Shown here: positions 1 to 64,000 of the stretch, piece after piece
Numbering within the stretch: the first letter of the stretch is position 1
How the letters are laid out: each line of letters opens with the position of its first letter
Source of the DNA: Planctomycetota bacterium
GTDB taxonomy: Bacteria; Planctomycetota; Phycisphaerae; Phycisphaerales; UBA5793
Length of the DNA stretch: 64,000 bases
Assembly: GCA_963205185.1 (NCBI GenBank)
Contig: CAUJHZ010000058.1
Coordinates: 1 to 64,000, forward strand
Direction of reading: 5' to 3'
Notes under the pieces: model-generated
Databases searched by the model: none
What the model was told of the DNA's origin: nothing
Seen by the model: the letters and a program-made list of their open reading frames with translations, nothing else
Program-made: the position numbers and the translations under genes

Positions 1-123
1 TCGATGTTTGTCGATGACGACATTGTCCTGTCGATTGTGTTGCCGAAGCAGCACTACATGGCGCCGGCGCTGGAGTCATTCCTGATCGATGCGTTGAAGC
101 CATCGAACAACAAGCGCCGTTGA
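1..123 (+). CDS. C-terminal 40 codons of an unidentified protein (partial)
   Basis: The frame is open from the first base and ends at TGA 121-123, so only the end of this gene lies in the window. The readable end carries DDDIVLSIVLP and HYMAPALESFLIDAL, followed by a basic tail. The hydrophobic strand followed by an amphipathic helix vaguely recalls the end of a LysR-type effector domain, but the piece is too short to assign. It converges on the minus-strand prophage methyltransferase gene with only 15 bases between them, so it may be a phage regulator gene or the host flank. Confidence 0.5.
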   Translation, partial: SMFVDDDIVLSIVLPKQHYMAPALESFLIDALKPSNNKRR

Positions 124-138
124 GACGACGGAAGTAGT

Positions 139-1500
139 TCACCGCATCTTCTCCTCGCGCGGCTTCATCGGAATCGGCGACTCGCCGGTGCGTTCGAGTA
201 CCGCTGGCCTGCCGGAGAAGCGCTGATACCTGTCGCAGATCAAGTCTGCGTACGCCGGGTCAATCTCCATCAGGAATGCACGCCGCTGCGTCTGCTCGGC
301 AGCGATTAGAGTCGAGCCTGATCCTCCGAAGAGATCGAGCACATTATCGCCGGCCTTCGACGAGTACTGCATGGCGCGCACCGCCAATTCAGCGGGCTTG
401 GCCGTCAAGTGCTCCATCTGGTTCGGCGGGATCTTCTTGATGTGCCATAGGTCGGCCACGTTGTTCGGCCCGTAGAACCGGTGTGCTGCGCCGAGCTTCC
501 AACCGTAGAAGCACACCTCGAACGCGCCCATGTAGTCTTTTCGCGTCAGAACCGGGTGCTGCTTATCCCAGATGATCGCCTGGCTGAAGTACAGACCCGC
601 GCGTTTGAGCGGGCCGGGGTAGTTGCCCAGGTTGGCGTACCCTCCCCAGATGTAGAAACCGCGGCCGGGGATGAGCACGCGCGCCATGTTGCCGAACCAA
701 GCATCGAGCATTTCCTCGAACGCCTCGTCAGAGACGAAGTCGTTTTCAAGGGGCCGGTCCTTGGCCCGCATCTTCTTCGTCGTTCGCTTTTTCTCACCCT
801 GGCGGGCCACGTCGAACGACTGGTGATGTGTCCGCTTCTTCTTCGATGCGGTGAACGACGAGTTGCCGGCTGCGATCGCGTTGTTCGATCGAGGTTCGAC
901 TTTGACGTTGTACGGCGGATCCGTGTTGACGAGGTGGATCGGCTGGCCATCGAGCAGTCGATCAACATCCGCCGTGCTCGCGCTGTCGCCGCAGAGCAGA
1001 CGGTGCTCGCCGAGAATCCACAGGTCGCCGCGCTTCGTGATCGGCTCATCGGGCGGCTCAGGAATCGCGTCCGGATCGGTCAACCCGTCGCGCACGCCGG
1101 GATCAAGCAACTTCGCCATGTCGTCGGCGCTGAAGCCGAGATTTGACCAGTCGATACCGGCGCCCTGGAGTTCCGCCATCTCGATCGGCAGCAACTCCAT
1201 GTTCCACTCGGCCAACTCCGCCGACTTGTTGTCCGCGATGCGATAGGCTCGCACCTTCTCGGGCGAAAGATCGGTCGCGACGTGCACCGGCACCTTCTCG
1301 AGGCTGAGGCGCTGCGCCGCTTTCCAGCGCGTGTGCCCGCAGATGATCACGCCGTCGCCATCCACCACGATCGGCTGCCTCCAGCCGAAGGCCCGGATGC
1401 TGTTCATCACCGCCTCGACGGCGTCGTCGTTGAGCCGCGGGTTCTGCTCGTAGGGCATGATCTCGGCCAGCTGGCGAAGTTCGACCTTGAACGCGTTCAT
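139..1500 (-). CDS. ParB-like nuclease domain fused to DNA (N4/N6) methyltransferase
   Basis: This 453-residue protein should methylate adenine or cytosine amino groups in DNA. Residues 1-130 form a ParB/Spo0J-type N-terminal domain with the ICGHTR motif near 53-58. Residues 155-453 form the methyltransferase, with DPPY at 194-197 and the SAM-binding FGGSGST loop near residue 400, the motif order of beta-class enzymes. ParB-methyltransferase fusions are frequent in tailed phages, where they modify phage DNA. The ATG at 1500 was chosen because AAGGAG lies just upstream and because it overlaps the previous stop by four bases (ATGA); the longer frame upstream is Arg/Pro-rich and unconvincing. 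It is the last gene of the minus-strand early module. No cognate restriction gene is visible, so an orphan methyltransferase is likely. Confidence 0.9.
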   Translation of the reverse strand: MNAFKVELRQLAEIMPYEQNPRLNDDAVEAVMNSIRAFGWRQPIVVDGDGVIICGHTRWKAAQRLSLEKVPVHVATDLSPEKVRAYRIADNKSAELAEWNMELLPIEMAELQGAGIDWSNLGFSADDMAKLLDPGVRDGLTDPDAIPEPPDEPITKRGDLWILGEHRLLCGDSASTADVDRLLDGQPIHLVNTDPPYNVKVEPRSNNAIAAGNSSFTASKKKRTHHQSFDVARQGEKKRTTKKMRAKDRPLENDFVSDEAFEEMLDAWFGNMARVLIPGRGFYIWGGYANLGNYPGPLKRAGLYFSQAIIWDKQHPVLTRKDYMGAFEVCFYGWKLGAAHRFYGPNNVADLWHIKKIPPNQMEHLTAKPAELAVRAMQYSSKAGDNVLDLFGGSGSTLIAAEQTQRRAFLMEIDPAYADLICDRYQRFSGRPAVLERTGESPIPMKPREEKMR

Positions 1501-2438
1501 GAGTCCGTTCTCCTTGTTCTGGTAGCCGGGCGGCCCGGGCGCGCTTCCGCCGCCCCGGTGGCCGCCAGGTCGCCGCCCACGTTGGCCCCCGTCGCGAGAT
1601 GTGCCGCCGCGGCGTAGTTCCGGTCGCCTGCCGTGGGCACATCGCCCCGTGGGCCAATGTCGCGGCCCACGATGGGCCCGCCGTGGACCGGCAGGGGCAG
1701 CAGGCCGATTTCCCGCTCCGAGCGCGGGACCGCGGCGAGGCGCACCTGCATGGCGTGCGCTCCTTCGCGCCACGCCAGCGCGCAATCGGCGTCCGCGTCA
1801 ATGGCCGGCGGTCCTTCGGCCGGCGCCTCCGTCAAGGCCGCGCGACCCCCGCCGGTGAGCGAGTACCACACCCGGCCGTGCAGATCGGCGCCGCTGACGA
1901 GCCAGCCGCGCACCAGCGCGGGAACCGCCCGCCCCTCAAGAACAGACAGCAGGCGGCGATTGGCGCGCCCGGCTTCGTCGTGGCCGCACGCGGCCCAGTG
2001 CGGCGGCGTGCCGGCCAACGCCCACTCTGCAACCCACGGCGTGCCGAGGTGCGTCATCGTGGCTGCGTCATCATCGATGGCGGCAAGGCGCTCGCAGACG
2101 GCCCGTCCCTCGGACCAGCACGGCGCGCCGGCCAGCGAGCACGCCCGCTCGATCCCGGCGTCGAGCAGTCGCACGGCGATGACCTTCGTCTTCTCGACTC
2201 GGCGGTGCAGCAGGCTGCGCCGCTCAAGTCGCCCGAGCGCCTCGACATTCTCGTCGCGTTCATCCCGATCCCGCCCGCTGTGCCGCCAGCGCAACCCTGC
2301 GCCAGAGCGGTAAGACCGCCGCGCCAGATACGCGGCCGCCGCGCCGCCGCCACCCCATGGCCCGCGCCACGGCGCGAACACGGCCCACAGCTCGCCCGCC
2401 AGGCGGCAAATCAATGTGTCGTCAGTACTTGCGCTCAT
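1497..2438 (-). CDS. hypothetical prophage protein
   Basis: This 313-residue protein is rich in Ala, Arg, Trp and Gly and matches no family I recognise. The ATG at 2438 is preceded by a GAGGATC ribosome site, and the TGA overlaps the start of the methyltransferase by four bases, so the two are translationally coupled. Two Trp-rich stretches (near 25-40 and 150-160) and a segment resembling GRVWYSLTGGG can be seen. No transmembrane segment or signal peptide is evident. By position it belongs to the prophage early module. Confidence 0.7.
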   Translation of the reverse strand: MSASTDDTLICRLAGELWAVFAPWRGPWGGGGAAAAYLARRSYRSGAGLRWRHSGRDRDERDENVEALGRLERRSLLHRRVEKTKVIAVRLLDAGIERACSLAGAPCWSEGRAVCERLAAIDDDAATMTHLGTPWVAEWALAGTPPHWAACGHDEAGRANRRLLSVLEGRAVPALVRGWLVSGADLHGRVWYSLTGGGRAALTEAPAEGPPAIDADADCALAWREGAHAMQVRLAAVPRSEREIGLLPLPVHGGPIVGRDIGPRGDVPTAGDRNYAAAAHLATGANVGGDLAATGAAEARPGRPATRTRRTDS

Positions 2439-2659
2439 GTCGTGATCCTCTTCGCAGCGCGCCATTCCGAAAATCCGGACAGGGTCGCGTTATTCGATGT
2501 CTCTCTGGTTTTGCCGCTGTTCCCGCGGGCCTCACCGGCGACCAACTTGCGCCAAGTACCTATGGCGCGCCGAAAGAAGCGCCGCGCGCTGAAAGAAGTT
2601 GGAGAGCGCAAGTCGAGAAGAGAGGTAGACATAGAGAGAGTACTACTACCTTCTTTCAT
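2435..2659 (-). CDS. possible small basic protein upstream of the 1497-2438 gene
   Basis: A 74-codon frame has a GAGAGGG element before its ATG, and its TGA overlaps the next start by four bases, like most genes in this module. The product is basic, with an RRFFRRAIG stretch, and resembles nothing I know. Codon use is less GC-biased than in its neighbours, so it may be spurious. The 91 bases upstream (2660-2750) are purine/pyrimidine-biased, with repeated CTTTC and GAAAG tracts. Confidence 0.35.
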   Translation of the reverse strand: MKEGSSTLSMSTSLLDLRSPTSFSARRFFRRAIGTWRKLVAGEARGNSGKTRETSNNATLSGFSEWRAAKRITT

Positions 2660-2750
2660 TCTTCAATCCCTCTCTTTCTCCGCGCGCACTTGCGCTTAAA
2701 CACACCCCGTAGAATGAAGAAAGAAGTGAAAGAAGGGTCGGGCGGCATGG

Positions 2751-4916
2751 TCACTCCGTGAGCACATACACCGTCCGCGAGCGTCCGGTGGTCTTCTCGA
2801 TGGTCTCAGCCACGCGTTCGGTCTCGAGGAGGTTGTCGATGACCTCTTCGCGTTCGCGCTTGCTGAGATGCTGCGTCGCCCGGCACAGTTGGGATCGGGT
2901 CATGCGACCTCCCGCGGCGCGCATCGCCCGGACCACGGCCTTCTGCCGCGCATCGAACTCGCTGTGCGAGACGAACTGGTGGGCGAGGAAAAGAACACGT
3001 CTGCTCATATGTTCCGACAGCTCGCACGCCCAGAGCGCCGCAGATTCATCGACGACGGGCTTTTCACGGTCGCGTGAGCAGGCGTAGAGCAGTGCCAGGC
3101 GACAGGCCTTCTCCTCGACACGCGCCCAGATGGAGCGGACATCCTCGCGTGGCTCGAGCATCTCCCGATCGGCCCGGGCGGCGAGCGCATCGAAGACGGC
3201 ACTCGCTTCGTCAGTGGTGGGGACGAGGATGGGCTGAGGATGCTCGCCAGAGAGATTGCCGCCGGGTGAGAACTCGTGCCACCAGCGGGCGGCGCTGACG
3301 ATCGCTTCGGGCGGGTTGAGATCCGCCAGCCACCGCCGGGGCGGCATGTCCTCGCTTTCGAAGATGAGCAGTCGGGCCATGAAACCGTCGCTCATGGCTT
3401 CGGGAGTCAGGGATTCCCGGAAATGAGCCGAGGCGGTCGTCGCCAGAAGGGAGACGCAGGGCTGGTCGACGATCTTGTTGCGGCGGGGGTCGGCGTACGC
3501 CTTACCTTTAAAGATGCCGTGGGCTGACGAGTAGAGTTTCATCAGCGTGGAGATGATGTTGAAAAGGTGTGGAGAACGCCTCGGATCCCCGATGGTGCGC
3601 AGGAAACGGCCGAATTCATCGATCTGGAAGAGGATGGCTGGCTGGGCCTCGACGGCCGCGACGAGTCCGGCATCGCTGGCGAGTTCGCCCTGACCGTCCA
3701 GTTCAGGCGCCCCGGCGAGGTAGAGGGTGCGGGTATTGATCTTGCGGGGGTTGTCCTTGCCCGAGCCCGATCCCGCGAGACACACGACATAGAGGTTGGT
3801 GCGGTTGCCTCGCTCGTCGCGCACTTTGCGGCCAGCGAGCACGGCCTGGAGGCACAATGCCGCGGCGAGGGCGAGCCAGGGCTGCCAGCGCGGCGCGGTG
3901 GCGCGATTGAACTCCATCACTTCGCCGATGAGGCCGGGGACGTTGAGGAGATGATCAGGCAACGGTCCGGGATCGGACGGTGTGGTGGATGCCGGCGCAG
4001 GGGTCTCGTTGGTTGAACCGAGGATGCCCGCGAGATTGACGTCGTTGTGATCGATCGGGGTGTTGGAATCGCGCAGCCAGCCGCGTGGACGATCGTGCGG
4101 CTTGGTCGCGGCGTCTTCGACCTTGTGGCGCAGTTCCTTCTCCGACCACGGCGGCTCGCAGCGCGGGTTGTATCGCTCGAGGAGCAGATTCAATGCCGTG
4201 TCCCGATCGAGGCAGAATCCGTGCACCATCGCAGTCGCGGCGGCGAAGGTCGCGCTGTGTCCGCCCTGGCCGGAGATGGCCGGCGGCATGGCGTCGAGGT
4301 ACGCCGCCGCGCGCCGGTTCAACGCATCATCAGAAACGATGGGTGCTGGAGTGTGGAGTGGTGGCGGGGCGGCAGGGGGTGCGCCCGTGCGCTCGATGAC
4401 CGCGGCCACGAGCGCATCGACTGCAGTGCGCAATGCTTCGTGTGTTACTGACGCAGGCTGACCGGTGAGCCAGTCGTAGGTTTCGCCACACGGGTGAATG
4501 CTCGGGCCGACGACCGTCTGCGCGCCCGTGCTGCGGATCTCGACGATCATCCGCTTGGTGCCCGGGAAGTGATGCTTCTTCGTGGTTGCGCCCGGGCAGA
4601 CATACCACCAGTGCGAGTGTGGCGCACCAAGGCGGCCGCTCACCGCGAGAGTGGGGGGCAGGAAGCGAGCGGCAAGTTCGATTGCCTCGGGACAGTCGAG
4701 ATCGACATCCACGAGCCACCCGCTGGGCTCACCGAGCAGCAGGCCGATGTTGCCCACACAGTTGAAATGTTGCGGCAGTTCCGGTTCGGTGAGACGCAGC
4801 TCCTGCCAGGCGGTGAGGACCGGCGCCTTGCTCCGCGTCGGAATCGGCACGACGTGATAACCGCGCGCGGTGTACGAGCGGGCGGCGTCGAGGAGAGTCG
4901 AACCGGGCTGGGTCAC
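2751..4916 (-). CDS. bifunctional primase-polymerase with helicase-like ATPase domain
   Basis: This 721-residue protein probably primes, and may help unwind, prophage DNA. Residues 1-170 match the prim-pol fold: the acidic pair VDVD at 69-72, the HSH motif at 100-102, and a downstream QTVVGPS strand. Residues 200-275 look like a linker of the primase C-terminal type. Residues 320-721 resemble DUF3987-type ATPases, with a P-loop AGSGSGKDN at 381-389 and a Walker B ILFQIDEFG at 428-436. A GTG start at 4916 is preferred because AAGGAGG lies four bases upstream; an ATG at 4943 has no comparable site. The divergent zinc-finger gene starts only 51 bases away. Confidence 0.9.
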   Translation of the reverse strand: MTQPGSTLLDAARSYTARGYHVVPIPTRSKAPVLTAWQELRLTEPELPQHFNCVGNIGLLLGEPSGWLVDVDLDCPEAIELAARFLPPTLAVSGRLGAPHSHWWYVCPGATTKKHHFPGTKRMIVEIRSTGAQTVVGPSIHPCGETYDWLTGQPASVTHEALRTAVDALVAAVIERTGAPPAAPPPLHTPAPIVSDDALNRRAAAYLDAMPPAISGQGGHSATFAAATAMVHGFCLDRDTALNLLLERYNPRCEPPWSEKELRHKVEDAATKPHDRPRGWLRDSNTPIDHNDVNLAGILGSTNETPAPASTTPSDPGPLPDHLLNVPGLIGEVMEFNRATAPRWQPWLALAAALCLQAVLAGRKVRDERGNRTNLYVVCLAGSGSGKDNPRKINTRTLYLAGAPELDGQGELASDAGLVAAVEAQPAILFQIDEFGRFLRTIGDPRRSPHLFNIISTLMKLYSSAHGIFKGKAYADPRRNKIVDQPCVSLLATTASAHFRESLTPEAMSDGFMARLLIFESEDMPPRRWLADLNPPEAIVSAARWWHEFSPGGNLSGEHPQPILVPTTDEASAVFDALAARADREMLEPREDVRSIWARVEEKACRLALLYACSRDREKPVVDESAALWACELSEHMSRRVLFLAHQFVSHSEFDARQKAVVRAMRAAGGRMTRSQLCRATQHLSKREREEVIDNLLETERVAETIEKTTGRSRTVYVLTE

Positions 4917-4967
4917 GCCGCCTCCTTGAGCGCGTAATCGCATAGCATGTCGCGAGGAGGCACAGCA

Positions 4968-5189
4968 ATGGAAGGATCGAATCCTGAGAAGGTCATTGCA
5001 GTGCTTCGATCGGATCCCAGCCGCTGGCTGTGCGACGACTGCATTGCGCATCTCGCAGGGATCAAGAACCGCATCGCCGTGAACCCGATCGCGACGACAC
5101 TTGGTTTGACATCCGATTTCGATCGGCAGCGATCGGAATGCTCACGGTGCCGTGAAACCAAGTTCGTGACTCGTCCTCGTCGCCATTGA
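4968..5189 (+). CDS. small CxxC...CxxC zinc-binding protein
   Basis: This 73-residue protein is read against the direction of the surrounding prophage genes. The ATG at 4968 has GAGGAGG eight bases upstream. It has two Cys pairs, CDDC and CSRC, about 35 residues apart, flanking a segment that looks helix-turn-helix-like (GIKNRIAVNPIATTLGL), and a basic C-terminus. A small DNA-binding regulator of the early promoter region is plausible because it diverges from the primase gene with only 51 bases between the starts. That role is inference. Confidence 0.7.
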   Translation: MEGSNPEKVIAVLRSDPSRWLCDDCIAHLAGIKNRIAVNPIATTLGLTSDFDRQRSECSRCRETKFVTRPRRH

Positions 5190-5196
5190 GTCCGCA

Positions 5197-6876
5197 TCAG
5201 AATGGGATCTCCTGTTCAGGAATCCCGCCATACGCTGAGGCGACTGCCGCAGCGCCTTCTTCGTTTTCGATGTTGAGTGGCTTGGGGCCGAGGATGTGGT
5301 TGACAATCCGGTCGTACTTCTCACCGGCCTTGCGTTGAACCGTGATCGAGATCGTCGGCGCCAGTGCGCCGCAGTCGGCCAGGTCGACGGCTTCATCGAC
5401 AGTGTCGGGCACCGGCTCGTTCGATCGCCGTCGCCACCATTGCTCGGCCTTCTGACGCGCGTATCCCGTGTGCTCGAAACACACCCATTCGCAGAAGGTC
5501 GTCGTGAAACCGCAGCGGTACTCGACCCGCATGGTGGGCGCGGCGCTTGGGTCGTTGCGCTTGTAGTGCACGTGGTAGGACACGCCGTCCACTGCGTGCT
5601 CGGTCTGCGAAACCTGGTCGGAAAGGATGCCTTCGCTGGTGGCCCGGGCATCGTGCTTGTTCTTCTCAGGCGGCGGGAACTCGTGCCCGCACTCGGGACA
5701 AATCGAGTAGGCGGCGTGAATCAGAGCGTGGCAGTCCGGGCATTCCTTGGCCGGCGCCTCGCCTTCGCCCTTGCCAGGTTCCTTGATGCGCAATTCATCG
5801 ACCGGCCCATGCCGCAGAATGTTGCCCCCGAAATCCAGCACGAGGCAATCGGTCTTGTCGGGATGCAGGCGGAATCCGCGACCCACCATCTGGTAATAAA
5901 GCCCGGGCGAAAGTGTCGGGCGCAACATCGCTACGCAGTCGATTCCCGGAGCATCAAAACCGGTCGTGAGCACATTCACATTCGCCAGGTACTTCAACTC
6001 GCCGGACTTGAACCGTTTCAGCAGCGAGTTTCGCACGGGCACGGATGTGTTGCCCTCGACAAACCCGCACTCGACTCCATGGCGTTGTTTGAGGACTTCG
6101 ACGACATGCTGGCCGTGCCGAACACCGGAAGTGAAGATCAATACTGAGCGCCGGTTCGCGGTGTGTTCGATGATCTCGCCGCACGCAGACTGCACGAGAT
6201 CATCCACATCCATCAGATCCTCGACTTCGCCCGCAATGAACTCGCCACCGCGGACGTGGATGTTGCTCATGTCCGCGCGTGCGAGTCCCGCCTTGGTGCG
6301 CAGCGGGCAGAGGTAGCCTTGGACGATCAGTTCGCGCACACCGATCTCGAAGCACACATCGTTGAGAATGTGGTCCGTGGCGCAGATCGTCCCGGTCTTC
6401 ATCCTGAACGGCGTCGCGGTCAGGCCGATGACACGCACATGCGGGTTGACGAGCCTGGCCTCATTGATGAACTGGCGGTACATCCCTTCGCCGTCGGGCG
6501 GGATGAGATGGGCTTCATCGACGATGATCAGGTCAACGGGACCGAGATTGCACGCCTTCTGGTAGATCGATTGGATGCCGGCGATGGTGATCGCGTAATT
6601 CAACTCGCGGCGCCTCAGACCCGCCGAGTAGATGCCGACGGGCAGATCGGCGGCGATCGTGCGGAGTTTATCGAGCGCCTGCTCGAGGAGTTCTTTCACA
6701 TGGGCCAGGATCAGGACGCGACCGTTCCAGTTGTTGACGGCGTCGCGGCAGATCGTTGCCATGACCGGGGTCTTCCCGCCCGCGGTTGGGATCACGACAC
6801 ACGGGTTGTCCTCCCGCTGACGCAGGAACTCGTAGACCGCGTCGACCGCCGCGCGCTGATAGGGCCGCAGTTCCAT
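5197..6876 (-). CDS. DEAH-box superfamily II helicase
   Basis: This 559-residue protein should be an ATP-dependent DNA helicase or translocase used in phage replication or recombination. The Q-motif-like LRPYQ is at 3-7, Walker A TAGGKT at 31-36, DEAH at 120-123 and the motif III GLTATP near 160. A second RecA-like domain carries the VGRGFR motif VI. A four-Cys zinc ribbon (CPDC...CPEC) sits near residues 410-435. The ATG at 6876 overlaps the previous stop by four bases. The last 90 residues are less conserved and may be a DNA- or partner-binding tail. The module resembles other phage SSL2-type helicases. Confidence 0.92.
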   Translation of the reverse strand: MELRPYQRAAVDAVYEFLRQREDNPCVVIPTAGGKTPVMATICRDAVNNWNGRVLILAHVKELLEQALDKLRTIAADLPVGIYSAGLRRRELNYAITIAGIQSIYQKACNLGPVDLIIVDEAHLIPPDGEGMYRQFINEARLVNPHVRVIGLTATPFRMKTGTICATDHILNDVCFEIGVRELIVQGYLCPLRTKAGLARADMSNIHVRGGEFIAGEVEDLMDVDDLVQSACGEIIEHTANRRSVLIFTSGVRHGQHVVEVLKQRHGVECGFVEGNTSVPVRNSLLKRFKSGELKYLANVNVLTTGFDAPGIDCVAMLRPTLSPGLYYQMVGRGFRLHPDKTDCLVLDFGGNILRHGPVDELRIKEPGKGEGEAPAKECPDCHALIHAAYSICPECGHEFPPPEKNKHDARATSEGILSDQVSQTEHAVDGVSYHVHYKRNDPSAAPTMRVEYRCGFTTTFCEWVCFEHTGYARQKAEQWWRRRSNEPVPDTVDEAVDLADCGALAPTISITVQRKAGEKYDRIVNHILGPKPLNIENEEGAAAVASAYGGIPEQEIPF

Positions 6877-7196
6877 CAGGCGATCGCCTCCTGCGCGGCG
6901 CGCACGCTGGCCATCAGCGCCGGCAGATCCTCGGCGGCCAGGCAGATCATGCATTTGGATCGGCGGCGACGGAAGATGATGACCGGCACACGCTGACCTG
7001 CTGACTTCTGGAGTTTCTTCCACGCGTTCCAGAACTGCGGGCATGGAGTCTGGAGTTCTTCGGCATGCACACCGGGCAGGTGCGCCTCATGGCCATCCAT
7101 CCCGATTGCTGCGGCCGTGTCACGCGCTGACTCATGGACCTCGCGCAACACGGCCGCGTCGGCCACTCCGTTCGAACTGGCTGGCAACCTGGGCAT
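6876..7196 (-). CDS. small prophage protein of unknown function
   Basis: This 106-residue protein is start-stop coupled to the helicase (ATGA), and its ATG at 7196 directly follows the stop of the DUF669 gene, with GAGGAAG just upstream. It has a WNAWKKLQ helix, a VPVIIFRRRR stretch and a CMICL Cys pair. This arrangement resembles small nuclease- or recombination-associated phage proteins, but I recognise no family. Confidence 0.7.
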   Translation of the reverse strand: MPRLPASSNGVADAAVLREVHESARDTAAAIGMDGHEAHLPGVHAEELQTPCPQFWNAWKKLQKSAGQRVPVIIFRRRRSKCMICLAAEDLPALMASVRAAQEAIA

Positions 7197-7664
7197 TTAC
7201 TTCCTCGCCCAGGGCGGGGTGCTGCCGGGCGCATTGGCGACCGCTGCTCCGGCTGGTGCTGCACCGGAGTCGCGTTTGGCATAGCCCTTCACGGTGTTCG
7301 TGAGTTCGCCGGTGTCGTCACGCTTTTTCAGACCGACACTCACGATCAGTGGCAGGTTGTGCAGTTCGGCTGAGTCACGCGGCGCCATGACGCTCACGGC
7401 GCGACAGATCGATGACAACGTACCGCGGGCGATCTTGACGGTCTGCTCACTGGGATGCTTGATGACGAGACGGTCCCAGATCTTGCGGCTCTTGTGTGGA
7501 CCATCGAGGATGTCCAGTTCGAGTTGAAGGTACTCGCCCTTGCCGTTGCGGGTGGGTTTCATCTCCGAGGCGACGATGATGGCGAGGTACTTACCCGCAG
7601 GAATGGGATCGAAGTTGGTGTTCGGTTCGACTTCGTTGGCGTCAAATCCATTAAGATGTGCCAT
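7197..7664 (-). CDS. DUF669 family phage protein
   Basis: This 155-residue protein starts with the typical NFDPIPAGKY...I segment, followed by a GEYLQLELDILDG strand pair and a K-W-D-R-L motif. These are features of DUF669, a phage family found beside AAA_24 ATPases and thought to be a single-strand DNA-binding or annealing accessory. The last 25 residues are Ala/Pro-rich and probably disordered, as in single-strand binding proteins. It lies seven bases after the ATPase gene and directly before a 106-residue gene, all on the same strand. Confidence 0.85.
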   Translation of the reverse strand: MAHLNGFDANEVEPNTNFDPIPAGKYLAIIVASEMKPTRNGKGEYLQLELDILDGPHKSRKIWDRLVIKHPSEQTVKIARGTLSSICRAVSVMAPRDSAELHNLPLIVSVGLKKRDDTGELTNTVKGYAKRDSGAAPAGAAVANAPGSTPPWARK

Positions 7665-7670
7665 GATGGA

Positions 7671-8459
7671 TCAGTGTCCTTGTTCAGAGGTAGTGGCGGG
7701 TTCAGTGGAAACGAGCGGGTTCTCGCCGCGGACAAATGCCGCATACAGGCGGTAGTCGAGCGGGAACTCTTCGGGGAGATTCAGCCGGTTCTTGGCGACG
7801 TGCGCCGGACGCTCGGCAGTGCGGATGATCCGTTCGCCGGTGCCGATGCCCTGGGTGCGCTTGCGATCGAACCCCTCGCTCGTCGTCTTCGTCAACACCT
7901 TGTACGTCGCGAAGAGGACCTCATCGCACCATTCCTGCACCAGAGCCGATGCCTGCTTCTGCAGGCGGGGCGTGTAGCGGTCATAGGCGTCTGTTTCCGG
8001 GTTGTTGAACTTCTCAATCTGGGCGTGCGCGATCAGGACGACCTGCATGCCGTGCTGGGATCGCAGCGCATCGAGGCCGGCGACGACCTCGCGCCACTGG
8101 CTCAGGGCAAAGACGTAACCCTTCGCATAGCCGATGTCCTCGATGGACTCAACGCCACGCTCGGCACAGACCTCGGCGAAAATGAGCCGTTCGAGCCAAT
8201 CAAGCGAGTCGATCACAACCGTGCGGTACTCGTGCGGTTCGGAGTAGAGCGCCGACAGCGATGCGAGTACGTCGGCGTAACGTGTCGCCAGAGGGAATCG
8301 ATCGACTTCGAGGTCGTTGATGCCTTCCTCGGTCTGAATGAAGATGGGCTTCTCGGCCATGGCGCCGAACGTGCTCTTGCCCACCCCGTGGACTCCGTAG
8401 AGCAGCACGCGGCGCGGCAGTTGGTTTCGGCCCTTCTGGATCGCCTGGAGCATGGTCAT
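7671..8459 (-). CDS. RecA-like AAA_24 ATPase (Sak4-like)
   Basis: This 262-residue protein has a P-loop YGVHGVGKST at 21-30, a Walker B RTVVIDSLDWLE near 90-101, and a VVLIAHAQIEKF strand typical of RecA-fold AAA_24 proteins. Phage members (Sak4-like) act in homologous recombination together with single-strand binding proteins, and here the DUF669 gene follows at once. The first ATG (8459) is preceded by AAAGGAG at 11 bases; the third codon is a possible alternative start. No frameshift or missing motif was seen. Confidence 0.85.
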   Translation of the reverse strand: MTMLQAIQKGRNQLPRRVLLYGVHGVGKSTFGAMAEKPIFIQTEEGINDLEVDRFPLATRYADVLASLSALYSEPHEYRTVVIDSLDWLERLIFAEVCAERGVESIEDIGYAKGYVFALSQWREVVAGLDALRSQHGMQVVLIAHAQIEKFNNPETDAYDRYTPRLQKQASALVQEWCDEVLFATYKVLTKTTSEGFDRKRTQGIGTGERIIRTAERPAHVAKNRLNLPEEFPLDYRLYAAFVRGENPLVSTEPATTSEQGH

Positions 8460-8482
8460 TGGGATTCGATCTCCTTTGGGGT

Positions 8483-8794
8483 TCAGCCGGCAGCGGCGGC
8501 CGGTTCGGATTGGGGTGTGATGGGCTGCGAAGTGCGGCGGACCTGGAACGAGTCCTCGCCGAATTCGCGGGTGATGAAGGCGGTGAAGACGCGGATGACT
8601 GCATCGCCGGCGCCGGTGCGGCCGTCGATCAGAATGACGGAATGGGGGGCGTCGACGTGGTACGACACTTCCATCCGCACCCGCGCTTCGCCAAAGAGGC
8701 CCTCGGCGGCGACGATGGCCAGATGGAGCGTGGCCTCGACCTCGGTCAGGTCGACGCCGGATCGGAACGAGAATCGAAACACGGTATCGGACAC
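8483..8794 (-). CDS. small prophage protein with its own ribosome site inside the recombinase frame
   Basis: This 103-residue protein starts at GTG 8794 with AGGAGG nine bases upstream. It lies in the same frame as the serine recombinase, with no stop codon between them. The sequence has SFRSGVDLTEVEATL and a GEARVRMEVSYHVD strand and resembles no recombinase domain, so I treat it as an independent gene that also forms the tail of a read-through product. It precedes the AAA_24 gene by 23 bases. Confidence 0.65.
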   Translation of the reverse strand: MSDTVFRFSFRSGVDLTEVEATLHLAIVAAEGLFGEARVRMEVSYHVDAPHSVILIDGRTGAGDAVIRVFTAFITREFGEDSFQVRRTSQPITPQSEPAAAAG

Positions 8795-9940
8795 GGGCGT
8801 TGCCTCCTGTTGTGGGCGGTCACACGGCAAGCTGACTGCGCGGGTGAGCCCTCCCGGGGTTAGGGTGCCCGACTCGCACACGTGCGCGCCGCTCTTGATC
8901 GCCCGCACGCAGCGGTAATAGCGGTAGAACCGCCCCTTGCGACCACTGCTGAAGGTATGCGTCATGGCGTGGCCGCAACCTTTGCATTTCAAAAGACCAC
9001 GCAGCAGGGCGCCATACTTGTTGCGGACCTCGGCGCCACCCGTGCGGGCGTTCGCCCTGAGCAGCGACTGGACCTGGTCGAACACATCCTGTCCGACGAT
9101 CGCCTCGTGCTCGCCGTCGTACGCCTCGCCCTTGTGGACGATCTTGCCGGTGAGTATCGGGTTGGTCAGAAGGACATGGAGCGTGGCCTTGTCGAAAGGC
9201 CGCCCGCCGAGTTGCTGCCCCTTCTTGGTGAGCCGACGCTTGTTGACCCAGCCTCGCCGCGTGAGTTCGCTCACCACCGGCTGGAGCGAGCCCTTCTCGA
9301 GGTACAAGGCGAAGATGTCGCGCACCCGCGCCGCCTCTCGGGCGTTGATGACCAGTCGCGGGCTGGGGCCATTGCGATCGACGTCGTAGCCGAGAACCGG
9401 GACGCCACCGGCCCATTTGCCCTTGCGCTTCTGGGCGGCGACCTTGTCGCGAATGCGCTCGCCGATGATTTCGCGCTCGAACTGGGCGAACGAGAGCAGG
9501 ATGTTCAGCGTGAGCCGGCCCATCGAGTGGGTGGTGTTGAACTGCTGGGTGACCGAGACGAACGAGACGCCGTGCTTGTCGAAGGTCTCCATGATGCGCG
9601 AGAAGTCGAGGAGCGACCGGCTCAGCCGATCGACCTTGTAGACGATGACGCAGTCGATCCCGCCGGACTGGATGTCTCGCAGTAATCGAGCCAGCGCCGG
9701 CCGTTCCATGCTTCCGCCCGAGAAGCCGCCATCATCGTACCGGTCGGGCAGACAGATCCATCCCTCAGCCTTCTGGCTGGCGATGAACGCCTGGGCGCCC
9801 TCACGCTGGGCGTCGAGGGAGTTGAACTCCTGATCGAGTCCCTCCTCGCTGGACTTGCGGGTGTAAATGGCGCAGCGAATCCGGCGATTCTCGGCCTCGC
9901 CGTTGCGGCTGGCTGCGGCGGTGGTGCGCTGCCGGCTCAT
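8483..9940 (-). CDS. large serine recombinase, C-terminus lost and frame fused to the next gene
   Basis: This enzyme should integrate and excise the prophage. The resolvase domain covers residues 20-170 with the catalytic Ser in YTRKSSEEG (residue 30 or 31), then DRLSR and FAQFEREIIGERI. A recombinase domain follows (PVLGYDVD to about 290), then a zinc ribbon CKGCGHAM...YRYYRC near 345-375. After the CESGTLT segment the usual coiled-coil and C-terminal region, roughly 150 residues in relatives, is absent. The frame instead reads on without a stop into the unrelated 103-residue protein ending at 8483. The ATG at 9940 overlaps the DUF2924 stop by four bases. The ribbon is present but the missing part normally controls synapsis, so the integrase may be defective. 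Confidence 0.85.
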   Translation of the reverse strand: MSRQRTTAAASRNGEAENRRIRCAIYTRKSSEEGLDQEFNSLDAQREGAQAFIASQKAEGWICLPDRYDDGGFSGGSMERPALARLLRDIQSGGIDCVIVYKVDRLSRSLLDFSRIMETFDKHGVSFVSVTQQFNTTHSMGRLTLNILLSFAQFEREIIGERIRDKVAAQKRKGKWAGGVPVLGYDVDRNGPSPRLVINAREAARVRDIFALYLEKGSLQPVVSELTRRGWVNKRRLTKKGQQLGGRPFDKATLHVLLTNPILTGKIVHKGEAYDGEHEAIVGQDVFDQVQSLLRANARTGGAEVRNKYGALLRGLLKCKGCGHAMTHTFSSGRKGRFYRYYRCVRAIKSGAHVCESGTLTPGGLTRAVSLPCDRPQQEATPVSDTVFRFSFRSGVDLTEVEATLHLAIVAAEGLFGEARVRMEVSYHVDAPHSVILIDGRTGAGDAVIRVFTAFITREFGEDSFQVRRTSQPITPQSEPAAAAG

Positions 9941-10443
9941 AGCCTGGCTCCCAACTGGAAGAAGTGAAACCCGTTGAGGTGGCTGCCGGTTACCTTCTTG
10001 GCGATCGCCGTGAGGGTGCGGTAGCGATCGCCGTCCCACTCGAAGCCTTGGCCCTCCTCGAGAACGACGACGCGAATCGTCCGGCCCTTGTACTTGCGGA
10101 CAATCGCCGAGCCGGGCAGCGGCAGGCGCGGGTCGCGCGGTTCAGAGGCGGAGACTGATCGAGTGGCAGTGGGTGGGGCGTCGGACTGGGGCGGGTGAAT
10201 CTGCGTGCGAGGCGCCATGACGCGCACCTCGGCGTCGTCGGCCAGTTCAGCCGCGCGACGTCGCGCCCGCTCGGACAGGTCACCTTCGGCGTTGGCCTGA
10301 AGGCGCCAGGCGATCTTGCGGATGAGGTACGCCCGGTGCCGCGTGCGGCACGGCTGCTTGCAGAGTTCCTCGTAGCGCTCGACGAGTTCGCTCGTCGTCA
10401 TCCGTTGCAGGGCATCGATCTCGCGTTCAATCGTCGTCGGCAT
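9937..10443 (-). CDS. DUF2924 family protein
   Basis: This 168-residue protein has an N-terminal helical part with LVERYEELCKQPCRTRHRAYLIRK... and a C-terminal part ending in GRTIRVVVLEEGFEWDG-like strands and SHLNGFHFF. That is the usual architecture of DUF2924, a family nearly always encoded just before a serine recombinase. ATG 10443 is supported by AAAGGAG eight bases upstream, and the stop is coupled to the recombinase start. The function is unknown; a recombination directionality or DNA-binding helper is a reasonable guess from gene order. Confidence 0.88.
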   Translation of the reverse strand: MPTTIEREIDALQRMTTSELVERYEELCKQPCRTRHRAYLIRKIAWRLQANAEGDLSERARRRAAELADDAEVRVMAPRTQIHPPQSDAPPTATRSVSASEPRDPRLPLPGSAIVRKYKGRTIRVVVLEEGQGFEWDGDRYRTLTAIAKKVTGSHLNGFHFFQLGARL

Positions 10444-10476
10444 GTGGTGGCTCCTTTCGGACATGGAGACTCGGCC

Positions 10477-10701
10477 CTAACCGCGGGGCCGGTTCACCAC
10501 AGTGAGGCGCGAAGACTCGCCGAGTTCAAGTGCGATGTCGCCGGAATCTGCGGATTGGGTGGGCGGCGAGGATGCTCGCGACCGGGCCGCCCGGACGTAC
10601 CGGACGACGCCGCATGCGAGGATGCGGGCGACCTCGGCTCGGCGCTCGGCGACGGACATGGTGGCGGGATCGGAGATGGCGGGCACGGCGGGCTCCGGCA
10701 C
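10477..10701 (-). CDS. small recombinase-linked protein
   Basis: This 74-residue protein starts at GTG 10701. A close relative, including the PEPAVPAI N-terminus and the VAERR...ILACG..R helix, is encoded at 21526-21831, which supports both the gene and this start, although no clear ribosome site is seen. It is the outermost gene of the left prophage on the recombinase side. Sequence shared with the second copy stops exactly at the start codon. The function is unknown. Confidence 0.65.
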   Translation of the reverse strand: MPEPAVPAISDPATMSVAERRAEVARILACGVVRYVRAARSRASSPPTQSADSGDIALELGESSRLTVVNRPRG

Positions 10702-10971
10702 AGGGAATGATGCGGCGCGCGGAGAGCGCCGTCATGGGTTACCTATGCCGTGCGTATCGAAGATGCACGATCTGCGCACTCACTCGCCGCCGGGCCTGGT
10801 ACTTGCAGCGCATCGCAAGTCGTGACCCCTCAAGACACCGCCGTGGGCAGCATCGGCGCCGCATCGGTCATCAGGTCCGATCTTACGTGCAGCCGCATCG
10901 CATCCTGGGATTCCGGGCGCCGAGATGCCAGGTAGCATAACATGATCCCGTTCAACCAAAGGAGGACCAGA
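10702..10971. other. intergenic region between prophage end and host-like genes
   Basis: No convincing gene lies in these 270 bases. The left edge is where similarity to the second copy (21526-21831) ends, so a prophage attachment junction is likely here. The right edge holds an AT-richer stretch with TAGCATAACAT and then AAAGGAGG, probably the promoter and ribosome site of the next gene. Confidence 0.4.
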
Positions 10972-11547
10972 ATGGATTGGCTGCTTTCCATCGTTCGGAT
11001 AGCCGGCGTGTCGTCTCCATTGACCGCTTGGCTCGTTCAGTTGCAGGCGGAAATTGACCGCGCCGGCTCGAAGGCTCTCGCAGAGCGTGTAAGGAAGATC
11101 GAAGACCCGATCAGCGCGATTCATCCGGACGTGCCGCAAGTGGCGAGGGCCATCTATGCGGCCATGACGGATGAGGATGGAGCGCACGTCTGGTTCGATG
11201 CGGACTTCTACGACAAGTTCAGCAAATGCCTTGCGGTTCTTGAAGCAAGGCATCTGATCAAGGGAGAACACACCATCGGGCACCGGTACTACAACGGATT
11301 GCGAGTGATCAACCCGTCTTTCATCATGTACATGTGTGCGCTGTGCGAAAGCGACGAACACATGAGCGAGCTGATCACTCGCATCGAAACTTGCGAAAGA
11401 GGGCGATGGCTGCACGGGCCGGACATCAAGCTCGACTTGGGGCTGCCCATGCCAGTGATTCGGGCCTGCTTTGAAGTCTACGAATCAAATGGCTACGGAC
11501 TTTGCTCGCAAGAGATCGGTCCGCCGAAGTACGTGGGAAAGGCCTAG
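10972..11547 (+). CDS. hypothetical protein, possibly wing-helix containing
   Basis: This 191-residue soluble protein starts at ATG 10972 behind a strong AAAGGAGG; an upstream in-frame ATG at 10942 has none. The centre (VARAIYAAMTDEDG to the RYYNGLRVINP stretch) looks like a small alpha/beta or winged-helix fold, and the C-terminal third carries several Cys residues. I recognise no family. It converges on the GHKL ATPase gene across a perfect hairpin and lies just outside a prophage end, a typical place for accessory or defence genes. Confidence 0.7.
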   Translation: MDWLLSIVRIAGVSSPLTAWLVQLQAEIDRAGSKALAERVRKIEDPISAIHPDVPQVARAIYAAMTDEDGAHVWFDADFYDKFSKCLAVLEARHLIKGEHTIGHRYYNGLRVINPSFIMYMCALCESDEHMSELITRIETCERGRWLHGPDIKLDLGLPMPVIRACFEVYESNGYGLCSQEIGPPKYVGKA

Positions 11548-11736
11548 CGGGGGCCAAAATCACTTTGACGGCTGCTCACTGAGCGTGCGACCGACCGGCG
11601 AGCGCGGCCTCCCAGTGGCGACCCATGGAGTGCTCTGCGCGTGATCTCATGCTCGCTGTGGTTGGTCCACCCGACGCACAAGGACTGAATGTGATTCAGG
11701 TCGAGCAGACGTTTGCTCGCTCTTCGATTGAAGCGA

Positions 11737-11769
11737 CAAGCGGCGCTGACTTTACGTCAGCGCCGCTTG
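11737..11769. terminator. perfect 14-bp hairpin between convergent genes
   Basis: CAAGCGGCGCTGAC is followed by the loop TTTAC and the exact reverse complement of the stem. It sits between two genes that end facing each other, so it can act as a two-way terminator. No long T-tract follows on either strand, so it is not a textbook intrinsic terminator. Confidence 0.6.
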
Positions 11770-11790
11770 GCTGGCCGCTGCCAAAATGGA

Positions 11791-13404
11791 TCAGGCGTCT
11801 GCCATCACCCGGTCAAGGGACTCGACGCTTTCGAGATATACCGAAAGCACGCGACTCCACTCGTGACGCTGCGACCTGTACCAGAGCACACCCTCATCCT
11901 CGGCCAGTGTCTCCGCCTTGGCCAAGGCAAAGAGCAAGAGCTCCAGAGCAGTCTTGCTCGCCGGGTTCATGTCGCACAAGGGCTGATAGAGCCGGCTGAA
12001 GAACGAGTGTTCACGGTTCAGCGTGACAACCGTGGATGTTCCGAATGTCCGCACCCGGTAGAACGGTGCCCCCGGGAGATTCTCGAAGTCCATGAGGAGC
12101 GGACGGTTCCGGATGTCCTCGAGGACCTCATCGACCGTAACACCATCGCAAGTTCGGCTCTCGGCATATTCACGGAGCTCTCGCTCTGCGATGTTCGGGT
12201 CCTTGTCGCGCAGGGCCGGAGACGTCCGGAGGAACCGATCACGATCCTTGGCGATGTTCTCGGCCTTCTTGGGGTCCGCAGCGTGCGCCTTGCGGCCTCT
12301 AGAGACAATGATGTCGGAGAGCGTCGCGAGGTTTGCGCTGATGTCCTTCTCGATACGCGTTCGAATCCGCTCCCCGAGTTTGACTTGCTGCTTTGTATGC
12401 GTCACACCAAACAGCTCATCAAGCTCGGGTTCGAAGGCAATCTCGCAACTCCACCAGGAGTCAGTCCAGTGAGGACGGCGCAGCCGGAAATAGCCAAAGT
12501 CAACCTCTCGCCCGGCACGCACGATCGAGAAGCCACGTGCGCGGTCGATGCCGTGCGCGTGCGACTGCTTAGTACTCTTGCCGATCTTCGTCTGCCACGT
12601 CTCAGGGAGCAACGAAAACCTAATCGTAACAGGAGAAGTCTTGCCGTTGGCGCCGGGGATGGGAACGTCAAGGACGATCGGTGCACCGTGGGCGGTGGCA
12701 CCATGATGCTCCGCCTCGGGCATGAGAAACAGAGGATCGAAAGGCAGAATATCGCGGCCATTGACGTGGATCACCTTTCCGCTGACTAGGAAGTGGCGGT
12801 AGGTTTGCCCGAGTGTGTTCGGCAGCTCGCGCGTGAGCGTGTCCTCTCGCCCTGCATAGTCGAGGCGATCGCACTTGCGCCAAACAATCATCGTCCCAGT
12901 AGGCGAGATCTTGTAGGCAGCGTACCGCGACGGGATATCCATCTTGACCGGCTCCGGCACAACGAGCATTGATCCCGAGGCGATCTCGTCGATGTCGAGG
13001 TAGCTGAAGTACACCTCGTCGGGCTTCTTCCATGTGTAGACTTCGAGCCGCCTGCACTGGCTCGCGGACGAGTTTGGCAGGCCCATACCGAAGCGGCCCA
13101 ACCCGCTGCGATCATCAAACCGCGTCGTGCCACCGAAGCGAAGCGCAGTTCGAAGCACGTTCGGTAACATGCCCGACCCATCATCGACGCACACGACCTC
13201 ATCCACTACGGGTGACGGCTTCCGTCCTCGACCGTTGTAGGCCTGCTCTTCGCTCCTGAAGTGGACAATAAACTGGTTTGCGCCGGCCTGGAAAGCGTTG
13301 TCGGCCAGTTCCGAAACCGCGCTCGCAGTCGACTTGTAGCCGCTGTCGCGCGTCGCTTCAATGAAGCGCTCTTCTTGAACAATCGTGAATCGTTCGTCAA
13401 TCAT
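11791..13404 (-). CDS. stand-alone GHKL (Hsp90/MutL-type) ATPase
   Basis: This 537-residue protein carries the Bergerat fold: the N-box SELADNAFQAGA at 31-42, the G1 box VDDGSGM at 73-79, and the G2 box GLGRFGMGL at 101-109. The remainder, about 400 residues, has no kinase, topoisomerase or MutL domain that I recognise. ATG 13404 is preceded by AGGAGA. Proteins with this ATPase and an uncharacterised C-terminus often occur in phage-defence and accessory loci. Here it stands next to a prophage end, convergent with another unknown gene. The ATPase assignment is firm; the role is open. Confidence 0.82.
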   Translation of the reverse strand: MIDERFTIVQEERFIEATRDSGYKSTASAVSELADNAFQAGANQFIVHFRSEEQAYNGRGRKPSPVVDEVVCVDDGSGMLPNVLRTALRFGGTTRFDDRSGLGRFGMGLPNSSASQCRRLEVYTWKKPDEVYFSYLDIDEIASGSMLVVPEPVKMDIPSRYAAYKISPTGTMIVWRKCDRLDYAGREDTLTRELPNTLGQTYRHFLVSGKVIHVNGRDILPFDPLFLMPEAEHHGATAHGAPIVLDVPIPGANGKTSPVTIRFSLLPETWQTKIGKSTKQSHAHGIDRARGFSIVRAGREVDFGYFRLRRPHWTDSWWSCEIAFEPELDELFGVTHTKQQVKLGERIRTRIEKDISANLATLSDIIVSRGRKAHAADPKKAENIAKDRDRFLRTSPALRDKDPNIAERELREYAESRTCDGVTVDEVLEDIRNRPLLMDFENLPGAPFYRVRTFGTSTVVTLNREHSFFSRLYQPLCDMNPASKTALELLLFALAKAETLAEDEGVLWYRSQRHEWSRVLSVYLESVESLDRVMADA

Positions 13405-13786
13405 GGCGAATCTCCTGACCTGTTGGCCCGACGTGAAGTCGGACCGGTGATGGAAGACAGGCGCGAGCACGCCGCTCGCGTCCGAAAGGCGCAACACTCC
13501 ATGTCAATGGAGTCAACGCGAATCAACCCATGCACGCGGCATCTACAGCGTGCGCGGGGAACTAAGTTTCATGCGAGGGGGTTCTTACCGAAGGGTTCGC
13601 ACTCTTCGATTTGGCTCCGACGTCTAGCCGGCGCTCGACAGGACACCTTCGCAACTTGGGGAGTGTAACACCTACAGAAGGGCCCGTCAACAGGACACTC
13701 CGAGAGCGATGGGGCGAAAGCTGCGGCAAGGGCGCCCATGCCAACTTCGTCAGCGCCTTGCAGAGCCACGGCCCAAGGGCTCCGAA

Positions 13787-13852
13787 CACTGTTGCGCCCG
13801 CTCACCGAGCGCAACAGTGGGGGTTGCGCTCCCTACTGGGGAGACAACCCCC
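13787..13852. repeat. two back-to-back hairpins
   Basis: CACTGTTGCGC at 13787-13797 pairs perfectly with GCGCAACAGTG at 13809-13819. Immediately after, GGGGGTTG at 13819-13826 pairs with CAACCCCC at 13845-13852, with an inner TCCC/GGGA pairing. The GTTGCGC word occurs on both hairpins. Such a compact double stem in non-coding DNA suggests a structured transcript or a terminator pair. Confidence 0.6.
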
Positions 13853-14062
13853 TCATAACCCCGTACCCTGCGAAACGGAGACTCGGAGAGACTTTTGGCC
13901 CAAACCGGCGCTTTTGGCTACCCCGGTTGCGCCCATCGGTTATGACCTCGGCGCGAGCAGAGACACGACCCGACATCAGCCCTATCCGCAAGTCCTTGCA
14001 GAACAGTGGCCTGCAAACGCAAACGCCGCCGGGGTCTCTCGACGGCGCGTTCGTTAAACCAC

Positions 14063-14090
14063 AGGGCCGGCTGCGTTTGCAACCGGCCCT
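14063..14090. terminator. hairpin AGGGCCGG/CCGGCCCT
   Basis: An 8-bp stem encloses CTGCGTTTGCAA, inside which TGC and GCA can also pair. It lies about 270 bases beyond the stop of the minus-strand membrane protein gene, so a link to that operon is uncertain. Confidence 0.4.
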
Positions 14091-14356
14091 TCAATAGAGG
14101 TGGCGCGACGGTGTTCGCATCAGTGCGACAGCGAAAGAGAGACACGCGAGGGGAGCGGCGGTTTCAACAGTTGCAAATGGTCGGTCGGCGCCGGCGTAAT
14201 GGGCGCCTTCCCGGACGGTCAGTCGGCGACGATGCCGCCCGCATCGAGGCAGCGGGATGCGCTCCCAATGCGTCGCTGATGCCAGCCTACAAATCAACCC
14301 ACGCTACTTGCTGCAAACAATTGGGCATCAGTCAAATCAACTGCACCCCGCTGCTC

Positions 14357-15022
14357 TCACCTGCCGCATTCGGGGCAAATCCCGCCAGTCCCACAAAGGT
14401 GGTAGCCGCAGTGCTTGCAGGTGTCGTGCGGCGTGCGCGTCAGCATGGCTCGAATCCAGATGTTCAGCATTGCGAGTACCAGCATGTATGGAAACACAAA
14501 CGACATGCAGGTAAACGCAGCACGAGACCAGCTCCAATTCGGGTTCAGGACATCAAACATCGGAATGCGATCGAGCGTCGCGGATATCGAAGTCGATATG
14601 TCAGTATTCAGAAGGGCTCGATACAAAACGGAACTCGTAACGAACAGCAAAAGGGCAGACGCGCCGACGACAGCGAGTCGGCACCAGTATCGAACGTCTC
14701 GCATCAGATCAGTTTTGCCCGTGACGAGACCGCGCAACAGTTGAAAAGCAGGCACTGCTACGCCTGCCGGAAGTACAAAGAGTGTAAGATGTACCATCAA
14801 CATTGATAGGCCGACAAAAGCTGGAGATAGCGCGAGAGGCTCTGGCCGGAGCTTGGATATCAACCAATTGTAGTGGCTCAAGGCATTCGATAACAGCGTA
14901 CTCGAAGATGATAGCAAAGTGAGCAAATACGCGAACAACAATCCAAGTGACGTCAATGCGCTGGCAGCGCAGGTTCCATGCGCAGCTAACGACTTCACAA
15001 ACTCATAGCTGCGCGAAGTCAT
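14357..15022 (-). CDS. multi-pass membrane protein with C-terminal zinc ribbon
   Basis: This 221-residue protein has four likely transmembrane helices (about 18-40, 63-95, 115-133, 167-189) and ends in CKHCGYHLCG...CPECGR at 202-221. This is the CxxCGYxLxG...CPECG ribbon seen on many planctomycete proteins. Its ATG overlaps the stop of the giant RHS gene by four bases (ATGA), so it is translated only after that gene. A small membrane protein coupled to an RHS gene sits where an immunity protein is expected, but it resembles no known immunity family. Membrane topology is inferred from hydrophobicity only. Confidence 0.8.
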   Translation of the reverse strand: MTSRSYEFVKSLAAHGTCAASALTSLGLLFAYLLTLLSSSSTLLSNALSHYNWLISKLRPEPLALSPAFVGLSMLMVHLTLFVLPAGVAVPAFQLLRGLVTGKTDLMRDVRYWCRLAVVGASALLLFVTSSVLYRALLNTDISTSISATLDRIPMFDVLNPNWSWSRAAFTCMSFVFPYMLVLAMLNIWIRAMLTRTPHDTCKHCGYHLCGTGGICPECGR

Positions 15023-18000
15023 GGTACGGGCATCGATGTACAGGCTGGATTATTCGGATTCGGGTTCATCGGAGGAGGCGGATTTTGCGGAATACTTGCA
15101 CATCCGCCGTGATTCCAATCTTGGTTCAGACAGCAGGAGAGCCGCTTCTGCTCATTCGGGGTTAGTCCACATTGGGCCTGGCACCACCGTTCGACACCGA
15201 CTACCCGCGGCGCCCCGTTTGTTTCGGCGCACCGAATGCACCCGCGAATGCAATTCAGTCCAGGGCTGTTACCGGCACACTGACAGACGCATTGACTCTC
15301 CCAGCAAAGCAGTCCGCCTTGGATACACACTTGTCGATTCGGGTAGTAGCACGGCTCACCAGGAAGCGGAGGGCTCTGGGGAGGAGGAGGCTGGGGTGGC
15401 CCATAGAGCGTGGCACAGTGAGATCCAGGTTTGCACTTTACCTTCCAGTTTCCTGGAATGCATACGAATTGATCAGTGCAACCGATTATGCAAGCGCGAT
15501 GCGTACGAGTGCCTGGCACGAACGCGGAACAGCACCCGATGCACTCCGAGCGATTGCGCGCTTGCCTGCAATCGCGCGGTCTCAAGGGTCGCTTGGGGAT
15601 GAATGGCACTCCGGGGACGGGCGGAGGAATCACGAATGGCGAATGCTGATCTGGAGGTCCGGCAAAAGTGCAAGTGCCGTGATTGCAGTTCTCCCAAGCC
15701 ATACCCATCCAATCAATCCCAATTAGTGGAAGAGACGCCACATACTCATACAGCCCCATCCCATCCACATACCCCAGCGGATCCCGTCGCGTCCAGACGC
15801 CCAGGTCGCTGCGATAAACGCGGTGGCGGATGTGGTAGGTGTCGCCAAGTTCGGCGTCGTACTCGTAACCTGCGTAACCCTTGCGGTTGGCGATCGAGGT
15901 GAACGTGCCGATGGGCGAGCCGTACGGATCGTAGTTGACGCGCTCACTGATCGAGCCGGAGGTGTTGATCAGAGCGACAACGTCGTGGTGCTGGTTCTGG
16001 AGGTAGTAGCGGCGTTCATTGAGCGTGCCGTTGGCGTCGGTGTCCCGATCGCGCAGGACGACATCGTCGATGTACGAAGACCCACCCATTCCCGAAGCCC
16101 CAGCATTCTGATACCAGAACTGCTCCGTCGGCTCCGAAGCGTCGGAGTCATCCTCGTACATGGCCACAATCCGCCAGCGCTCGTCGTAGGCGAAGTGATA
16201 CCACGGCGCCGTCTCGTCGTAGCGGGCGCTGAGACGGAATCCGAGCGCGTTGTAGACGAACTCGGCTTTGACGTTGTTCGACTGGTCCTTGACCTTGACG
16301 AGCCGATACCACGCATCGTACTCATACTGCCAGTCGCGCTTGTCGTCGGTCAGGTTGCCCGAGGCGTCGTACGTCGGCGCGACGTTATTCGTCTGATTGT
16401 CCCAGCCGGTGATCTCGTTGACCTTGTTGTGCGTGAAGTCCCAGTCGAACTCGGTGGTGGAGCCGCCGGTGACGAGGTCGGTGTGAGTCCAGTTGCCGAC
16501 CTGATCGAGGTCGAAGATCTGCTTGCGCGTCTCGCTGGTGATGCTGCCGCCGGACAGCGTGCCCGCCTGAGCCTGGGTGAGGCGCTCGAGCATGTCGTTG
16601 GTGTACTTCCAGTCGAATCCGGTCTGCACCGAATCGTCGGCGGTGAGCAGGTTCGAGTTGCGGTTGTAGGCCAGCGCGACCTTGTAGAGGTCGGTCGTGC
16701 TCTGCTTCCAGCGCGACTCGATGATGCGGTTGAACCGGTCCATCGCGTCGTAGACGTCGCTGCTGTTGAACAGTAGGGAAGTGACGACCGGGCTGGGCTG
16801 GTTGTAGACAGTGCCCACCAGCGAGCCGACGCCGAGGTAGGCGTAGCGGACGCGATTGGTCGCCCCGCCGCCCGAGCCTTCGGCGATCCGCGTCACCCGG
16901 CTGGCGTCGTCATCGTGCAGGCCGTCGGTGGATTCGTAGAGATAGGACAGGACACCGGCGTTGGGGAGAGTCATCTGTGTGCGGCGCAGTGTCCGGCGTG
17001 CGCCGGTCGGCTCCTTCTTCTCCCAGGCGTACGCGATGGCGTACTCGTCGCTGCTCGTGCCCGTCGAGATCGCGCCGCTTCGGTTCTGGGTGAATGAGGC
17101 GAGGTTGCCCCAGTCGTCGTAGGCGTACTGCACCTGGTTCTGGACCGTGCCGCTGCCGACGGTCGCATTGTCGTAGGACGAGACGAGATTCGCGCGGCCG
17201 TGGTTGTCATAGGTCGTCGAGAGGCGCAGGATGGCGGTGTCGAAGCCGCCCGAGGTGGTGACGCGCTCGTGAGTCCTTCGGCCCGAATCATCGAAGTCAT
17301 ACTCCATGACCCGGCCGACCTGATCCTTGGTCCAGATCATTTCCGCCTGTGCGTTGTAGGCGAAGGTCACGACATCAGCCGCGGTGAGCGAGTCGGGATA
17401 CTGCACCTTCTGGAGCAGGTGCCCGGTGGCGATCTTTGAATCGCCGGCGCTGGTCCCCTTGGTCGTGCCGTAGGTGTAGGTGGTCGTCTGGTCATTGCCG
17501 CTGCCCGTCATCCGCTGCGTGATAGAGGTCTGGAGGCCGTTGGTGTAGACGTACTCGACAGTCTGGTTGATGTCCGTGCCGAAGGGTTCGCCGCTGTTGG
17601 TGTTCGGGTCGTAGTTGCGGATTGTCCTGGTCTGGCGGTTGGCGTCGTCGTACTCGAACTTGCTCACGCGGCCCATGGGGTCTTCGATCGTTTCGGCGCG
17701 GCTCATGAGGTCGTAAGTGGTCGTGGTGCGCAGGGCCGTGTCCGAGCGGGCGGGAATGCTGAGATTGGTGCGGTCGAAGGTGCTGCCGCCGTTGGTGCCG
17801 TACATCACGGTGTCGGTGAGGCGGTGGAGGTCGTCGTACCAAAGGGCCGTGATCTGCGCCCGGCCCTTGACATCCGAGGCGGTGATCTTCATCGGATCGC
17901 CGTCGGCGTTGGTGTCCAGCGGACCCGTCGTCTGGCCCGTGCCGGCGTCCTCGTGCTTGCGCTGGATGAGCACCTGCATCAGGACCTCATCGCCATCCGG

Positions 18001-21000
18001 GTCGAAGACGGTCTGGTTCTCTTCGAGCACGATGTCGCCGGTGACGGTCTGGGCGTCGGCGTAACTCGAGTCGTCCGTGCTGGCCAAGGTGAATACGTGC
18101 GTCACCCGGTCGAGCCGGTCGTGATAGGTCTTGGTGAGTTCTTCGCGCTGACTCTTCATGATCCGTCCGACCTTGTCGTACCACGTCAGGGACGCGAGCG
18201 AATCGTCATCAGCGCCGGTGGACTGGTTGATCTTGTGCCGCGTCGCCTTCCAGGTGCGGCCGAGTTCATCGAAGAAGGACTGCGCCAGGCTCAGGCGATC
18301 AGTTGACCGCGTGACGGGATTGTCCGAGGCGCTGACATTGCCGTCCTTGTACTGGCCCGAGGCGACGAGCCGGCCGAGGTTGTCGTACTTGTTAAGGATG
18401 AACTTGGGTTCGGTGGGATTGGTCTGGAGCAGCACCCGGCCGCGCACGTCGTGTTCGAAGGTGGTCTCTCGGCTGCCCGTCGAGTTGTCCCGGATGTAGG
18501 AGGTCTGGCTGGTGATGTAGGAGTTGCCGCCGTCGCTGCCGCCGTCGTACTCGGTCTCTGAGACGACGACCATGTTGTTGGTGCCCGAGGTGTCGCCGCC
18601 GGGATCGCCGTTGTCGTTGGTGCCGATCTCCTGGCTCACGGTCCGGCCCAGGGTGTCGAACTCGTTGCGGGTGATCGTGCCTGCCGGAGTCTTCGTGCGG
18701 ATCAGGCGTCCCATCGCATCGTGGGCAAAGGTCGTCACGTCGTAGTTCGTGCCCTGCGAGCCTTCGCCAGTCGAGCCGCTCACGGGAATCGGCGGGCGGA
18801 GGTGGTACTGCCACTGAGCCGTGGCCCGCACACCCGTCGCGTTGAAGATCGTCTTGGTGAGGATGTGGCAGTTGCCCAGGTTCGCCACGGCGTCGATCAC
18901 GTCGCTCTCAGTCGTGTCCACCTGGCTGTTGAGCGCGGTTGTCGATTCGTTGTCCGTCAGTTCGATCACGCACTGGTAGACCTGCCGACCGGCGTGATTG
19001 GTGATCACGTACTGAACGGGGCCGTAGAACACATCCGGGTCCGATGATTCATCGTAGTCGCCGTATGCGAGTGTCACCGCGAGGCGACTGGCGAGCATCG
19101 AGTGATTGGACTTCTTGACCAGTCCGCCCGCCGCGGTGGCGTTCATCACATCCAGCCGGCCCTGGCGGTCGTAGGTGTAGGTCGTCTTGCGGTGCAGCGG
19201 CGAACCGGTGCTCGAGAATCCCGTCGGAATCGTGATTCCGCTGAAATCACCGCTGGTGGTGTCGGCGTCGATGATCCGCTTGACCAGCTGCCCGCCGGCG
19301 AACTCGCTGTAGTCGATGCGGTCCTCGGCGTTCTTCTCGAACTGGAGCGTGCCGTCCTCGAGGAAGAACTGTTTCGACGTATTCGCCGTTCCCGAGCCGT
19401 TCTTGCCCGTGGTGACGGCGGGCAAGGTCGTCGTCACCTCCTTGGGCATGAGCACCGCATCGCCCGTATAGAAGGTATGGGTGAAGGTCGTGACGTGGGA
19501 ATTGGTTGTGCCCGACGTGATCTCATCCTCATAGATGCGCCGGCTGGTCACCAGAGGCCGCACCACCGTCGAATCGCCGATCGTCTTGCTCGTGGTCGTG
19601 TAGGTCAGCGTGAGATCGAGATAGGCGTCACCACTCGTGCCCGTCTTGTGCTTCACATCGGTGATGAAGCCAGTCAGGTCGCCCGACGACTGGCGCACAA
19701 TGGTGGTGATGAGGCCGACCGACGAACTCAGCGTAAACGCGCCCGTCGAATGGGTGTAGGCCGTGACGTTGGCGGGCGTGTGGATGTCGGTGATGCCGCC
19801 CCGATCGTCGCGGAGAACCTCCGTCGCCCAGGTCAGTTGTCCGCTCGTCTGCGTGGGGTCGAGTTTGGTGCGGACCTGCGCCAGCGGCTGGCCGACTTCA
19901 TCAAAGTACTGCGTCAGGAAGGTCGTGTCGGGCAACTCAACGACGGTGCGATAGAGCCAGTTGGCGTCGTAGCCGCTGGTGCCCTGATGGTTCGTGTTGG
20001 TCGAATAGGTGAACTCGTAGGTTCCCTCGCCGGTGGCGATGCCCGAGCAGGCGCGCTGGCCGTTGAAGGTCGCCAGCGAGATCTGCCGGCTCGAATACTC
20101 GAGGTACGCCTCGGCGTAATCCAGCAGTGCACTCTGGCTCGCAGTCAGGAAGTCATCATCGAACTGGCCATCCTGCGTCCAGTCGAAGTTCCGCGTCCCC
20201 TCGAATCCGACGACGAGTTTGACCTGATAGGACGTGCCATTGGCGTCGCCGGACTTGTGGTAGCGGTAGTACTTCTTGCGGATCATCGACTTCGAGGTGT
20301 CCGTCAATGGCGTCGTGATCGTCACGAGTTGAAGGTTGCCCGCTTCGCCGTAGGTCGTGTCCGCCGAGGTGTAGTAGGCGTAGTCGACGCGGTTGACCTC
20401 GACCCAACCGCTCTCATCGATCTCGACTTTGACCTGTGTCAGGCGATCGACGCTGTCCAGCGTCGTGTAGGCGTAGGTGTATCGTCGGCCCGCGGTGTCG
20501 AAGGCAAGCTTGATGCCGCCATTGGTGTGGAAGCCGCTGCTGATCGCGGTGCTCGGGTCCGTCTCGTGCCCGACATACGCCGTGTTCCCATCCGCGTCGA
20601 TGATCTTCCAGATCTGCCCCTTGGCCACGCCCGCGTTGGCGTCGAAGCCGAAGAAGTGCACGCGCGTGCCGTGCTGGTCGGTGTAGACGTACATCTCCGG
20701 ATCGCTGCCCTGCGCCGCCGACCAGTCGAAGACGCCCGCGACGCCGTTCTTCGACTTGAACTGACTGCTGCTGGTGCCCTCGCGCTTGAACTCGATGTAC
20801 CGGTCGGCGCCGTAGATCAGATACAACACATCGTTGGCGGCGTCGGAGGGATCACCGTAAAGGAGGATCTCCGGCTGGCTGGTCTGGAACCAGTTCCGAC
20901 CTTGGTAGCCGTCGCTGTCGTGGTGGCTGCCATCCACATCCTGCCGGGCGTTGTAGGTCCGCCCGACCATCCACGAGAACCCCGGTGCGGGCATCGCGAT

Positions 21001-21264
21001 GTCGATGTCAAAGGGTGAGTAGGCGCCGGCGTCGAGGCGCACATCGCCGCAGATGCGGTCGTTGCGGTTCCAGTTGCCGCTTCCCTCGCCTTCAAGCGGA
21101 TTGCCCGCGAGAGCGATCGCGATCCCCGGCGCTTCGCGCAATGAGCCATCGAGATTCACGCTGCGCTGGATCGCGCGGGGCGCGACATCCTGCACGAGAC
21201 TCGCGGCCGCGGGCAGGTAGGTCGTGAGCGAAGCGGCGTAGATTTCGAGAATCTGGCTGCTCAT
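15019..21264 (-). CDS. giant RHS/YD-repeat protein with cysteine-rich C-terminal tail
   Basis: This 2,081-residue protein has many YD repeats (YDxxGR... YxYDxxGN) from about residue 600 on. It shows the RHS core end signature: RKGYAGYEYDAELGDTYH, then WTRRDPLGYVDGMGLYEY. RHS cores form a shell around a C-terminal toxin and cleave it off. Here the variable tail after the core, codons 15022-15699, is 226 residues with 26 Cys and Pro-rich linkers, unlike known RHS nucleases. No signal peptide is evident at ATG 21264 (GGAG six bases upstream). The membrane protein gene follows with an ATGA overlap. The gene stands directly beside a prophage tail relic, which may hint at phage-associated origin or delivery. 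A polymorphic toxin or surface protein are both possible. Confidence 0.9.
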   Translation of the reverse strand: MSSQILEIYAASLTTYLPAAASLVQDVAPRAIQRSVNLDGSLREAPGIAIALAGNPLEGEGSGNWNRNDRICGDVRLDAGAYSPFDIDIAMPAPGFSWMVGRTYNARQDVDGSHHDSDGYQGRNWFQTSQPEILLYGDPSDAANDVLYLIYGADRYIEFKREGTSSSQFKSKNGVAGVFDWSAAQGSDPEMYVYTDQHGTRVHFFGFDANAGVAKGQIWKIIDADGNTAYVGHETDPSTAISSGFHTNGGIKLAFDTAGRRYTYAYTTLDSVDRLTQVKVEIDESGWVEVNRVDYAYYTSADTTYGEAGNLQLVTITTPLTDTSKSMIRKKYYRYHKSGDANGTSYQVKLVVGFEGTRNFDWTQDGQFDDDFLTASQSALLDYAEAYLEYSSRQISLATFNGQRACSGIATGEGTYEFTYSTNTNHQGTSGYDANWLYRTVVELPDTTFLTQYFDEVGQPLAQVRTKLDPTQTSGQLTWATEVLRDDRGGITDIHTPANVTAYTHSTGAFTLSSSVGLITTIVRQSSGDLTGFITDVKHKTGTSGDAYLDLTLTYTTTSKTIGDSTVVRPLVTSRRIYEDEITSGTTNSHVTTFTHTFYTGDAVLMPKEVTTTLPAVTTGKNGSGTANTSKQFFLEDGTLQFEKNAEDRIDYSEFAGGQLVKRIIDADTTSGDFSGITIPTGFSSTGSPLHRKTTYTYDRQGRLDVMNATAAGGLVKKSNHSMLASRLAVTLAYGDYDESSDPDVFYGPVQYVITNHAGRQVYQCVIELTDNESTTALNSQVDTTESDVIDAVANLGNCHILTKTIFNATGVRATAQWQYHLRPPIPVSGSTGEGSQGTNYDVTTFAHDAMGRLIRTKTPAGTITRNEFDTLGRTVSQEIGTNDNGDPGGDTSGTNNMVVVSETEYDGGSDGGNSYITSQTSYIRDNSTGSRETTFEHDVRGRVLLQTNPTEPKFILNKYDNLGRLVASGQYKDGNVSASDNPVTRSTDRLSLAQSFFDELGRTWKATRHKINQSTGADDDSLASLTWYDKVGRIMKSQREELTKTYHDRLDRVTHVFTLASTDDSSYADAQTVTGDIVLEENQTVFDPDGDEVLMQVLIQRKHEDAGTGQTTGPLDTNADGDPMKITASDVKGRAQITALWYDDLHRLTDTVMYGTNGGSTFDRTNLSIPARSDTALRTTTTYDLMSRAETIEDPMGRVSKFEYDDANRQTRTIRNYDPNTNSGEPFGTDINQTVEYVYTNGLQTSITQRMTGSGNDQTTTYTYGTTKGTSAGDSKIATGHLLQKVQYPDSLTAADVVTFAYNAQAEMIWTKDQVGRVMEYDFDDSGRRTHERVTTSGGFDTAILRLSTTYDNHGRANLVSSYDNATVGSGTVQNQVQYAYDDWGNLASFTQNRSGAISTGTSSDEYAIAYAWEKKEPTGARRTLRRTQMTLPNAGVLSYLYESTDGLHDDDASRVTRIAEGSGGGATNRVRYAYLGVGSLVGTVYNQPSPVVTSLLFNSSDVYDAMDRFNRIIESRWKQSTTDLYKVALAYNRNSNLLTADDSVQTGFDWKYTNDMLERLTQAQAGTLSGGSITSETRKQIFDLDQVGNWTHTDLVTGGSTTEFDWDFTHNKVNEITGWDNQTNNVAPTYDASGNLTDDKRDWQYEYDAWYRLVKVKDQSNNVKAEFVYNALGFRLSARYDETAPWYHFAYDERWRIVAMYEDDSDASEPTEQFWYQNAGASGMGGSSYIDDVVLRDRDTDANGTLNERRYYLQNQHHDVVALINTSGSISERVNYDPYGSPIGTFTSIANRKGYAGYEYDAELGDTYHIRHRVYRSDLGVWTRRDPLGYVDGMGLYEYVASLPLIGIDWMGMAWENCNHGTCTFAGPPDQHSPFVIPPPVPGVPFIPKRPLRPRDCRQARNRSECIGCCSAFVPGTRTHRACIIGCTDQFVCIPGNWKVKCKPGSHCATLYGPPQPPPPQSPPLPGEPCYYPNRQVCIQGGLLCWESQCVCQCAGNSPGLNCIRGCIRCAETNGAPRVVGVERWCQAQCGLTPNEQKRLSCCLNQDWNHGGCASIPQNPPPPMNPNPNNPACTSMPVP

Positions 21265-21304
21265 CGATGGCTCCGCGCCCCCGGCCAAGATCGACCGTCA
21301 CAGT

Positions 21305-21529
21305 CTACCCCCGAACTGGACGGCTGGCCTGCGGACGACCGTCCGGTTCTGAGGAAAATCTCGCTCGGTGTGGAAGACCGCCGTAGAAGGAAGGAACCTC
21401 GGCTTCGAGCGCGGCGAGCGCCTCGAGATCATCACTCGTGCCGCGCACCCAGTAGAGGCGCTCGGTGGAAGGGCTCCGGCCGCTGCTGGTCGTTCGACTG
21501 ATCCCGCGTTCCTGAACTTCCGTGCTCAT
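21305..21529 (-). pseudogene. truncated copy of the tail gene at 53326-54132
   Basis: The first 53 codons match the start of the 268-residue tail protein at 53326-54132 almost residue for residue (SPSTERLYWVRGTSDDLEAL). The remaining 21 codons are unrelated and end in a stop. DNA similarity ends near 21380, where the upstream flank of the RHS gene begins. It still overlaps the tape-measure-derived frame by ATGA, as in the intact prophage. Confidence 0.85.
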
Positions 21530-21831
21530 CCGAAGGCCAATCCCTTGTTCGATGCCTCGACGAGGCGCTTGGTATGGCGGGCGGTCTGCTCAGTGGCGCG
21601 TGCGGTGCGCTCGGCGCTGTCATCGCCGGCGGCGAGGCGCGAATGCTCGCCGAGTTCCAGTGCAATGTCGCCGGAATCTCCGGATTCCGCTGGCGGCAAA
21701 GATGCTCGCGCCCGGGCGGCCCGGAGGCAGCGTACGAGGCCGCATGCGAGGATGCACGCAACCTCCGTGCGACGCTCGGCGGCGGACACGGTGCTGGGAT
21801 CGGTGATGGCGGGCACGGCGGGCTCCGGCAC
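21526..21831 (-). pseudogene. chimera of the recombinase-linked small gene and the tape measure 3' end
   Basis: From a GTG at 21831, about 65 codons match the small protein at 10477-10701 (PEPAVPAI, ILACG). The frame then passes without interruption into the last 35 or so codons of the tape measure protein at 54129-56468 (GDDSAERTARATEQTARHTK...GLAFG). The switch lies at GAGGC, 21634-21638, a word present in both parents. The frame is open but can hardly be functional. It marks the deletion of an entire prophage interior. Confidence 0.85.
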
Positions 21832-21977
21832 TTCCGCTGTGACTGAACAGACTGGTCGATGGTGGTCACCGAGAGCCCTGTTGCGGTGCTCAAGACCGCT
21901 GGAAGATTCCGTTCGAGCCCGACCATCGCTTGGAGGCTCGTTGATCCGTTCGCCATGTTTCTTACCCCCCTGGGGGA

Positions 21978-22250
21978 TCACTGATCGTGGCGAAAGTAGA
22001 GCCATCCCTGCCATAGGGCCCATGCAGTGAGAAAGACGCAGATGGTGAAGGAAATGGGGCTGAGATGCAGGTGCCGATAGATGCGGTACTCGCGAATGAT
22101 CCAGAGCGCCCAGGCGCCATCGACGATGATCGCCGCGCCCGCGATCGAAAGCACCTTCCAGCCAGGCGGCGCGGGATCTGCTGGTCGCCGAAGTGGTTTC
22201 TGACGCGGCGAGTGCTTGCGTCGTCGTCGTGTCTTTCTGCGATGCGACAT
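21978..22250 (-). CDS. small two-helix membrane protein
   Basis: This 90-residue protein has a very basic N-terminus (MSHRRKTRRRRK) and two hydrophobic helices at about 32-52 and 66-84. ATG 22250 has only a weak ribosome site. It lies 61 bases downstream of the RND pump gene on the same strand and may be the last gene of that operon. No family recognised. Confidence 0.6.
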   Translation of the reverse strand: MSHRRKTRRRRKHSPRQKPLRRPADPAPPGWKVLSIAGAAIIVDGAWALWIIREYRIYRHLHLSPISFTICVFLTAWALWQGWLYFRHDQ

Positions 22251-22311
22251 CGTGGCGCGGCTCGTGCAATCCTCGAAGTCCGTGGGGCGAGCCCATCTGC
22301 TGGCCAAGCAC

Positions 22312-25300
22312 TCAGTTTGTCCCGCTCGGCGGCTCGGGGGGTCGATGCGGTCTGTTCGATTCGCTCGGCGCGTCCGGCGATGGCGGAGAAGGGCCTTTCG
22401 CGGCTGAAGGCGGCTCGACAACTTGGGCATTCACTTCAAGCGGCCCTGCATGCGGACCTTCCCACGGTTGCGAGACGGGCAACGGACGACCGGTCGGATC
22501 CCAACCGGTGAAGATGCGGTAGAGTGCAGGGAGGACAAGCAGCGTGAGCAGCGTGCTGGACGTCAGGCCGCCGATCACGACTGTGGCCAGGGGCTTTTGC
22601 ACCTCCGCGCCTGTGCCAGTCGCGAGAGCCATTGGGACGAATCCGAGCGAGGCGACCAGCGCGGTCATCAGCACGGGGCGCAGGCGCGTCAGACATCCTC
22701 GGACGATTGCCGCGTCACGCGCGAGTCCTTCAGCGCGGAGTTGGTTAATGAACGTGACCATAACCAGTCCATTGAGCACGGCCACGCCGGAGAGGGCGAT
22801 GAAACCGACTGCCGCTGAGATCGAGAATGGCATTCCCCGGAACCAGAGCGCCACGATGCCCCCCGTGAGGCCTAGGGGGACGGCGCTGAAGACCAGCAGG
22901 GCATACTTGACGCTCTTGAAGGTCGAGAAGAGCAGGAGGAAGATCAGGAAGAAGCAGATCGGCACGACGATGGTCAGCCGCTGCTTGGCCGCGACGAGAT
23001 TTTCATACTGGCCGCCCCAGTCGAGCCAGCCGCCTGGAGGAAGCGGCACGTTCGCAACCTGTGCCTGTGCCTCCTTGACGAACGAGCCGAGGTCGCGGCC
23101 GCGCACATTGCACTGCACGACGATACGGCGCTTTCCGTTCTCGCGACTGATCTGGTTGATCCCCTCGGCCACGTCGATGGCGGCGACATGGCCCAAGGGG
23201 ATGAAACCCGTCTCCTCATGTTCGGCGCCATTCAACCCGCCCGTGGCGCTTGCGAGTTGGATTGTTTGCGCCGGCTCCGGCCCACGGGGGAGAGGGATGG
23301 GCAGGCGGTCGAGCACATCAATGCGACCGCGGAGCGCATCGGGCAGGCGCACGACCAGATCGAACCTCCGATCACCTTCGAACACAAGGCCGGCCTCGGC
23401 CCCGCCCATCGCCACGGCGACGACGGCATGCACATCGGCGACACTCAAGCCGTAGCGGGCGATGGCCGACCGGTCGATGTCCACGGTCATGACGGGCAGG
23501 CCCTCGGTCTGCTCGACCTTGGCGTCGGCGGCTCCCGGGATGGCCTCAAGCACTTCGAGTATCGCCTGGGCGGTCTCCTGCATCTTGTCGAAGTCGTCGC
23601 CGTAGACCTTGACGGCGATGTCGCCGCGCACGCCCGAGATGAGTTCGTTGAACCGCATCTGAATCGGTTGCGTAAACTCATAACTCTGGCCCGGGAGTCG
23701 TGAGACTTCAGCCTGAATAAGCTCAAGGAGCGCCCCCTTGTGCCCACTCAGGTTCGGCCCCTCATCTCGGGCGGCCCCTTCATCGCCTGCTTCCTGTGGA
23801 CCCGCCAGCCCCATGTTCTCGTTTTCGCTCCTCGTTTGCGCAGCGAGCCGCCGCAGATCTGACTCACTGCGCCACTCCCATTCCGGTCTGAACATCACGA
23901 AAGTGTCACTGATGTTTGGCGGCATCGGGTCCGCGGCCAGCTCGGCTGTTCCGGTCTTAGAGAAGACAAAAGCGACCTCCGGGAATCGCGCCAGCGTCTG
24001 CTCGAGTTGGAATTGCATGTCCTGCGACATCGACAGAGAGGTACTCGGCATTCGAAGGGCCTGAAGCGCCAAATCCTTTTCGTCGAGCGTGGGTACAAAC
24101 TCCTGCCCGAGTCGAGTGAAGAGGACGGCTGAAGCGGTGAACGCCACCACCGCAGTCGCGACGACAAGCCAGCGAAGGCGCATCGCCCACGCCAGGACCG
24201 GTTGGTAGAGCGCCTTGGCCCAGCGAATGAGGAACATCTCCTTCTCCTGCACTCGCCCCCGGATCAGGATGGCCACCATCGCCGGCACGAAGGTGAGAGA
24301 GAGGATGAAGGCGCTCGCCAGGGCGAAGATGACCGTCAGGGCCATCGGCCGGAACATCTTGCCTTCGACGCCGGTGAGAGCGAGGATCGGAATGTACACA
24401 GTGATGATGATCGCCTGGCCGTACACCGACGGCTGGATCATCTCTTTGGCGGCCACCATGACCTCGTGCAGCCGTTCTTGAAGGGTGAGCAACCGTCCTT
24501 CATGATGCTGCCGTTCGGCCAGGCGACGAAGGCAGTTTTCCACAATGATGACCGCACCATCGACGATGAGGCCGAAGTCGATCGCGCCCAGCGACATCAG
24601 GTTGCCGCTCACCTCGTTCTGAACCATGCCGGTGGCCGCCATGAGCATCGACAGCGGGATGGCGAGCGCGCAGATGATCGCGGCGCGGAAATTGCCCAAG
24701 AGCAGGAGCAGCACGACGATGACAAGAATGGCGCCCTCGATCAGGTTCTTCTGAACTGTGTGGATCGTCGCATCGACAAGCTTGGTCCGGTTGAGCACGG
24801 GCTGCACAACGATGCCCGGCGGAAGACTGCGGCTGACCTCGGCCATCTTGGCGTCAACGGCGGCGGCCACCGTGCGGCTGTTGGCGCCGATGAGCATGAT
24901 CGCCGTCCCGACGACGACCTCTTCGCCGTTCTCGCTGGCGGACCCCGTCCGCAGTTCCCTGCCGATCGCGACGCCCCCGGGGACGGCAATGTCGCGGATG
25001 TAGATCGGCACGCCATTGCGCGTCCCGACCACTATCGATTCCAGTTGCTCGACGGTCTCGATTCGACCGGTGGCGCGCACGAGGTAAGACTCGCCCTTGT
25101 GTTCGACGTACCCGGCGCCGGTTGAGACGTTGTTCCTTTCGATCGCTTCGATGACCTCGGCGAAACTCAATCCATAGGACACGAGCCTCATCGGATCAGG
25201 CTGTACGTGGTACTGCTTGACGTAACCGCCGATAGCGTCGACGCCCGCGACGTCCTTCACGCTCTTGAGCTGGGGCCGGATGATCCAATCCTGCACCTCG

Positions 25301-25863
25301 CGGAGATAGGAGGACCGCTCCAGGTCGTTGGCGAGGCGGCGGTTCTCCGGCGTCAGGTAGGAACCGTCACTCTGCCAGCCGGGCTGACCGTCTGACACCG
25401 GGGCGCCCTGCCCGTGCGGATGTTCGTAGGCGACGGTCCACATGTAAACCTCGCCCAAACCGGTGGCAATCGGCCCCATTACCGGCTCGACGCCCTCAGG
25501 CAGCGACTCCTTGGCTTCGCCAAGTCGTTCGGTCACCTGCTGGCGCGCGAAGTAGATGTTGAGGTCGTCATCGAACACCGCCGTGACCTGGGAAAACCCG
25601 TTGCGCGACAGCGAGCGGGTTGACTGCAATCCTGGAATCCCGGCCAGGGCGTTCTCAATGGGGAACGTCACCTGCTTCTCCACCTCGATAGGAGAGAGTG
25701 ACGGCGCCATCGCGTTGATCTGGACCTGGTTGTTGGTGATGTCCGGAACGGCGTCGATCGGAAGCCGCTTGAGCGAGAACACGCCGACGGCCGCGACGAG
25801 AGCCGTAAGGAGCAGGATGAGCCAGCGGTTCTTGATGGAGAAGTGCAGGACCGATTCGAGCAT
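22312..25863 (-). CDS. czcA: CzcA-type heavy-metal RND efflux pump
   Basis: This 1,183-residue inner-membrane proton antiporter is the engine of a tripartite efflux complex. The start (MLESVLHFSIKNRW...LPIDAVPDITNNQVQ) and the two six-helix bundles match HME-RND proteins. Helix 4 carries D429, D435 and E442 (DFGLIVDGAVIIVEN), the D-x5-D-x6-E pattern of pumps for Zn, Co, Cd or Ni; copper/silver CusA has a different helix. It is about 120 residues longer than usual. The extra length comes from an insert near 680-720 (NENMGLAGPQEAGDEG...) and a Pro/Ser-rich C-terminal tail. It lies 62 bases after the adaptor gene on the minus strand. Metal specificity is inferred from this motif. Confidence 0.95.
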   Translation of the reverse strand: MLESVLHFSIKNRWLILLLTALVAAVGVFSLKRLPIDAVPDITNNQVQINAMAPSLSPIEVEKQVTFPIENALAGIPGLQSTRSLSRNGFSQVTAVFDDDLNIYFARQQVTERLGEAKESLPEGVEPVMGPIATGLGEVYMWTVAYEHPHGQGAPVSDGQPGWQSDGSYLTPENRRLANDLERSSYLREVQDWIIRPQLKSVKDVAGVDAIGGYVKQYHVQPDPMRLVSYGLSFAEVIEAIERNNVSTGAGYVEHKGESYLVRATGRIETVEQLESIVVGTRNGVPIYIRDIAVPGGVAIGRELRTGSASENGEEVVVGTAIMLIGANSRTVAAAVDAKMAEVSRSLPPGIVVQPVLNRTKLVDATIHTVQKNLIEGAILVIVVLLLLLGNFRAAIICALAIPLSMLMAATGMVQNEVSGNLMSLGAIDFGLIVDGAVIIVENCLRRLAERQHHEGRLLTLQERLHEVMVAAKEMIQPSVYGQAIIITVYIPILALTGVEGKMFRPMALTVIFALASAFILSLTFVPAMVAILIRGRVQEKEMFLIRWAKALYQPVLAWAMRLRWLVVATAVVAFTASAVLFTRLGQEFVPTLDEKDLALQALRMPSTSLSMSQDMQFQLEQTLARFPEVAFVFSKTGTAELAADPMPPNISDTFVMFRPEWEWRSESDLRRLAAQTRSENENMGLAGPQEAGDEGAARDEGPNLSGHKGALLELIQAEVSRLPGQSYEFTQPIQMRFNELISGVRGDIAVKVYGDDFDKMQETAQAILEVLEAIPGAADAKVEQTEGLPVMTVDIDRSAIARYGLSVADVHAVVAVAMGGAEAGLVFEGDRRFDLVVRLPDALRGRIDVLDRLPIPLPRGPEPAQTIQLASATGGLNGAEHEETGFIPLGHVAAIDVAEGINQISRENGKRRIVVQCNVRGRDLGSFVKEAQAQVANVPLPPGGWLDWGGQYENLVAAKQRLTIVVPICFFLIFLLLFSTFKSVKYALLVFSAVPLGLTGGIVALWFRGMPFSISAAVGFIALSGVAVLNGLVMVTFINQLRAEGLARDAAIVRGCLTRLRPVLMTALVASLGFVPMALATGTGAEVQKPLATVVIGGLTSSTLLTLLVLPALYRIFTGWDPTGRPLPVSQPWEGPHAGPLEVNAQVVEPPSAAKGPSPPSPDAPSESNRPHRPPEPPSGTN

Positions 25864-25925
25864 GACAGGGACTCCGATAGGGGCCGGCCGCGGCGGCGAA
25901 GGTGGACCAGTGATGAGGGCAGGAA

Positions 25926-27335
25926 TCAGTGCTCGTGAGCAGCGCTGCCCTTGCCCAACTCGGCTTTGAGGATGAAACTTCCGGCGACAACGAACTCCTC
26001 GCCCTCCTGAAGTCCAGAGTGGATCGGCACAAGCCCGCCGATGGTCGTGCCGATGCTCACGGCGCGCTTTGCGAAGGTGTTCGGCTCACCGGCGACGGGG
26101 ACGAACACTGCGGGACCACCTTCAACGGTCTGAATCGCTTCATCGGGAACTGCGATCACCGCCGCAGGCATGGTGCCGCCGGGATCGGACGCGACGATCT
26201 CGACCTGCGCAAACATGCCCGGCCTGAGTGCAATCTCGGATGCCGGCACTTCGACCCGAACCTGGGCGGTGCGCGTCGTCGGATCGACGAACGGAGATAC
26301 GAACGCCACCTGTCCCTGATAGTTCAGACTGCCGACGGTTCCGACGGTCACCCATGCCGTCGCTCCGACCTGTACTTCATGCACGCGCGCTTCCGGTACA
26401 TCTGCCAGCACCCAGAGAACCTCGGTGTTCGCGATGACGAGCAGTTTTTCCCGATCGGGTCCGACCAGTTCGCCCAGCGTGACCTCGCGTTCGACGACCT
26501 GGCCCGCCAGGGGGGCATGGATGGTGAATCGGGGATCAACTTCACCGCTCTGAATGAGCATTTCCACTTCCGCCTGCTTCATCCCAAGGATGTGAAGGAG
26601 ATTCTCTGCGGCGGTCGCCGCCGCCTGCGCGGACTGCTGTGCGGCGAGGGCGGCCTTGTACTCACCCTCGCGCGTCTGCACTTCGGCCAGCGCAATTCCC
26701 TCGGACTTCTCGTAGAGTCCTCGCGCCCGGTCCCACGCCGATTTCGCGAGCTCGACCGTCGGAATGATGGTCTGCGTCGCCGTTCGTTTGATGAGAAAGT
26801 CACTCTGCGCCTCGCCGAGTTCCGGGCTTTCGACGACGACGAGATCGTCACCCACGTCCACCATGCTGCCAAGCCGGACCTTTATCTCCACGGCGCGGCC
26901 TGAGAGAGGTGAGCCAACATGCGCCATCGCTTCGATGTTGAATCCGACCCGCGCCGGAGCGACCAGTGTGTGCTGGAGGATTCTGGCTTGGGCGCGCTCC
27001 ACCTTGATGCCGTACCGCTCGATCGCGTCGGGCGCGAGCGTGACCTCATCCACGTGAGCCTCTGACTCGCCTTCAGAATGGGCGTGGCCGTCGTCTTCCT
27101 CGTGCTCGCCAGCCGGTGTGGCTCCATGCGGCTCATCATGATCGTGCCCGTCTCCCTCCTGGTGGGCGCCAGTCATCTTGACGGCACTCGTCTCTCCGTG
27201 GTCGTGGCCATCCTCCTCCGAGTGCTGATCCCGATCGCATCCGGTGATGGCGACTGTCGCGATGACGAGCATCGCCACGACGATTTGTGGGTTGACCCGC
27301 AGATGCGGGAGGCTGATTAATCTCAAGGTGCTCAT
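25926..27335 (-). CDS. czcB: CzcB-type periplasmic adaptor lipoprotein
   Basis: This 469-residue membrane fusion protein links the RND pump to the outer-membrane channel. A lipobox ending in ITGC near residue 33 makes it a lipoprotein. Residues 35-95 are a His/Asp/Glu-rich segment (repeated GHDH and HEEDDGHAH) likely to bind metal, as in CzcB and related adaptors. The barrel-sandwich, an alpha-helical hairpin around 205-250 and beta-barrel domains follow. Gene order channel-adaptor-pump with short gaps indicates one operon. Confidence 0.93.
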   Translation of the reverse strand: MSTLRLISLPHLRVNPQIVVAMLVIATVAITGCDRDQHSEEDGHDHGETSAVKMTGAHQEGDGHDHDEPHGATPAGEHEEDDGHAHSEGESEAHVDEVTLAPDAIERYGIKVERAQARILQHTLVAPARVGFNIEAMAHVGSPLSGRAVEIKVRLGSMVDVGDDLVVVESPELGEAQSDFLIKRTATQTIIPTVELAKSAWDRARGLYEKSEGIALAEVQTREGEYKAALAAQQSAQAAATAAENLLHILGMKQAEVEMLIQSGEVDPRFTIHAPLAGQVVEREVTLGELVGPDREKLLVIANTEVLWVLADVPEARVHEVQVGATAWVTVGTVGSLNYQGQVAFVSPFVDPTTRTAQVRVEVPASEIALRPGMFAQVEIVASDPGGTMPAAVIAVPDEAIQTVEGGPAVFVPVAGEPNTFAKRAVSIGTTIGGLVPIHSGLQEGEEFVVAGSFILKAELGKGSAAHEH

Positions 27336-27376
27336 GGTGATGCTCTCCAGGGCAGTGATCTGCCCGAGTGTTTCCG

Positions 27377-28801
27377 TTACATCCGCGCTGCCGCGGTGGA
27401 TTGGTGCGTGGCGGGCTCGCCGCCCTCGTTTCCAAGACCTGTTGCCCCAACGACGCCGGCGCCGCCGACGGCACGCTGCAAGCGGATCTGTGCGAGCGCG
27501 GTTTCCCGTTCGATGTCGATCGCCCTGGCCTGCGTTGCCCGGAGATCCTGCTCGGCAAGGAACAGGGGCGTCACATCAGTCTGGCCGGCGCGGTAGGCGT
27601 CCTCCGCCTGCTGCCGTCGCTGCTGCTGGAGCGGGATCAACTCCCGGCGGACCCGCTCAAGGTTGGCGGTGTTCGCTTCGAGCGCTTCGTAGGCTCGACG
27701 AACCTCTTCGACGACCTGCCGCTTGGCACGGGTGAGATTGTGGCGCACCTCGATCTGCTCGGCGCTGAGGCGCGCGCGCCGGGCCTGGCCCATGTCGAAC
27801 ATCGGAAGCGGCAAGGCGAGCGCCGGCCCCGCTGACCACTCGCCGTCACGCTCAGCCTCGACTCCCGCTTCCGCGCCCTCCCACGGAAGCAGTCGCAGCA
27901 GCGCCTTCTCATCTCCCAAAGCGGCGAGTTGCCAGCCAATGGCCTGCACCTCAGGTCGATGGAGCAGGGCCACCTCGACCCATCGCGACTCAACATCAGA
28001 CCGTGGCAGCGGCGTAACCCAGGAATCCAGCGCCCACGCCGCCGCCCCCGATGGCTCGCCGATGAGTCGCGCCAGCCTCAGGCGTTCCTGACGCTGTCGA
28101 AGGCGGGCATCGGCGATCTCCACCTCCAGTTCCACGCGCTGCGCCTCGAGTGTGGTCAGGTCGCCTCGAATGCCCTCTCCGGCTTCCAGTCGATCGCGCG
28201 CCACGCTGACCAACTTCTGAAGCAGGTCGAGTCGCGTTTCCAGGATCGGAAGGAGCCGATCGGTCGCCTGCGCGGCCACGTATGCTTCCTGCACCTCCGA
28301 CGCCACGTCCAGAGCGACCGTCACCGCATCGGCCGCCGATTGCCGCAGACGATTGTCCGCGGCGCTGGATCGGCGCGGAATCTGCAGCGCGGCGATGAAG
28401 TCCTGCGCGAGCGAGGCCTCGATGACCGGTGACCCGGCACCCCACTTCAGTGCGATGTTGAGGACCGGGTTGGGCAGGAGTCGCGCCTGATCGGCGTCGG
28501 CCAGCGCGATGCGCACCCTCGCCAGCGCCGCCTGAAGACCCGGATCGGTCGTGACGGCCCGCTCCACGGCTTGGCCGAGCGTGAGAGTGTCGGCCGACAC
28601 CGGCTCGTCGAGTGGACCGCCTTCGACCTTGAACTGGATGACAACTTCCACTCCGGTCGCCTCCACCACGGCCTGTTCTGTTGCGGGGTCAGGCGGGGCG
28701 ATCGTCTGGCACCCGATCAGACATGGAAGTATCAGAGCGGGGACGGCAGCGCGGAGTGTCTTGCAGCGCCACCGGCGCGGAGTATGCAGATGAACGAACA
28801 T
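27377..28801 (-). CDS. czcC: CzcC-type outer-membrane efflux lipoprotein (TolC family)
   Basis: This 474-residue outer-membrane factor has a signal peptide with lipobox LIGC. It carries two repeats of the outer-membrane efflux fold, each with long heptad helices and a conserved P-N-P-x-L-x turn (LLPNPVLNI). ATG 28801 has GAGGAACACC upstream; the longer frame adds an Arg-rich leader with no sense. It lies 41 bases before the adaptor gene, and is the first structural member of the operon. Confidence 0.92.
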   Translation of the reverse strand: MFVHLHTPRRWRCKTLRAAVPALILPCLIGCQTIAPPDPATEQAVVEATGVEVVIQFKVEGGPLDEPVSADTLTLGQAVERAVTTDPGLQAALARVRIALADADQARLLPNPVLNIALKWGAGSPVIEASLAQDFIAALQIPRRSSAADNRLRQSAADAVTVALDVASEVQEAYVAAQATDRLLPILETRLDLLQKLVSVARDRLEAGEGIRGDLTTLEAQRVELEVEIADARLRQRQERLRLARLIGEPSGAAAWALDSWVTPLPRSDVESRWVEVALLHRPEVQAIGWQLAALGDEKALLRLLPWEGAEAGVEAERDGEWSAGPALALPLPMFDMGQARRARLSAEQIEVRHNLTRAKRQVVEEVRRAYEALEANTANLERVRRELIPLQQQRRQQAEDAYRAGQTDVTPLFLAEQDLRATQARAIDIERETALAQIRLQRAVGGAGVVGATGLGNEGGEPATHQSTAAARM

Positions 28802-28935
28802 GGTGTTCCTCGTAAGCGCATCGAGAGGGACGGGACGGAACCGGCGACGCATCGGCGTGCGCGCAGTCCACGAACCAACGCCACAACGGCTCAACGGCAG
28901 TCGCCGTCAAGCGTGGGCGAGGAATACCTCTAGCG

Positions 28936-29364
28936 CTAAACGAGGAGGATGACAGATCGGAGGCGGACGATGGAATCGGGCGGATGTGCTGACGAGAATC
29001 TCAGTCTCGTGTGCGGCCGAGTCCTGAGCTGATCGGTGTCGATCGCAACCGTGGCCGCGAGAAGTGAAGGGACGATCGCGGGCAAAACGTCCACTCGTGG
29101 GGCGATCTGAGCCCCGGAGCCTTCAACACTGAGCGGGGTGTCCTCGCAGGGGTGCGGCCCGCACGGATCGCCTTCATTCGTCGGGTCGCCGATGACGGCG
29201 GCGGAGCGGCACTCGCCGACACCGGTCTTCGTGCAGCCCAACTCCACGCGTGTGCCGCCGTGAACATCCGAACAGAGCACGAGACCCGAGCGCAGAGCCG
29301 CACTCCCGAATCCGAATGCCAGCAGACAAATCCAAACCAGAATGGGGACGAGGGATCGTCGCAT
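28936..29364 (-). CDS. small secreted Cys-rich protein at the head of the czc operon
   Basis: This 142-residue protein has an N-terminal signal or anchor helix (residues 6-25), followed by [15 protein letters not shown] and further Cys residues (C59-PHPC type pairs). Small secreted proteins with this LC...GH...VE...C pattern are often found upstream of metal RND operons; the role is unknown, perhaps metal sensing or buffering. It lies 134 bases before the channel gene and is divergent from the pseudopilin gene. The ribosome site is weak. Confidence 0.7.
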
Positions 29365-29622
29365 CGCGAGGGTCCGATTGTAGACGGGGCATTGGCGTGT
29401 GTCCGGGCGGCGAACTGGATGAGTACCTCCGCAAAGCGGGTCGTCGCCGGCCTCCGCTCATCCGGCCGCCCAGGCATCCGTCATGAAGCCGACGTGGGCA
29501 GGCATCGGAGGCGCTTCCCATCGTCGGCGGGAATACCGCGCCCATCGCGGCGGTTATGCTCGCACCTGCGACTTCATGTGGGGTGGCCAGCCTCATCTGC
29601 CGCACAACGGTGGGAAACCGCC

Positions 29623-30504
29623 ATGAACCACGGTTCCGATGATCGAATCCCGGCTCGTGGATGCGACTTCGATGGCGCTGAGCCGTGTGGTCGCGGCGCG
29701 TTCACACTCATCGAACTCCTCGTGGTCATCTCCGTGATCGCTCTGCTCATCGCTTTGCTGCTGCCGGCACTGGCGCGAGCGCGTCATGCGGCGCGGCAGG
29801 CGGGCTGCCTGAGCAACCTCAGCCAGATCATGGTCGCAACCGCGATGTACCTCGACGAGCACAATGATCTCATGCCCATCCTCGTCCCGCGCGGCCATGC
29901 CCTGCTCGACAACTACAGTCACGGCGGGCGCTACACGACCAGGCCCGAGAGCGCGTGGGATCACCTGTACCTGCCATACGAGCGCCCGCTCAACAGGTAT
30001 GTTCATGCCGATCAACCGCGAGGCGACAGGACCACGCCGCGACCGGACTTCCTCGATCCGCAACAGTTCAACTTCCCGGTCTTTCAGTGCCCGGATGACC
30101 TGGCCTACAACTTCACTGAAGACTTCAGCGAGCCGGAGCCGACGCACGGCACGAGCGCGTACTTTCTCGTCGGGACGTCGTACGCCTTCAATGGAACGTG
30201 GTATCCTTGGCACGCGTTCTTCTACAACGACGTGGCGGAGCCGATGAACTGGCCTGCGGGCGTTCGAGCCTACACCCGCGCGCGATTGCAGATCGCCTCG
30301 CAGTTCGTGGCCTATCTCGATGAACCGGGGAACTTCCACGCCGTATTCCGGATAGCACCCAATCAGACCCATCACGGCGCGCTTGGCGCTTACTCAATGG
30401 CGTTCCTGGATGGGCATGCCGGTGTCACTCGCTACGAGGGCAACCCGTTCGACCCGGCTCGCTACGTGCTGTTCCCTGAGCAGAAAAAGCGCGATGAGAA
30501 CTGA
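29623..30504 (+). CDS. DUF1559-like pseudopilin (prepilin-type N-terminal domain)
   Basis: This 293-residue protein has [26 protein letters not shown] at about 27-52, the type IV prepilin cleavage site with the Glu at +5. It also has the A-R-x-x-A-R-x-x-x-C helix and a C-terminal F-L-D-G-H-A motif. Planctomycetes encode dozens of such proteins; they are exported through a type II/IV pilus-like machine, and single members lack a known function. It is the first plus-strand gene of the metal region but is probably not functionally linked. Confidence 0.9.
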
Positions 30505-30579
30505 CGAGTGGCGAGGGGGGCGTGGCCCATGCGGCCGATCCGGACCGTGTCGGCTCCCTCCGCCTATACTTTGGACACG

Positions 30580-31044
30580 ATGAACTCGTCTCAGTCACTC
30601 CGGATTCTGCTCGCGCTTGTGGTGGCGTTCTGGTCGCCCGCGTTGTGCTGTTGCCGGATCGCGCAGGCGTCTCACTGTTCAAGCAACGCCACCGAGCGGG
30701 CCATCGAAGGCGTGCATTACGACGGTCAGCATGAAGATCGCGAGCGAGACGCTTGCCATTCAGAGCAATCAAGCAGCCAGCAGCCTTGCGACCGAGACGA
30801 ACCGGGCGACACTGGATGCGGCTGCCAGAGCCATGTGGTACAAGCCACCCTTGTCGCGGCCGAGGCCGTGCCTTCCGCACACCTGTTCCACTCTTTCTGT
30901 CTGTTGACCTCGGCCGTTCCGACTGGCCTGATCGAGTTCGATCGAGCAGCGTCAGAACACCGCTACAGACCCGCAGATCCGGCCTTGACGGAGAAGGTGC
31001 GCGCACAATCTCTCTATGCGCGACATTGCCTGCTTCTGGTCTAG
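30580..31044 (+). CDS. secreted Cys/His-rich protein before the YHS operon
   Basis: This 154-residue protein has a signal peptide (residues 6-30) ending in a cysteine cluster CCC, then a His/Asp/Glu/Cys-rich central part with CGCQSH, and a hydrophobic segment. TATACT at 30565-30570 resembles a -10 element very close to the ATG at 30580, which would give an almost leaderless transcript. It parallels the small Cys-rich protein heading the czc operon; metal binding is inferred from composition. Confidence 0.6.
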   Translation: MNSSQSLRILLALVVAFWSPALCCCRIAQASHCSSNATERAIEGVHYDGQHEDRERDACHSEQSSSQQPCDRDEPGDTGCGCQSHVVQATLVAAEAVPSAHLFHSFCLLTSAVPTGLIEFDRAASEHRYRPADPALTEKVRAQSLYARHCLLLV

Positions 31045-31168
31045 CCGCATCAATGCCGCCCGAGTGATGCCCATCGCACAGCCTAACGGCTTGTGCCATG
31101 TTCATCCTATTCATCTCGTCGGCGCGACCGGAGCGGCACGCGCCTCACCACACCGCAATTCGATCACG

Positions 31169-31191
31169 CTTGCCCGGAAGTACCGTGCAAG
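31169..31191. promoter_or_regulatory. possible operator dyad upstream of the YHS operon
   Basis: CTTGC at 31169-31173 and GCAAG at 31187-31191 form an inverted repeat with 13 bases between, 36 bases before the start of the triple-YHS gene. Spacing and position are those of a MerR-type operator, but no MerR/CueR gene is present in the window. Confidence 0.25.
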
Positions 31192-31226
31192 GAACGACAT
31201 TTCCCCCTGTCCTCTAAGGAGTTCCC

Positions 31227-32036
31227 ATGTTTGCTTGCATGACATGCAGACCGAGTGCATCACATTTCATCGCGACCGGCGCCGTCGTGCTGGCCAGTCT
31301 GAGCCTGGCAGCCTTGCCTGCGATGGCCCAGCATAGCGGCCACGATTCGGCGCCGAACGCCGCTCCCCACACCCAACCCCGGAACGATCCGGCCAAGGAC
31401 ATCAAGTCCGATCCCTACCCGCTCGACACCTGTCCCGTCTCCGGCAAAAAACTGGGCTCGATGGGGGACGCGGTCGTGAAGACGTACGACAGCCGCGAGG
31501 TGCGCTTCTGCTGTGGCGGATGCGTCAAGAAGTTCGAGGGCGACAAGGCGGGCTACTGGAAGAAGGTTGACGAAGAGATCGTCAAGGCCCAGATGCCCTT
31601 CTACCCGCTGACGGATTGCCCGATCCAGGGTGGCAAACTCGGGTCCATGGGGGAGCCGGTCAACTACGTCTACAACAACCGCCTCGTGCGATTCTGCTGC
31701 GAGGATTGCCTGCCCAAGTTCCTCAATGACCCGAAGCCGACGCTTGCCAAACTCGACGAGGCTGTACTGAAACAGCAGCGCGAGCACTACCCGATCGCCA
31801 CCTGCCTGGTGTCGGACGAGGCATTCGGCGGCGACATGGGTGAGCCGATCGATCGCGTGTACAACAACCACCTCATTCGCTTCTGCTGCAAGGGGTGCGT
31901 CAAGGATTTTGAGAAGACGCCGGCGAAATTCCTCAGCATCCTTGATGAAGCGTGGAAGAAGCAGGGTGGAATGCCCGGCGAGATCCACGCGGGGAACAAA
32001 GGGGGTCAACACGAGGACGGGCACGGGGATCGCTGA
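31227..32036 (+). CDS. secreted protein with three tandem YHS (TRASH-like) domains
   Basis: This 269-residue protein has a signal peptide ending at AMA (about residue 34) and a His-rich linker. Three repeats of about 62 residues follow, each with a Cys near the start (69, 131, 193), a (L)GSMG-like turn and an R-F-C-C-x-x-C knuckle (95-99, 157-161, 220-224). YHS domains bind copper or other soft metals in metallochaperones and P-type ATPases. ATG 31227 is preceded by AAGGAG. It overlaps the next start (TGATG). Probably a periplasmic metal trap or chaperone. Confidence 0.88.
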   Translation: MFACMTCRPSASHFIATGAVVLASLSLAALPAMAQHSGHDSAPNAAPHTQPRNDPAKDIKSDPYPLDTCPVSGKKLGSMGDAVVKTYDSREVRFCCGGCVKKFEGDKAGYWKKVDEEIVKAQMPFYPLTDCPIQGGKLGSMGEPVNYVYNNRLVRFCCEDCLPKFLNDPKPTLAKLDEAVLKQQREHYPIATCLVSDEAFGGDMGEPIDRVYNNHLIRFCCKGCVKDFEKTPAKFLSILDEAWKKQGGMPGEIHAGNKGGQHEDGHGDR

Positions 32037-32902
32037 TGATGCGCGGACGTGTCGAGATGAGAGTTCGATCACAGTGCTCTGCCGTGCTGATCAGCCTGGT
32101 GCTGCTCATCCAGGCCGCGATGGGGTCCAGCGCGCTGTGCGCGCTGGACCTCGATCCGGCGCAAACGACAGATCCGCCTGCAGGCAACGCCATGTGCCCC
32201 GTGATCACTGACGAGCCGATTGATCCGGAGATCTTCTCCGAGTACCAAGGGCGCCGAGTGTACTTCTGTTGCCAGAGGTGCAAACGCCAGTTTGACCGTG
32301 ATCCCGAGCCGTTCATGGTCAACCTTGCGGCGCTTGACATCAGGCTGGATCACGACGAGCGGCCAAGTGACACATCGGGCGGGAGAGTCGAGCAAGCGGA
32401 GCCACACCTCCATGGGGAGGATCGTGCTGATGACGCGCACGACCTCGATCACGGCGCCGGGCCTTGGCCGATATTGAAGTGGATCGGAAAGTTCCATCCC
32501 GCAACGGTTCACTTTCCGATCGGATTGCTCCTCGCGGCGTTCATCGCCGAGTGCCTGTTCGTCGCCACGCGCCGCCGGTGGTTCGATGAAGCAGGTCGCT
32601 TTTGTCTCTGGGGCGGAGCGATTGGAGCCACGGTTGCCGCGCTACTTGGCTGGTTGTTCGGCGGCATTCAACTCGTAGACGAGGATTGGCTGCTCTCCAC
32701 TCACCGCTGGGCCGGGAGCGGAACGGCGCTCGTCTCCGTCATCGTGCTGGCGCTGAGCGAACGGCTGAGGTGGCGCCATCCCAGTATGAGCAGGGGATGG
32801 CTCCGCGTGTCGCTTGCCGCCGTGGCGCTGCTGGCCGCCGCCGCAGGGTACTTTGGTGGAGCGCTAGTCTATGGCCTCAATCACTATTCGTGGTCATCAT
32901 GA
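32036..32902 (+). CDS. YHS domain fused to DUF2231-type membrane domain
   Basis: This 288-residue protein has an N-terminal signal or anchor, a YHS motif (CPVITDEPIDPE...YFCCQRC), and a His/Asp-rich linker. It then has four transmembrane helices beginning with KFHPATVHFPIGLLLAAF, the hallmark of DUF2231. In related genes DUF2231 proteins accompany metal and haem trafficking. Start ATG 32036 overlaps the stop of the triple-YHS gene. Confidence 0.85.
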   Translation: MMRGRVEMRVRSQCSAVLISLVLLIQAAMGSSALCALDLDPAQTTDPPAGNAMCPVITDEPIDPEIFSEYQGRRVYFCCQRCKRQFDRDPEPFMVNLAALDIRLDHDERPSDTSGGRVEQAEPHLHGEDRADDAHDLDHGAGPWPILKWIGKFHPATVHFPIGLLLAAFIAECLFVATRRRWFDEAGRFCLWGGAIGATVAALLGWLFGGIQLVDEDWLLSTHRWAGSGTALVSVIVLALSERLRWRHPSMSRGWLRVSLAAVALLAAAAGYFGGALVYGLNHYSWSS

Positions 32903-32919
32903 TCCGTAAGGAGTCCGAC

Positions 32920-33375
32920 ATGCGCCGATCTAGACACATGTCCATCTTCGTCTTGACTGGAATGACTGGACTGACCGGCTGCGCCGCGCCGGCGTTTGAG
33001 TGGAATCTCCCGGCCTCTCATCCCGCGAGCGAGTTGGGGCCGGGGTCGGCCTATACCGCGCCACCCAATGACCTCACACTCGAGGCAGATGCTCCTGCCA
33101 TGCCGGTACATCCGCCGGAGCCAATGGAAGGGCTGCACGATCACGGTTCGGGTGTGCCACCGATCGCCAAGGGCGCGGAGTATCCGCTGGACACCTGCGT
33201 TGTCTCTGGCGCGGAACTGGGATCGATGGGCGATCCGGTGGTCATCAACCACAATGGCCGCGAGGTTCGATTCTGCTGCCCTGCCTGCGTGGCCAAGTTC
33301 AACGCGGAGCCTGAAAAGTACCTCAAACGGCTTGATGAGGCAGCCGCGAAGCGGCCGCACCACCCGGGTCCCTGA
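32920..33375 (+). CDS. YHS-domain lipoprotein
   Basis: This 151-residue protein has a lipobox ending LTGC, a Pro-rich spacer, and one YHS domain nearly identical in pattern to those of the triple-YHS protein (CVVSGAELGSMGDP...RFCCPAC). ATG 32920 has AAGGAG six bases upstream; an earlier in-frame ATG overlapping the previous stop is less likely. It is probably anchored in the outer or inner membrane, facing the periplasm. Confidence 0.82.
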   Translation: MRRSRHMSIFVLTGMTGLTGCAAPAFEWNLPASHPASELGPGSAYTAPPNDLTLEADAPAMPVHPPEPMEGLHDHGSGVPPIAKGAEYPLDTCVVSGAELGSMGDPVVINHNGREVRFCCPACVAKFNAEPEKYLKRLDEAAAKRPHHPGP

Positions 33376-33391
33376 AACGAGCGACCAACCA

Positions 33392-34816
33392 ATGAACCGC
33401 ACAATGATCATCTCGGCGTTGGGTTCGATTGTCGTGGCAAGTTGCACCTCGCTTCCCCCGCGGCCGGGCTTCGACGAAGTGCTGGGCGACGTGCAAAGCC
33501 GCCTCGCCCAGCGCGTTTACTGGCGCCAAGGCGGCCCGGAGGACGAAGCCGTCGACGGGTACATCGATGAACTATTGAAGCAGCCCCTGACACCGGACGC
33601 CGCGGTCCAGATCGCGCTGCTTAGCAATCGGCGGCTCCAGGCCATATACGAAGAACTCGGGGTGGCACAGGCACAGGTCGTTCAGGCCGGCCTGCTGACC
33701 AATCCGGTCCTCGACGCTGCGATCAAGTTTCCGGCCGGTGATGGAATCACCAAGATCGATTTCGGCATCGCGCTGAACTTCCTCGATGTGTTCTTCATCC
33801 CCTTGCGCAAGTCAGTTGCGGAGGCGGAGTTCGAACAGGCGCGCTGGCGGGTCATCGGTGCGGTCCTGGATCTCGCGGCCAAGACTCGATCCGCGTTCAT
33901 TGAGGCACAGGCGAATCATCAACGAGTCGAGATGTTCGAGCAGGTCGTCTCCTCCACCAGCGCTTCCTACGACGCCATGCGACAACTCTACGAAGCGGGC
34001 AACGTCACCACGCTCATGCTCAGGAACGAACAAGCGCTTCGCGATGAGGCGCGGCTTGGCCTCGCCTCGGCACGTCTGCGGCAAATGGAGTCGCGCGAGC
34101 GGTTGACCGAGTTGATGGGTCTGTGGGGGCATAGGACTTCGTGGTCAGTCGAATCAAGCCTCCCGGCGATCTCAGATGAATCCATGCCTTTAGAAGACGC
34201 GGAACGACAGGCAGTAGCCAACAGCCTCGACCTGGCGGCGGTGCGCTCCCGAATCGAGGCGCGCGGCCGGAGTCTGGGTCTGACACGCACCGCGTCGCTG
34301 CTCCGTCGTGCAGAGGCCGGCGCCACGGCTGAGCGCGATGATGGCAACTGGTACATCGGTCCGGTCGTGACTCTGCCCATTCCCCTTTTCGATCAGGGGC
34401 AGGCGAGAGTCGCCAGCGCCCAGGCGGTGCTGCGACAGTCCCTGCACGAGTACGAGGCTCTGGCGGTGCAGGTCCGCGCGGCGCTGCGACTGGCCCGAGA
34501 CCGTTACGTCGCGGCCGAGCGCGTGGCCCGGTTCTATCGAGATGAGATTCTGCCGCTGCGCTCGCAGATTCTTGCAGACACATTCCTGCAGTACAACGCG
34601 ATGCAGATCGGCGTCTTCGAGTTGCTGGTGGCCAAGCAGCAGCAGATCGATGCCGGTCGCCGGTACATCGATGCCCTGGAGGCATACTGGTTGGCGCGGG
34701 TTGACCTGGAGCAGATTCTCAGCGGCCACCTCTCGTCCAGATGGCTGAACGATGCACCGCGTTCGCTCCCGGTCGCAGATTCAATGGGCATGACAACGTT
34801 GCAGGAAGGACACTGA
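33392..34816 (+). CDS. TolC-family outer-membrane lipoprotein
   Basis: This 474-residue protein has a lipobox VASC near residue 18 and two outer-membrane efflux repeats (LLTNPVLDAAIKF and GPVVTLPIPLFDQGQARV segments). It is only distantly similar to the CzcC-like protein at 27377-28801. No cognate RND pump or adaptor is encoded next to it; instead a multicopper oxidase starts one base later. It may serve another transporter or act in copper export across the outer membrane, like CopB/PcoB partners. Confidence 0.85.
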   Translation: MNRTMIISALGSIVVASCTSLPPRPGFDEVLGDVQSRLAQRVYWRQGGPEDEAVDGYIDELLKQPLTPDAAVQIALLSNRRLQAIYEELGVAQAQVVQAGLLTNPVLDAAIKFPAGDGITKIDFGIALNFLDVFFIPLRKSVAEAEFEQARWRVIGAVLDLAAKTRSAFIEAQANHQRVEMFEQVVSSTSASYDAMRQLYEAGNVTTLMLRNEQALRDEARLGLASARLRQMESRERLTELMGLWGHRTSWSVESSLPAISDESMPLEDAERQAVANSLDLAAVRSRIEARGRSLGLTRTASLLRRAEAGATAERDDGNWYIGPVVTLPIPLFDQGQARVASAQAVLRQSLHEYEALAVQVRAALRLARDRYVAAERVARFYRDEILPLRSQILADTFLQYNAMQIGVFELLVAKQQQIDAGRRYIDALEAYWLARVDLEQILSGHLSSRWLNDAPRSLPVADSMGMTTLQEGH

Positions 34817-34817
34817 G

Positions 34818-36218
34818 ATGTTCACTCGCAGAAACATGATACTCAGCAGCGCCGCACTCGGGGGCGCCGCCCTTGTCGCGCCTCGACGCTCGCTCGCCTC
34901 GGCGGTCCAGGATCAGCCTGTCGGTGCCTCGCCTCCCAAGGGTTCTTCACGCTACGAGCAGACCGAGCGACAGTGGGAAGCCTCTTATGCCGGCGACCGG
35001 GACCATCCGATTCTCGAGCCCGGCTTGCCCGGCCGGCACTACCAGCCGGTCATCACGCCCTCCGGGGCGTCGCTGCCGTGGAAGATCGTGGATGGAGTGA
35101 AGGTGTTTCACCTCATCGCCGAAGAGGTTGACCACGAATTCGCCCGCGGCCTGCGCGGAAAGTGCTGGGGTTACAACGGTCGAGTTCATGGGCCAACGAT
35201 CGAAGCAGTCGAAGGCGACCGGGTTCGCATCTACGTGACAAATCGTCTGATCGCGCCGACATCGGTGCATTGGCACGGCGTCTACCTCCCCAACGGCATG
35301 GATGGCGTGGGCGGACTCAATCAGAAGGCCATCCGTCCCGGCGAGACCTTCAAGTACGAGTTCACCGTTCGCCAGCACGGCACGTTCATGTACCACTCTC
35401 ACCACGACGAGATGACGCAGATGGGGATGGGCTTGATGGGCATGATCGTCTTCCATCCGCGTCAGCCAACCTCAGACTACCGGGTGGATCGCGACTTCGT
35501 CATCATGCTCAGCGAGTGGAAGATCGTGCCAGGAACCTCGCGTCCCGATCCCAATGAGATGACCGATTTCAACGTGCTGACCATGAACGCCCGCGCCTAT
35601 CCGGGAACGGAGCCGCTCGTGGCCGAGTTGAACGATCGCGTGCGCATCCGCTTTGGCAACCTCAGCGCGATGGATCATCATCCCATTCACATCCACGGTC
35701 ACTTCTGGAAGGTCACCGCGACCGACGGCGGCCAGATTCCACCGCCGGCGCAGTGGCCGGAAACGACGGTCCTCGTGCCGGTCGGCGCTACGAGGGACGT
35801 GGAGTTTGTCGCTTCCGAGCCGGGAGACTGGGCGATGCATTGCCACATGACCCACCACCTCATGAATCAGATGGGGCACGGTATGCCCAACATGATCGGC
35901 ATCGATCCCAGTATGCTTGATCGAAACCTCGGCCCGCTGCTGCCGGGATACATGACGATGGGTCACGATGGAATGGGCGAGCACGGCGTCCACATCGAGC
36001 GCGGCCACATGGCGGTGCCCGACAACAGCATCCCCATGGTCGGCGCGGTCGGCCCGTTTGACTACATCACCATGGGTGGGATGTTCACCATCGTCAAGAT
36101 CCGTGAGCAACTCAGCTCATACGATGATCCGGGCTGGTACGAGAACCCGCCCGGTACCGTAGCCAGCCCGGCGACGCGGCAGGAACTCGCCCGCGATGGA
36201 GTCGGCGCCGCGGGTTGA
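34818..36218 (+). CDS. multicopper oxidase, CopA/CueO-like
   Basis: This 466-residue periplasmic oxidase probably oxidises Cu(I) to the less toxic Cu(II). A twin-arginine-type leader (TRRNMILSSAAL) is followed by two cupredoxin domains. All four copper motifs are present: HWHG at 151-154, HSHHD at 193-197, HHPIHIHGH at 287-295 and HCHMTHH at 341-347. His/Met-rich stretches follow the last motif (MNQMGHGM and GHDGMGEHGVH), as in copper-resistance oxidases. It has the compact length of two-domain-like copper oxidases. Confidence 0.93.
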   Translation: MFTRRNMILSSAALGGAALVAPRRSLASAVQDQPVGASPPKGSSRYEQTERQWEASYAGDRDHPILEPGLPGRHYQPVITPSGASLPWKIVDGVKVFHLIAEEVDHEFARGLRGKCWGYNGRVHGPTIEAVEGDRVRIYVTNRLIAPTSVHWHGVYLPNGMDGVGGLNQKAIRPGETFKYEFTVRQHGTFMYHSHHDEMTQMGMGLMGMIVFHPRQPTSDYRVDRDFVIMLSEWKIVPGTSRPDPNEMTDFNVLTMNARAYPGTEPLVAELNDRVRIRFGNLSAMDHHPIHIHGHFWKVTATDGGQIPPPAQWPETTVLVPVGATRDVEFVASEPGDWAMHCHMTHHLMNQMGHGMPNMIGIDPSMLDRNLGPLLPGYMTMGHDGMGEHGVHIERGHMAVPDNSIPMVGAVGPFDYITMGGMFTIVKIREQLSSYDDPGWYENPPGTVASPATRQELARDGVGAAG

Positions 36219-36240
36219 CACCTTCAGAAAGGTCTGAAGC

Positions 36241-37740
36241 ATGGATGAAGCAGCAGCCATTCGAATCACGCCTTCGACCGTCATTCGGTCGGCGGGGCAA
36301 GCGCCGAAGCACCCGCCCCTCCGCAGGATCGCAGAGTGGTTCGGGCGGCGGACGCTTCGGACACAACTGCTCCTCCTGGTCAACCTGATTGTCGGCACGG
36401 GGTTGATCACCTTTCTCTACCTCGATTACCGACAGGGCGTGCGCTCCGCCATTCACGCCAAGATCGCGTCACTTTCGGATGAGGCGAGGGCGATTGCCGT
36501 GGCGATTGGGCCCCTTGAGCAGGTTGGCTCAAGCGCGGTTCAACATCACATCGATGCCGTCTGCACCGCAATGGACCAGTCGGAATCTCCCGGCCACATG
36601 ATCGAGGTGCGCATCGGAGATCGTCTGCTGCGATCTCATCCGTCTCTGCACGGCGAAGCCCACGATCCAGTCCTTTCGGAGAGCGAGTCACGGGTGGTCG
36701 GCCGGGCGTCCCTGGAGGACGTGCGGGTGGCCGTATCCGAGCAGGCTTGGGGCGCCGTCCGCGCGACTCAGAACGAGGCCGCGGTGCGGGCGGGCATCAT
36801 TGCCGCCTCGGGCTTTCTCGGCGCCCTTCTCATCAACTTCCTGATTCTCCGCCTTGTCAATGCGCCCATTCGCGACCTGACGACGTTTGTCCGCGGTGTT
36901 GGTCGCGGCGAATTCGGAAAGCCGCTGACCACTGGCGGCAGCGCCGAGATCTCCTATCTGGCGCGCGAAGTGTCCGCCATGAGCCGCGAACTCGGCGCGC
37001 GCGAGCGAGACCGGCAGCGTCAACTGGCCCGGGCCCGGCAGCTTCAGCAGCACCTGATGGCCGCGAAGAGTGCCAATGGCGACTGCTGCTCCGCTATGGC
37101 CTTCGAGCCGGCGGATGAGGTCGCCGGGGACTTTGCCGAGATCATCGATCTTCAAGACGGATCGGTGCTGATTTGCCTCGCTGATGTCTCCGGTCACGGC
37201 ATCGCCGCGGCGATGGGCGCCGCGATGATCAAAGCGCTCCTGCTTTCGCTTGACGTTTCGCGGCTCCCGCCGGCGGAACTCCTGAATCAGATGAACGCCC
37301 GCTATCTTGACGCAAGCCTGCCTGAGGGTTTCGTCTCCATGATCGTCGTTCACATCAACCACGCGCGTGATGTGGCGACCTACGCGAGCGCGGGTCACGA
37401 GACCTGCTACCTTCGGCGTCACGACGGCGGCGTGACCCCACTCGAATCGACCGGATCCTTGCTGGGCATGTGTGAGAGCGCCGACTGCCGGGATGCCGCC
37501 CTCCCGCTGAACGCGGGAGACACCATCGTTCTTCTTTCCGATGGAGTTTCAGAAACGATGAACGCAAGCGGCGACCTCTATGGCCGGGCGCAGATCATCG
37601 AACTGCTAGCTACCCCTTCATTGCGTAGTCCGGCTCAGATGATCTCGCTGATCTGCGACGATGTGGCACGTCATCGCCAGGAGGCGCGCCGTACGGATGA
37701 CATGACCATCGTCGCGTTCAAGATTGACACTCGGGATTGA
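36241..37740 (+). CDS. membrane-bound SpoIIE/PP2C-type serine phosphatase
   Basis: This 499-residue protein has a transmembrane helix near 42-62, an extracytoplasmic sensor of about 110 residues, a second helix near 185-205 and a HAMP linker. The PP2C SpoIIE domain from about 285 has the acidic metal sites in VAGDFAEI, ADVSGHG, LSDGVSE and RRTDDMTIV. Such enzymes dephosphorylate anti-anti-sigma factors in partner-switch pathways. No anti-sigma partner is in the window. Its position between oxidase and ATPase suggests it senses the periplasm and tunes metal-stress gene expression. Confidence 0.88.
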   Translation: MDEAAAIRITPSTVIRSAGQAPKHPPLRRIAEWFGRRTLRTQLLLLVNLIVGTGLITFLYLDYRQGVRSAIHAKIASLSDEARAIAVAIGPLEQVGSSAVQHHIDAVCTAMDQSESPGHMIEVRIGDRLLRSHPSLHGEAHDPVLSESESRVVGRASLEDVRVAVSEQAWGAVRATQNEAAVRAGIIAASGFLGALLINFLILRLVNAPIRDLTTFVRGVGRGEFGKPLTTGGSAEISYLAREVSAMSRELGARERDRQRQLARARQLQQHLMAAKSANGDCCSAMAFEPADEVAGDFAEIIDLQDGSVLICLADVSGHGIAAAMGAAMIKALLLSLDVSRLPPAELLNQMNARYLDASLPEGFVSMIVVHINHARDVATYASAGHETCYLRRHDGGVTPLESTGSLLGMCESADCRDAALPLNAGDTIVLLSDGVSETMNASGDLYGRAQIIELLATPSLRSPAQMISLICDDVARHRQEARRTDDMTIVAFKIDTRD

Positions 37741-37820
37741 GAGGCACCTATGACCCACGGTCTTATTCGTTTACTTCCGGTTGTGCCTTTCACTCGGCGT
37801 TCGAAGACGGAAGGCTAACT

Positions 37821-39932
37821 ATGCGCGAGCATCATCAGCACGAGCCGAAACGCACGCAAGGTCTCGACGACCATCCTCATCGTGACATGGGGCCCGGAGG
37901 CACCGCTCCGCCGCACAAAGACGGGCGAAGCGGTCATGCAGGTCGTAGCGCGATCGCGTCTGATCACCACAGCCATCACGCCCACATGGTCGCCGGCTTT
38001 CGGCGTCGATTCTGGATCTCGCTTGCACTCTCCATTCCCGTTGTGGCACTTGCTCCGATGATCCAGAGATGGGTTGGCATTCAGGAGACACTGCGCTTCT
38101 CGGGCGATGCGCAAGTGCAGTTCGGCCTTGCTTCGGTGGTCTATTTCTACGGCGGATGGCCATTCCTGGCAGGGTTCGTTGCCGAATTGCGCAAAGGCAG
38201 GCCCGGCATGATGACGCTGATCGCCCTCGCGATCTCCGTCGCGTACTTCTATTCCAGCGCGGTGGTGTTCGGGCTCAGGGGTGAGGTCTTTTTCTGGGAG
38301 CTTGCGACACTGATCGACATCATGCTCTTGGGGCACTGGATCGAGATGAGATCGGTCATGGGGGCGTCGGCCGCTCTTGAGAAACTCGTTCGACTCATGC
38401 CCTCGGAAGCGCATGTGGTTGAACCGGAGGGCGGAACGCGCGACGTGAAGGTCGCCGACCTCAAGCACGGCGACAAGGTGCTCGTGAAGCCGGGCGAGAA
38501 GATACCCACCGATGGCATCATCCTCGACGGCCGGTCGACAGTCAATGAGGCCATGCTGACCGGGGAGAGCAAGCCTGTGGAGAAGAGCGAGGGTGATGAG
38601 GTCATCGGCGGCGCGATCAATGGTGAAGCGGCGTTCACGATCGAGGTCCGCAGGACGGGCGGCGAGACCTACCTGTCTCAGGTGATCGAAATGGTCCGGC
38701 GAGCGCAGGAATCAAAGTCGAGAACCCAGGATCTCGCCAACCGGGCCGCCTTGTGGCTGACGATCATAGCGATCTCCGTCGGAGCGATCACTCTCGCCAC
38801 ATGGCTCATCATCGGTGAGACATTCGACTTCTCTCTGGAGCGCGCCGTGACTGTCATGGTCATCGCCTGCCCCCATGCGCTTGGCCTGGCCGTGCCGCTG
38901 GTCGTGGCGGTGTCGACGTCAATCGCCGCCGGCAATGGTCTGCTCATCCGGGATCGCTCCGCATTTGAACGAGCCCGCGAGATCAACGCCATCGTGTTCG
39001 ACAAGACCGGCACGCTCACCGAGGGCCGCTTCGGCGTGACGGATGTGATTTCCCTGGGCGAGCGATCCGAAGAGGAGTTGCTGAAACTTGCCGCCGGTCT
39101 GGAAAGCCAGTCCGAGCATCCGATTGCCGATGGCGTCGTGCGCAGCGCGAAGGAGCGCGGCATCGAGTTTAGCTCGCCCGAAGAGTTCAAGGCGATCCCG
39201 GGCAAGGGAGCCGAAGCGATTGTTGATGGGACGCGACTCATGATCGTGAGCCCCGGCTATCTGCGCGAGAAGAACCTCACGATCCGCGACCCACGTGTTC
39301 AAGAAGTCGCCGAGCAAGGCAAGACGGTGGTCTACCTGTTGATCGACGATCAGGTTGCAGGCGTCATCGCCTTGGCAGACATCATCCGCCCCGCGTCGCG
39401 CGAGGCGCTGGGCCGCCTCAAGGAGATGGGCATTCAGGTCATGATGCTGACCGGAGATGCGAAGGCCGTTGCGATATGGGTCTCGGCTGAACTTGGGCTC
39501 GATGAGTATTTCGCGGAAGTCCTGCCGGACCAGAAGGCGTCGAAGATCAAGGAAATCCAATCGCGCGGATTGACCGTCGCGATGACCGGCGATGGTGTCA
39601 ATGACGCACCGGCGCTGACGCAGGCTGATGTGGGAATTGCCGTCGGGGCGGGCACGGACGTGGCGATCGAGTCGGCGGACATAGTTCTCGTTCGTTCGGA
39701 CCCGCGCGATGTCACGGCGATCATCCAACTGGCGCGAGCCACGTACCGCAAGATGGTCCAGAATCTGTGGTGGGCGACGGGGTACAACGCCTTAGCGATT
39801 CCCGCCGCCGCGGGCCTCTTCTATCCGCTGGGCGTCCTTCTCTCGCCCGCCGCCGGTGCGGTGTTAATGTCGTTGTCAACCGTCATTGTCGCGATCAACG
39901 CTCGGTTCCTTCGCCTCGAACGCTCTGGATGA
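37821..39932 (+). CDS. copB: copper-exporting P1B-type ATPase with CPH motif (CopB-like)
   Basis: This 703-residue membrane pump has a His-rich N-terminus (residues 1-56) in place of the usual CxxC domains. It has the actuator TGES at 248-251, the membrane metal site C350-P-H352, the phosphorylation site D394-KTGT and the hinge MTGDGVNDAP. The CPH variant is typical of P1B-3 (CopB) ATPases that export Cu. ATG 37821 was chosen for GGAAGG upstream; the open frame extends further but has no sense. The C-terminal helix pair is intact. With the oxidase and YHS proteins it makes this a copper island. Confidence 0.93.
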   Translation: MREHHQHEPKRTQGLDDHPHRDMGPGGTAPPHKDGRSGHAGRSAIASDHHSHHAHMVAGFRRRFWISLALSIPVVALAPMIQRWVGIQETLRFSGDAQVQFGLASVVYFYGGWPFLAGFVAELRKGRPGMMTLIALAISVAYFYSSAVVFGLRGEVFFWELATLIDIMLLGHWIEMRSVMGASAALEKLVRLMPSEAHVVEPEGGTRDVKVADLKHGDKVLVKPGEKIPTDGIILDGRSTVNEAMLTGESKPVEKSEGDEVIGGAINGEAAFTIEVRRTGGETYLSQVIEMVRRAQESKSRTQDLANRAALWLTIIAISVGAITLATWLIIGETFDFSLERAVTVMVIACPHALGLAVPLVVAVSTSIAAGNGLLIRDRSAFERAREINAIVFDKTGTLTEGRFGVTDVISLGERSEEELLKLAAGLESQSEHPIADGVVRSAKERGIEFSSPEEFKAIPGKGAEAIVDGTRLMIVSPGYLREKNLTIRDPRVQEVAEQGKTVVYLLIDDQVAGVIALADIIRPASREALGRLKEMGIQVMMLTGDAKAVAIWVSAELGLDEYFAEVLPDQKASKIKEIQSRGLTVAMTGDGVNDAPALTQADVGIAVGAGTDVAIESADIVLVRSDPRDVTAIIQLARATYRKMVQNLWWATGYNALAIPAAAGLFYPLGVLLSPAAGAVLMSLSTVIVAINARFLRLERSG

Positions 39933-40188
39933 CTTTGGTCTGGAGGATGGGAGCCGGAGTCTGGAATTGGATGGAAAGGAGTTGCATTGGACAGCGTAGG
40001 AGCGTCGTTTGAGGACGCCTGATTCTCCGCGGTCATTGCTGCTCATGGTGGTTCTTGTCGTTGCATGGTCAGTCATCGAGGTTGAGAATGCCCGAATCCG
40101 CATTCCTGAAGCTGCTTGCAAGGCCGGCGCGAGGCGACATTGCCCGCGTCGACGAAGCGTTACACACTTTTGCGAAAGGAACACTGTC

Positions 40189-41184
40189 ATGACACACACA
40201 CGGATTTCAAGGGTTTGCATGGTGGTGGCCGCGTTGCTCGCCGCCATGGGGACAACCTCGAGCATGCTCGGGCAATCGACGCCGCCGGCCGACGCCACAC
40301 ACTCGCAGCATACTCAGCGCCCTGACGCCCCGAAACCGGATGCGCCACCGGCCGAGCCTTCCATGAAGGACTTGATCGAACAGCTCGCAGCGTTGCGCGG
40401 CGAGGTCGCCCGATTGCAGGCTGCACTGGCGCAAGGGCATGCTCCATCGCAGGGGATGTCAGCGCCTCCCGCCCCGGATGGCATGCAGCGCCGCATGGGC
40501 ATGGGTTCGATGGGGGAAGCGCCGGCGATGGGCGGCGGCGCGGGTGGAATGTCAGGCATGTCCGGACCCCCCGGCGTGTCCGACGGTGGTATGGGCATGC
40601 GGGATATGGACGTGAAAGTGATGGGCGGTGGGATGTCCGGCGGTCCGCCCGCAATGGCCGGCAGGATGGGCATGGACCAGATGATGAAGATGATGGGTAT
40701 GGGTGAGATGCCTATGGGCGGCGCGGGCAGTACTGCGACCATGAGCATGCCCTCGGCACTCCCCGGCTTCCCCGGGGCATCGCATATCTACCATGTCGGG
40801 GCCACGGGGTTCTTCCTCGATCATTCCAAGCACATCACGCTCACGCTCGATCAGCAGATCGCGCTCAATCAACTGAAGGAGCGCGCGCTGCTCCAGCAGG
40901 CCGATCTGCAGCGCAAAAGCGCGCAGGCCGAGCAGGAACTTTGGCTGCTGACCGCCGCGGACCAGCCTGATGCCGTGGCGATTGAGCAGAAGGTGCAGGA
41001 GATCGCTCGCAAGCAGGGCGAACAACGGCTGGCATTCATCCGTGCGGTGGGCGAGGCTGCGCGCGTGCTCACCGATGAACAGCGCCAGCAACTCACCGGG
41101 ATGCTTCCTCCCGCGCCAATGTCCTCGGTTCCGCTCTCTCCGCTAGCGCCCGCTGTGCCCCAAGGCGGCATGGACGACAGGTGA
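40189..41184 (+). CDS. periplasmic Spy/CpxP-like Met/Gly-rich protein
   Basis: This 331-residue protein has a signal peptide, a short coiled coil (LAALRGEVARLQAALA), and about 110 residues rich in Met and Gly (GMSGM, MMKMMGMGEM). A C-terminal all-helical part follows with the LTLDQQIALNQLKERAL and LTDEQRQQL repeats of Spy/CpxP-like metal-resistance proteins. The Met-rich centre is suited to binding Cu(I). ATG 40189 has AAAGGA eight bases upstream. The 256 bases before it hold no convincing gene. Confidence 0.8.
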   Translation: MTHTRISRVCMVVAALLAAMGTTSSMLGQSTPPADATHSQHTQRPDAPKPDAPPAEPSMKDLIEQLAALRGEVARLQAALAQGHAPSQGMSAPPAPDGMQRRMGMGSMGEAPAMGGGAGGMSGMSGPPGVSDGGMGMRDMDVKVMGGGMSGGPPAMAGRMGMDQMMKMMGMGEMPMGGAGSTATMSMPSALPGFPGASHIYHVGATGFFLDHSKHITLTLDQQIALNQLKERALLQQADLQRKSAQAEQELWLLTAADQPDAVAIEQKVQEIARKQGEQRLAFIRAVGEAARVLTDEQRQQLTGMLPPAPMSSVPLSPLAPAVPQGGMDDR

Positions 41185-41222
41185 ACCAACTCCAGCGTAC
41201 TTCAATAGACAGGAGACTTCCT

Positions 41223-41522
41223 ATGACCAAGACTGTTCAATCAACCAAGATACGGTCGCACACCTTCACCGTGGCCGCCCCGCAAGCGAAGGAGGTTCTC
41301 GTCGCCGGTTCGTTCAACGCCTGGAGGGGCCAGCCCATGAATCGAAGTCGATCGGGCGAGTGGTCCGCGAGCATTGAGCTGAAGCCGGGCCGCCACGAGT
41401 TCAAGTTCATCATCGATGGTCAGTGGTGCTGTGAGTCGGGCTGCGATGGGCCGCACGAAGGCTGCCCCAAATGCGTGCGCAACTCGTTTGGCACGATGAA
41501 CCGCGTGCTCGAGATCCACTGA
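41223..41522 (+). CDS. CBM48/AMPK glycogen-binding-fold mini-protein with a Cys cluster
   Basis: This 99-residue protein has the E-set/CBM48 signature (EVLVAGSFNAW, W-x-A-x-I-E-L-x-P-G-x-H-E-F-K-F-I-I-D-G). In the usual place of the loop after the D-G-x-W there is a Cys cluster CCESGCDGPHEGCPKC. The ATG at 41223 has AGGAG upstream. A carbohydrate-binding fold in a copper operon is unexpected; the Cys cluster suggests a metal site. Confidence 0.8.
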   Translation: MTKTVQSTKIRSHTFTVAAPQAKEVLVAGSFNAWRGQPMNRSRSGEWSASIELKPGRHEFKFIIDGQWCCESGCDGPHEGCPKCVRNSFGTMNRVLEIH

Positions 41523-41533
41523 GGATTCGCCCC

Positions 41534-41938
41534 GTGGTCGAACAACAGCGGTTCCAACTTCGTCGCGTTGTCCTCTGGATGGCGGCCACCGTCTTGCTGC
41601 ACTTTCTGGTGGGCACGCGGACGCACGCCCTGCATGGACTGCACATCCTGCTCGCCGGCATGTTCTTCGTACCTATCCTGATTGGCGCGGTCACGTTCGG
41701 TACGCGCGGAGGTGTCCTGACAGCACTGGCGGCTGGCGTGCTTTACCTCGCTCACCTCCTGTGGTCCTGGCGCGGCTCGGAGATGGGCAATGCGGATCAG
41801 TACGCCATGATTGCCGTGTACTTCATCGTCGGAATCGTCGCGGGCCGGCTGGTGAGCGTCGCCAACTTCCGCAAGTGGCAGCGCGACGAAATCATTCGGC
41901 GGGCGTATCGGGAATCTCTGGGAGCCAAGGAGAAATGA
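41534..41938 (+). CDS. orphan four-helix membrane sensor-like domain
   Basis: This 134-residue protein starts at GTG 41534 (GAGG ten bases upstream). Four helices contain LHGLHILLAGMFFVPILIGAVTFGTRGG and resemble the membrane sensor part of some histidine kinases, but the protein stops after a short cytosolic helix, with no kinase domain. Its stop overlaps the start of the reductase fusion (ATGA). It may be a remnant or a dedicated membrane partner of the reductase. Confidence 0.65.
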   Translation: MVEQQRFQLRRVVLWMAATVLLHFLVGTRTHALHGLHILLAGMFFVPILIGAVTFGTRGGVLTALAAGVLYLAHLLWSWRGSEMGNADQYAMIAVYFIVGIVAGRLVSVANFRKWQRDEIIRRAYRESLGAKEK

Positions 41939-43668
41939 ACCAACCGTGCCATTCATCCATGTTGGCCGCAGTGATCGTCTTCACGTTCACGATCCTGCTC
42001 GGCGCTCAGGTTGCGCCGGAGGAGCATGCCAGCCATCATCCAGGTCAGGACAGCCCCACGGAGGATGGCGTTTCCCCCGATGGGGCCGGGGCGATGGAAG
42101 GCATGACCGAGATGATGCAGGGGATGGGTGCTCCCCCGCCCAAGGAGCTCTACCCGACGCTTATGGAGCTCTCGGGCCTCTCAGAAGAAGAGCGGGCGGA
42201 AGTGAAAGCGGCGGCCCACGAGCGCATGAAGAGTGGCACAGTGTTGATGGCGGAGGGACTTGATCGACTGGTGCGATCTGCTCCGACGGACGATTACGAA
42301 GCGATGCAAGAAGCGGTCGCGCTGCTGCGCGAAGGGATGGCGCGATTTGACAGTGGTCTCGCGGCACACCGGGCGCTATCCGAGAATCAGGACGGACGAG
42401 CCATCGCCATGAACTGGTTCAGGTCGCAGATGAACCTGACCGGACCGGCCATGCCCGCGGAGCGATGGTCCGTCCTCGGCCTCTCGGCGGCGCACCTCTC
42501 ACTCATGGTGATCCTGATCGGCTTTGCGCTGGCGATGATCGCGATGTACTTCTTCAAGATGCGCCGCGCCTCGACGCTGCTGCGGCGACTGACCGAAACA
42601 CCCCGCGGACCCTGGGGCGGTTCCCTCCGCGTGGCGCGGACCTTCGCCGAAACACCATCCATCAAGACCTTCCGCCTGCTCGAACCCGTCGGCGGCCCAA
42701 TCCCGTTTACCTTCCTTCCCGGACAATTCCTGACCCTAACGGTCGCCCGAGACGGCAGGACCGTCAAGCGTTCGTACACGATCGCGTCGTCGCCCGCCCA
42801 ACGCGATTACATCGAGATTACAGTGAAGCGTGAGGAACGGGGTTTCGTCTCGCGGTATCTCTGTGATGAAGTCCGCGAGGGGGCACTCCTCCAGGTTTCT
42901 GCTCCGCAGGGCTATTTCACGTTCACCGGCAAGGAAGCCGAAAGCATCGTGCTGATCGGTGCCGGCGTGGGGATCACGCCCCTGATGAGCGTGATTCGTT
43001 ACCTCACCGATCGGGCGTGGCCCAAGGACATTTACTTGCTCTTCTCATGTCGTACGCCCGATCAGTTCGCCTTCGGCGCCGAACTTGAACACCTGCAACG
43101 CCGCCATGCGAACCTTCATGTCGTTGCCACAGCGACTGGATCAGACGGAACTGAGTGGACAGGCCTGCGCGGCCGATTCACCAAAGAATTGATCGCGAAG
43201 TCAGTGCCCGACATTGCCAGTCGGCACATTCACCTTTGCGGCCCTGCGCCGATGATGGACGCCACGCGTGCGATGCTGCTCGAACTCGGGGTGAAGGCAG
43301 CGAACATCAAGTCCGAGGGCTTCGGTCCGCCACCGGGTCAAAGGCCGCACGAGCGCCAGATTGCGTTTCAAGCCGCGGTAGCGCAAGTAGATCCGGATGC
43401 CCCGGAAGTGCCCAGCGTGGTCTTCACAATTTCCGGCAAGACCGCGCCACTACCAGCTGACGTGAGCGTCTTGGAGGCCGCCGAGCACGTCGGAGTTTCG
43501 ATCGACTATTCCTGCCGCGTCGGCACCTGCGGCGCATGCAAAATCAAACTCCGCAAGGGCACGGTCACAATGGCCGTGGAGGACGGTCTGCCGCCCGGGG
43601 AGAAGGCCAGTGGCATTATCCTTGCATGTCAAGCCAAGGCAACGGAAAGCCTGGAGGTGGAAGCCTAA
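41935..43668 (+). CDS. membrane-anchored FAD/NAD and [2Fe-2S] reductase fused to a periplasmic Met-rich domain
   Basis: This 577-residue protein has a signal-anchor (8-24) and a His/Met-rich helical region (25-175, MEGMTEMMQGMG and LSGLSEEERAEV) like Spy/CpxP. A transmembrane helix lies at 185-207. A ferredoxin-reductase module follows, with the FAD motif RSYT at 279-282, the NAD(P) loop GAGVGITPLMS at 342-352 and LCGPAPM at 434-440. A plant-type [2Fe-2S] domain has Cys 527, 532, 535 and 565. Electrons would pass from NAD(P)H through FAD to the cluster on the cytosolic side. The next two genes supply haem proteins. I know of no characterised protein with this domain order. Confidence 0.88.
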   Translation: MNQPCHSSMLAAVIVFTFTILLGAQVAPEEHASHHPGQDSPTEDGVSPDGAGAMEGMTEMMQGMGAPPPKELYPTLMELSGLSEEERAEVKAAAHERMKSGTVLMAEGLDRLVRSAPTDDYEAMQEAVALLREGMARFDSGLAAHRALSENQDGRAIAMNWFRSQMNLTGPAMPAERWSVLGLSAAHLSLMVILIGFALAMIAMYFFKMRRASTLLRRLTETPRGPWGGSLRVARTFAETPSIKTFRLLEPVGGPIPFTFLPGQFLTLTVARDGRTVKRSYTIASSPAQRDYIEITVKREERGFVSRYLCDEVREGALLQVSAPQGYFTFTGKEAESIVLIGAGVGITPLMSVIRYLTDRAWPKDIYLLFSCRTPDQFAFGAELEHLQRRHANLHVVATATGSDGTEWTGLRGRFTKELIAKSVPDIASRHIHLCGPAPMMDATRAMLLELGVKAANIKSEGFGPPPGQRPHERQIAFQAAVAQVDPDAPEVPSVVFTISGKTAPLPADVSVLEAAEHVGVSIDYSCRVGTCGACKIKLRKGTVTMAVEDGLPPGEKASGIILACQAKATESLEVEA

Positions 43669-43670
43669 CC

Positions 43671-44426
43671 ATGCAGGAGCGTGAGCGTGTCATCGTCAGT
43701 TGTCTGGTCGCTCTGCTGCTGGTGCTGGCTGGGGGTTTCGTGTTCCATCGTGATGAGCGGTTCGCCGGCAGTCTTGAGGGCGGCATGCTCGGCCTCTCGG
43801 CCGCAGCGCTGATGTTCATACCGCTGCTGTACCTGCTCGTAAAGCGGATTCCATTCTTCAAGCGGCGGGTCACCCCGCACACCTCGATGCGCACGCTGCT
43901 GGCCATCCACATCTACGCGGGGATCATCGGGCCGATTCTGGCCATCCTTCATAGCGGCCACAAGTTCAACAGCACCGTCGGGATCTGGCTCACGCTGATG
44001 ATGCTGATCGTCGTCGTCAGCGGCTTTCTCGGGCGCTACCTCATGGGTCGCGTCTCGACGGAGATCCGCGACAAACAGATCATGCTCGCCGCCCTCCAGA
44101 AGCAGTATGATTCGCTCGCTTCAGATCTTCGCCTCGATCCTGCGGCCATCGTGCGCATCCGCCGCTGGTCGGGGTTCTTTCGACGCCTTGCGGCTCCATT
44201 CGTTTTCCCATCCGACGCGGATTCTTCGCGTGAGCCTTTCAGCAAGGCGGTCTCGCTGTCAACATCCATCGCCGATGTTGAGTATGCCATCCACACGCAT
44301 CAGACGGCCAAGGAAGTGTTTCGGAAGTGGCTGATGTGCCACATCATCATTGCGATTGTATTCTACACGCTTCTGGTCCTGCACATCTGGTCAGAATGGT
44401 ACTTTGGAATCCGGTGGCTCTTATGA
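43671..44426 (+). CDS. b-type (bis-haem) membrane electron-transfer protein
   Basis: This 251-residue protein has about five transmembrane helices and a cytosolic helical loop near 128-215. His80/His94 and His224/His238 form two H-x13-H pairs in separate helices, the spacing by which ferric reductases and NADPH oxidases hold two stacked haems; a further His97 is close. It starts two bases after the reductase gene and its stop overlaps the multihaem cytochrome start. It fits as the conduit across the membrane. Haem binding is inferred from spacing. Confidence 0.78.
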   Translation: MQERERVIVSCLVALLLVLAGGFVFHRDERFAGSLEGGMLGLSAAALMFIPLLYLLVKRIPFFKRRVTPHTSMRTLLAIHIYAGIIGPILAILHSGHKFNSTVGIWLTLMMLIVVVSGFLGRYLMGRVSTEIRDKQIMLAALQKQYDSLASDLRLDPAAIVRIRRWSGFFRRLAAPFVFPSDADSSREPFSKAVSLSTSIADVEYAIHTHQTAKEVFRKWLMCHIIIAIVFYTLLVLHIWSEWYFGIRWLL

Positions 44427-45193
44427 AAGCCCTTCCAATCATCTACGGCGTCGTGACGACCAGTGCTCTGGCTGCTGCGATCGGGATTCCCGCAGTGATC
44501 CACGAACGAGGCACGCAGGCCGTCTCAACGTGGCAGGCGATGGTCAGTCCCGGCGACCTCTCGGCCAAGCACGCTTTCCTCGAGAACGACTGCGAGGCGT
44601 GCCACACGCCCCATCGTGGGCCGACGGCCGACAAGTGCATAGTTTGCCATGCCAACAACGAGTATTTGCTGTCCAAGCAGACGACGGCGTTTCATTCGGA
44701 TGTCGCGGAGTGTCGCGGCTGTCACCTCGAACATCGTGGTGCGGCGAAGCGATCCGTGGAAATGGATCACATGGTGCTGGCGGCCATCGTCTTGAGCCGC
44801 GCGAAGTCCGAACCAGGGTTTGGGGCCATGCAGATGTCGTCGTTGCCAGTTGGTCACTCGCGCATCCAGCCACTGGAAACACTGCTCGACTGTGCCGCGT
44901 GCCATTCGAATCAGGACCCACATCGTACTCTGTTTGGGATTGACTGCGCCGCCTGCCACGGCACAAGCGCAATGACCGGATGGATGATTCCAGAGTTTCG
45001 CCATCCATCGCCGCTTTCAACCGACTGTGCGCAGTGCCACCAGGCCCCGCCCAGCCACTACATGATGCACTTTCAGATGGTATCAATGAAGGTGGCTGGC
45101 GTGGTGCACGCCGATGTGTCGCAGTGCTTTCTCTGCCACCAGACGAACTCGTGGAACGACATCAGGGGCGTTGGGTGGTACAAACATCACTAG
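44423..45193 (+). CDS. seven-haem c-type cytochrome
   Basis: This 256-residue protein has an N-terminal signal-anchor (4-24) and seven CXXCH motifs (57, 72, 97, 157, 175, 202, 235). Extra His residues in between can act as distal ligands. ATG 44423 overlaps the preceding stop. As a periplasmic multihaem protein it is the likely electron acceptor of the upstream membrane protein, passing electrons to a metal ion, to the multicopper oxidase or to a respiratory acceptor. Confidence 0.9.
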   Translation: MKALPIIYGVVTTSALAAAIGIPAVIHERGTQAVSTWQAMVSPGDLSAKHAFLENDCEACHTPHRGPTADKCIVCHANNEYLLSKQTTAFHSDVAECRGCHLEHRGAAKRSVEMDHMVLAAIVLSRAKSEPGFGAMQMSSLPVGHSRIQPLETLLDCAACHSNQDPHRTLFGIDCAACHGTSAMTGWMIPEFRHPSPLSTDCAQCHQAPPSHYMMHFQMVSMKVAGVVHADVSQCFLCHQTNSWNDIRGVGWYKHH

Positions 45194-45214
45194 AAGACGA
45201 TCACAGAGGAAGAT

Positions 45215-45691
45215 ATGCGTAGATCTCTTCGATTGAAGTCACTCACTGGTCAGTCCCGGGCTCACCGCGCCGCCACGACACGCCCGACCCGCCGGATGAG
45301 CATAATTATCGGTGATCTTCTCTTCCTCGCCTCGGTCGGTGTCGTCACTATGGCGGCGATGCACGCGGCCCACATGATCGGTTGGGGACTTTGCCTGGAA
45401 ATTGCGATCGGCATGGTGGGGGCAATGGTGGTCCAAGTACTCCAGGCGACGCTCGCTGCTCCGCTGCTCGGCTCTATCGAAACGATGGTGCCGTCGATGC
45501 TCCTCGCCATGATCGCACCGATGACGCTCTGCCTCCTGCACGGCAGCGGTTGCGTGCTCACGTGGCCGGGCGCACTTGGACTGGGCGCGGCTGCTGGCGT
45601 GCTGGCGTTTTCGCTTCTGGCCGTCTACGGCGCCTCGTGCCGTCGCTGGGCTCTCACTGCGGGACGCACGCCGGGAGGTCTACAACCATGA
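45215..45691 (+). CDS. four-helix membrane protein
   Basis: This 158-residue protein has a basic N-terminus (28 residues) and four hydrophobic helices with several Gly, Met and His residues (AAMHAAHMIGWGL). The ATG at 45215 has AGAGGAAG upstream. Its stop overlaps the methyltransferase start (ATGA). No family recognised; it might bind haem or metal through HAAH, which is inference. Confidence 0.7.
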   Translation: MRRSLRLKSLTGQSRAHRAATTRPTRRMSIIIGDLLFLASVGVVTMAAMHAAHMIGWGLCLEIAIGMVGAMVVQVLQATLAAPLLGSIETMVPSMLLAMIAPMTLCLLHGSGCVLTWPGALGLGAAAGVLAFSLLAVYGASCRRWALTAGRTPGGLQP

Positions 45692-46323
45692 CTTGCAACT
45701 GGGATTGGCGTGCGCGGTTCTACGACCTCCGCGAAGCCTCAAGCTTCCGGCGCGGGCCGGCCAAGGCCGCGCTATTCGCCGACATGGATGGCGAGGTTCT
45801 CTTCGAGGCTGCCGGAACCGGCGCGGACTTCACCGCATTTCCGCCAGGCATGGCTATCACGGCGATCGACATCAGCGACGAGATGCTGCGCCGCGCGGCC
45901 AAGCGGGGGCAGACCTATGCCGGCACCTTGCGCCTTCTGAAGGCCGATGCCTTGGACCTGCCTTTCCCGGACGGTTCATTCGACACTGCCGTTACTTCCT
46001 GCACCATGTGTTCGGTTCCTGATCCCGTCCGGGCACTGCAAGAGATGCACCGCGTGCTGCGCCCTGAGGGACGGCTGCTCATGTTCGAGCATGTGCGCAG
46101 CCGTCAGTGCTTGCTCGCATGGATGTTGGACCTGATGACCCTCTGGACGCGCCGCACCGGAACGGCGATGAACCGAGACACGCTCGCCAACGTCAGGACC
46201 GCAGGGTTCCGCATCACGGACGTTCAGAGCGTCTACCTGGACATCATTCTGGCCGTCCGAGCTGTTAAGGCGCCCGCGGAGTCGCCAGGCCCAGCACCAC
46301 TCGGCAACGGTTTTCTCCAATAG
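45688..46323 (+). CDS. class I SAM-dependent methyltransferase (UbiE/METTL7-like)
   Basis: This 211-residue enzyme has motif I as LFEAAGTGADFTAF near 38-51, the acidic AIDISDEML at 59-67, and the TSCTMCSVPDP and LRPEGRLLMFEHV motifs typical of Methyltransf_11 proteins of the UbiE/METTL7 type. The usual G-x-G-x-G is slightly altered to A-A-G-T-G-A. It is the last gene of the plus-strand operon and is coupled to the preceding membrane protein gene. The substrate is unknown; quinone, lipid or metalloid methylation are all possible. Confidence 0.82.
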   Translation: MTCNWDWRARFYDLREASSFRRGPAKAALFADMDGEVLFEAAGTGADFTAFPPGMAITAIDISDEMLRRAAKRGQTYAGTLRLLKADALDLPFPDGSFDTAVTSCTMCSVPDPVRALQEMHRVLRPEGRLLMFEHVRSRQCLLAWMLDLMTLWTRRTGTAMNRDTLANVRTAGFRITDVQSVYLDIILAVRAVKAPAESPGPAPLGNGFLQ

Positions 46324-46364
46324 CGATCACCGCGTTCTGTAAGAGTCCCTAACACTATGGCATG

Positions 46365-46620
46365 CTGATTGCTGATGGCTGTGGAGTGCCATCCGTTGCG
46401 GCTGGTTGCATGGCGGCGCCTGATCTGCTGCAGTGGCAGGTGGTGCTGGTCAGGCCGTTGTTGATGATGAGAGACCAAGCGGAGTAGTTGGCGCTCTGGC
46501 CGGCGTCAAAGTTGGCGGTGCCGAAGAAGATGGGGATCAGGATGGTGCCGTTTGGGAACACGGCGGCCCTGCATGTGAAGCGGCGCATGGTGCTGATGAA
46601 CTGGTAGTTCAGGACGCACA
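46365..46620 (-). pseudogene. diverged 3' fragment of the Cys-rich prophage gene (copy A)
   Basis: Translation gives IPIFFGTANFDAGQSANYSAW and INNGL, clearly related to residues 185-260 of the 318-residue protein at 51514-52470 but diverged. The first 180 codons are missing. It is the outermost of four copies of this gene end. Confidence 0.75.
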
Positions 46621-46665
46621 CCCCCCATGATCTCAAGCCGATCCGCGCGGTTGGCGGCAGCCCTT

Positions 46666-47290
46666 TCACCCGCGCCGCTGCTCCTCCGGCGCATCCGCCA
46701 GGTCCAGCGCCGTCGCATCGTCAAAGCGGTGCGGGGCGACGGGCGGGCCGGTGACCCCGGTACTGGTCAACGCAGCGCTGTCCTCTGCCCCATCGCAGTT
46801 CGTATCGCACGCCATCGTGAGTATCGCCGTTCCGCCCATCGCGACCGGGGGCATCGCCGCCCCATTCCGCCGCTCAGGCAGGCGGTGCTGCTCAGGCCGT
46901 TGGGGATGACCAGCGGCCAGATCGAGTAGTTGGCGCACTGGCGCGCGTCGAAACTCGCTGCGCCGAAGAAGATGGGGATCGGAATCGTGCCGGCGGGCGA
47001 GGCGGTAACCCAGAGGACAAAGCGCCGCGTGGTGCCGACGACCTGGTAATCGAGAACGGCGCTGGTGATCAGCACGCTGAACGTGTTGCTCGTGCCGGTG
47101 CAGTTGGCGTTGACGTATTGCGTGGCGTCGATGCCGGTGTCGGGCAGCACGACGCACATGTGCCACTGGCGGCAGACAGTGCCGGGTGCGATCTCGGCGC
47201 ACGGCAGGTCGGGGTCGCGGATGCAGCACTTGTCGTGGACGACGAGTTGCAGCGGCGGCGCGAGGAGGAGGCAATGCTCGCTGCGCCCGC
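46666..47290 (-). pseudogene. nearly identical 3' fragment of the Cys-rich prophage gene (copy B)
   Basis: From about 46860 to 47220 the DNA is nearly identical to 51770-52102 of the intact gene (CVVLPDTGIDATQYVNA, IPIFFGAASFDARQ). Upstream the sequence changes abruptly to an unrelated in-frame stretch with CC, and a frameshift follows IPNGLSST. The last part is diverged from the intact gene but ends with the same LADAREEQRRG tail. Confidence 0.85.
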
Positions 47291-47734
47291 AGCGCGGCGC
47301 TAGTGCCGCGAACCGCCGTCAGCTCCCGGAGAGACCGGTGGACTCTTGTGACGTTTGCAGGGCGGGATTCGCGGATTCCGATTGACCTTGTCGCGATCCT
47401 TCGGCGCTGATGGCGTAAGCGTTCGCTCTCCAGGCGTTCCGCTGTGCCTGCGGAGAATTCGACCCCGATGGCACGGTCCCCGGTCGATCTGAAATCCACG
47501 GGACAGGAGTGTGCCTTGTTAGGCTAACTTGCGGCGCGATTGTCGGCCCCTCCACGCTCCGTTTCCGGTCCAATGTCGGCCAGCGACTCCGAGCGTTGGT
47601 CCCGGCACCGAGCCGCTGAGTGCAGCATCGGCAAACAGAAGTGAGAAGCATGCATCCCGTCGGACTTCGCACACGCTCGCGCGCGATCCGAGACTGGCCG
47701 GTCTGGTCGCAGTACGCGCTGTCAACTGGGCTTA

Positions 47735-47896
47735 GCCCCACCCGAGCCTCCAGCGGTCGCATCTGCGCCGGTCGGCCGGGCGCGAGTGACCATCGAGGAC
47801 AAGCGCACTCGGGCGATCGTGATCGAAACGCTCAGAGCGTTGAGGTACGAAGCGATCGATGGTAGCCCGAACCCGAGCTCGCCGAGCACCGGGTAA
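47735..47896 (+). pseudogene. possible response-regulator receiver fragment
   Basis: An open stretch reads ARVTIEDKRTRAIVIETLRALRYEAIDG, which resembles the first strand and helix of a receiver domain (VEDN...VVETLRALGYEV...DG). It ends in TAA, has no start codon and lacks the phospho-acceptor part. It is probably debris from a hybrid kinase or regulator. Confidence 0.35.
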
Positions 47897-48150
47897 CAGA
47901 TGGCGCCGGAGCTGAGCCGGAGCGTGCGGCGTCGTTCCTGCGCCTGCGTCCGGGGCAGCGGGTCGTGGTGCTTGATGGTGATGACCAGTGGCGCCACGTC
48001 GGCGCGATCGTCTGCAAGCCGTCCGCGGCGATGAGGACGCTCCGCAGGGTGCTGGTTGCGCCACCCGCCGAGTAGTTCCCATTCCCTGACGTTGCGCCGC
48101 CGGGCCTCCACCAACTCCCTGATCCGCAAACACACCACTGAAGCAGTCAA

Positions 48151-48225
48151 CAGAACCTGATGCTGCTCAATCGCAAGAACCTGTTCAAGCGCGTCTGGCG
48201 CGGGCGGTACATGGCGGAGCAGCCA
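48151..48225 (+). pseudogene. C-terminal remnant of the winged-helix gene at 50977-51396
   Basis: The codons read NLMLLNRKNLFKRVWRGRYMAE, matching NLTLLKRKDLFKRVGRGQYTAK at the end of the intact gene, with the stop lost. The bases around it carry no further similarity that I can follow. The 1.9 kb from 46324 to 48250 therefore consists of pieces of the prophage tail end plus undefined sequence. Confidence 0.7.
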
Positions 48226-48336
48226 CGCGAGATATCCCGGTCGCACTCACCCGGCGGCAGATTGCCGATGCGGTCCCCATGATGAGTGAAATGCCTAAAA
48301 CACGGCTCGCAGCGCCGCGTATATCCTCGCCCACCA

Positions 48337-49782
48337 ATGGGACGCAAGATGAGACTGCGGTGCGGGAGGCAGCATTCGGTGGCTGGGTGCGCCTTGGGGT
48401 GCGCCTTGGCGGCAGCACACTACGCGCCATCGCACGGCGCGCAGAGCAGATCCGCCGCCCCGGTGGAACCGCGCAACGACATTTCCTACTTGCGCGGCCC
48501 GTACAACACGGATTTCTACTATCGCCAGAATGAGGCATTCCGCGTCGGCGCCGCCCTGCACTTCTCGCACAGCAAACAGCATGATGTGCTCCTGCTGACG
48601 CCGCTGGCTGACCACGAGCAGGTGGATGCGCGCTTCGACGAGGAATCCCTCGAGTTCGCGCTCAAACTTAAGGCCCGCACCGAGCCGAGCCAGGAGATGT
48701 ACGCCCCGTACACGGCGCGGGCGGCGTGGCGCGTGTTCCGAGCGATCGACTGGACGCACCAGTTGCACGAGCAGACCTATGACATCATGGCCTCGATCGA
48801 TATCCCCTGGAGCGACAAGGCCCGGTGGACGGACCGGTCGATGCGCTACTACCTGGAGAAGAACGACGTGGCGTTCAGCTGCGCGCCGCTCGACGTGACG
48901 ATGCGCCGCGCGGGCGTCATGATGAAGCCGTACTTCACGTACTTCCGGAACTACTACCCCAGGAGCAACAACTACTTTTACGCCGCTCACTGGTGGCACC
49001 CGGTCATCTACGAGGCCCAGATGATGGGCGGCAATGATCAGGAGCAGGTGCTCGCCGTGGAGCAGACGGACCGGGTGTGCTTCGAGCAGGTGCTGAAGGA
49101 CCGTCCGCAGAGGATGCTGCTTCTGCGGGAGGCGGCGCCGCGCTACTCGCGAATGGCGCCCGAGGTCGCCAACGCCTTCGACAACCTGCACATGTTCCAC
49201 GGCATCGTCTACGACATCCTCGCCTACGAGGGATGGACGATCGAGCAGAAGCGCGATGAACTGTACCGCGTGATTGCCGCGCTCTCGTACCAGCCCGGCG
49301 ATGATGCACTCGCCAGCAAGTTCCCCCTGCCCCATCCGGACATGGACCCGCGCATCTACGCAGACTGGATGAAGGGCGCCGACGGCGAGATGACGCGCAT
49401 CATGATGGAGATGCACGAGGAGATGATGCCGCTCATGATGCCTGAGGGGCAGACGATGATGCCAGAAATGCACGAGCGCATGATGGCCGCCATCCGCCTC
49501 AAGCTCCGCCCGGGGATGCAGGAAGGCGAGATCGCCGGCTCGCTCCACGATGCGATGATGGCGGTGATGCCCGATATGAAGATGATGCCCGAATCGATGG
49601 AGCCTGGTGCTACACCCCAGAAGATGATCGATGCGATGCTCCAGGGCTGGCGGGAGAAGTACGGGGAGATGGAGGATGTCGAACCTATGCCGATGGATGC
49701 AGAGCCGGCGCTACCTCGGCTGCCGGGCGCCTTGCCAGCTCCGGGCGATTTGAATGAGCGGGAACCGGACCAGCGGCGCTGA
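48337..49782 (+). CDS. secreted protein with Met/His-rich C-terminus, function unknown
   Basis: This protein of about 481 residues has a signal-like N-terminus (CALGCALAAAHYAPSHGAQ); the exact start is uncertain (48337 or 48349). The central 330 residues (HFSHSKQHDVLLLTPLADHEQ... ) match no family I know. Around residues 365-450 it is very rich in Met (TRIMMEMHEEMMPLMMPEG, MMAVMPDMKMMPESM), as in periplasmic Cu(I)-binding proteins. It is followed 18 bases later by an outer-membrane barrel gene, so the two form a probable operon. A role in metal resistance is inferred from composition and location. Confidence 0.75.
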   Translation: MGRKMRLRCGRQHSVAGCALGCALAAAHYAPSHGAQSRSAAPVEPRNDISYLRGPYNTDFYYRQNEAFRVGAALHFSHSKQHDVLLLTPLADHEQVDARFDEESLEFALKLKARTEPSQEMYAPYTARAAWRVFRAIDWTHQLHEQTYDIMASIDIPWSDKARWTDRSMRYYLEKNDVAFSCAPLDVTMRRAGVMMKPYFTYFRNYYPRSNNYFYAAHWWHPVIYEAQMMGGNDQEQVLAVEQTDRVCFEQVLKDRPQRMLLLREAAPRYSRMAPEVANAFDNLHMFHGIVYDILAYEGWTIEQKRDELYRVIAALSYQPGDDALASKFPLPHPDMDPRIYADWMKGADGEMTRIMMEMHEEMMPLMMPEGQTMMPEMHERMMAAIRLKLRPGMQEGEIAGSLHDAMMAVMPDMKMMPESMEPGATPQKMIDAMLQGWREKYGEMEDVEPMPMDAEPALPRLPGALPAPGDLNEREPDQRR

Positions 49783-49800
49783 AACGCCGGGAGCGATGTG

Positions 49801-50565
49801 ATGCGATCCGCTGTGATACCATCGACCCCGTTGATTGTGATCACCGTCACGGCGCTGTGTGCGTCCGCTCGGGCCCAGACGGATCACACGAACCTGGAGG
49901 AAGGCTTGCCGGTGCGCGTCGAGGACGCCTACCCCGCCGCATTGGGGAACCGCGACGTGCAGTTCCGCTTTTCCTGGGAACGGACCGATGACAGCAACGA
50001 TCGGGCGACGATCGAGCCGCGCGTCGAGTTCGGCATCGCACCCAACTGGCAACTGACAATCGGGGCGCCATTCTTCGCCGGTGACGCTGACCGGCGCGGC
50101 AGCGGCGATGTGCAAATCGGCGCGCTCTACAACTTCAATCAGGAGTCGCTGTCGCTGCCGGCGTTCGCCATCGCCGGCCGCATCGATGCGCCTACGGGTG
50201 AAGATAGCGAGGGACTCGATACTACGCTCAAGTTGATCATGACCCGCACGATTGACGATGAGCACTTCGGCCGCTTCCATCTGAATCTGGAGTGGGGGCA
50301 CAACTTCCAGGCGCTGGCCGACGAGCGCGACGACACCTTCGCGATCATCCCCGGCTACTCGTTCCGCCTCAACACCGACACGATCATCGTGGCGGACTTC
50401 ATTCGCGAATGGGAGATGGAGTCGGGCCACGAATCGAACATCATCGAACTCGGCGCCCGCTACCAGCTCGAGCCGCGCACGGTGCTGTCGGTCGGAGCCG
50501 GTGCGGGAATCGGCGACGACTCGCCCGACGTCCGTGTCACTTTCGGAGTGCAATTCGCATTCTGA
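49801..50565 (+). CDS. outer-membrane beta-barrel protein
   Basis: This 254-residue protein has a signal peptide ending at ARA (about residue 25) and alternating strands with terminal aromatics (VQFRFSWERTDD, WQLTIGAPFF, VRVTFGVQFAF). The C-terminal Phe is the usual signal for barrel assembly. It resembles transporter or MetA-pathway-like barrels found near metal efflux genes. ATG 49801 has GGAG upstream; a GTG directly before it is a less likely start. Confidence 0.78.
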   Translation: MRSAVIPSTPLIVITVTALCASARAQTDHTNLEEGLPVRVEDAYPAALGNRDVQFRFSWERTDDSNDRATIEPRVEFGIAPNWQLTIGAPFFAGDADRRGSGDVQIGALYNFNQESLSLPAFAIAGRIDAPTGEDSEGLDTTLKLIMTRTIDDEHFGRFHLNLEWGHNFQALADERDDTFAIIPGYSFRLNTDTIIVADFIREWEMESGHESNIIELGARYQLEPRTVLSVGAGAGIGDDSPDVRVTFGVQFAF

Positions 50566-50619
50566 AACGGGCACCGTTAAGCCGAGCGGACGAAGATCCA
50601 TCTGACTCCGATTGACGAT

Positions 50620-50880
50620 GGTTTCGGCAGCCGCGGTACCGCGCCGCTGTTCCTCGCGCGCATCAGCCAGATCTACCATGGCCGCGTCGACTAACCGGTG
50701 CGCGGCAATCTGCGACCCCGACAGCTCGATTGCCGCCGGCCCCGCGCCGGCGTCTAACCCACTGCAGTCCGCGCGCGATTGTCAACGTCACCGTCCGTCG
50801 CCGCCGGATGCATCGTGGTACCGGAACCGCCGCACAGGTAGGCGGCGCTGCTCAAACCATTGGCCGGGATACGCGGCATT
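50620..50880 (-). pseudogene. diverged 3' fragment of the Cys-rich prophage gene (copy C)
   Basis: The DNA parallels 51545-51800 of the intact gene, including the sequence encoding the VDLADAREEQRRG tail and CGGSGT-like segment, but has lost the frame. Together with the wing-helix gene that follows, it repeats the arrangement seen at the intact locus. The rest of the 410-base gap to 50976 shows nothing else. Confidence 0.7.
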
Positions 50881-50976
50881 GAAGGCGGCACAGCGTGAGG
50901 CTGGCGAGAAGCACTGCCAGCATGGAGTTAGCATTGTGCGGTGCCAAACCGTCGCCGCGCAGAACGGAGAAGTCAG

Positions 50977-51396
50977 ATGTCCAAGAAGCCCGACCTAAGC
51001 CGCGTCCCGACCGTTGAACTGATCCGCGAACTCGAACGGAGGCAGGCGATGGCTGGCGAGTTCGAATCGAGGCGAGAGGCGTTGGAGAAGGAGCTGGCCG
51101 AAATCAACAGTGAGCTTTCGGCGCTCGAGGGTGCCCGAAAGAACGGCGTCGCCCGGACGCGAGTCGGTCGCTCTGCCGCGGCCCGCACACGATTGGCCAA
51201 CGAGCAGCCGCTCCACGCGATTCTCCGCGACCTGCTAAATGGCAAAGCCATGAGCGTATCCGAGATAACCGAGGCGGTGCAGAAGTCCGGCTACAAGTCG
51301 AATGCTGCGAACTTCACCATGATGGTGAACCTGACGCTGCTCAAACGCAAGGACCTGTTCAAGCGGGTCGGGCGCGGGCAGTACACGGCGAAGTAG
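50977..51396 (+). CDS. coiled-coil/winged-helix DNA-binding protein
   Basis: This 139-residue protein begins with a helix (TVELIRELERRQ), then a coiled coil (FESRREALEKELAEINSELSALEG) and a basic linker. A winged helix follows (LRDLLNGKAMSVSEITEAVQKSGYKS...LLKRKDLFKRVGRGQYTAK). It should bind DNA as a regulator. The ATG at 50977 has GGAG upstream. It is read towards the Cys-rich prophage gene, and a remnant lies at 48151-48225. Confidence 0.8.
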   Translation: MSKKPDLSRVPTVELIRELERRQAMAGEFESRREALEKELAEINSELSALEGARKNGVARTRVGRSAAARTRLANEQPLHAILRDLLNGKAMSVSEITEAVQKSGYKSNAANFTMMVNLTLLKRKDLFKRVGRGQYTAK

Positions 51397-51513
51397 CGCA
51401 CGCTCGCAGAAGAATTGAACCATCGATCCGCGGGGGAGCTTGTCGTCCCGCGGGCCCGCGAGGGAGCCGGCAACGTCAGTCGTCCTGCCGGCGTCGATGG
51501 CTTCTCTGCGGCG

Positions 51514-52470
51514 TTATGCGCTAGATCTCCGCTTGCGACAGTTCTGGCACCCGAGCCGTCGTTCCTCGCGAGCATCAGCCACATCGATCGCCGCGGCATC
51601 GGCAAAGCGATGCGCTGCAATCCGCGGCCCCGACGCTTCGGTTGACGCCAGCCCCGCACCACCGTCGAAACCACTGCAATCCGTATCGCACGCCATCGTC
51701 AGTGTCGCCGTGCCACCCGTCGCGGCCGGATGCATCGCAGTACCGGAACCGCCGCAGAAGCACGCGGTGCTGCTCAGGCCGTTGGGGATGACCAGCGGCC
51801 AGGTCGAGTAGTTGGCGCACTGGCGCGCGTCGAAACTCGCTGCGCCGAAGAAGATGGGGATCGGAATAGTGCCGGCGGGTGAGGCGGTGACCCAGAGGAC
51901 GAAGCGGCGCGTGGTGCCGACGACCTGGTAGTCGAGCACGGCGCTGGTGATGAGCACGCTGAACGTGTTGCTCGTGCCGGTGCAGTTGGCGTTGACGTAC
52001 TGCGTGGCGTCGATGCCGGTGTCGGGCAGGACGACGCACATGTGCCACTGGCGGCAGACCGTGCCGGGGGCGATCTCAGCGCACGGCAGGTCGGGATCGC
52101 GAATCGGCGTGTGCGCGCCGTCGTTCCAGTTGAACGGCAGCACCAGATCGGGCATCGCGGCGGAGAGGTACTTGTACGATGCCCACGTGCCCGGCGCGGC
52201 CACGCAGTTGTTGTTGCGGAACGTGCGGCAGTTCGTCACGAACGTCAGGCCGCTGAGCGTCACGGTCAGACAGGCCTTGCCACTGGCGTTGTGGCAGCCT
52301 GCGGTGGGTAGCGCGTGTTTGATCCCGTCGCCACAGACCCAGCACTCGCAGCACAGGCAGTGGGGGCAGTCGGCGCCCTCTTTGCAGCAGCAGCATCGCG
52401 TGCTCGTCGCGGGCAGGCCGGACGAACCGAGCAGCAGCGTGTTGCCGGATGGGCCGAGGATAAGGGGCAT
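51514..52470 (-). CDS. Cys-rich prophage protein, intact copy (copy D)
   Basis: This 318-residue protein begins with MPLILGPSGNTLLLGSSG, then CCCCKEGADCPHCLCCECWVC, an extremely Cys-dense region at 26-47, and further paired Cys. It has no signal peptide. It is the distal gene of the prophage tail module, where host-range or tail-tip proteins are usual, but I recognise no family. Three partial 3' copies lie to its left. The C-terminus (HRFADAAAIDVADAREERR) is the most repeated part. Confidence 0.75.
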   Translation of the reverse strand: MPLILGPSGNTLLLGSSGLPATSTRCCCCKEGADCPHCLCCECWVCGDGIKHALPTAGCHNASGKACLTVTLSGLTFVTNCRTFRNNNCVAAPGTWASYKYLSAAMPDLVLPFNWNDGAHTPIRDPDLPCAEIAPGTVCRQWHMCVVLPDTGIDATQYVNANCTGTSNTFSVLITSAVLDYQVVGTTRRFVLWVTASPAGTIPIPIFFGAASFDARQCANYSTWPLVIPNGLSSTACFCGGSGTAMHPAATGGTATLTMACDTDCSGFDGGAGLASTEASGPRIAAHRFADAAAIDVADAREERRLGCQNCRKRRSSA

Positions 52471-52534
52471 GGTTCGACTCCCTTCGGTCGCTCACCACAA
52501 GTGAGTTCGACTCCGTTCGATTGCGCACAACGAG

Positions 52535-53329
52535 TCACGGACAACTCTCCAGATTCACGTCGCTGGTCTGATCGGTGGTGGGCGTGGCGCCGACGCCGAT
52601 GACCGCGCCGGCCACATTGCGCGAGAGGGTGATGATCGATCGCTGGGCCGTGATGCGCAGGACGTTGCCGACGATGGCGTGCGTGACGCCTGTGACGAGG
52701 GTGAGTTGCACGGTGCTGTTGACGGTGGTGTCGATTTTGAGACAGCCATTCGCGTCGAAGGCCAGGCCGCTCGCGCTGGCGAGACAGACGGCCGCGCCAC
52801 CGGCAGGCAATCGGACAATCGCCTGGCGCGTCGTGCTGATCGAACTCTCGACCCACAGGATCTGCGCCGCGCCGCTGTCGCCGCTGAGCAATCGGTCGGT
52901 GAACCCCGGCGACACATCCGCGAACTCGTGGTTCGGATCGGCCATGCCGATCTTCACGGGAACGACTCCGCCCATTGCGGCGCGGACGATGGCCCCGGGC
53001 GAGGCAGTCTCAAGCAGGATTGCGAACTTGCCCGCGTGCTCGGCCGCCGGCACAACGCCAGTGAACGCGACACGTTCGAGTTCAAGAGCGTCAGTGGGGG
53101 CGATGATCGGATCGGTGATCGCGAGCACGCCGAAGCGATTCACGGTCGAAGCGGTGGAGTTGAGAACGAGGATGACATCGTTGTCCCGCTGCAGGCGCTG
53201 GGGTTCGCGGGATTCCTCATGCTGGCGCTGGCGCAGATCGATGGCCGCATCGACGAACGCGTTGTACGCCCCCGCGGGGATACGCAGCGGATCGCCGGAT
53301 TTCACCTTCCGCAGGGAATCGCCGCTCAT
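52535..53329 (-). CDS. prophage tail-module protein, function unknown
   Basis: This 264-residue protein has an N-terminal helix (PAGAYNAFVDAAIDLRQRQ), followed by mostly beta sequence with repeats of small hydrophobics and Gly, as in tail-tip or fibre-associated proteins. ATG 53329 overlaps the preceding stop by four bases. It lies between the tail protein at 53326 and the Cys-rich protein. Confidence 0.75.
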   Translation of the reverse strand: MSGDSLRKVKSGDPLRIPAGAYNAFVDAAIDLRQRQHEESREPQRLQRDNDVILVLNSTASTVNRFGVLAITDPIIAPTDALELERVAFTGVVPAAEHAGKFAILLETASPGAIVRAAMGGVVPVKIGMADPNHEFADVSPGFTDRLLSGDSGAAQILWVESSISTTRQAIVRLPAGGAAVCLASASGLAFDANGCLKIDTTVNSTVQLTLVTGVTHAIVGNVLRITAQRSIITLSRNVAGAVIGVGATPTTDQTSDVNLESCP

Positions 53330-54132
53330 GTTCCGATCCCCAGCCCGGTGAAGTCGCTGCTGTCGTACACGCGCTCGACGTAGACCGCAACGGGCCGTTT
53401 CACCAGCGCGCCGGCGGTCGCGTCCTCCGCCTCGGCATACCTCACCCAGAGGTACTCCCAGCCCTTTTTGTCGATGCCGGTGATGTCGCCGATGGCCAGC
53501 CCGGTGCGATTGGGACGCGAGGCGAATCGGAAGGTCAGTTCCCAGTCGCCCTGGCCTCGTTTGGAGCCTGAGACGCCCAGGAACAGGCACTCACCCGCGT
53601 TGAAGCCCTTGAATGGGGCATCGTTCACCCGGCCGGTGAGGGAGAAGAGCGTACCTTTATATACGGGCGTCACCAGACTGTCATCGAGGTAGTGCGTCTC
53701 GGTGAACTGGTAAACGGGCACCACGATGTCCACGCCCTCGACACTGTCGGCCGTGACGCCGATGGCGCCCTTGAAATCCGGCGCGGTCTTGCCGGGCGGC
53801 GCATAAGAAGCGATGGTGGCCGATGACTGGGTGATGTGCTCGCTGCCGCCGCCGGTCTCGAAGGTGAAGGTGCTCTCACCGGTGTCGGGCGGGTCAGTCG
53901 ATGAATCGACCTGATAGATCACGGTTCCGTCGTACAGATCGGGTCCGGCCTCCTCGACACGCACCTGGTAGAGCGGCAGGCCGCCGTAGAAGGACGGCAC
54001 CTCGGCTTCGAGCGCGGCCAGCGCCTCGAGATCATCGCTCGTGCCGCGCACCCAGTACAGGCGCTCGGTCGATGGGCTTCGGCCGCTGGCGGTCGTTCGA
54101 CTGATCCCGCGTTCGTGAACTTCCGTGCTCAT
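53326..54132 (-). CDS. prophage tail protein downstream of the tape measure
   Basis: This 268-residue protein has an N-terminal segment (SPSTERLYWVRGTSDDLEALAALEAEVPSFYGGL) conserved at DNA level in the relic at 21305-21529. The rest is beta-rich (YQVRVEEAGPDLYDGTVIYQV). It has the size and place of a distal-tail or baseplate hub component, but no family was recognised. It is coupled to the tape measure gene by ATGA. Confidence 0.8.
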   Translation of the reverse strand: MSTEVHERGISRTTASGRSPSTERLYWVRGTSDDLEALAALEAEVPSFYGGLPLYQVRVEEAGPDLYDGTVIYQVDSSTDPPDTGESTFTFETGGGSEHITQSSATIASYAPPGKTAPDFKGAIGVTADSVEGVDIVVPVYQFTETHYLDDSLVTPVYKGTLFSLTGRVNDAPFKGFNAGECLFLGVSGSKRGQGDWELTFRFASRPNRTGLAIGDITGIDKKGWEYLWVRYAEAEDATAGALVKRPVAVYVERVYDSSDFTGLGIGT

Positions 54133-56468
54133 CCGAAGGCCAGTCCCTTCGTGGAGGCCTCGACGAGGCGCTTGGTGTGACGTGCGGTCTGTTCCGTGGC
54201 GCGCGCGGTGCGTTCGGCGCTGTCATCGCCGGCGGCGAGGCCGCGCACGGCCGAGGCGTCGAAGGTGCCGCGCACGCTGACGCGACTGGCGAGCAGGTCG
54301 AGCTGATCGCCCAGATCAGCCAGGCGCTGGAGCGCGGCTGACGCGGGGTCCTGACCACTGGCCAGTGCGTCTTCGCGCTGCTGCCGCGCTGTATCGACGG
54401 CCTGCGCCAGTTCCTGCTTCGTGCGGGCCAGAGCCTCTTCGGCCTGGCGAATGCGTTCGGCCGTCTGCTCATCGAGATCAGCCAGGGCCTCGGCGCGCTG
54501 GGCATCGACGGCATTGAGCGCCGCTTCCTTCTCCTGCTCGCGCTGCGCGTCGCTACGACCGCGGCGGCGCTCGGCCTCGGCGATGGCGTCCTTGCGCTGC
54601 GATTCGATTCCCGCGAGATCGGCGTCGAGTTCCCGGCGGTTGAGCGCCTTGGCGCCCTCGACGTCGAGTGTCTCGTCGAGAAGCCCCATGACCTCGGTGA
54701 AGCGGTCCGCAAGCCAGTTCGTCACCCGCGCCCAGATGCGCTGCACACCCGCGGCGAGATTGGCCCAACCCTTGGCGATGCCTGCGGTGAAGTCGGGGAA
54801 GTTGCGCTCGAACCAGTCGCGGACCTCGATCCACGCCTTGCGCACTCCGGAGAAGGCGATGATCGCCGCGCGCTGGAATCCGGCGCTGAAGCCGATCCAC
54901 GCCTGACGCAATGGCTGGATGCCCTGCTCCCACGCCACGCGCAGGCCCGCCCACAGGACGCGCGCGGCCAGGGCGATGTCACCGGCGGCGAGCGCATCGC
55001 GGATGCCGCTCACCACGGATCCGACGAACTTGCTCAGTTCGCCGAACCGATCACGCAGCCACTGGAGGGCCTTGCCACCCGCGCCGGACCACGCGATGAC
55101 GGTGCCGCCGAGCACTGTGACGGCGGCGATGAGCAGGCCGATGGGGGAGATGACGGCGCCGATGATCGCGGCCGCCGCGGCGAACGCGACTTTCACGGCG
55201 ACGAGGACGCTCGCCAGCCCACCGAGCACGAACGCCGCGGCCTGCGCGCTGGCGCCCACCAGCACCAGCGCCACGCCGACAGCGCCGAGCACGGCGACCG
55301 ATCCCGCGGCGACGACCACCAGCATCCGATTCTCGCGCACCCACTGCGCAATCGCAGTCGTGACGCGCGTGATCAGGTGCGTCACGATGCGCAGGGGTGC
55401 GACAATCGACTCACCCACGGCGATGCCGAGCCCTTCGAGCGCGCTCTTGAGAATGATGGCCTGACCCTTGAGGGTGTTGAGTTGCACGCCCGCGATCCGT
55501 TCGGCCGTGCCGGTCGCGCCTTGCAAGGCGTTCTGATAGTCGCGGAGTTTGTCAGCGCCCTGCGAGAGGAGTTCAGCCACACCGGCCGCCTGCCGGGCCT
55601 GGAAGATGCGGCCGAGGATTTCGAGGCGCTTGCCTGAACCCATGCCCTCCATGGCGCGGTTGAGATCAGCGATGATGGCGGCCAGCGGCCGCACGTTGCC
55701 CTGCGCGTCGAGCACGTTCACACCGAGTTCTTTCAATGTGTCGGCCGCCTCCTTGCTCGGGCTGGTCAGCGCGAGGATGGCTCCGCGCAAGGTCGTGCCC
55801 GCCATCTCGCCCTGTATGCCGGCGTTGGAGAGCAGTTGAATGGCCGCGACGATCTCTTCAAAGGCAATGCCGGCGCTCTTGGCAATGGGGCCGACGAACT
55901 TCATGGCGTCACCCAGTTGGAGCAGGTCGGTATTGGCCGTGGTCATCGCCTTGGTAAGGACATCAACCGCTTCTCCAAGCCGATCGGCTTCGATCCCCAT
56001 GCCGGCCATGATCTTGGCGGCGATGTCGGCGGACTGGGCGATCTCGAGTTGGCCCGCCGCGGCGAGATTGAGGGTGGGGCCGATCGACTTGAGGATCTGC
56101 TCGACGCTGAAACCCGCCAGCGCGAAGAATCCCATCGCATCCGCGGCCTGGCTCGCCGAGAACACCGTCGTCTCGCCGAGGCGCTTGGCTTCATCCGAGA
56201 GACGCTTGAAGTCCTTCTCATTGGCGTTGGTCAGGGCGCGGACGCGGGCCATGCTCTGCTCGAAGGTGGCGAAGGCGATGCTGCTCAGCGCGAAGGGCGT
56301 GCCGATGACGGCCGCGGTGGCGACGAGACGCTGGCCGACTGACCGCACACCGTCGCCGAAGGCCTTGAGACGCACCTGGGCGCGCCGCAGGGCGCGGAGC
56401 AGGCGCGAGTCGTCGCCGCCGATCTCGACGAAGGCCTTTCCGGCGCGGATGCCCTGGGTGGTGGCCAT
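54129..56468 (-). CDS. phage tail tape measure protein (TP901 family)
   Basis: This 779-residue protein sets tail length. The TP901 core region is at about 60-280 (FEQSMARVRALTNANEKDF... FSASQAADAMGFFALAGF). Hydrophobic helices lie at about 375-460, with a long Glu/Ala/Arg coiled coil around 640-720. The last 35 residues (GDDSAERTARATEQTARHTKR) recur in the chimera at 21526-21831. It is only three bases from the upstream gene. Confidence 0.93.
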   Translation of the reverse strand: MATTQGIRAGKAFVEIGGDDSRLLRALRRAQVRLKAFGDGVRSVGQRLVATAAVIGTPFALSSIAFATFEQSMARVRALTNANEKDFKRLSDEAKRLGETTVFSASQAADAMGFFALAGFSVEQILKSIGPTLNLAAAGQLEIAQSADIAAKIMAGMGIEADRLGEAVDVLTKAMTTANTDLLQLGDAMKFVGPIAKSAGIAFEEIVAAIQLLSNAGIQGEMAGTTLRGAILALTSPSKEAADTLKELGVNVLDAQGNVRPLAAIIADLNRAMEGMGSGKRLEILGRIFQARQAAGVAELLSQGADKLRDYQNALQGATGTAERIAGVQLNTLKGQAIILKSALEGLGIAVGESIVAPLRIVTHLITRVTTAIAQWVRENRMLVVVAAGSVAVLGAVGVALVLVGASAQAAAFVLGGLASVLVAVKVAFAAAAAIIGAVISPIGLLIAAVTVLGGTVIAWSGAGGKALQWLRDRFGELSKFVGSVVSGIRDALAAGDIALAARVLWAGLRVAWEQGIQPLRQAWIGFSAGFQRAAIIAFSGVRKAWIEVRDWFERNFPDFTAGIAKGWANLAAGVQRIWARVTNWLADRFTEVMGLLDETLDVEGAKALNRRELDADLAGIESQRKDAIAEAERRRGRSDAQREQEKEAALNAVDAQRAEALADLDEQTAERIRQAEEALARTKQELAQAVDTARQQREDALASGQDPASAALQRLADLGDQLDLLASRVSVRGTFDASAVRGLAAGDDSAERTARATEQTARHTKRLVEASTKGLAFG

Positions 56469-56471
56469 TGC

Positions 56472-56909
56472 TCAGGTCCCCCTCACACTGTTGCGCCAGA
56501 GTTCGGGGAATTTGGGCCGCTCCTTCTCCAGCGCCGGCTGCATGTAGGGGCGGGCGGCGATGCGCACGCGGCGCTCGCTGCGCCTGCCGCGCCGGCGGCG
56601 GGTGACGGTCGCCGTGCCGCCGCGTTCGAGCACGCGCGGCGCGGCTGATGCTTTGAATCCCACCGGGCCGATGACGACCGAGTCGCTCTGCTTGTCATAG
56701 CCGAAGAGGATGAAGCGCCGGAGCAGGCCGACGTGGGAGTGGGGCGGCTGACCCGGCTTGCTCGTGCCCTTGCGTTTGCGGATGCTCGTGCGCGCCGTCT
56801 GGCGTATGAAGGCGCCGGCTTTGCTCAGCACCCGGCGGCGCGCGGCATCGACGGCCCGCTTCACTTTGGGCCGGTCGAAGAACATCTGCTTGATGCGCAG
56901 GTCGATCAT
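56472..56909 (-). CDS. HK97 gp10-like phage morphogenesis protein
   Basis: This 145-residue basic protein has a helix with R-A-x-D-A-A-R-R, the TARTSIRKRKGTSKPGQPPHSH motif and ERGGTAT, then ARPYMQPAL near the end. This pattern fits tail-completion or neck proteins of the HK97 gp10 type. The ATG at 56909 overlaps the stop of the chaperone T-part gene by four bases. Confidence 0.75.
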   Translation of the reverse strand: MIDLRIKQMFFDRPKVKRAVDAARRRVLSKAGAFIRQTARTSIRKRKGTSKPGQPPHSHVGLLRRFILFGYDKQSDSVVIGPVGFKASAAPRVLERGGTATVTRRRRGRRSERRVRIAARPYMQPALEKERPKFPELWRNSVRGT

Positions 56910-57142
56910 GACGATTCCCGGGCCGGCTTCGGCACGCGTCCCTCGATGAACACTTCCTTCAGTACCGACACATCCGCCTGCATGACGCCGCCCTTGCGGG
57001 CGAACGGGTCGAAGTCGCTGGGCCGGAACGCCCGCTGGTGTTTGGCGCTGCGCTGGGTGTTGGCGATGAGCGCCATGATCGATGAGACCCGAGCCCACTC
57101 GTCACGCTGACGCGCTTCGGCCATGACGAGCAGATCACGCAA
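56906..57142 (-). CDS. tail assembly chaperone, T-like part (probably made by frameshift)
   Basis: The listed frame begins at a TTG (57142) or at ATG 57124, yet it is open upstream, and reading on into it gives GGDLWQLIWRCAGILGLDPASLTLRDLLVMAEAR. That is the typical T-domain pattern of phage chaperones. This stretch overlaps the end of the G-like gene in the -1 frame, so a fusion of G and T by ribosomal frameshift, as in lambda, is the likely expression mode. The segment after 57124 alone would be a truncated T. Confidence 0.75.
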   Translation of the reverse strand: MRDLLVMAEARQRDEWARVSSIMALIANTQRSAKHQRAFRPSDFDPFARKGGVMQADVSVLKEVFIEGRVPKPARESS

Positions 57143-57144
57143 TG

Positions 57145-57648
57145 TCAGGCTGGCGGGGTCGAGGCCGAGGATGCCGGCGCAGCGCCAGATGAGTTGCCAG
57201 AGGTCGCCGCCTTCAGCGCTTCGTCCACGATCCGTTCGATCTCGCCGCCTTCCAGACGGGCCTCGACCACGTCGCGCGCCTTGTCCATCGCGCGGCGGAC
57301 CATCAGAAGCACCCGCCCGAGGTTGGCCCGGTCCCTCGGGCTGGGGCAGAAAGCCACCAGTTCATCGAGCAATGCCGCCGTGGCGGCGTCGATGGCGTCG
57401 CCGGCCATCGCGGCGCCGAAGGCTTCGTCGCTGATGCGCTTCTCATCCGCCTGCGGCTTCACCAGCGCGTAGATGATGTCGCACAGCAGAACCGGGTCGC
57501 GCATGAGGCGTTCGAGCAGGTCGCCGCCGCTGATCACTTCGAGCAGGTCGGTGCCGGTGAGGGAGCGGATGCGCTTCAGCGCCGCGATGTTGATCTCGAC
57601 CGTCCACTCGTTACCCGTGTTGTCCTTGAACATTTTCACCGGCGGCAT
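57145..57648 (-). CDS. tail assembly chaperone, G-like part
   Basis: This 167-residue protein, with VEINIAALKRIRSLTGTDLLEV, has the length and position of the G protein between the tail tube and tape measure genes. The last 18 residues (SGNSSGAAPASSASTPPA) are low complexity because the same bases encode the T-domain start in another frame. A frameshift before this point gives the G-T product. ATG 57648 lies within the preceding short gene's frame end. Confidence 0.8.
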   Translation of the reverse strand: MPPVKMFKDNTGNEWTVEINIAALKRIRSLTGTDLLEVISGGDLLERLMRDPVLLCDIIYALVKPQADEKRISDEAFGAAMAGDAIDAATAALLDELVAFCPSPRDRANLGRVLLMVRRAMDKARDVVEARLEGGEIERIVDEALKAATSGNSSGAAPASSASTPPA

Positions 57649-57775
57649 CTCCTGATTGCTCGGGCGGCCCGTACTCCTGAGCCCGACGCGCGGCGCGGGC
57701 CTGCTGGTACTTCCAGTCCGCCCACACCCAGATCAGCCAGAGGAAGACGATTCCACCTACCCAGTACATGATCAT
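57611..57775 (-). CDS. micro-protein with one transmembrane helix (tail module)
   Basis: This 54-residue protein has a hydrophobic helix at 3-20 (YWVGGIVFLWLIWVWADW) and a charged, Gln/Ala-rich tail. The ATG at 57775 has TTGGAG upstream, a good site. It overlaps the start of the chaperone gene by 38 bases in another frame. Function unknown; single-helix proteins in a tail module could be holin-like or tail-tip components. Confidence 0.6.
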   Translation of the reverse strand: MIMYWVGGIVFLWLIWVWADWKYQQARAARRAQEYGPPEQSGDAAGENVQGQHG

Positions 57776-57776
57776 G

Positions 57777-57920
57777 TCAGACTCCAATCTGCGATTCTCC
57801 TGCGCGCTCGACTGGCTGCTCGAAGAGTTGAGGATCGATGACGGGGAACGCGGCAAGCAATCGGCGGCTCGCCCAGAACACCAGCAGCCAGACAATCCAG
57901 CAGGCCAGGATGGTGTACAT
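57777..57920 (-). CDS. second single-helix micro-protein (tail module)
   Basis: This 47-residue protein has a hydrophobic helix (YTILACWIVWLLVFWAS) followed by a polar tail. It ends one base before the next micro-protein starts. Together the two resemble paired small membrane proteins, such as holin and antiholin, but that is inference. The ribosome site is weak. Confidence 0.5.
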   Translation of the reverse strand: MYTILACWIVWLLVFWASRRLLAAFPVIDPQLFEQPVERAGESQIGV

Positions 57921-57948
57921 CCAGCATCCCAATGGTGCGTTCTCCTGC

Positions 57949-58551
57949 TCACGGCGTCGAGTCGTACAGCACGCCAAGGTTGAGGACGGCTGTCGCCGAC
58001 GACGATGCGTTGCTCGCCATGAGGCCATCGACCGAGTCGCCTGCGAGCGGGTTCACGATCTGCTGGCCGTCGAGCCAGAACCATGTCTCGTTCTTCACGA
58101 GGTCGATCGACAGCGTGGTTACTCCGGTATCACGCACGCTGAGGTGGCCGCGCTCTCCGAGCTTGGCGCCGATGGCAACGAGTTCATCGCCGGTGAATGC
58201 CAGGGCGATCGCCACCTGCTCGGCCGCCGTCACGGCCGTGTCCTGCGCTGGCAGCACATCACCGGCCCCACCTGAGAACGTTACGGCATCGCCGACGACG
58301 TTGGTCACATCCACGTCGTAGCGCCGGCCGCCATCCCAGTAGATGTCGATGACATCGCCGATCTGAAGCGTGGTCCCCGCGAGGGTGAGTACACCCGTGG
58401 TGTCGGTGGATCGCGTCGAGAGTGTGCCGGCCTCGGCGGCGGGCAGCGTGATCGGCCCCTGGCGGATGGCACCATCCGCGGTGCGCTGGAGCGTGGCTCC
58501 CAATGGCGCGCCGCCGATCTCGCCGGAGAGTGACAGGGTACTGCTGGGCAT
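57949..58551 (-). CDS. prophage structural protein, probably tail-associated
   Basis: This 200-residue beta-rich protein begins MPSSTLSLSGEIGG. A strand-rich centre (TTLQIGDVIDIYWDGGRRYDV) and a VRDTG...LVKNETWFWLDGQQI stretch follow. The position right after the tail tube gene suggests a tube-associated or decoration protein. ATG 58551 (GGAGG upstream) overlaps the preceding stop by one base (TAATG). Confidence 0.7.
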   Translation of the reverse strand: MPSSTLSLSGEIGGAPLGATLQRTADGAIRQGPITLPAAEAGTLSTRSTDTTGVLTLAGTTLQIGDVIDIYWDGGRRYDVDVTNVVGDAVTFSGGAGDVLPAQDTAVTAAEQVAIALAFTGDELVAIGAKLGERGHLSVRDTGVTTLSIDLVKNETWFWLDGQQIVNPLAGDSVDGLMASNASSSATAVLNLGVLYDSTP

Positions 58552-58982
58552 TACGCACCTCCGATCCACGAGGGCGGCGTGGCCGAGTAGGCGACCTTGG
58601 CCGTCACCGAGACGGTGATGCCCTCCTCGAGCGGCTCACTACGGCTGAAGGAACTGATCATGAAGTCGGCCTGCAACCCTTCGCCGCCAGTGTCATCGAG
58701 AACCTGGAAGCCCAGGATGGCGTTGTTGAGATACGCATTGCGGATCGCGGTGAAGCCGGCATCGGCCGTGTCCCACACCATCTCGAACTCGATGGTCGCG
58801 GACTTGAGGGTGGCGACGTTGGCGCGCCAGCCCGCGTTGCCGCGCGTGGTCAGGTCCGCCTCGGCGGCTTCGAGATTGAGCGTCACATCGCGGACGTTGG
58901 TCAGTTCGAGCCACGCTCCGCCGGCGCCCTGGCCGTCCACCTTGTAGTTGAGGACGGCTTCCATGCCGAGTTTGAAGCCCAT
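58551..58982 (-). CDS. major tail (tube) protein
   Basis: This 143-residue protein matches the compact TP901-1/lambda-V-like tail tube fold: GMEAVLNYKV, LTNVRDVTLNLEAAEADLTTRGNAGWRA, then FEMVWDTADAGFTAIRNAYLN. The pattern near 33-53 is highly characteristic. It precedes the chaperone genes, as expected for siphovirus-like tails. Confidence 0.85.
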   Translation of the reverse strand: MGFKLGMEAVLNYKVDGQGAGGAWLELTNVRDVTLNLEAAEADLTTRGNAGWRANVATLKSATIEFEMVWDTADAGFTAIRNAYLNNAILGFQVLDDTGGEGLQADFMISSFSRSEPLEEGITVSVTAKVAYSATPPSWIGGA

Positions 58983-59003
58983 GGGTCACGGTCCTTTCGT
59001 CGT

Positions 59004-59429
59004 CTACTGCCTCACCCTGTAGGTGACCGACACGACACTCGTGAATGCACGCTGCTGATCGAGGTGCTCGGGCGAAATGAGCGGATCCGTCGTGGTGCCC
59101 AGCCACGCGGCCTCGGGAGCACCCGCCAGTCTCTGGTGGCTCAGGTGCTCGGCGATCTCCTCGACGAGCGCGATCAAAGCGTCGGCGTCCGGATCGCCAT
59201 TCACCTTCTTCTGCACCCCCACGTCGATGGTGCAGTCCAGCCATGAGTCGCGCCGGCCCGAGGCGGTTCTCGCCACAGCCCGCGGCACAACCGTCACATG
59301 CAGATTCGCCAGGTCTTCGAGTGCCAGGCTCGGCACGAGATGGCGCTGCGCCGTGAAGGGCATTGAGAACGAGCTCCCATTGAGGCTCGCGACCACGGCA
59401 TCCGCGATGGTCAGGATCGTGCTGCTCAC
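59004..59429 (-). CDS. tail completion/terminator-like protein
   Basis: This 141-residue protein starts at GTG 59429 (GGAG five bases upstream), and that start overlaps the stop of the preceding gene (GTGA). It resembles tail terminator proteins in size and position (before the tail tube) and has a D-C-T-I-D-V-G-V-Q strand and IALVEEIAEHL helix. Low sequence recognition. Confidence 0.7.
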   Translation of the reverse strand: MSSTILTIADAVVASLNGSSFSMPFTAQRHLVPSLALEDLANLHVTVVPRAVARTASGRRDSWLDCTIDVGVQKKVNGDPDADALIALVEEIAEHLSHQRLAGAPEAAWLGTTTDPLISPEHLDQQRAFTSVVSVTYRVRQ

Positions 59430-59809
59430 AGGTTCTCCGTGCCCACGTGCTTGGTGTGGATGCGCAGTGTCGTTCGATTCACGTCGCTGTAGCGCCACGG
59501 CGGCTCGGCCCCCGGCGCCATGACCTCGTAGGTGTACGTGGCGATCGAATCGGTCTCGACGATGCGATCGCCGGGCTGGGGCAAGGCCACTTCACTTGCA
59601 AGGACGAGATCGATGGCGCGAATGAGAAAGTCCCGCGATTCGATGCGCGTGAGCCCGCCCGCGTGGTCGTCCTGTTCGAAGACGGTGCGGCCGATCGTCG
59701 CCGACAGTTCCACCTGATCCACGCCGCGCTGGTACGTCACCAGCCGCGTCAGGTGCTGGTGACGCTGATCTTCGAGCCATGACAATCCCTGGCTGAGCAA
59801 ATCGGTCAT
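59426..59809 (-). CDS. head-tail joining-like protein
   Basis: This 127-residue protein has WLEDQRHQHLTRLVTYQRG, then a beta-rich part with GDRIVET and a C-terminal YEVMAPGAEPPWRYSDVNRTTLRIHTK, a pattern common among lambda-FII-like or neck proteins. It is located between capsid-decoration and tail genes. Confidence 0.7.
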   Translation of the reverse strand: MTDLLSQGLSWLEDQRHQHLTRLVTYQRGVDQVELSATIGRTVFEQDDHAGGLTRIESRDFLIRAIDLVLASEVALPQPGDRIVETDSIATYTYEVMAPGAEPPWRYSDVNRTTLRIHTKHVGTENL

Positions 59810-59815
59810 GATGCA

Positions 59816-60511
59816 TCACACCGTCGAGAGCGCCGCGCCATCGCTGCACACCACGCGCCAGGCGAGCGTGCCGTCGTTGTCGATCGCATGCAGGCGGATC
59901 GAGTCGTTCACATCCGCCATGGTGATCGTGTTGTTGCCGGTCTGGTTGATCGCCGACGCGACGGTGATCACACAGGTGCCGCCATCCGTCTTGATGAACA
60001 GGAGCAGTTCCTGTCCGACAAACGTCGGGATCGCCAGGGTGCGCGTCTCCGAGCCGGCGGTCACGATCGGCACGTACCCCGACTGCGCGACGGGGATCGC
60101 GCCCGCGTCGCCGGGATCGGGAATCGCGCCCGTGAGTGTGCTCTGGAGGCCGATGACGGAGTGGTCGACGAGCACGCGCGCCGTTTCATCGGTGTCCGCA
60201 GCGGCCCGCACGGTCTTGCCGAGGTAGGCGTTGCCGGTGGAAGTGGTCGTCAGCGCGCCGGTGCCGGCCGTGCCACCCACCGGATCGCCGTTGGCATCCC
60301 AGTAGACCGCCACGCCGGCGTCGATCGCGCCCGTCACCTTGACGATGTCGTAGATGCCAGCCACGCCAAGCGAACCGAGCGTGTTGGCCGCGATGGGAGT
60401 TCGCGCAAAGCCCGGCAGTGTGCTCTGCACCACCACCTGGCCGGCTGCGACGGCGCTGCCGGGGGTGTAGTCGATCGACTTGCCGTCTTGTACGAATGTT
60501 GCCTGTGTCAT
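59816..60511 (-). CDS. capsid cement/decoration protein (DUF2190-like)
   Basis: This 231-residue protein has a first half (ATFVQDGKSIDYTPGSAVAAGQVV, VAGIYDIVKVTGAIDAGVAVYWDA) typical of DUF2190, capsid decoration proteins encoded after the major capsid gene. The second half is a beta-rich add-on (TIPTFVGQELLLFIKTDGG). It follows the capsid gene by 59 bases. Confidence 0.82.
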   Translation of the reverse strand: MTQATFVQDGKSIDYTPGSAVAAGQVVVQSTLPGFARTPIAANTLGSLGVAGIYDIVKVTGAIDAGVAVYWDANGDPVGGTAGTGALTTTSTGNAYLGKTVRAAADTDETARVLVDHSVIGLQSTLTGAIPDPGDAGAIPVAQSGYVPIVTAGSETRTLAIPTFVGQELLLFIKTDGGTCVITVASAINQTGNNTITMADVNDSIRLHAIDNDGTLAWRVVCSDGAALSTV

Positions 60512-60570
60512 GTTGAAACTCCTGAATCAAGTGTGCGGCGGAGAACTGATCACGCAGATTCCAGCCCCGA

Positions 60571-62607
60571 TCACACTTCGCCCTTACTCTTGGTCCCGCC
60601 ACGCGGATCCTGCAGGTTCACGCCGAAGTCGTGGTAGCCGCGCATCTGGATGCCCAGCACGTTGAAGTCGGCTTCGGCCGTCTCGATCGTCGGCGATTCC
60701 TGACCGTTGAGGAACGCGACCTCGATCACCGGCAGGTCTGTCGGATCGGCGAGCAAGTACCACGCCTTGGCGGAGTTGCCGGTGTACGAGGCGTTGCTCA
60801 GGTACCGGCTCACCTCGACACGGAACTTGCCCTGGTGCGGGTTGCTCACCGGGTACTTCGTGCTCGCGGTCGTGTCGCGCAGTTCCATGCTCTTGAAGAG
60901 CTGCGTGCCGACGGCACTGAGAGAAGTGGGCACGAGGAGGATGGCGGGCAGCATTCCCAGCGGCTTGCCGTCGCCGTCGACCTGGTCCATGAACGCGACC
61001 TCGGCCTTCGTCAGACCGTCGATGCTGAGCACCGTGTCGGCCCCGCTGAGGAAGTTCTTGTTGGCGGCCTTGAAGAAGTCGGTGTTGGCCATGAAGATCG
61101 ACCAGAACACATCGTTGATCTTCAGACCGCTGCCGCGACCCAACTTGCGCGGCACCGTGGTGATGGCGCCGAGGTCATCGTTGATGATGTCGCGCCGATC
61201 GATGGCCAGCAGCAGGCCATAGGTGTCGGCCTTGTTGGTGTACTGCTCTTCACCGAGTGTGCCGTGCTTGAGTTCGCCGCCGGGGGCGACGATCTCGTAC
61301 TGATCCTTGCCCACCAGCCGGTACGACGTGACGGTCTTGAAGTCGCTCACGTTGCGCACCGCGGTGATGTTGCGCCAGGTGCGCTCGACGGAGAAGAATC
61401 CCTCGAGGAGGAACTTGTTGGCGACATTGCTCAAAATGCCGCCGATGTCGATCGTGCTCATGCCAGCTTCGATGCCGGGGTTGAAGGCGAACCTCAGGAC
61501 TGAACGGCTGTCGCGGAAGTTGCGGCCGGTGTACCCGTTCGCCCATGCGGCTTCGAGGAGCAGTTCCTGCAACCCGATGCCGCCGCGGAACCGCTTGGCC
61601 GCCAGGTCGAGCGATTGTTCCTCGCAGTGCTTCTCCAGGTCTTCGAACCGCGCAGCAATCAGGCATGCCGCCTCGAGGATCTGCGTACTCACACTCTGGT
61701 CGGGCACATGGACTGCCGGTGCCTTGGGGCGACTGGCGCGCAGGATCTCCAGTTCGGTGCGCGTGGCGTCCCAGCCCTCCCGGATGGCCTGCGCCTCGAT
61801 GTCGAGGTGCCGGCCGGCGCAGAGGCGGCGGACCGCCGCGATGCGACTGGTCTCGGCAAGCGCCTGCGCGCGAATGTCCTCGACGGCACTGGCTCTGGTG
61901 TCACCCGTAGCAGCGACATCGGCCGACGGCGCTGATTCCGCGGTGGCCTCCGAAACGACTCCGTTGGTGGAGGAGACACTCGTGCCGTTCTCGTTGTCCT
62001 TGTTCTCACCGTCCATGACGTTCTCCTGATTCGCAGCGATCGCCGCGACGTTCACACTGGTCTTTCCATCCGCCCCGAGGTCCACGAAACTGATCTCGCC
62101 GAGTGTCGCCTTGCGGACCACGTTCACGGGTCCGGCAAACTCCTGGCCGTTGACGAGTACCTTCTGCCCCTCGCGGATGAATTCGAACTCCTCGACCGAA
62201 GCGCCCACCGACGCCTGCCAGGGGAATCCGTTCTTCGAAGAGGTCACGATCTCTCGGGCCGTGGGCGTGTCGCGCGACACAACACCCGAGGCGATGAGTT
62301 GCCCCTGCTCGATGCGGATCGCGTCGGTGTGACCGACACCTGAAGCCGGATCATGGCTGAATCGAATCGGCCGCTGTTGCGAGGGGATGTTCAATCCAGC
62401 CAGGTCGAGAATGACCGGGTGCCGCCACGCGGCGACGCGCATGGCGCTGCCGGTGTAGGCGATCATCTTGAAACGCGGCAGCGCCGTCTGACCTTCGCCG
62501 GCCGCCGCCTCGATATCGATCTGCGCTGCGGCGGTGATCTCAATCGATTGCGGCGTCGCCTGTTCAGGCGGCGATGCTGATCGCGTTGGCGTCTTGCTCT
62601 TGGCCAT
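60571..62607 (-). CDS. prohead protease fused to major capsid protein
   Basis: This protein of about 678 residues has a protease-like part at 1-200 (IPSQQRPIRFSHDPASGVGH, PWQASVGAS and EISFVDLGADG), which fits HK97/U35-like prohead proteases. A scaffold-like helical linker spans 200-350. Then comes a capsid domain (SVERTWRNITAVRNVSDFKTV... ADTYGLLLAIDRRDIINDDLG) like Mu gpT. The single-chain order of protease, scaffold and capsid is known in some phages. The start at 62607 is inside the portal gene by 44 bases; an ATG at 62625 is an alternative. Confidence 0.88.
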   Translation of the reverse strand: MAKSKTPTRSASPPEQATPQSIEITAAAQIDIEAAAGEGQTALPRFKMIAYTGSAMRVAAWRHPVILDLAGLNIPSQQRPIRFSHDPASGVGHTDAIRIEQGQLIASGVVSRDTPTAREIVTSSKNGFPWQASVGASVEEFEFIREGQKVLVNGQEFAGPVNVVRKATLGEISFVDLGADGKTSVNVAAIAANQENVMDGENKDNENGTSVSSTNGVVSEATAESAPSADVAATGDTRASAVEDIRAQALAETSRIAAVRRLCAGRHLDIEAQAIREGWDATRTELEILRASRPKAPAVHVPDQSVSTQILEAACLIAARFEDLEKHCEEQSLDLAAKRFRGGIGLQELLLEAAWANGYTGRNFRDSRSVLRFAFNPGIEAGMSTIDIGGILSNVANKFLLEGFFSVERTWRNITAVRNVSDFKTVTSYRLVGKDQYEIVAPGGELKHGTLGEEQYTNKADTYGLLLAIDRRDIINDDLGAITTVPRKLGRGSGLKINDVFWSIFMANTDFFKAANKNFLSGADTVLSIDGLTKAEVAFMDQVDGDGKPLGMLPAILLVPTSLSAVGTQLFKSMELRDTTASTKYPVSNPHQGKFRVEVSRYLSNASYTGNSAKAWYLLADPTDLPVIEVAFLNGQESPTIETAEADFNVLGIQMRGYHDFGVNLQDPRGGTKSKGEV

Positions 62608-64000
62608 TGTCCTGATTCCCGTCATTGCTGGTGTCGCCCGCGCTCGGCTGTGCCTGCGCCGGTGACAGTCCCAGTTCCTTCATGAGTTCGGCTTCACGCG
62701 CCCGCTGGCGCAGTTCTTCTTCCCAGTCCCGACCCTGCCGGGCGAACTCGGTCGCGAGTGTCGTCGTGTGACTGGCCAGTCGTGTGGCCTGCGCATTCGC
62801 TTCCTTGGCGGGATCGACGTGCTCCATGCCATCCCAGAACCACGTGTGCGGCGTGGCGACGCCGATCGCTCGCATCGACTGGGGCAGCAATCCCTCGACG
62901 AGCACGGCTTCATCAAGCCAGGCGCGGAGAATCCGATCGAGGACCGCCGTCTGAAGGTGGTTCTGCTCGACACGGATCGATTTGTAGTAGGTCTGGTGAT
63001 CGAGGCGGCCGGAGGCGTAGTTGTACCCGCTGCTATTCCCGGCTGCGACATTGAAAGGCATGTTCAGGCAACGCGCGATCTCGTTGAGGATCTCGCGCTT
63101 GAACTCGGCGTATGTCGTCGCGGGCTGCTCGGCATGGACCTGGCCGAGTTTCCAGCCGCCGGGCAGGACCGTGGCCAGGCGCTTCTCGAGTTCGACGATG
63201 TCCATCGGCTCGAGCGATTCGGCTTCACCGTTGGGCGGGGCGTCGGTGTAGATCACGGCCGCGAAGTCGGCGGCGGTCTCGGCGGCTGCGATGACCGCGA
63301 GTGTGTAACGCCGCAACTGGGCGAAGAGCGGCAGTGCCGGCGTGATGTCGGGAATGCCGCGCCACTGGCCGGGCCGATCGACGCGGTAGTAGTGGACGAC
63401 CGATGCGGCAGGCACGGTGTCGAACTCGCCGCCAAAGCCGAACATGCCGCCGTCCCCCGGATGGCGACGCAGCACGGTGTACTTGATCGGGTTGCCGAAC
63501 GAATCGAAGGTGATGCCGTCCGCCTCGCCGATGCGGAGCAGGCGACCCGGCGGACTCGTGACCTGGTCGGGCTCGACGAGTCGCAGATCGAGCTGGACCG
63601 GCGCTTCGACGGCCGGGTTATTCGTGAGAATGCCGAAGGCCTCGCCGCTCTCCGCACGGGCCAGCCGCATGGTGCGCAACTTCTCGGGCAGGTTGATCGC
63701 CCGCGACCACTGCTCGAATGACTTCTCGATGATGTCGTTGGCCTTGGTGTCATTCGTGAGCATCTGGAGGCGCGGGCCCGTGCCGATGGTGTCGTTGGCC
63801 AGTGTGAGAACGATCCCTTTGGCGTACGAGTTGTTGGCGACCTCGTAGCGGGCCCGGTTGCGCAGGATGCGCCGGACCTCGGGCGAAAGGGCCGCATTGG
63901 GTGACAGGCCGTCGGCATTGGCCCAGTGGCGGCGGTTGTCGGTCGTGGTCTGCGCCGAGTCGAACTTGGCGCGAACGATCCGCACCAGCGGACGCGATGA
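62564..64000 (-). CDS. lambda-type portal protein (N-terminus outside the window)
   Basis: The 473 or so visible residues match lambda gpB-like portals: SPEVRRILRNRARYEVANNSYAKGIV near the start, RLARAESGEAFG, then ILNEIARCLNMPFNVAAGNSSGYNYASGR. The frame remains open to the window end, where a GTG at 63985 is possible but has no ribosome site, so the gene very probably continues beyond 64000. It is the first structural gene visible; a terminase gene is expected just outside. Confidence 0.9.
   Translation of the reverse strand, partial: SSRPLVRIVRAKFDSAQTTTDNRRHWANADGLSPNAALSPEVRRILRNRARYEVANNSYAKGIVLTLANDTIGTGPRLQMLTNDTKANDIIEKSFEQWSRAINLPEKLRTMRLARAESGEAFGILTNNPAVEAPVQLDLRLVEPDQVTSPPGRLLRIGEADGITFDSFGNPIKYTVLRRHPGDGGMFGFGGEFDTVPAASVVHYYRVDRPGQWRGIPDITPALPLFAQLRRYTLAVIAAAETAADFAAVIYTDAPPNGEAESLEPMDIVELEKRLATVLPGGWKLGQVHAEQPATTYAEFKREILNEIARCLNMPFNVAAGNSSGYNYASGRLDHQTYYKSIRVEQNHLQTAVLDRILRAWLDEAVLVEGLLPQSMRAIGVATPHTWFWDGMEHVDPAKEANAQATRLASHTTTLATEFARQGRDWEEELRQRAREAELMKELGLSPAQAQPSAGDTSNDGNQDNGQEQDANAISIAA

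Follow-up and report, generated by a model that had tools for sequence, protein, structure and literature searches.

The RHS gene studied here ends in a cysteine-rich tail of 226 residues which, together with the next gene, is shown by comparison with a paralogous locus to form a replaceable cassette on a conserved RHS carrier. The gene lies in the window, by which we mean the whole analysed stretch of 64,000 nucleotides from a planctomycete genome, and is followed by the gene of a membrane protein with a C-terminal zinc ribbon, P0002. Judged from sequence, the two are probably an RHS polymorphic toxin and its cognate immunity gene, a pair that would act outside the cytoplasm.

A replaceable cassette on a conserved RHS carrier

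The features of the carrier and of the cassette borders are as follows.

15019..21264, minus strand: RHS/YD-repeat protein from its ATG (15019..21288 from an in-frame TTG), with matches to PF05593, TIGR01643 and TIGR03696
15739..21380, minus strand: core block common to the window and the paralogous RHS locus L014, 90.6% identical
15769..15783, minus strand: DPLGY, the first of the motifs in the C-terminal plug of RHS proteins, read from the sequence (paired DPLGL motifs are described in PMC8636562, partial text)
15700..15714, minus strand: second, diverged motif DWMGM, the end of the core (canonical form DPxGL; Asp and Gly retained)
14144..15738, minus strand: exchanged block with tail and membrane gene, without blastn similarity to L014 10463-11914
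13784..14143, no strand: downstream flank common with L014, the far border of the cassette (88.9% identity over 361 columns)

Searches with Pfam and NCBIfam place RHS repeats in the product (PF05593, E 2e-6; TIGR01643, E 2e-7), and NCBIfam adds the Rhs_assc_core (TIGR03696, E 5e-13, over positions 1-76). The core match ends at residue 1863 of the 2089-residue frame that starts at TTG and leaves 226 residues, which agrees with the cysteine- and proline-rich tail described in the first-pass annotation. Of the paired C-terminal autoprotease motifs, the first is present as DPLGY; the candidate for the second, DWMGM, retains the Asp and has lost Pro and Leu. Among the 117 RHS places parsed, 113 have a D..G motif close to the end of the core. 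The locus combines RHS/YD repeats and core, an exchangeable tail and a small adjacent gene that is swapped with the tail, as RHS polymorphic toxins do. The two features of a T6SS Rhs effector were not found: Pfam and NCBIfam recognize neither PAAR nor another delivery domain at the N-terminus, and the genome has no TIGR01646 match that would indicate VgrG. Rfam families and tRNA genes were not found in the window. The genome gave 13 matches to PF07596, which had none in 14 control genomes, and this fits a planctomycete.

Besides the core in the window, the same genome contains three further RHS cores. That of L014 is 90.6% identical from 116 bases before the RHS ATG to position 15739, where the likeness ends, and similarity restarts only past the second gene. 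In between, L014 has an unrelated tail, likewise Cys-rich (24 Cys), and then a gene for a lipoprotein. The joint exchange of tail and next gene is the pattern expected of an Rhs-CT/immunity module (cf. PMC3150448, partial text). The start-stop coupling proposed in the first-pass annotation is present as well, since the ATG of P0002 (15022-15020) lies on the TGA of the RHS gene (15021-15019) in an ATGA overlap. The genome's four RHS tails are all Cys-rich (26, 24, 15 and 10 Cys), and each precedes a gene with a lipobox or transmembrane segments when read by eye; the automatic rule used below missed one of these genes (L016).

Base composition separates the cassette from its carrier. GC3 falls from 0.87 in the window's core to 0.56 in its tail, and host codon usage by itself gives the tail no support. 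Across 100 RHS modules, GC3 averages about 0.79 in cores, about 0.55 in tails and about 0.53 in next genes; the tail lies below its core in 99 of the 100 modules parsed, and next genes are on average as low as tails. Because low GC3 is usual for RHS tails in these genomes, we read it as the mark of an acquired cassette rather than of a non-coding stretch. Block exchange and common atypical composition together speak for the arrangement of a toxin-immunity pair, as the earlier annotation had suggested. The core family occupies 37 places in five genomes of the genus, several of them in tandem with short frames (in G002:C28, frames of 2557, 516 and 532 codons), and such tandem short frames with RHS cores look like orphan modules.

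The cysteine-rich tail and its membrane partner

Within the cassette we distinguish the following parts.

15019..15699, minus strand: C-terminal tail, the proposed toxin, 226 aa with 26 Cys and 38 Pro, without Pfam or NCBIfam family or convincing PDB relative
15403..15573, minus strand: Cys module A, 9 Cys, including CIGCC-x12-Cx3C; helices with pLDDT about 62-73 in a low-confidence model
15355..15402, minus strand: proline-rich linker between Cys modules A and B
15085..15354, minus strand: Cys module B, 14 Cys
14357..15022, minus strand: P0002, a four-TM protein of 221 aa with C-terminal ribbon, the proposed immunity protein, in ATGA overlap with the RHS gene
14366..14419, minus strand: C-terminal ribbon of P0002, CxxC-x10-CxxC, sequence CKHCGYHLCGTGGICPEC, predicted cytoplasmic

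Of the 30 Cys in the RHS protein counted from ATG, 26 fall in the C-terminal 226 residues, and the remaining 1855 residues have 4 (binomial P 2e-15 for the tail at an assumed Cys rate of 1.5%). After a short start the tail consists of module A, the Pro-rich linker, module B and a Pro-rich end, and it contains three Cx3C...Cx3C stretches. Structure prediction from the single sequence remained at low confidence for both proteins (mean pLDDT 43 for the tail and 52 for P0002); the weak model of the tail shows helices in both Cys modules. A reading of the tail as zinc knuckles was rejected on the spacing of its Cys.

The first-pass annotation held the tail to be unlike known RHS nuclease or deaminase toxins, and searches with the tail alone gave no Pfam or NCBIfam family, no curated toxin domain and only unconvincing PDB matches (best E 0.04 and 0.3). 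Neither is the tail a fixed part of the RHS proteins of its clade: no relative was found in genome_contigs, and 400 genomes of the order returned only its own place and one weak match (E 5e-4, with an internal stop). The annotation had also proposed a search for the tail fused to other polymorphic toxin scaffolds, and no such fusion was found in these sets.

A high Cys content and Pro-rich linkers would suit a surface protein, so the tail could instead be a structural or adhesive end of a surface-exposed RHS protein with P0002 as its anchor or export partner. This explanation gains something from the lack of a recognized toxin domain and from a second Cys-rich protein near a phage-tail gene in the same window (51514..52470). 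We nevertheless consider it unlikely, given that tails are swapped for unrelated ones along with the next gene, that sister genomes hold short frames, some in tandem, whose cores bear Cys-rich and Cys-poor tails, and that HExxH or hydrolase motifs occur in other Cys-rich tails (see below).

For P0002, the four helices and the zinc ribbon of the earlier description were recovered: hydrophobic segments span residues 19-37, 72-90, 116-134 and 168-186. The density of Lys and Arg is highest in the loop that connects segments 2 and 3 and in the C-terminal region; we read from this a predicted topology with a cytoplasmic ribbon and two external loops of about 33 residues. The protein reached no Pfam or NCBIfam cut-off, with only sub-threshold NrdD matches at the ribbon end, and resembles no solved structure convincingly. 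Its N-terminal part has no other match in 301 genomes, where the whole protein found itself and, through its C-terminal part, two further places (E 4e-7 and 6e-7) that adjoin housekeeping or unrelated genes, not RHS genes. The partner at L064, which has four TM segments, a ribbon and a similar core, was considered as a relative and dismissed, the likeness being limited to the last TM segment and the ribbon (28% over 64 aa, E 0.001).

Ribbons of this kind are not peculiar to P0002. Searching its own genome with the protein gave 26 further places at E <= 1, nearly all of them matching the C-terminal part only; a search of genome_contigs gave no relatives of P0002. The ribbon is a generic add-on and in itself no evidence of immunity. 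Several of the proteins that match the ribbon end have two TM segments and are encoded at a distance from RHS genes, in some cases in tandem; tandem membrane genes with C-terminal CxxC..C..C ribbons stand off RHS loci at L019 4435-8408 (five genes in a row), L021 7143-8624 and L022 2582-3936 of the same genome. Even without its ribbon, the partner encoded after the Cys-rich tail of L068 matches the array protein at L022 2582-3271 (27% over 164 aa, E 3e-12), and the partner at L072, treated alike, matches L021 7491-8147 (E 4e-4). Some RHS partners, at least, are thus members of a larger membrane family that also forms arrays. P0002 without its ribbon end has no visible membership in this family. 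The arrays may represent poly-immunity loci in the sense of Zhang et al. (PMC3482391, partial text), or a general family that supplied immunity proteins. As a separate observation, alike Cys-containing tails occur in two species, at L054 (G001:C23) and L072 (G002:C48), each followed by an alike two-TM ribbon gene when compared by eye; the tail frame of L054 is broken, and L072 is its intact relative.

Cysteine-rich RHS tails as a class

The survey covered 117 RHS places: the complete set of 37 from the genus and 80 from the order. The latter are not a random sample and comprise 6 of the 11 matches of genome G016 and the 74 best-scoring other non-genus places among the matches listed. The next gene could be evaluated in 100 places; of the 17 left out, 8 had a tail of less than 100 aa or no stop and 9 had no next ORF by our rule. 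Products were called exported or membrane-bound by a crude rule based on hydropathy alone, which looked at windows of 19 residues or for an N-terminal 12-mer that is hydrophobic and uncharged. Tails with at least 10 Cys number 21 among the 117 places, and 19 of them entered the test. The two left out are L065 (14 Cys), at a contig end and followed by a short hydrophobic ORF, and L143 (11 Cys), whose sole nearby ORF, at +246, is not hydrophobic.

By this call, 54 of the 100 next genes encode exported or membrane products, and their frequency follows the Cys content of the tail: 17 of 19 for tails with at least 10 Cys, 23 of 36 for those with 5-9 and 14 of 45 for those with at most 4 (Mann-Whitney P 1e-7). 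The median Cys density of tails is 0.031 before exported products and 0.005 before others. A mean difference as large as that observed arose in 31 of 5000 permutations within genomes and in none of 5000 within families. When only the genus is considered, the contrast does not reach significance (10 of 12 versus 12 of 20 at a threshold of at least 10 Cys, P 0.25; 9 of 10 versus 13 of 22 at one of at least 12, P 0.11), partly because many low-Cys tails of the genus precede membrane genes too. L016 and L052 are high-Cys exceptions by the automatic call, and the left-out L143 would be another. The Cys-rich tails are mostly unrelated to each other, as none of the 19 tested is paired with another within the 18 homologous tail pairs found.

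A ribbon of the form CxxC-x7-18-CxxC occurs in the next gene after 9 of the 19 Cys-rich tails versus 4 of the other 81 (P 2e-5; reached in 1 of 5000 within-genome permutations), and all 13 ribbon-bearing products were also called exported or membrane-bound. This enrichment bears on another explanation, in which the tail is a toxin and P0002 not its immunity protein but a passenger or an accessory for export or release. Ribbon membrane proteins do occur off RHS genes, some in tandem, and homologous tails have homologous next genes in only 3 of the 18 pairs as picked automatically. Against these points stand the ATGA overlap, the common low GC3, the joint exchange of gene and tail and the accumulation of ribbon genes beside Cys-rich tails, and we regard a partner unrelated to immunity as quite unlikely.

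The spacing of the cysteines gives an indication of their function. In the 21 Cys-rich tails, Cx3C occurs 47 times where 28.3 are expected, a number reached in none of 1000 shuffles, and both CxC and CxxC are below expectation. The number of Cys is even in 14 of the 17 tails with at least 12. Enrichment of Cx3C but not of CxxC favours disulfides over zinc sites, and the pattern of the class fits helical hairpins closed by disulfides rather than zinc ribbons. Metal-binding toxin domains exist, and a tail so abundant in Cys might bind zinc and act in the cytoplasm as a nuclease or DNA-binding toxin. With CxxC and CxC depleted and Cx3C enriched across the class, and with 17 of 19 next products exported or membrane-bound whereas known immunity proteins are mostly cytoplasmic (PMC3482391, partial text), we consider such a cytoplasmic metalloprotein very improbable. 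The class statistics, that is exported partners, Cx3C and ribbons, instead point indirectly to the disulfide-stabilised toxin acting extracellularly or on the membrane that the first-pass annotation had in mind.

Some of the other Cys-rich tails carry hints of enzymatic activity. The tails of L066 and L108 contain HELLH motifs and that of L074 an altered version, and the three have an HExxH-like region in common when compared by eye; L074 also matches M76 (E 0.002, under the curated cut-off). These tails (L066 3102-3713, L108 2633-3334, L074 3132-3758) are possible disulfide-rich zincin toxins. The tail of L162 has a match, under the cut-off, to a Tle1-like alpha/beta hydrolase (E 1.4e-5) and precedes a three-TM protein with an N-terminal ribbon. 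The membrane partners of Cys-rich tails would suit peptidases or lipases against which protection is needed at the membrane or outside it. The window's own tail has none of these HExxH or hydrolase motifs. The tails of L064 and L065 were also considered as halocin-like, a reading without support from Pfam or NCBIfam matches.

Possible mode of action and relation to known systems

In the mechanism we propose, the RHS core would be the conserved carrier of a replaceable cassette, and the tail a disulfide-folded candidate toxin of two Cys modules joined by Pro-rich linkers. In the producer, the tail is probably reduced and caged inside the RHS shell, to be released behind the paired D..G motifs. 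It would then oxidise and turn active outside the cytoplasm of the target, most likely at the outer face of the cytoplasmic membrane, where P0002, with two predicted outer loops and a cytosolic ribbon, may block it. Since P0002 is almost wholly embedded in the membrane, the membrane is our guess for the likeliest single mode of action of the tail, and membrane action in particular is a tentative proposal. It is also conceivable, if short of probable, that the order harbours a large, so far undescribed class of disulfide-armoured RHS toxins whose folds are zincin-like, lipase-like or orphan and whose site of action lies outside the cytoplasm, matched by ribbon membrane immunity proteins and with the tandem arrays as poly-immunity loci. 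If true, the Cys content of a tail would predict the compartment in which the toxin acts.

RHS toxin-immunity modules are already known. The Rhs-CT/RhsI system of Dickeya dadantii (PMC3150448, partial text) likewise has a conserved core, a variable C-terminus, an adjacent immunity gene and orphan modules; it differs from the window, where the tail is Cys-rich, the partner is a four-TM ribbon protein and no relation to a known family was found. Tse5 of Pseudomonas aeruginosa, a pore-forming toxin (PMC10684867, partial text), is a precedent for an RHS shell that delivers a membrane-acting C-terminal toxin, membrane action being a guess in our case. However, Tse5 belongs to a T6SS, whereas the window's genome has no VgrG match and the tail is filled with Cys and not obviously hydrophobic. 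CDI ionophore toxins also act on membranes and have highly polymorphic cognate CdiI proteins, but their carrier is CdiA, their ionophore domain has five helices and no disulfide-rich tail is described in the accessible part of that report (PMC11630599).

A dependence on oxidation has been described for the T6SS effectors Ssp2 and Ssp4, which are periplasmic and need the DsbA of the target, while the cytoplasmic Rhs2 does not (PMC5792426, partial text). As proposed here for the tail, they are activated once a disulfide has formed, in their case in the periplasm of the target, and the disulfide of Ssp2 is a Cx3C; they differ in having three Cys each and in not being RHS tails. As for immunity, Zhang et al. 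(2012) describe all but a few immunity proteins of polymorphic toxins as cytoplasmic and name a few that are TM, secreted or lipoproteins (PMC3482391, partial text). Among these rare forms are Imm17, Imm-CdiI and Imm65, which have two TM helices (Imm17, Imm-CdiI) or are lipoproteins; P0002, with four TM segments and a ribbon, does not belong to Imm17 or Imm-CdiI. The words disulfide, periplasm and zinc ribbon are absent from the first 300,000 characters of that work. Searches of the open literature brought up no work in which Cys-rich RHS tails are described together with membrane partners that carry ribbons. Against the mostly cytoplasmic immunity proteins of Zhang et al. (PMC3482391, partial text), a share of predicted exported or membrane products above one half that tracks tail Cys content offers a simple, testable rule: the Cys content of a tail hints at where an uncharacterised RHS toxin acts. 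The data also provide a set of orphan disulfide-rich candidate antibacterial folds with candidate antidotes, and they suggest what some of the numerous ribbon-tailed membrane proteins encoded in these genomes may do.

Some observations concern the surroundings of the RHS gene. The 318-aa protein encoded at 51514-52470 has a dense Cys cluster near its start, lies close to phage-tail genes and has no Pfam or PHROG match; a diverged DNA copy of its region is found at 46654-47222 (84% over 570 bases). A repeat of about 195 bases (83-86% identical) occurs near both RHS loci, at 10504-10701 and 21634-21831 of the window and at 17004-17197 of L014. The RHS gene adjoins a phage-tail fragment: immediately upstream of it, 21372-21638 copies 53975-54241 at 90.6% identity, a segment in which a phage tape-measure gene (54129-56468) ends and the gene after it (53326-54132) begins.

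Follow-up and report, generated by a model that had tools for sequence, protein, structure and literature searches.

How did a stretch of about 0.5 kb in the chromosome of a planctomycete come to join pieces of phage genes that lie tens of kilobases apart in an intact prophage on the same contig? The window analysed here is a stretch of 64,000 nucleotides (C58:1-64000) from a genome assembly of 4.55 Mb in 76 contigs. Judged from sequence comparison, the stretch is, with moderate probability, the leftover of a third prophage, built from two phage fragments.

Composition of the relic

The phage-derived DNA of the relic begins at 21372-21376 and not at 21305, where the earlier note had placed its start; positions 21305-21371 are the upstream flank of an Rhs gene and were also found in contig C41. 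A search against the own genome matched 21372-21638 to 53975-54241 (91% over 267 bp, E 1e-102), and an ungapped alignment matched 21634-21831 to 10504-10701 (84.8% over 198 bp). BLAST of 20400-22900 against the window paired 21372-21654 with 53975-54255 (89%) and 21634-21831 with 10504-10701 (85%). The two-part match and the gene order of the earlier note, tail gene, tape measure and small gene from left to right, were thereby confirmed. All pieces lie on the minus strand. They comprise the first 52 of the 268 codons of the tail gene (21374-21529, as at 53977-54132; 96% amino acid identity over 53 residues), the last approximately 36 codons of the tape measure including the stop (21526-21638, as at 54129-54241) and the first 66 of the 74 codons of the recombinase-linked small gene (21634-21831, as at 10504-10701 and C58 107041-107238). 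The start of the tail gene overlaps the stop of the tape measure (ATGA, 21526-21529), an arrangement identical to that at 54129-54132. About 460 bp of phage core are left and the genes for lytic growth are gone.

The pieces are homologous to phage genes, namely the tail and tape-measure genes (PhageMin_Tail and PHROG tape-measure families) and the small gene. Complete copies for comparison, likewise on the minus strand, are the small gene of prophage 1 (10477-10701) and the tail and tape-measure genes of prophage 2 (53326-56468; PhageMin_Tail 6e-50, PHROG tape-measure families). The closest named relatives of the tail gene stem from metagenome assemblies of Phycisphaerales and other planctomycetes, and a search of a deposited phage collection with the tail protein gave no match.

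The small gene is joined in frame to the tape-measure C-terminus, which creates an open chimeric reading frame of 101 codons (21526-21831, minus strand). Its translation from 21831 to 21526 consists of 66 small-gene codons with a GTG start, followed by LAAGDDSAERTARATEQTARHTKRLVEASNKGLAFG and the stop codon, the C-terminus of the tape measure. An open frame that uses the small gene's own start codon might be a gene that occurs naturally in phages, or a fusion protein that has newly come under selection. However, both halves occur together in no viral contig or congener. When viral contigs were searched with the chimeric protein, 13 matched, all limited to residues 66-101 or a part of them (the tape-measure portion), and the exact joint sequence was found in none. 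Among 61 genomes (four congeners and wider relatives), the two halves were present only as separate matches, this window excepted. The fusion is unique to this locus among the viral contigs and relatives examined. A natural single fused gene, which the earlier note had named as the finding that would overturn its reading, was rejected, as no viral contig or relative spans both halves, and a functional fusion of either kind is barely conceivable.

Other prophages of the same family

Prophage 2 of C58 is a complete copy. Its tail-end genes start at about 46.4 kb; they are followed by the tail gene (53.3-54.1 kb), the tape measure (54.1-56.5 kb), the genes for a head-tail joining protein, for the capsid (60.6-62.6 kb), the portal (62.6-64.0 kb) and the terminase (about 67-69 kb), and by primase/helicase-type genes and an AAA_24 protein up to 87.4 kb. 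Wherever a retrieved tail locus reaches far enough, the tail gene has p351 and mostly also p318 on its left. To the right of the phage genes of prophage 2 follows a 19.6-kb island between two exact copies of GGGTTACCTATGCCG (87673 and 107274; C58 87673-107288), which contains a type I restriction system, a sigma-54/RtcR-like gene, a large serine recombinase, a DUF2924 gene and the small gene. A third near-copy of the repeat is located at C58 109182. The tail gene and the small gene (107.0-107.2 kb) are approximately 53 kb apart in the order seen in the relic, and the recombinase/defence island ends on its right with the small gene, which sits near the right-hand end of the composite.

Prophage 1 (window 1-10.75 kb) carries the same island in reduced form, its left repeat (GGGGTTA) being fused to the recombinase at codon ~396. 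This serine recombinase (8483-10039, junction at about 8855) is chimeric: codons 1 to ~396 are normal and the remainder comes from DNA to the left of the broken repeat. In prophage 2 and in the relative G003:C3, the two fused parts are separated by 16-18 kb.

Intact copies run 50 bp beyond the small-gene start to the 15-base end repeat. The relic has neither these 50 bp nor the repeat, and after 21831 it passes directly into chromosome. The only exact copy of GGGTTACCTATGCCG in the window is located at 10736; the end repeat of the small gene was rejected as the attachment site of the relic, from which it is absent.

A further repeat of ~320 bp with near-inverted ends (GAACACYGTTGCGCCC...) is present in at least eight copies, which lie 1.3-5 kb rightwards of the small gene. 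One of them is the left neighbour of the insert described below (13784-14103); others lie at C58 111080-111400 and C41 15947-16273 and in the relatives G001, G003 and G004. The copy of prophage 2 abuts a tRNA-Met gene, and the repeat is possibly a phage end or a mobile repeat. The cargo between it and the small gene varies among copies. In the window (10780-13497) it includes an ATPase with weak similarity to MzaB (PADLOC), while that of C41 includes Hsp70 and TerB genes.

Junctions of the relic

Owing to many intact copies and two relatives free of the insert, the joints can be resolved at the level of single bases. Junction 2 lies at GAGGC (21634-21638), a 5-bp microhomology. Base-level alignment placed the switch between the parents inside this word. 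In tail/tape-measure copies from five genomes and eight small-gene copies, the pattern is almost uniform: left parents read CGAGGC/C (the slash marks the breakpoint), right parents TGAGGC/G and the relic CGAGGC-G. The tape-measure copies of the own and related genomes mostly show CGAGGC/C, and a few left parents have a substitution in the word. TGAGGC/G is present in seven of the eight small-gene copies, the eighth (C41) being truncated at that very place. Random breakpoint pairs in prophage 2 shared at least 5 bases in 0.8% of trials, and in 1.0% when they were limited to the tape-measure/tail genes and the small gene. The in-frame fusion at a word found in both parents, as the earlier note had described it, agrees with the alignment and with the parental copies, and its deletion-type character is supported by the matching order of the two regions in prophage 2.

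Junction 1 (21374-21380) leads from the upstream flank of the Rhs gene into the interior of the tail gene and was located by comparing C41, the tail copies and the relic. The Rhs flank in C41 reads GGAATACCG, tail copies read, for example, GGCAGACCG, and the relic reads GGAAGACCG, which amounts to an interrupted 7-of-9 match between the single Rhs relative and the tail copies. At junction 3 (21827-21831), GGCAC is common to the small-gene start (CCGGCAC/AGG) and the chromosome as seen in G003 (ATGGCAC/TTCC), with CCGGCAC/TTCC in the relic.

One in-frame joint at GAGGC accounts for the fusion of the tape measure with the small gene, and the earlier note had concluded that a complete prophage was reduced to exactly its left and right extremes by a single deletion of the interior. 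On the left, however, the relic lacks p351, p318 and the remainder of the tail gene, and with them the extreme itself; on the right, 50 bp and the end repeat are absent. Junctions 1 and 3 are needed in addition. Having no left extreme and no right repeat, the relic must contain at least three joints. The exact form of the single-deletion reading is thus refuted, and even in a looser form it is very unlikely. The relic is cut by at least three junctions, two of them with 5-bp microhomology.

An assembly of 76 contigs with many copies of the family, some of them at contig ends, might also join two prophage copies by error. Against such a chimera, which we consider highly improbable, an assembler would need more than a 5-bp overlap to make the join, and the frame is open across the joint. 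Moreover, all other copies in the genome diverge from the pieces by 8-17% and hence did not supply them.

Contig C41 contains a second small-gene stub (L010, 21003-21196), which is truncated at codon 65 and fused to other DNA. Its breakpoint is at most 3 bp from that of the relic (10507 versus 10504).

The insert, its site and the Rhs gene

The relic belongs to an insert of 7.65 kb (14181-21828) that also comprises a candidate immunity gene and an Rhs gene, the left arm. This insert is absent from two congeners (G003:C3 and G004:C76), in which window 21827-30500 is present at 91-92% identity and is preceded by window 13767-14180 (G003) or 13875-14181 (G004). The chromosomal site reads CAAATGG...CACTTCCGCT. 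At the insertion point, GTTGCAAATGG/CACTTCC in G003 corresponds to GTTGCAAATGG/TCGGTC...CTCCGG/CACTTCC in the window; both chromosomal flanks of the insert are intact (AAATGG/CAC in G003) and no base was lost. No tRNA or Rfam gene that could have served as integration site was found near 14104-21831, in contrast to prophage 2, which abuts a tRNA-Met gene. Neither a strain with the full third prophage nor the actual parent prophage was found among the relatives examined.

The Rhs gene (15019-21288, minus strand) encodes a 2089-aa Rhs-repeat protein (PF05593 RHS_repeat, 2e-6) with polymorphic-toxin architecture. With its Rhs repeats, variable C-tip and adjacent small ORF, it is a predicted polymorphic toxin. 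The 221-aa ORF behind the tip (14357-15022, minus strand), an immunity candidate by position only, matched no Pfam family and was not found in the C41 locus. The C41 copy of the Rhs protein is 91-95% identical up to residue ~1863-1911 and has a different tip thereafter. The genes at window 15019-21288 and C41 8909-15145 share over 90% identity across some 1900 residues; their C-tips are unrelated and their downstream ORFs differ, so that the pair appears to represent tip replacement inside one genome.

In contig C41, the Rhs gene is 8.6 kb from the tail gene, and order and strand match those of the insert. Further Rhs relatives lie near the tail gene in G003:C39, G001:C9, G002:C87 and G002:C75, where both orientations occur. 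The insert may accordingly be what a third prophage has left behind, its left arm and stubs. The locus also suggests that, in a prophage of this sort, the Rhs toxin cargo may outlast the phage genes.

Age of the collapse

Compared with six other copies, the 52 tail codons differ at 10-12 synonymous and 0-3 nonsynonymous positions (dS 0.31-0.41, dN/dS 0-0.08). The 36 tape-measure codons gave dS 0.20-0.51 and dN/dS 0.03-0.06. The small-gene piece was uninformative, as its dN/dS of 0.4-0.6 falls inside the range of intact copies (0.33-1.05). Since the change is almost only synonymous, the divergence must have accrued while the tail and tape-measure genes still worked, and the collapse itself is recent, with constraint lost lately. 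The low dN/dS at dS 0.2-0.5 likewise points to a functional parent of a distinct lineage that is otherwise unseen in the assembly; the nearest tail copy in the genome is 92% identical (dS at least 0.31), and a near-identical donor was not found there.

Proposed history of the locus

We favour, with some reservation, the decay in situ of a tandem third prophage by several breaks. A third prophage of the same family would have integrated in tandem beside prophage 1, between window 14180 and the base now at 21829, with an Rhs toxin gene in the left arm, followed by the tail and structural genes and, as in prophage 2, by a serine-recombinase/defence island that has the small gene at its end. Microhomology-assisted illegitimate end joining would have reduced it by three losses: (a) about 8-9 kb from the Rhs gene to the inside of the tail gene; (b) about 35-53 kb from the tape-measure C-terminus to the small gene, via GAGGC; and (c), via GGCAC, the right end between the start of the small gene and the chromosome. 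Microhomology-assisted end joining is the likely route, and the genome encodes a Ku domain (PF02735, 2e-47; G000:C70:96191). Directly observed are the homologies and joints, the lack of the insert in two relatives, the Rhs-tail colinearity of C41, the recent loss of constraint and the presence of Ku; one resident prophage as the source of all three pieces, the order of events and the repair pathway are inferred.

Rhs gene, tail/tape measure and small gene have the order and strand of intact copies (Rhs-tail in C41, tail-small gene in prophage 2), which random capture would yield in about 1/24 cases. Colinearity and the common strand therefore favour decay in situ. Decay of a similar kind is evident nearby in the prophage 1 recombinase, whose codon ~396 is joined to a broken end repeat, and in the small-gene stub of C41. 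On the other hand, joint (c) must end a few bases from the original integration point, which is a coincidence unless the word at the insertion site was itself the microhomology, and junction 1 shows little contiguous microhomology with the sole available Rhs relative.

The base-perfect insertion point in the chromosome instead favours capture at a break. A double-strand break or stalled fork at AAATGG/CACTT might have been repaired with three captured or copied phage pieces (the Rhs block, the tail/tape-measure piece and the small-gene piece), linked by microhomologies, so that a resident third prophage never existed there. That no chromosomal base was lost, that short matches occur at every joint in a genome with Ku, and that the source phage family is multi-copy all agree with such a patchwork. 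Yet the pieces share the order and orientation seen in real prophages and the assembly contains no donor near 100% identity, so that we regard this history as a serious but less probable alternative. An unlikely variant is that serial template switching on an incoming phage made the insert in a single repair event, with a return to the exact base at which the chromosome was left; in this variant, codons 64-66 of the small gene are also a recurrent breakage point, the C41 stub ending 3 bp away.

Comparison with known systems

The locus probably represents ordinary, recent prophage decay, well resolved, and adds no new kind of system; it would be a clean example of the loss of a multi-copy prophage in a little-studied phylum. 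Microhomology-mediated end joining and illegitimate recombination are known in bacteria. The 5-bp words shared at the relic's joints and the Ku gene fit this process, whereas the presence of three joints at one locus is different, and the pathway is here presumed. A literature search for prophage remnants formed by microhomology deletion returned no paper.

Rhs toxins are known in planctomycetes (PMC3482391). As in these polymorphic toxins, the protein described here, a putative toxin, is large, has Rhs repeats and a conserved core, differs in its C-tip between two near-identical copies and is followed by a small ORF. A serine recombinase with DUF2924 occurs in regions related to Wolbachia phage WO (PMC10299305). 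In both cases the recombinase is directly downstream of the DUF2924 gene in a phage setting; in our prophages the module forms the right end of an island that a 15-bp repeat delimits, and it includes an extra 74-aa gene. Finally, the reduction of prophages by deletion to cryptic ('grounded') remnants is well known (PMC6379469). There, as here, large deletions leave fragments of structural and recombinase-linked genes at the integration site, but the present relic is extremely reduced and its joints are resolvable owing to many intact sister copies.

Follow-up and report, generated by a model that had tools for sequence, protein, structure and literature searches.

The window, which is the whole 64,000 nt stretch of planctomycete DNA analysed here, contains three adjacent genes encoding a reductase, a membrane protein and a heptahaem cytochrome (hereafter, the trio). 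The operon that holds them also encodes a multicopper oxidase, a copper ATPase and a metal-resistance chaperone. The genes and features of the locus are as follows.

34818..36218, + strand: multicopper oxidase (PF07732, E 4e-37)
36241..37740, + strand: membrane-bound HAMP/SpoIIE (PP2C-type) phosphatase (PF07228, E 5.9e-42)
37737..39932, + strand: copper-type P1B ATPase with a CPH motif read from the sequence (TIGR01511, 627 bits, cut-off 397); its real start is probably internal
40009..41184, + strand: Met-rich Metal_resist (Spy/ZraP-like) periplasmic chaperone, upstream of the trio in the operon (PF13801, E 1.2e-8); its real start, too, is probably internal
41181..41522, + strand: small AMPK1_CBM/CBM48-like protein (PF16561, E 7.8e-15)
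41471..41938, + strand: small membrane protein, a relative of the DUF4118 sensor domain (PF13493, E 1.6e-4, below cut-off)
41935..43668, + strand: reductase subunit, 577 aa (PF00970, PF00175 and PF00111 above cut-off)
42007..42480, + strand: secreted N-terminal domain of the reductase, aa 25-182, with an EEHASHHP motif, a Met-rich stretch and a helical bundle
43414..43665, + strand: plant-type [2Fe-2S] ferredoxin domain of the reductase, Cx4Cx2Cx29C (PF00111, E 6.4e-14)
43671..44426, + strand: membrane protein, 251 aa, a predicted di-haem b carrier (from invariant His, model and structural neighbours)
43908..43952, + strand: H80-x13-H94, predicted axial ligands in membrane helix 3 (invariant; also in a distant fused family)
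44340..44384, + strand: H224-x13-H238, predicted axial ligands in membrane helix 5 (invariant; also in the distant fused family)
44423..45193, + strand: periplasmic heptahaem cytochrome c, 256 aa, with an N-terminal membrane anchor (PF14522, PF02085 and PF14537 above cut-off)

A preliminary description of this DNA had placed the three trio reading frames exactly as listed, and had the first two genes starting two bases apart. Two bases (CC) do intervene, but they separate the reductase stop from the ATG of the membrane protein gene, not one start from the next. The ATGA overlap it reported between the membrane protein and cytochrome genes is present in the sequence, and the reductase start overlaps the upstream reading frame (41471-41938) by ATGA as well. 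The multicopper oxidase is the only PF07732 match in this genome. Homologues of the small AMPK1_CBM/CBM48-like protein adjoin the chaperone at other trio loci too.

The reductase is laid out as a signal peptide, a secreted Met/His-rich helical domain, one membrane helix, a cytosolic FAD/NAD(P) module and a C-terminal [2Fe-2S] ferredoxin. In particular, its N-terminus is a signal-like hydrophobic stretch, a second hydrophobic helix at about residues 188-206 is followed by KMRR, and FAD_binding_6, NAD_binding_1 and Fer2 each match over cut-off, giving the class I FNR-type order of FAD, NAD and Fer2 domains with the cluster cysteines. The AlphaFold2 model (pLDDT 83.6) superposes residues 227-465 on 4eh1 with a Z of 31.3 and an rmsd of 1.6 over 229 aligned residues. 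Across 45 reductase homologues, the cluster cysteines (C527, C532, C535 and C565) and the FAD/NAD residues are invariant; plasmid rows were left out of this alignment and of the alignment of 57 membrane protein homologues used below. Class I oxygenase reductases (phthalate dioxygenase reductase, GbcB and Hcr) share the flavin-nucleotide-[2Fe-2S] order of this cytosolic part, but they feed soluble enzymes, whereas the trio's version is membrane-anchored and shares its chain with a secreted Met/His-rich domain.

Of the 158 residues of the secreted domain, 13 are Met and 5 are His. Its residues H31, H34, H35, M57, M60 and M61 are at least 90% conserved in the 45 homologues, where M77 and H187 are invariant; His187 sits just past the domain, where the membrane helix begins. 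The domain has no Pfam match, and a profile comparison with the Metal_resist chaperone encoded nearby shows no similarity.

The membrane protein has five membrane helices by hydropathy and by its model (pLDDT 87.6), with a long helical insert predicted between helices 4 and 5; the PF01794 fold of ferric reductases has six. The two H-x13-H pairs noted in the preliminary description (His80/94 and His224/238) are present, and H26, H80, H94, H97, H224 and H238 are invariant in all 57 aligned homologues. Four His on two membrane helices with x12-x14 spacing in 57 sequences is the ferric-reductase-type ligand pattern, from which haem binding is predicted. The likeness to ferric reductases and NADPH oxidases proposed earlier is supported for the His arrangement; sequence comparison does not show family membership. 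PF01794 gave no match at E <= 1, hhalign against a small set of five PF01794 proteins gave none either, and searches of Pfam, NCBIfam and the PDB with the single sequence or a profile found nothing convincing; the HMM search proposed for all three proteins identified only the reductase and the cytochrome, in Pfam.

In structural comparison, SpNOX is the top VIA-align row, alongside cytochrome b6, hydrogenase-1 cytochrome b, cytochrome b561 and Dcytb, and model residues 33-251 align with the di-haem core of SpNOX (residues 28-155; Z 10.0, rmsd 3.3, 121 aligned), a score to be read against unrelated helical bundles, which can reach Z 13. This alignment is an indirect check on whether the His pairs face each other, the structural condition named at the outset. 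By the C-terminal offset of this alignment, H238 falls on SpNOX H142, an outer-haem ligand (PMC11031084). A Foldseek search with the model returned nothing at E <= 0.001, SpNOX ranking 48th, below unrelated helical bundles.

Further, distant planctomycete relatives carry the same membrane domain fused to a [4Fe-4S]/pyridine-nucleotide flavoprotein. They retain all four His (hhalign E 3e-31), match PF01794 only below cut-off (E 7e-5 to 8e-3) and are adjoined by cytochromes with 9 to 17 haems. Because these relatives keep the four His, fuse a flavoprotein and adjoin multihaem cytochromes, they independently support the wiring of a relay.

The cytochrome exceeds the curated bit-score cut-offs of PF02085 (30.8 versus 22.9) and PF14522 (31.1 versus 24.8), and its profile finds no relative among solved structures at E < 0.05. 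The seven CXXCH motifs described earlier are confirmed, and exactly seven occur in 85 of 86 relatives, the sole exception being interrupted by a contig end. Seven extra His (H50, H91, H104, H116, H167, H194 and H212) are conserved at 0.99-1.0, a number sufficient for bis-His ligation at each haem. Like the class III cytochromes c and cytochrome c7 (PF02085, PF14522), it would be a multihaem CXXCH periplasmic carrier with bis-His haems; in contrast to their three or four haems per protein it has seven, constant in its relatives, together with an N-terminal anchor and no close solved relative. The preliminary description made this cytochrome the terminal acceptor. It is the outermost known part, but since it is predicted to be bis-His throughout, it is likelier a conduit.

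The trio is found together elsewhere. The three genes have the same order at all 86 further loci examined, against the possibility raised at the outset that relatives of the trio never co-occur, and the reductase and membrane protein genes lie within 60 nt of each other in 79 of 84. With four His invariant in 57 homologues and the same order at 86/86 loci, this conservation goes far beyond chance. The trio spans at least ten phyla and occurs on plasmids too, while the search of viral contigs found none carrying the membrane protein. Its tree intermingles phyla, with 18 label changes where the minimum possible is 10, which fits horizontal transfer.

Metal genes flank the trio in 53 of 65 lineages; in the other 12, some owing to contig ends, the fetched flank has none. 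The commonest neighbour is the Metal_resist chaperone (43/65 lineages), followed by a P1B ATPase (27/65) and a multicopper oxidase (23/65), where the background in sampled planctomycetes is about 0.08 Metal_resist and 0.07 multicopper oxidase matches per Mb. Across the 65 lineages, the trio is therefore recurrently linked to copper export and oxidation genes, as a copper-resistance determinant would be. The sphingomonad and Legionella loci have mixed surroundings. Glutamate dehydrogenase, a producer of NAD(P)H, adjoins the trio in 18 of 65 lineages. No conserved downstream gene among the trio loci points to an acceptor.

The three genes, their conserved linkage, the ligand conservation and the metal context were computed directly. 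They support the earlier proposal of a dedicated cytosol-to-periplasm relay in a copper operon, with the three genes kept together elsewhere, and we consider it likely that the trio is an NAD(P)H-fed electron relay of metal, mostly copper, resistance islands. How the relay would operate, including which haems are occupied, which way electrons run, how the subunits touch, whether copper binds and what accepts the electrons, we infer as follows. NAD(P)H would reduce the FAD of the membrane-anchored reductase, which would pass electrons to the [2Fe-2S] cluster of the same protein. The transmembrane step would use two stacked b haems between helices 3 and 5 of the membrane protein, with H80/H224 as the putative inner and H94/H238 as the putative outer ligands. 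Electrons would then enter the membrane-anchored cytochrome c with its seven predicted bis-His haems and leave it for a periplasmic acceptor, candidates being Cu(II), oxidised Met-rich proteins or another. At the outer face, the secreted Met/His-rich domain would probably bind copper, either as a sensor or gate or as a metal presenter. The likeliest job of the relay would be to hold periplasmic copper and Met-rich copper-handling proteins reduced, while the ATPase, an RND pump and the multicopper oxidase would detoxify or remove the metal. Overall, the relay would serve metal, probably copper, homeostasis. Metal reduction and redox protection, the two roles offered originally, are hypotheses that the gene context and the Met/His-rich domain suggest.

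A strict periplasmic metal reductase is possible, if tentative. In this case the heptahaem cytochrome, or the outer b haem near the Met/His domain, would directly reduce Cu(II), or Ag, Hg or Fe species. The near-invariant HxxHH and Met clusters of the secreted domain, the recurrent copper-handling genes and the b561/Dcytb-type ferric reductases among the membrane protein's structural neighbours are consistent with it, as is the reported protection of E. coli by the cytosolic Cu(II) reductase RclA (PMC7527725). However, the seven c haems, all predicted bis-His, would leave no open site, and forming Cu(I) usually heightens toxicity and opposes the co-encoded multicopper oxidase.

The prominence of the Spy-like chaperone, the trio's commonest neighbour, raises a redox-repair line resembling Fre/MsrQ/MsrP, in which electrons would keep Met/Cys periplasmic copper proteins or the adjoining chaperone reduced. 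Copper induces MsrPQ via CusSR, and MsrPQ repairs CusF (PMC9302797) and is reported to repair the chaperone Spy too (PMC12503329). Methionine sulfoxide reductase and thioredoxin-fold genes are, however, not prominent among the named recurrent neighbours, so the repair enzyme would need encoding elsewhere, and we regard this reading as doubtful though plausible.

A SpNOX-like predicted fold, together with the NAD(P)H-producing glutamate dehydrogenase beside the trio in 18 of 65 lineages, could also indicate an NADPH-oxidase-like, O2-reducing superoxide generator or an overflow valve for surplus NAD(P)H. This is improbable: O2 reduction needs no strictly conserved seven-haem cytochrome, and superoxide would worsen copper toxicity. 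More improbable still is an inward flow, in which the cytochrome would take up electrons from an oxidation in the periplasm, such as that of Cu(I), and NAD(P)+ would be reduced. FNR-type modules are able to work in reverse, and the co-encoded multicopper oxidase is a sign that copper oxidation matters here, but the Cu(II)/Cu(I) potential is far higher than that of NAD(P)+/NAD(P)H, so inward flow would need an energy input for which no coupling module is present.

Among openly licensed papers, the trio is described only through the orf1 and cyt genes of Alteromonas, the one prior experimental mention found (PMC3102683). By gene order, orf1 and cyt of the published HynSL cluster are the trio's membrane protein and cytochrome, and in A. 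macleodii the trio lies directly upstream of that cluster, an arrangement that suggests redox partnership with a periplasmic [NiFe] hydrogenase. The authors regarded orf1 and cyt as hydrogenase accessory genes and found them unnecessary, using a construct without the upstream reductase; HynSL reached maximal activity in E. coli without Orf1 and Cyt (PMC3102683), a measure of in vitro activity and not of electron transfer. Moreover, a large hydrogenase subunit occurs at only 1 of 87 loci, and a Salinimonas locus (L116) and an Alteromonas locus (L115) without hydrogenase keep the trio and its next gene. A general hydrogenase partnership is largely ruled out by this rarity, the hydrogenase-free loci and the dispensable Orf1/Cyt, and such a partnership is in any form very unlikely. 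At the junction, L116 and L115 retain a hyp-gene remnant.

Returning to the relay, one of its closest known parallels is the E. coli Fre/MsrQ/MsrP system. There, too, an FNR-family flavin reductase is a separate cytosolic protein, the membrane protein is a di-haem carrier whose paired His lie on two helices (predicted for the trio), and there is a periplasmic partner; MsrPQ is copper-induced, and the trio is copper-linked by gene context. Having reductase and membrane haem parts separate is thus not the novelty it was first taken for, as Fre and MsrQ are separate proteins (PMC5676040, PMC11031084). Unlike Fre, the trio reductase is encoded in the operon and anchored in the membrane, and it includes both a [2Fe-2S] cluster and a secreted Met/His domain. 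Unlike MsrQ, the membrane protein is predicted to have five helices and does not match PF01794; and the partner is a heptahaem cytochrome (86/86 loci) instead of a molybdoenzyme, with no co-encoded periplasmic molybdopterin methionine sulfoxide reductase at the 86 loci. NOX, SpNOX and FRE (PF01794) move electrons from NAD(P)H via FAD and two b haems across the membrane, as proposed for the trio, and with x12-x13 His spacing have the nearest predicted fold to its membrane protein. They differ in that NOX joins membrane and dehydrogenase domains in one chain, where every trio locus has separate genes, and in that the trio adds a [2Fe-2S] cluster and a dedicated multihaem cytochrome, with no detectable sequence relationship in the membrane protein. 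MsrQ-like and PepSY-like flavinylated systems (Meheust et al. 2021, PMC8238504) also perform extracytosolic electron transfer from NAD(P)H donors with swappable outer carriers, but theirs is a covalently flavinylated protein and the trio's a heptahaem cytochrome.

There is also a broader proposal, which we advance with reserve. The membrane protein may be the first member of a superfamily of di-haem b proteins with five helices that no catalogue lists, and its kinship with ferric reductases would be very remote or absent. It would have been joined to NAD(P)H dehydrogenases on two occasions, in trans to FNR/[2Fe-2S] and in cis to [4Fe-4S]/Pyr_redox, and to a multihaem cytochrome in nearly every case, and would power periplasmic copper chemistry from NAD(P)H in mobile copper islands, as an undescribed layer of bacterial copper resistance.

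Copper resistance is usually accounted for by export, oxidation and sequestration. An operon, conserved and mobile, through which cytosolic NAD(P)H drives chemistry in the periplasm would give it a reductive arm and, with glutamate dehydrogenase as a frequent neighbour, would connect metal tolerance to central metabolism. The trio would also be a clear prokaryotic NADPH-oxidase-like wire having a defined periplasmic partner; a 2024 paper singles out MsrQ as the one prokaryotic protein of this sort whose function has been clearly identified (PMC11031084). The membrane protein is carried at no fewer than 255 genomic places, whose annotation would be open to re-reading; public records label it hypothetical or 'iron reductase'.

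The three open reading frames of the trio were correctly placed in the preliminary description, as a sequence check of the window confirmed:
41935-43668 (+), reductase, 577 aa
43671-44426 (+), membrane protein, 251 aa
44423-45193 (+), heptahaem cytochrome, 256 aa
The reductase contains FAD_binding_6, NAD_binding_1 and Fer2 domains, each over its Pfam cut-off, and at its N-terminal end a signal-like stretch is followed by a secreted Met/His-rich domain and then by a single membrane helix whose cytosolic edge is positively charged. The H80/H94 and H224/H238 pairs of the membrane protein, the seven CXXCH motifs of the cytochrome and the ATGA overlap between their genes are all present as claimed. 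The reductase and membrane protein genes are separated by CC alone, and the upstream ORF and the reductase gene likewise overlap by ATGA. The trio ends a co-directional gene run that includes YHS proteins, a TolC-like protein, a multicopper oxidase, a SpoIIE-type phosphatase, a copper ATPase, a Metal_resist chaperone and an AMPK1_CBM-like protein. The HAMP/SpoIIE PP2C-type phosphatase (36241-37740) is flanked by the multicopper oxidase and the ATPase.

The trio occurs together well beyond the window. When 72,556 plasmids were searched at the protein level, 52 records matched the membrane protein, among them Alteromonas, Methylophaga, Spirosoma, Legionella, Sphingobium and Bradyrhizobium, and all six plasmid loci examined have the same trio neighbours; scanning one genome per species with a profile gave at least 255 relatives. 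Across 86 further loci (the best 80 of these at least 255 genome relatives and the six plasmid loci), the order reductase, membrane protein, cytochrome was found in every one; a few loci have a reductase that is split or truncated by a contig end or an insertion, and two have another ORF-sized stretch separating membrane protein from cytochrome. Only 10 of 392 planctomycete genomes have a strong membrane-protein match (E < 1e-58), and the distribution is therefore patchy. Moreover, phyla are intermingled in the maximum-likelihood tree (18 label changes versus a minimum possible of 10). This mixing and the presence on conjugative plasmids both fit horizontal transfer of the trio, though bins and paralogues bar a firm claim. 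In about 15 Legionella genomes (loci within L079-L114), the trio adjoins ATP synthase genes.

The putative cofactor ligands are strongly conserved. In particular, H26, H80, H94, H97, H224 and H238 are invariant in an alignment of 57 membrane proteins, as are the four cluster cysteines, the flavin and nucleotide motifs and H187, where the membrane helix begins, in 45 aligned reductases; conservation is 90% or higher for reductase residues H31, H34 and H35 (EEHAxHHP), M57, M60 and M61. Exactly seven CXXCH motifs are found in 85 of 86 cytochromes, the remaining one being cut by a contig end. Beyond the seven haem-motif histidines, His 50, 91, 104, 116, 167, 194 and 212 have conservations of 0.99-1.0 in the 86 cytochromes, and three more histidines of about 0.9. 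The simplest reading of these sequences is that all seven c haems would be bis-His ligated, so that the cytochrome would be a conduit, with none of its haems open for catalysis.

An AlphaFold2 model of the membrane protein (mean pLDDT 87.6) has helices at 3-23, 35-59, 73-94, 102-154 and 189-250, which predicts five membrane passes; the fourth and fifth helices continue into a stalk that should be cytosolic. Foldseek by itself returned no significant match to this model. The top VIA-align row was the NADPH oxidase SpNOX (Z 10.0, rmsd 3.3, 121 aligned), closely followed by cytochrome b6, hydrogenase-1 cytochrome b, cytochrome b561 and Dcytb; because helical bundles can reach such a Z by chance, the weight rests on the functional agreement of the rows, nearly all di-haem membrane cytochromes, and on the histidines. 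SpNOX binds its haems through H69/H129 and H82/H142 (PMC11031084), and H238 would fall on H142 by the alignment end points, provided that the helix is aligned without gaps. Neither a Pfam profile search nor profile comparison gave a significant sequence link to PF01794, and filing the membrane protein in the ferric reductase family is therefore unjustified; it probably works like a ferric reductase. No reference family covers it, and its family may be separate from known ones. In many planctomycete and related loci (L039, L041, L044, L046, L052, L060, L061, L064, L068, L069, L072, L077 and L081), its frame runs on for about 290 further C-terminal residues; the extension in L044 is a DUF547 domain, which would be periplasmic.

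Electrons would pass from NAD(P)H through FAD, [2Fe-2S], the inner haem b, the outer haem b and the seven c haems, and would finally reach an acceptor in the periplasm. The predicted path up to the outer haem b follows from domain identity and ligand conservation; we infer its continuation to the c haems and acceptor. The principle, a cytosolic flavin reductase with a di-haem membrane protein and a periplasmic partner, is already known from Fre/MsrQ/MsrP and NADPH oxidases. A search of openly licensed literature found no paper describing the trio as a system.

Further, the weak planctomycete matches are real relatives (profile comparison E 3e-31, all four histidines aligned). Many are about 750 aa long with a C-terminal membrane domain, preceded in all three that were scanned by [4Fe-4S] motifs and a pyridine nucleotide-disulphide oxidoreductase, and a cytochrome with 8-17 CXXCH adjoins nearly all of these distant relatives. 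One membrane domain is therefore joined to two dehydrogenases, with a multihaem cytochrome in both cases, which lends independent support to a path from flavin/Fe-S through b haems to c haems. The fusions and their cytochromes apparently form another, larger relay across the membrane, one that is common among planctomycetes; examples beside cytochromes with 9-17 CXXCH are the planctomycete loci L011, L015, L019, L021, L023, L026, L028 and L030.

Neighbouring genes point to metals. Lineages were counted as genera or bins (n = 65), and the counts are approximate, since the clusters were built by BLAST and each was identified through one or two of its members. Near the trio, 27 lineages have a P1B ATPase, 23 a multicopper oxidase, 12 an RND pump and 43 a Metal_resist chaperone homologue; the chaperone cluster also took in small CBM-like proteins, but 45 loci have a member of 240 aa or more. 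At least one of these four occurs in 53 lineages. Background densities in 40 planctomycete genomes (about 180 Mb) are about 0.08 matches per Mb for the chaperone family and 0.07 for the oxidase family, so a chance match per 20-kb flank is expected in well under 1 in 100 loci. The trio may be a strict copper reductase, which would counter the action of the multicopper oxidase and would need a Cu(I)-removing partner, with which the neighbouring ATPase and RND pump could help. It may equally be an MsrPQ-like repair line, which fits published findings: copper switches on MsrPQ, which repairs CusF (PMC9302797) and Spy (PMC12503329), and a Spy-like chaperone is the commonest trio neighbour. The Alteromonas islands around the trio, taken as a whole, are associated with higher copper, zinc and mercury tolerance (PMC4781885). 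In 18 of the 65 lineages, a glutamate dehydrogenase, which could supply NAD(P)H locally, is found near the trio, often beside it (for example, L084 11894-13219).

In Alteromonas macleodii, the trio is directly upstream of HynSL. Orf1 and Cyt of Weyman et al., whose gene order identifies them as the membrane protein and cytochrome, were dispensable for maximal hydrogenase activity in E. coli, and Orf2 was required (PMC3102683). In Salinimonas L116 and Alteromonas L115, the hydrogenase structural genes are absent and hyp sequence remains at the junction, but the trio and orf2 are retained; the trio is therefore not dependent on hydrogenase. The Alteromonas NiFe hydrogenase cluster at L031 17801-27755 is absent from these two close island relatives, where it was probably lost while orf2 and the trio remained.

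Two other features of the window were recorded. The small AMPK1_CBM/CBM48 (glycogen-binding-like) protein at 41181-41522 has homologues adjoining the Metal_resist chaperone in other copper-island trio loci. Cys-rich proteins at 46355-47499 (-) and 51514-52470 (-), spanning about 5 kb, have long near-identical stretches in common (for example, MCVVLPDTGIDATQYVNANCTGTSNTF), apparently a recent duplication within an uncharacterised family.
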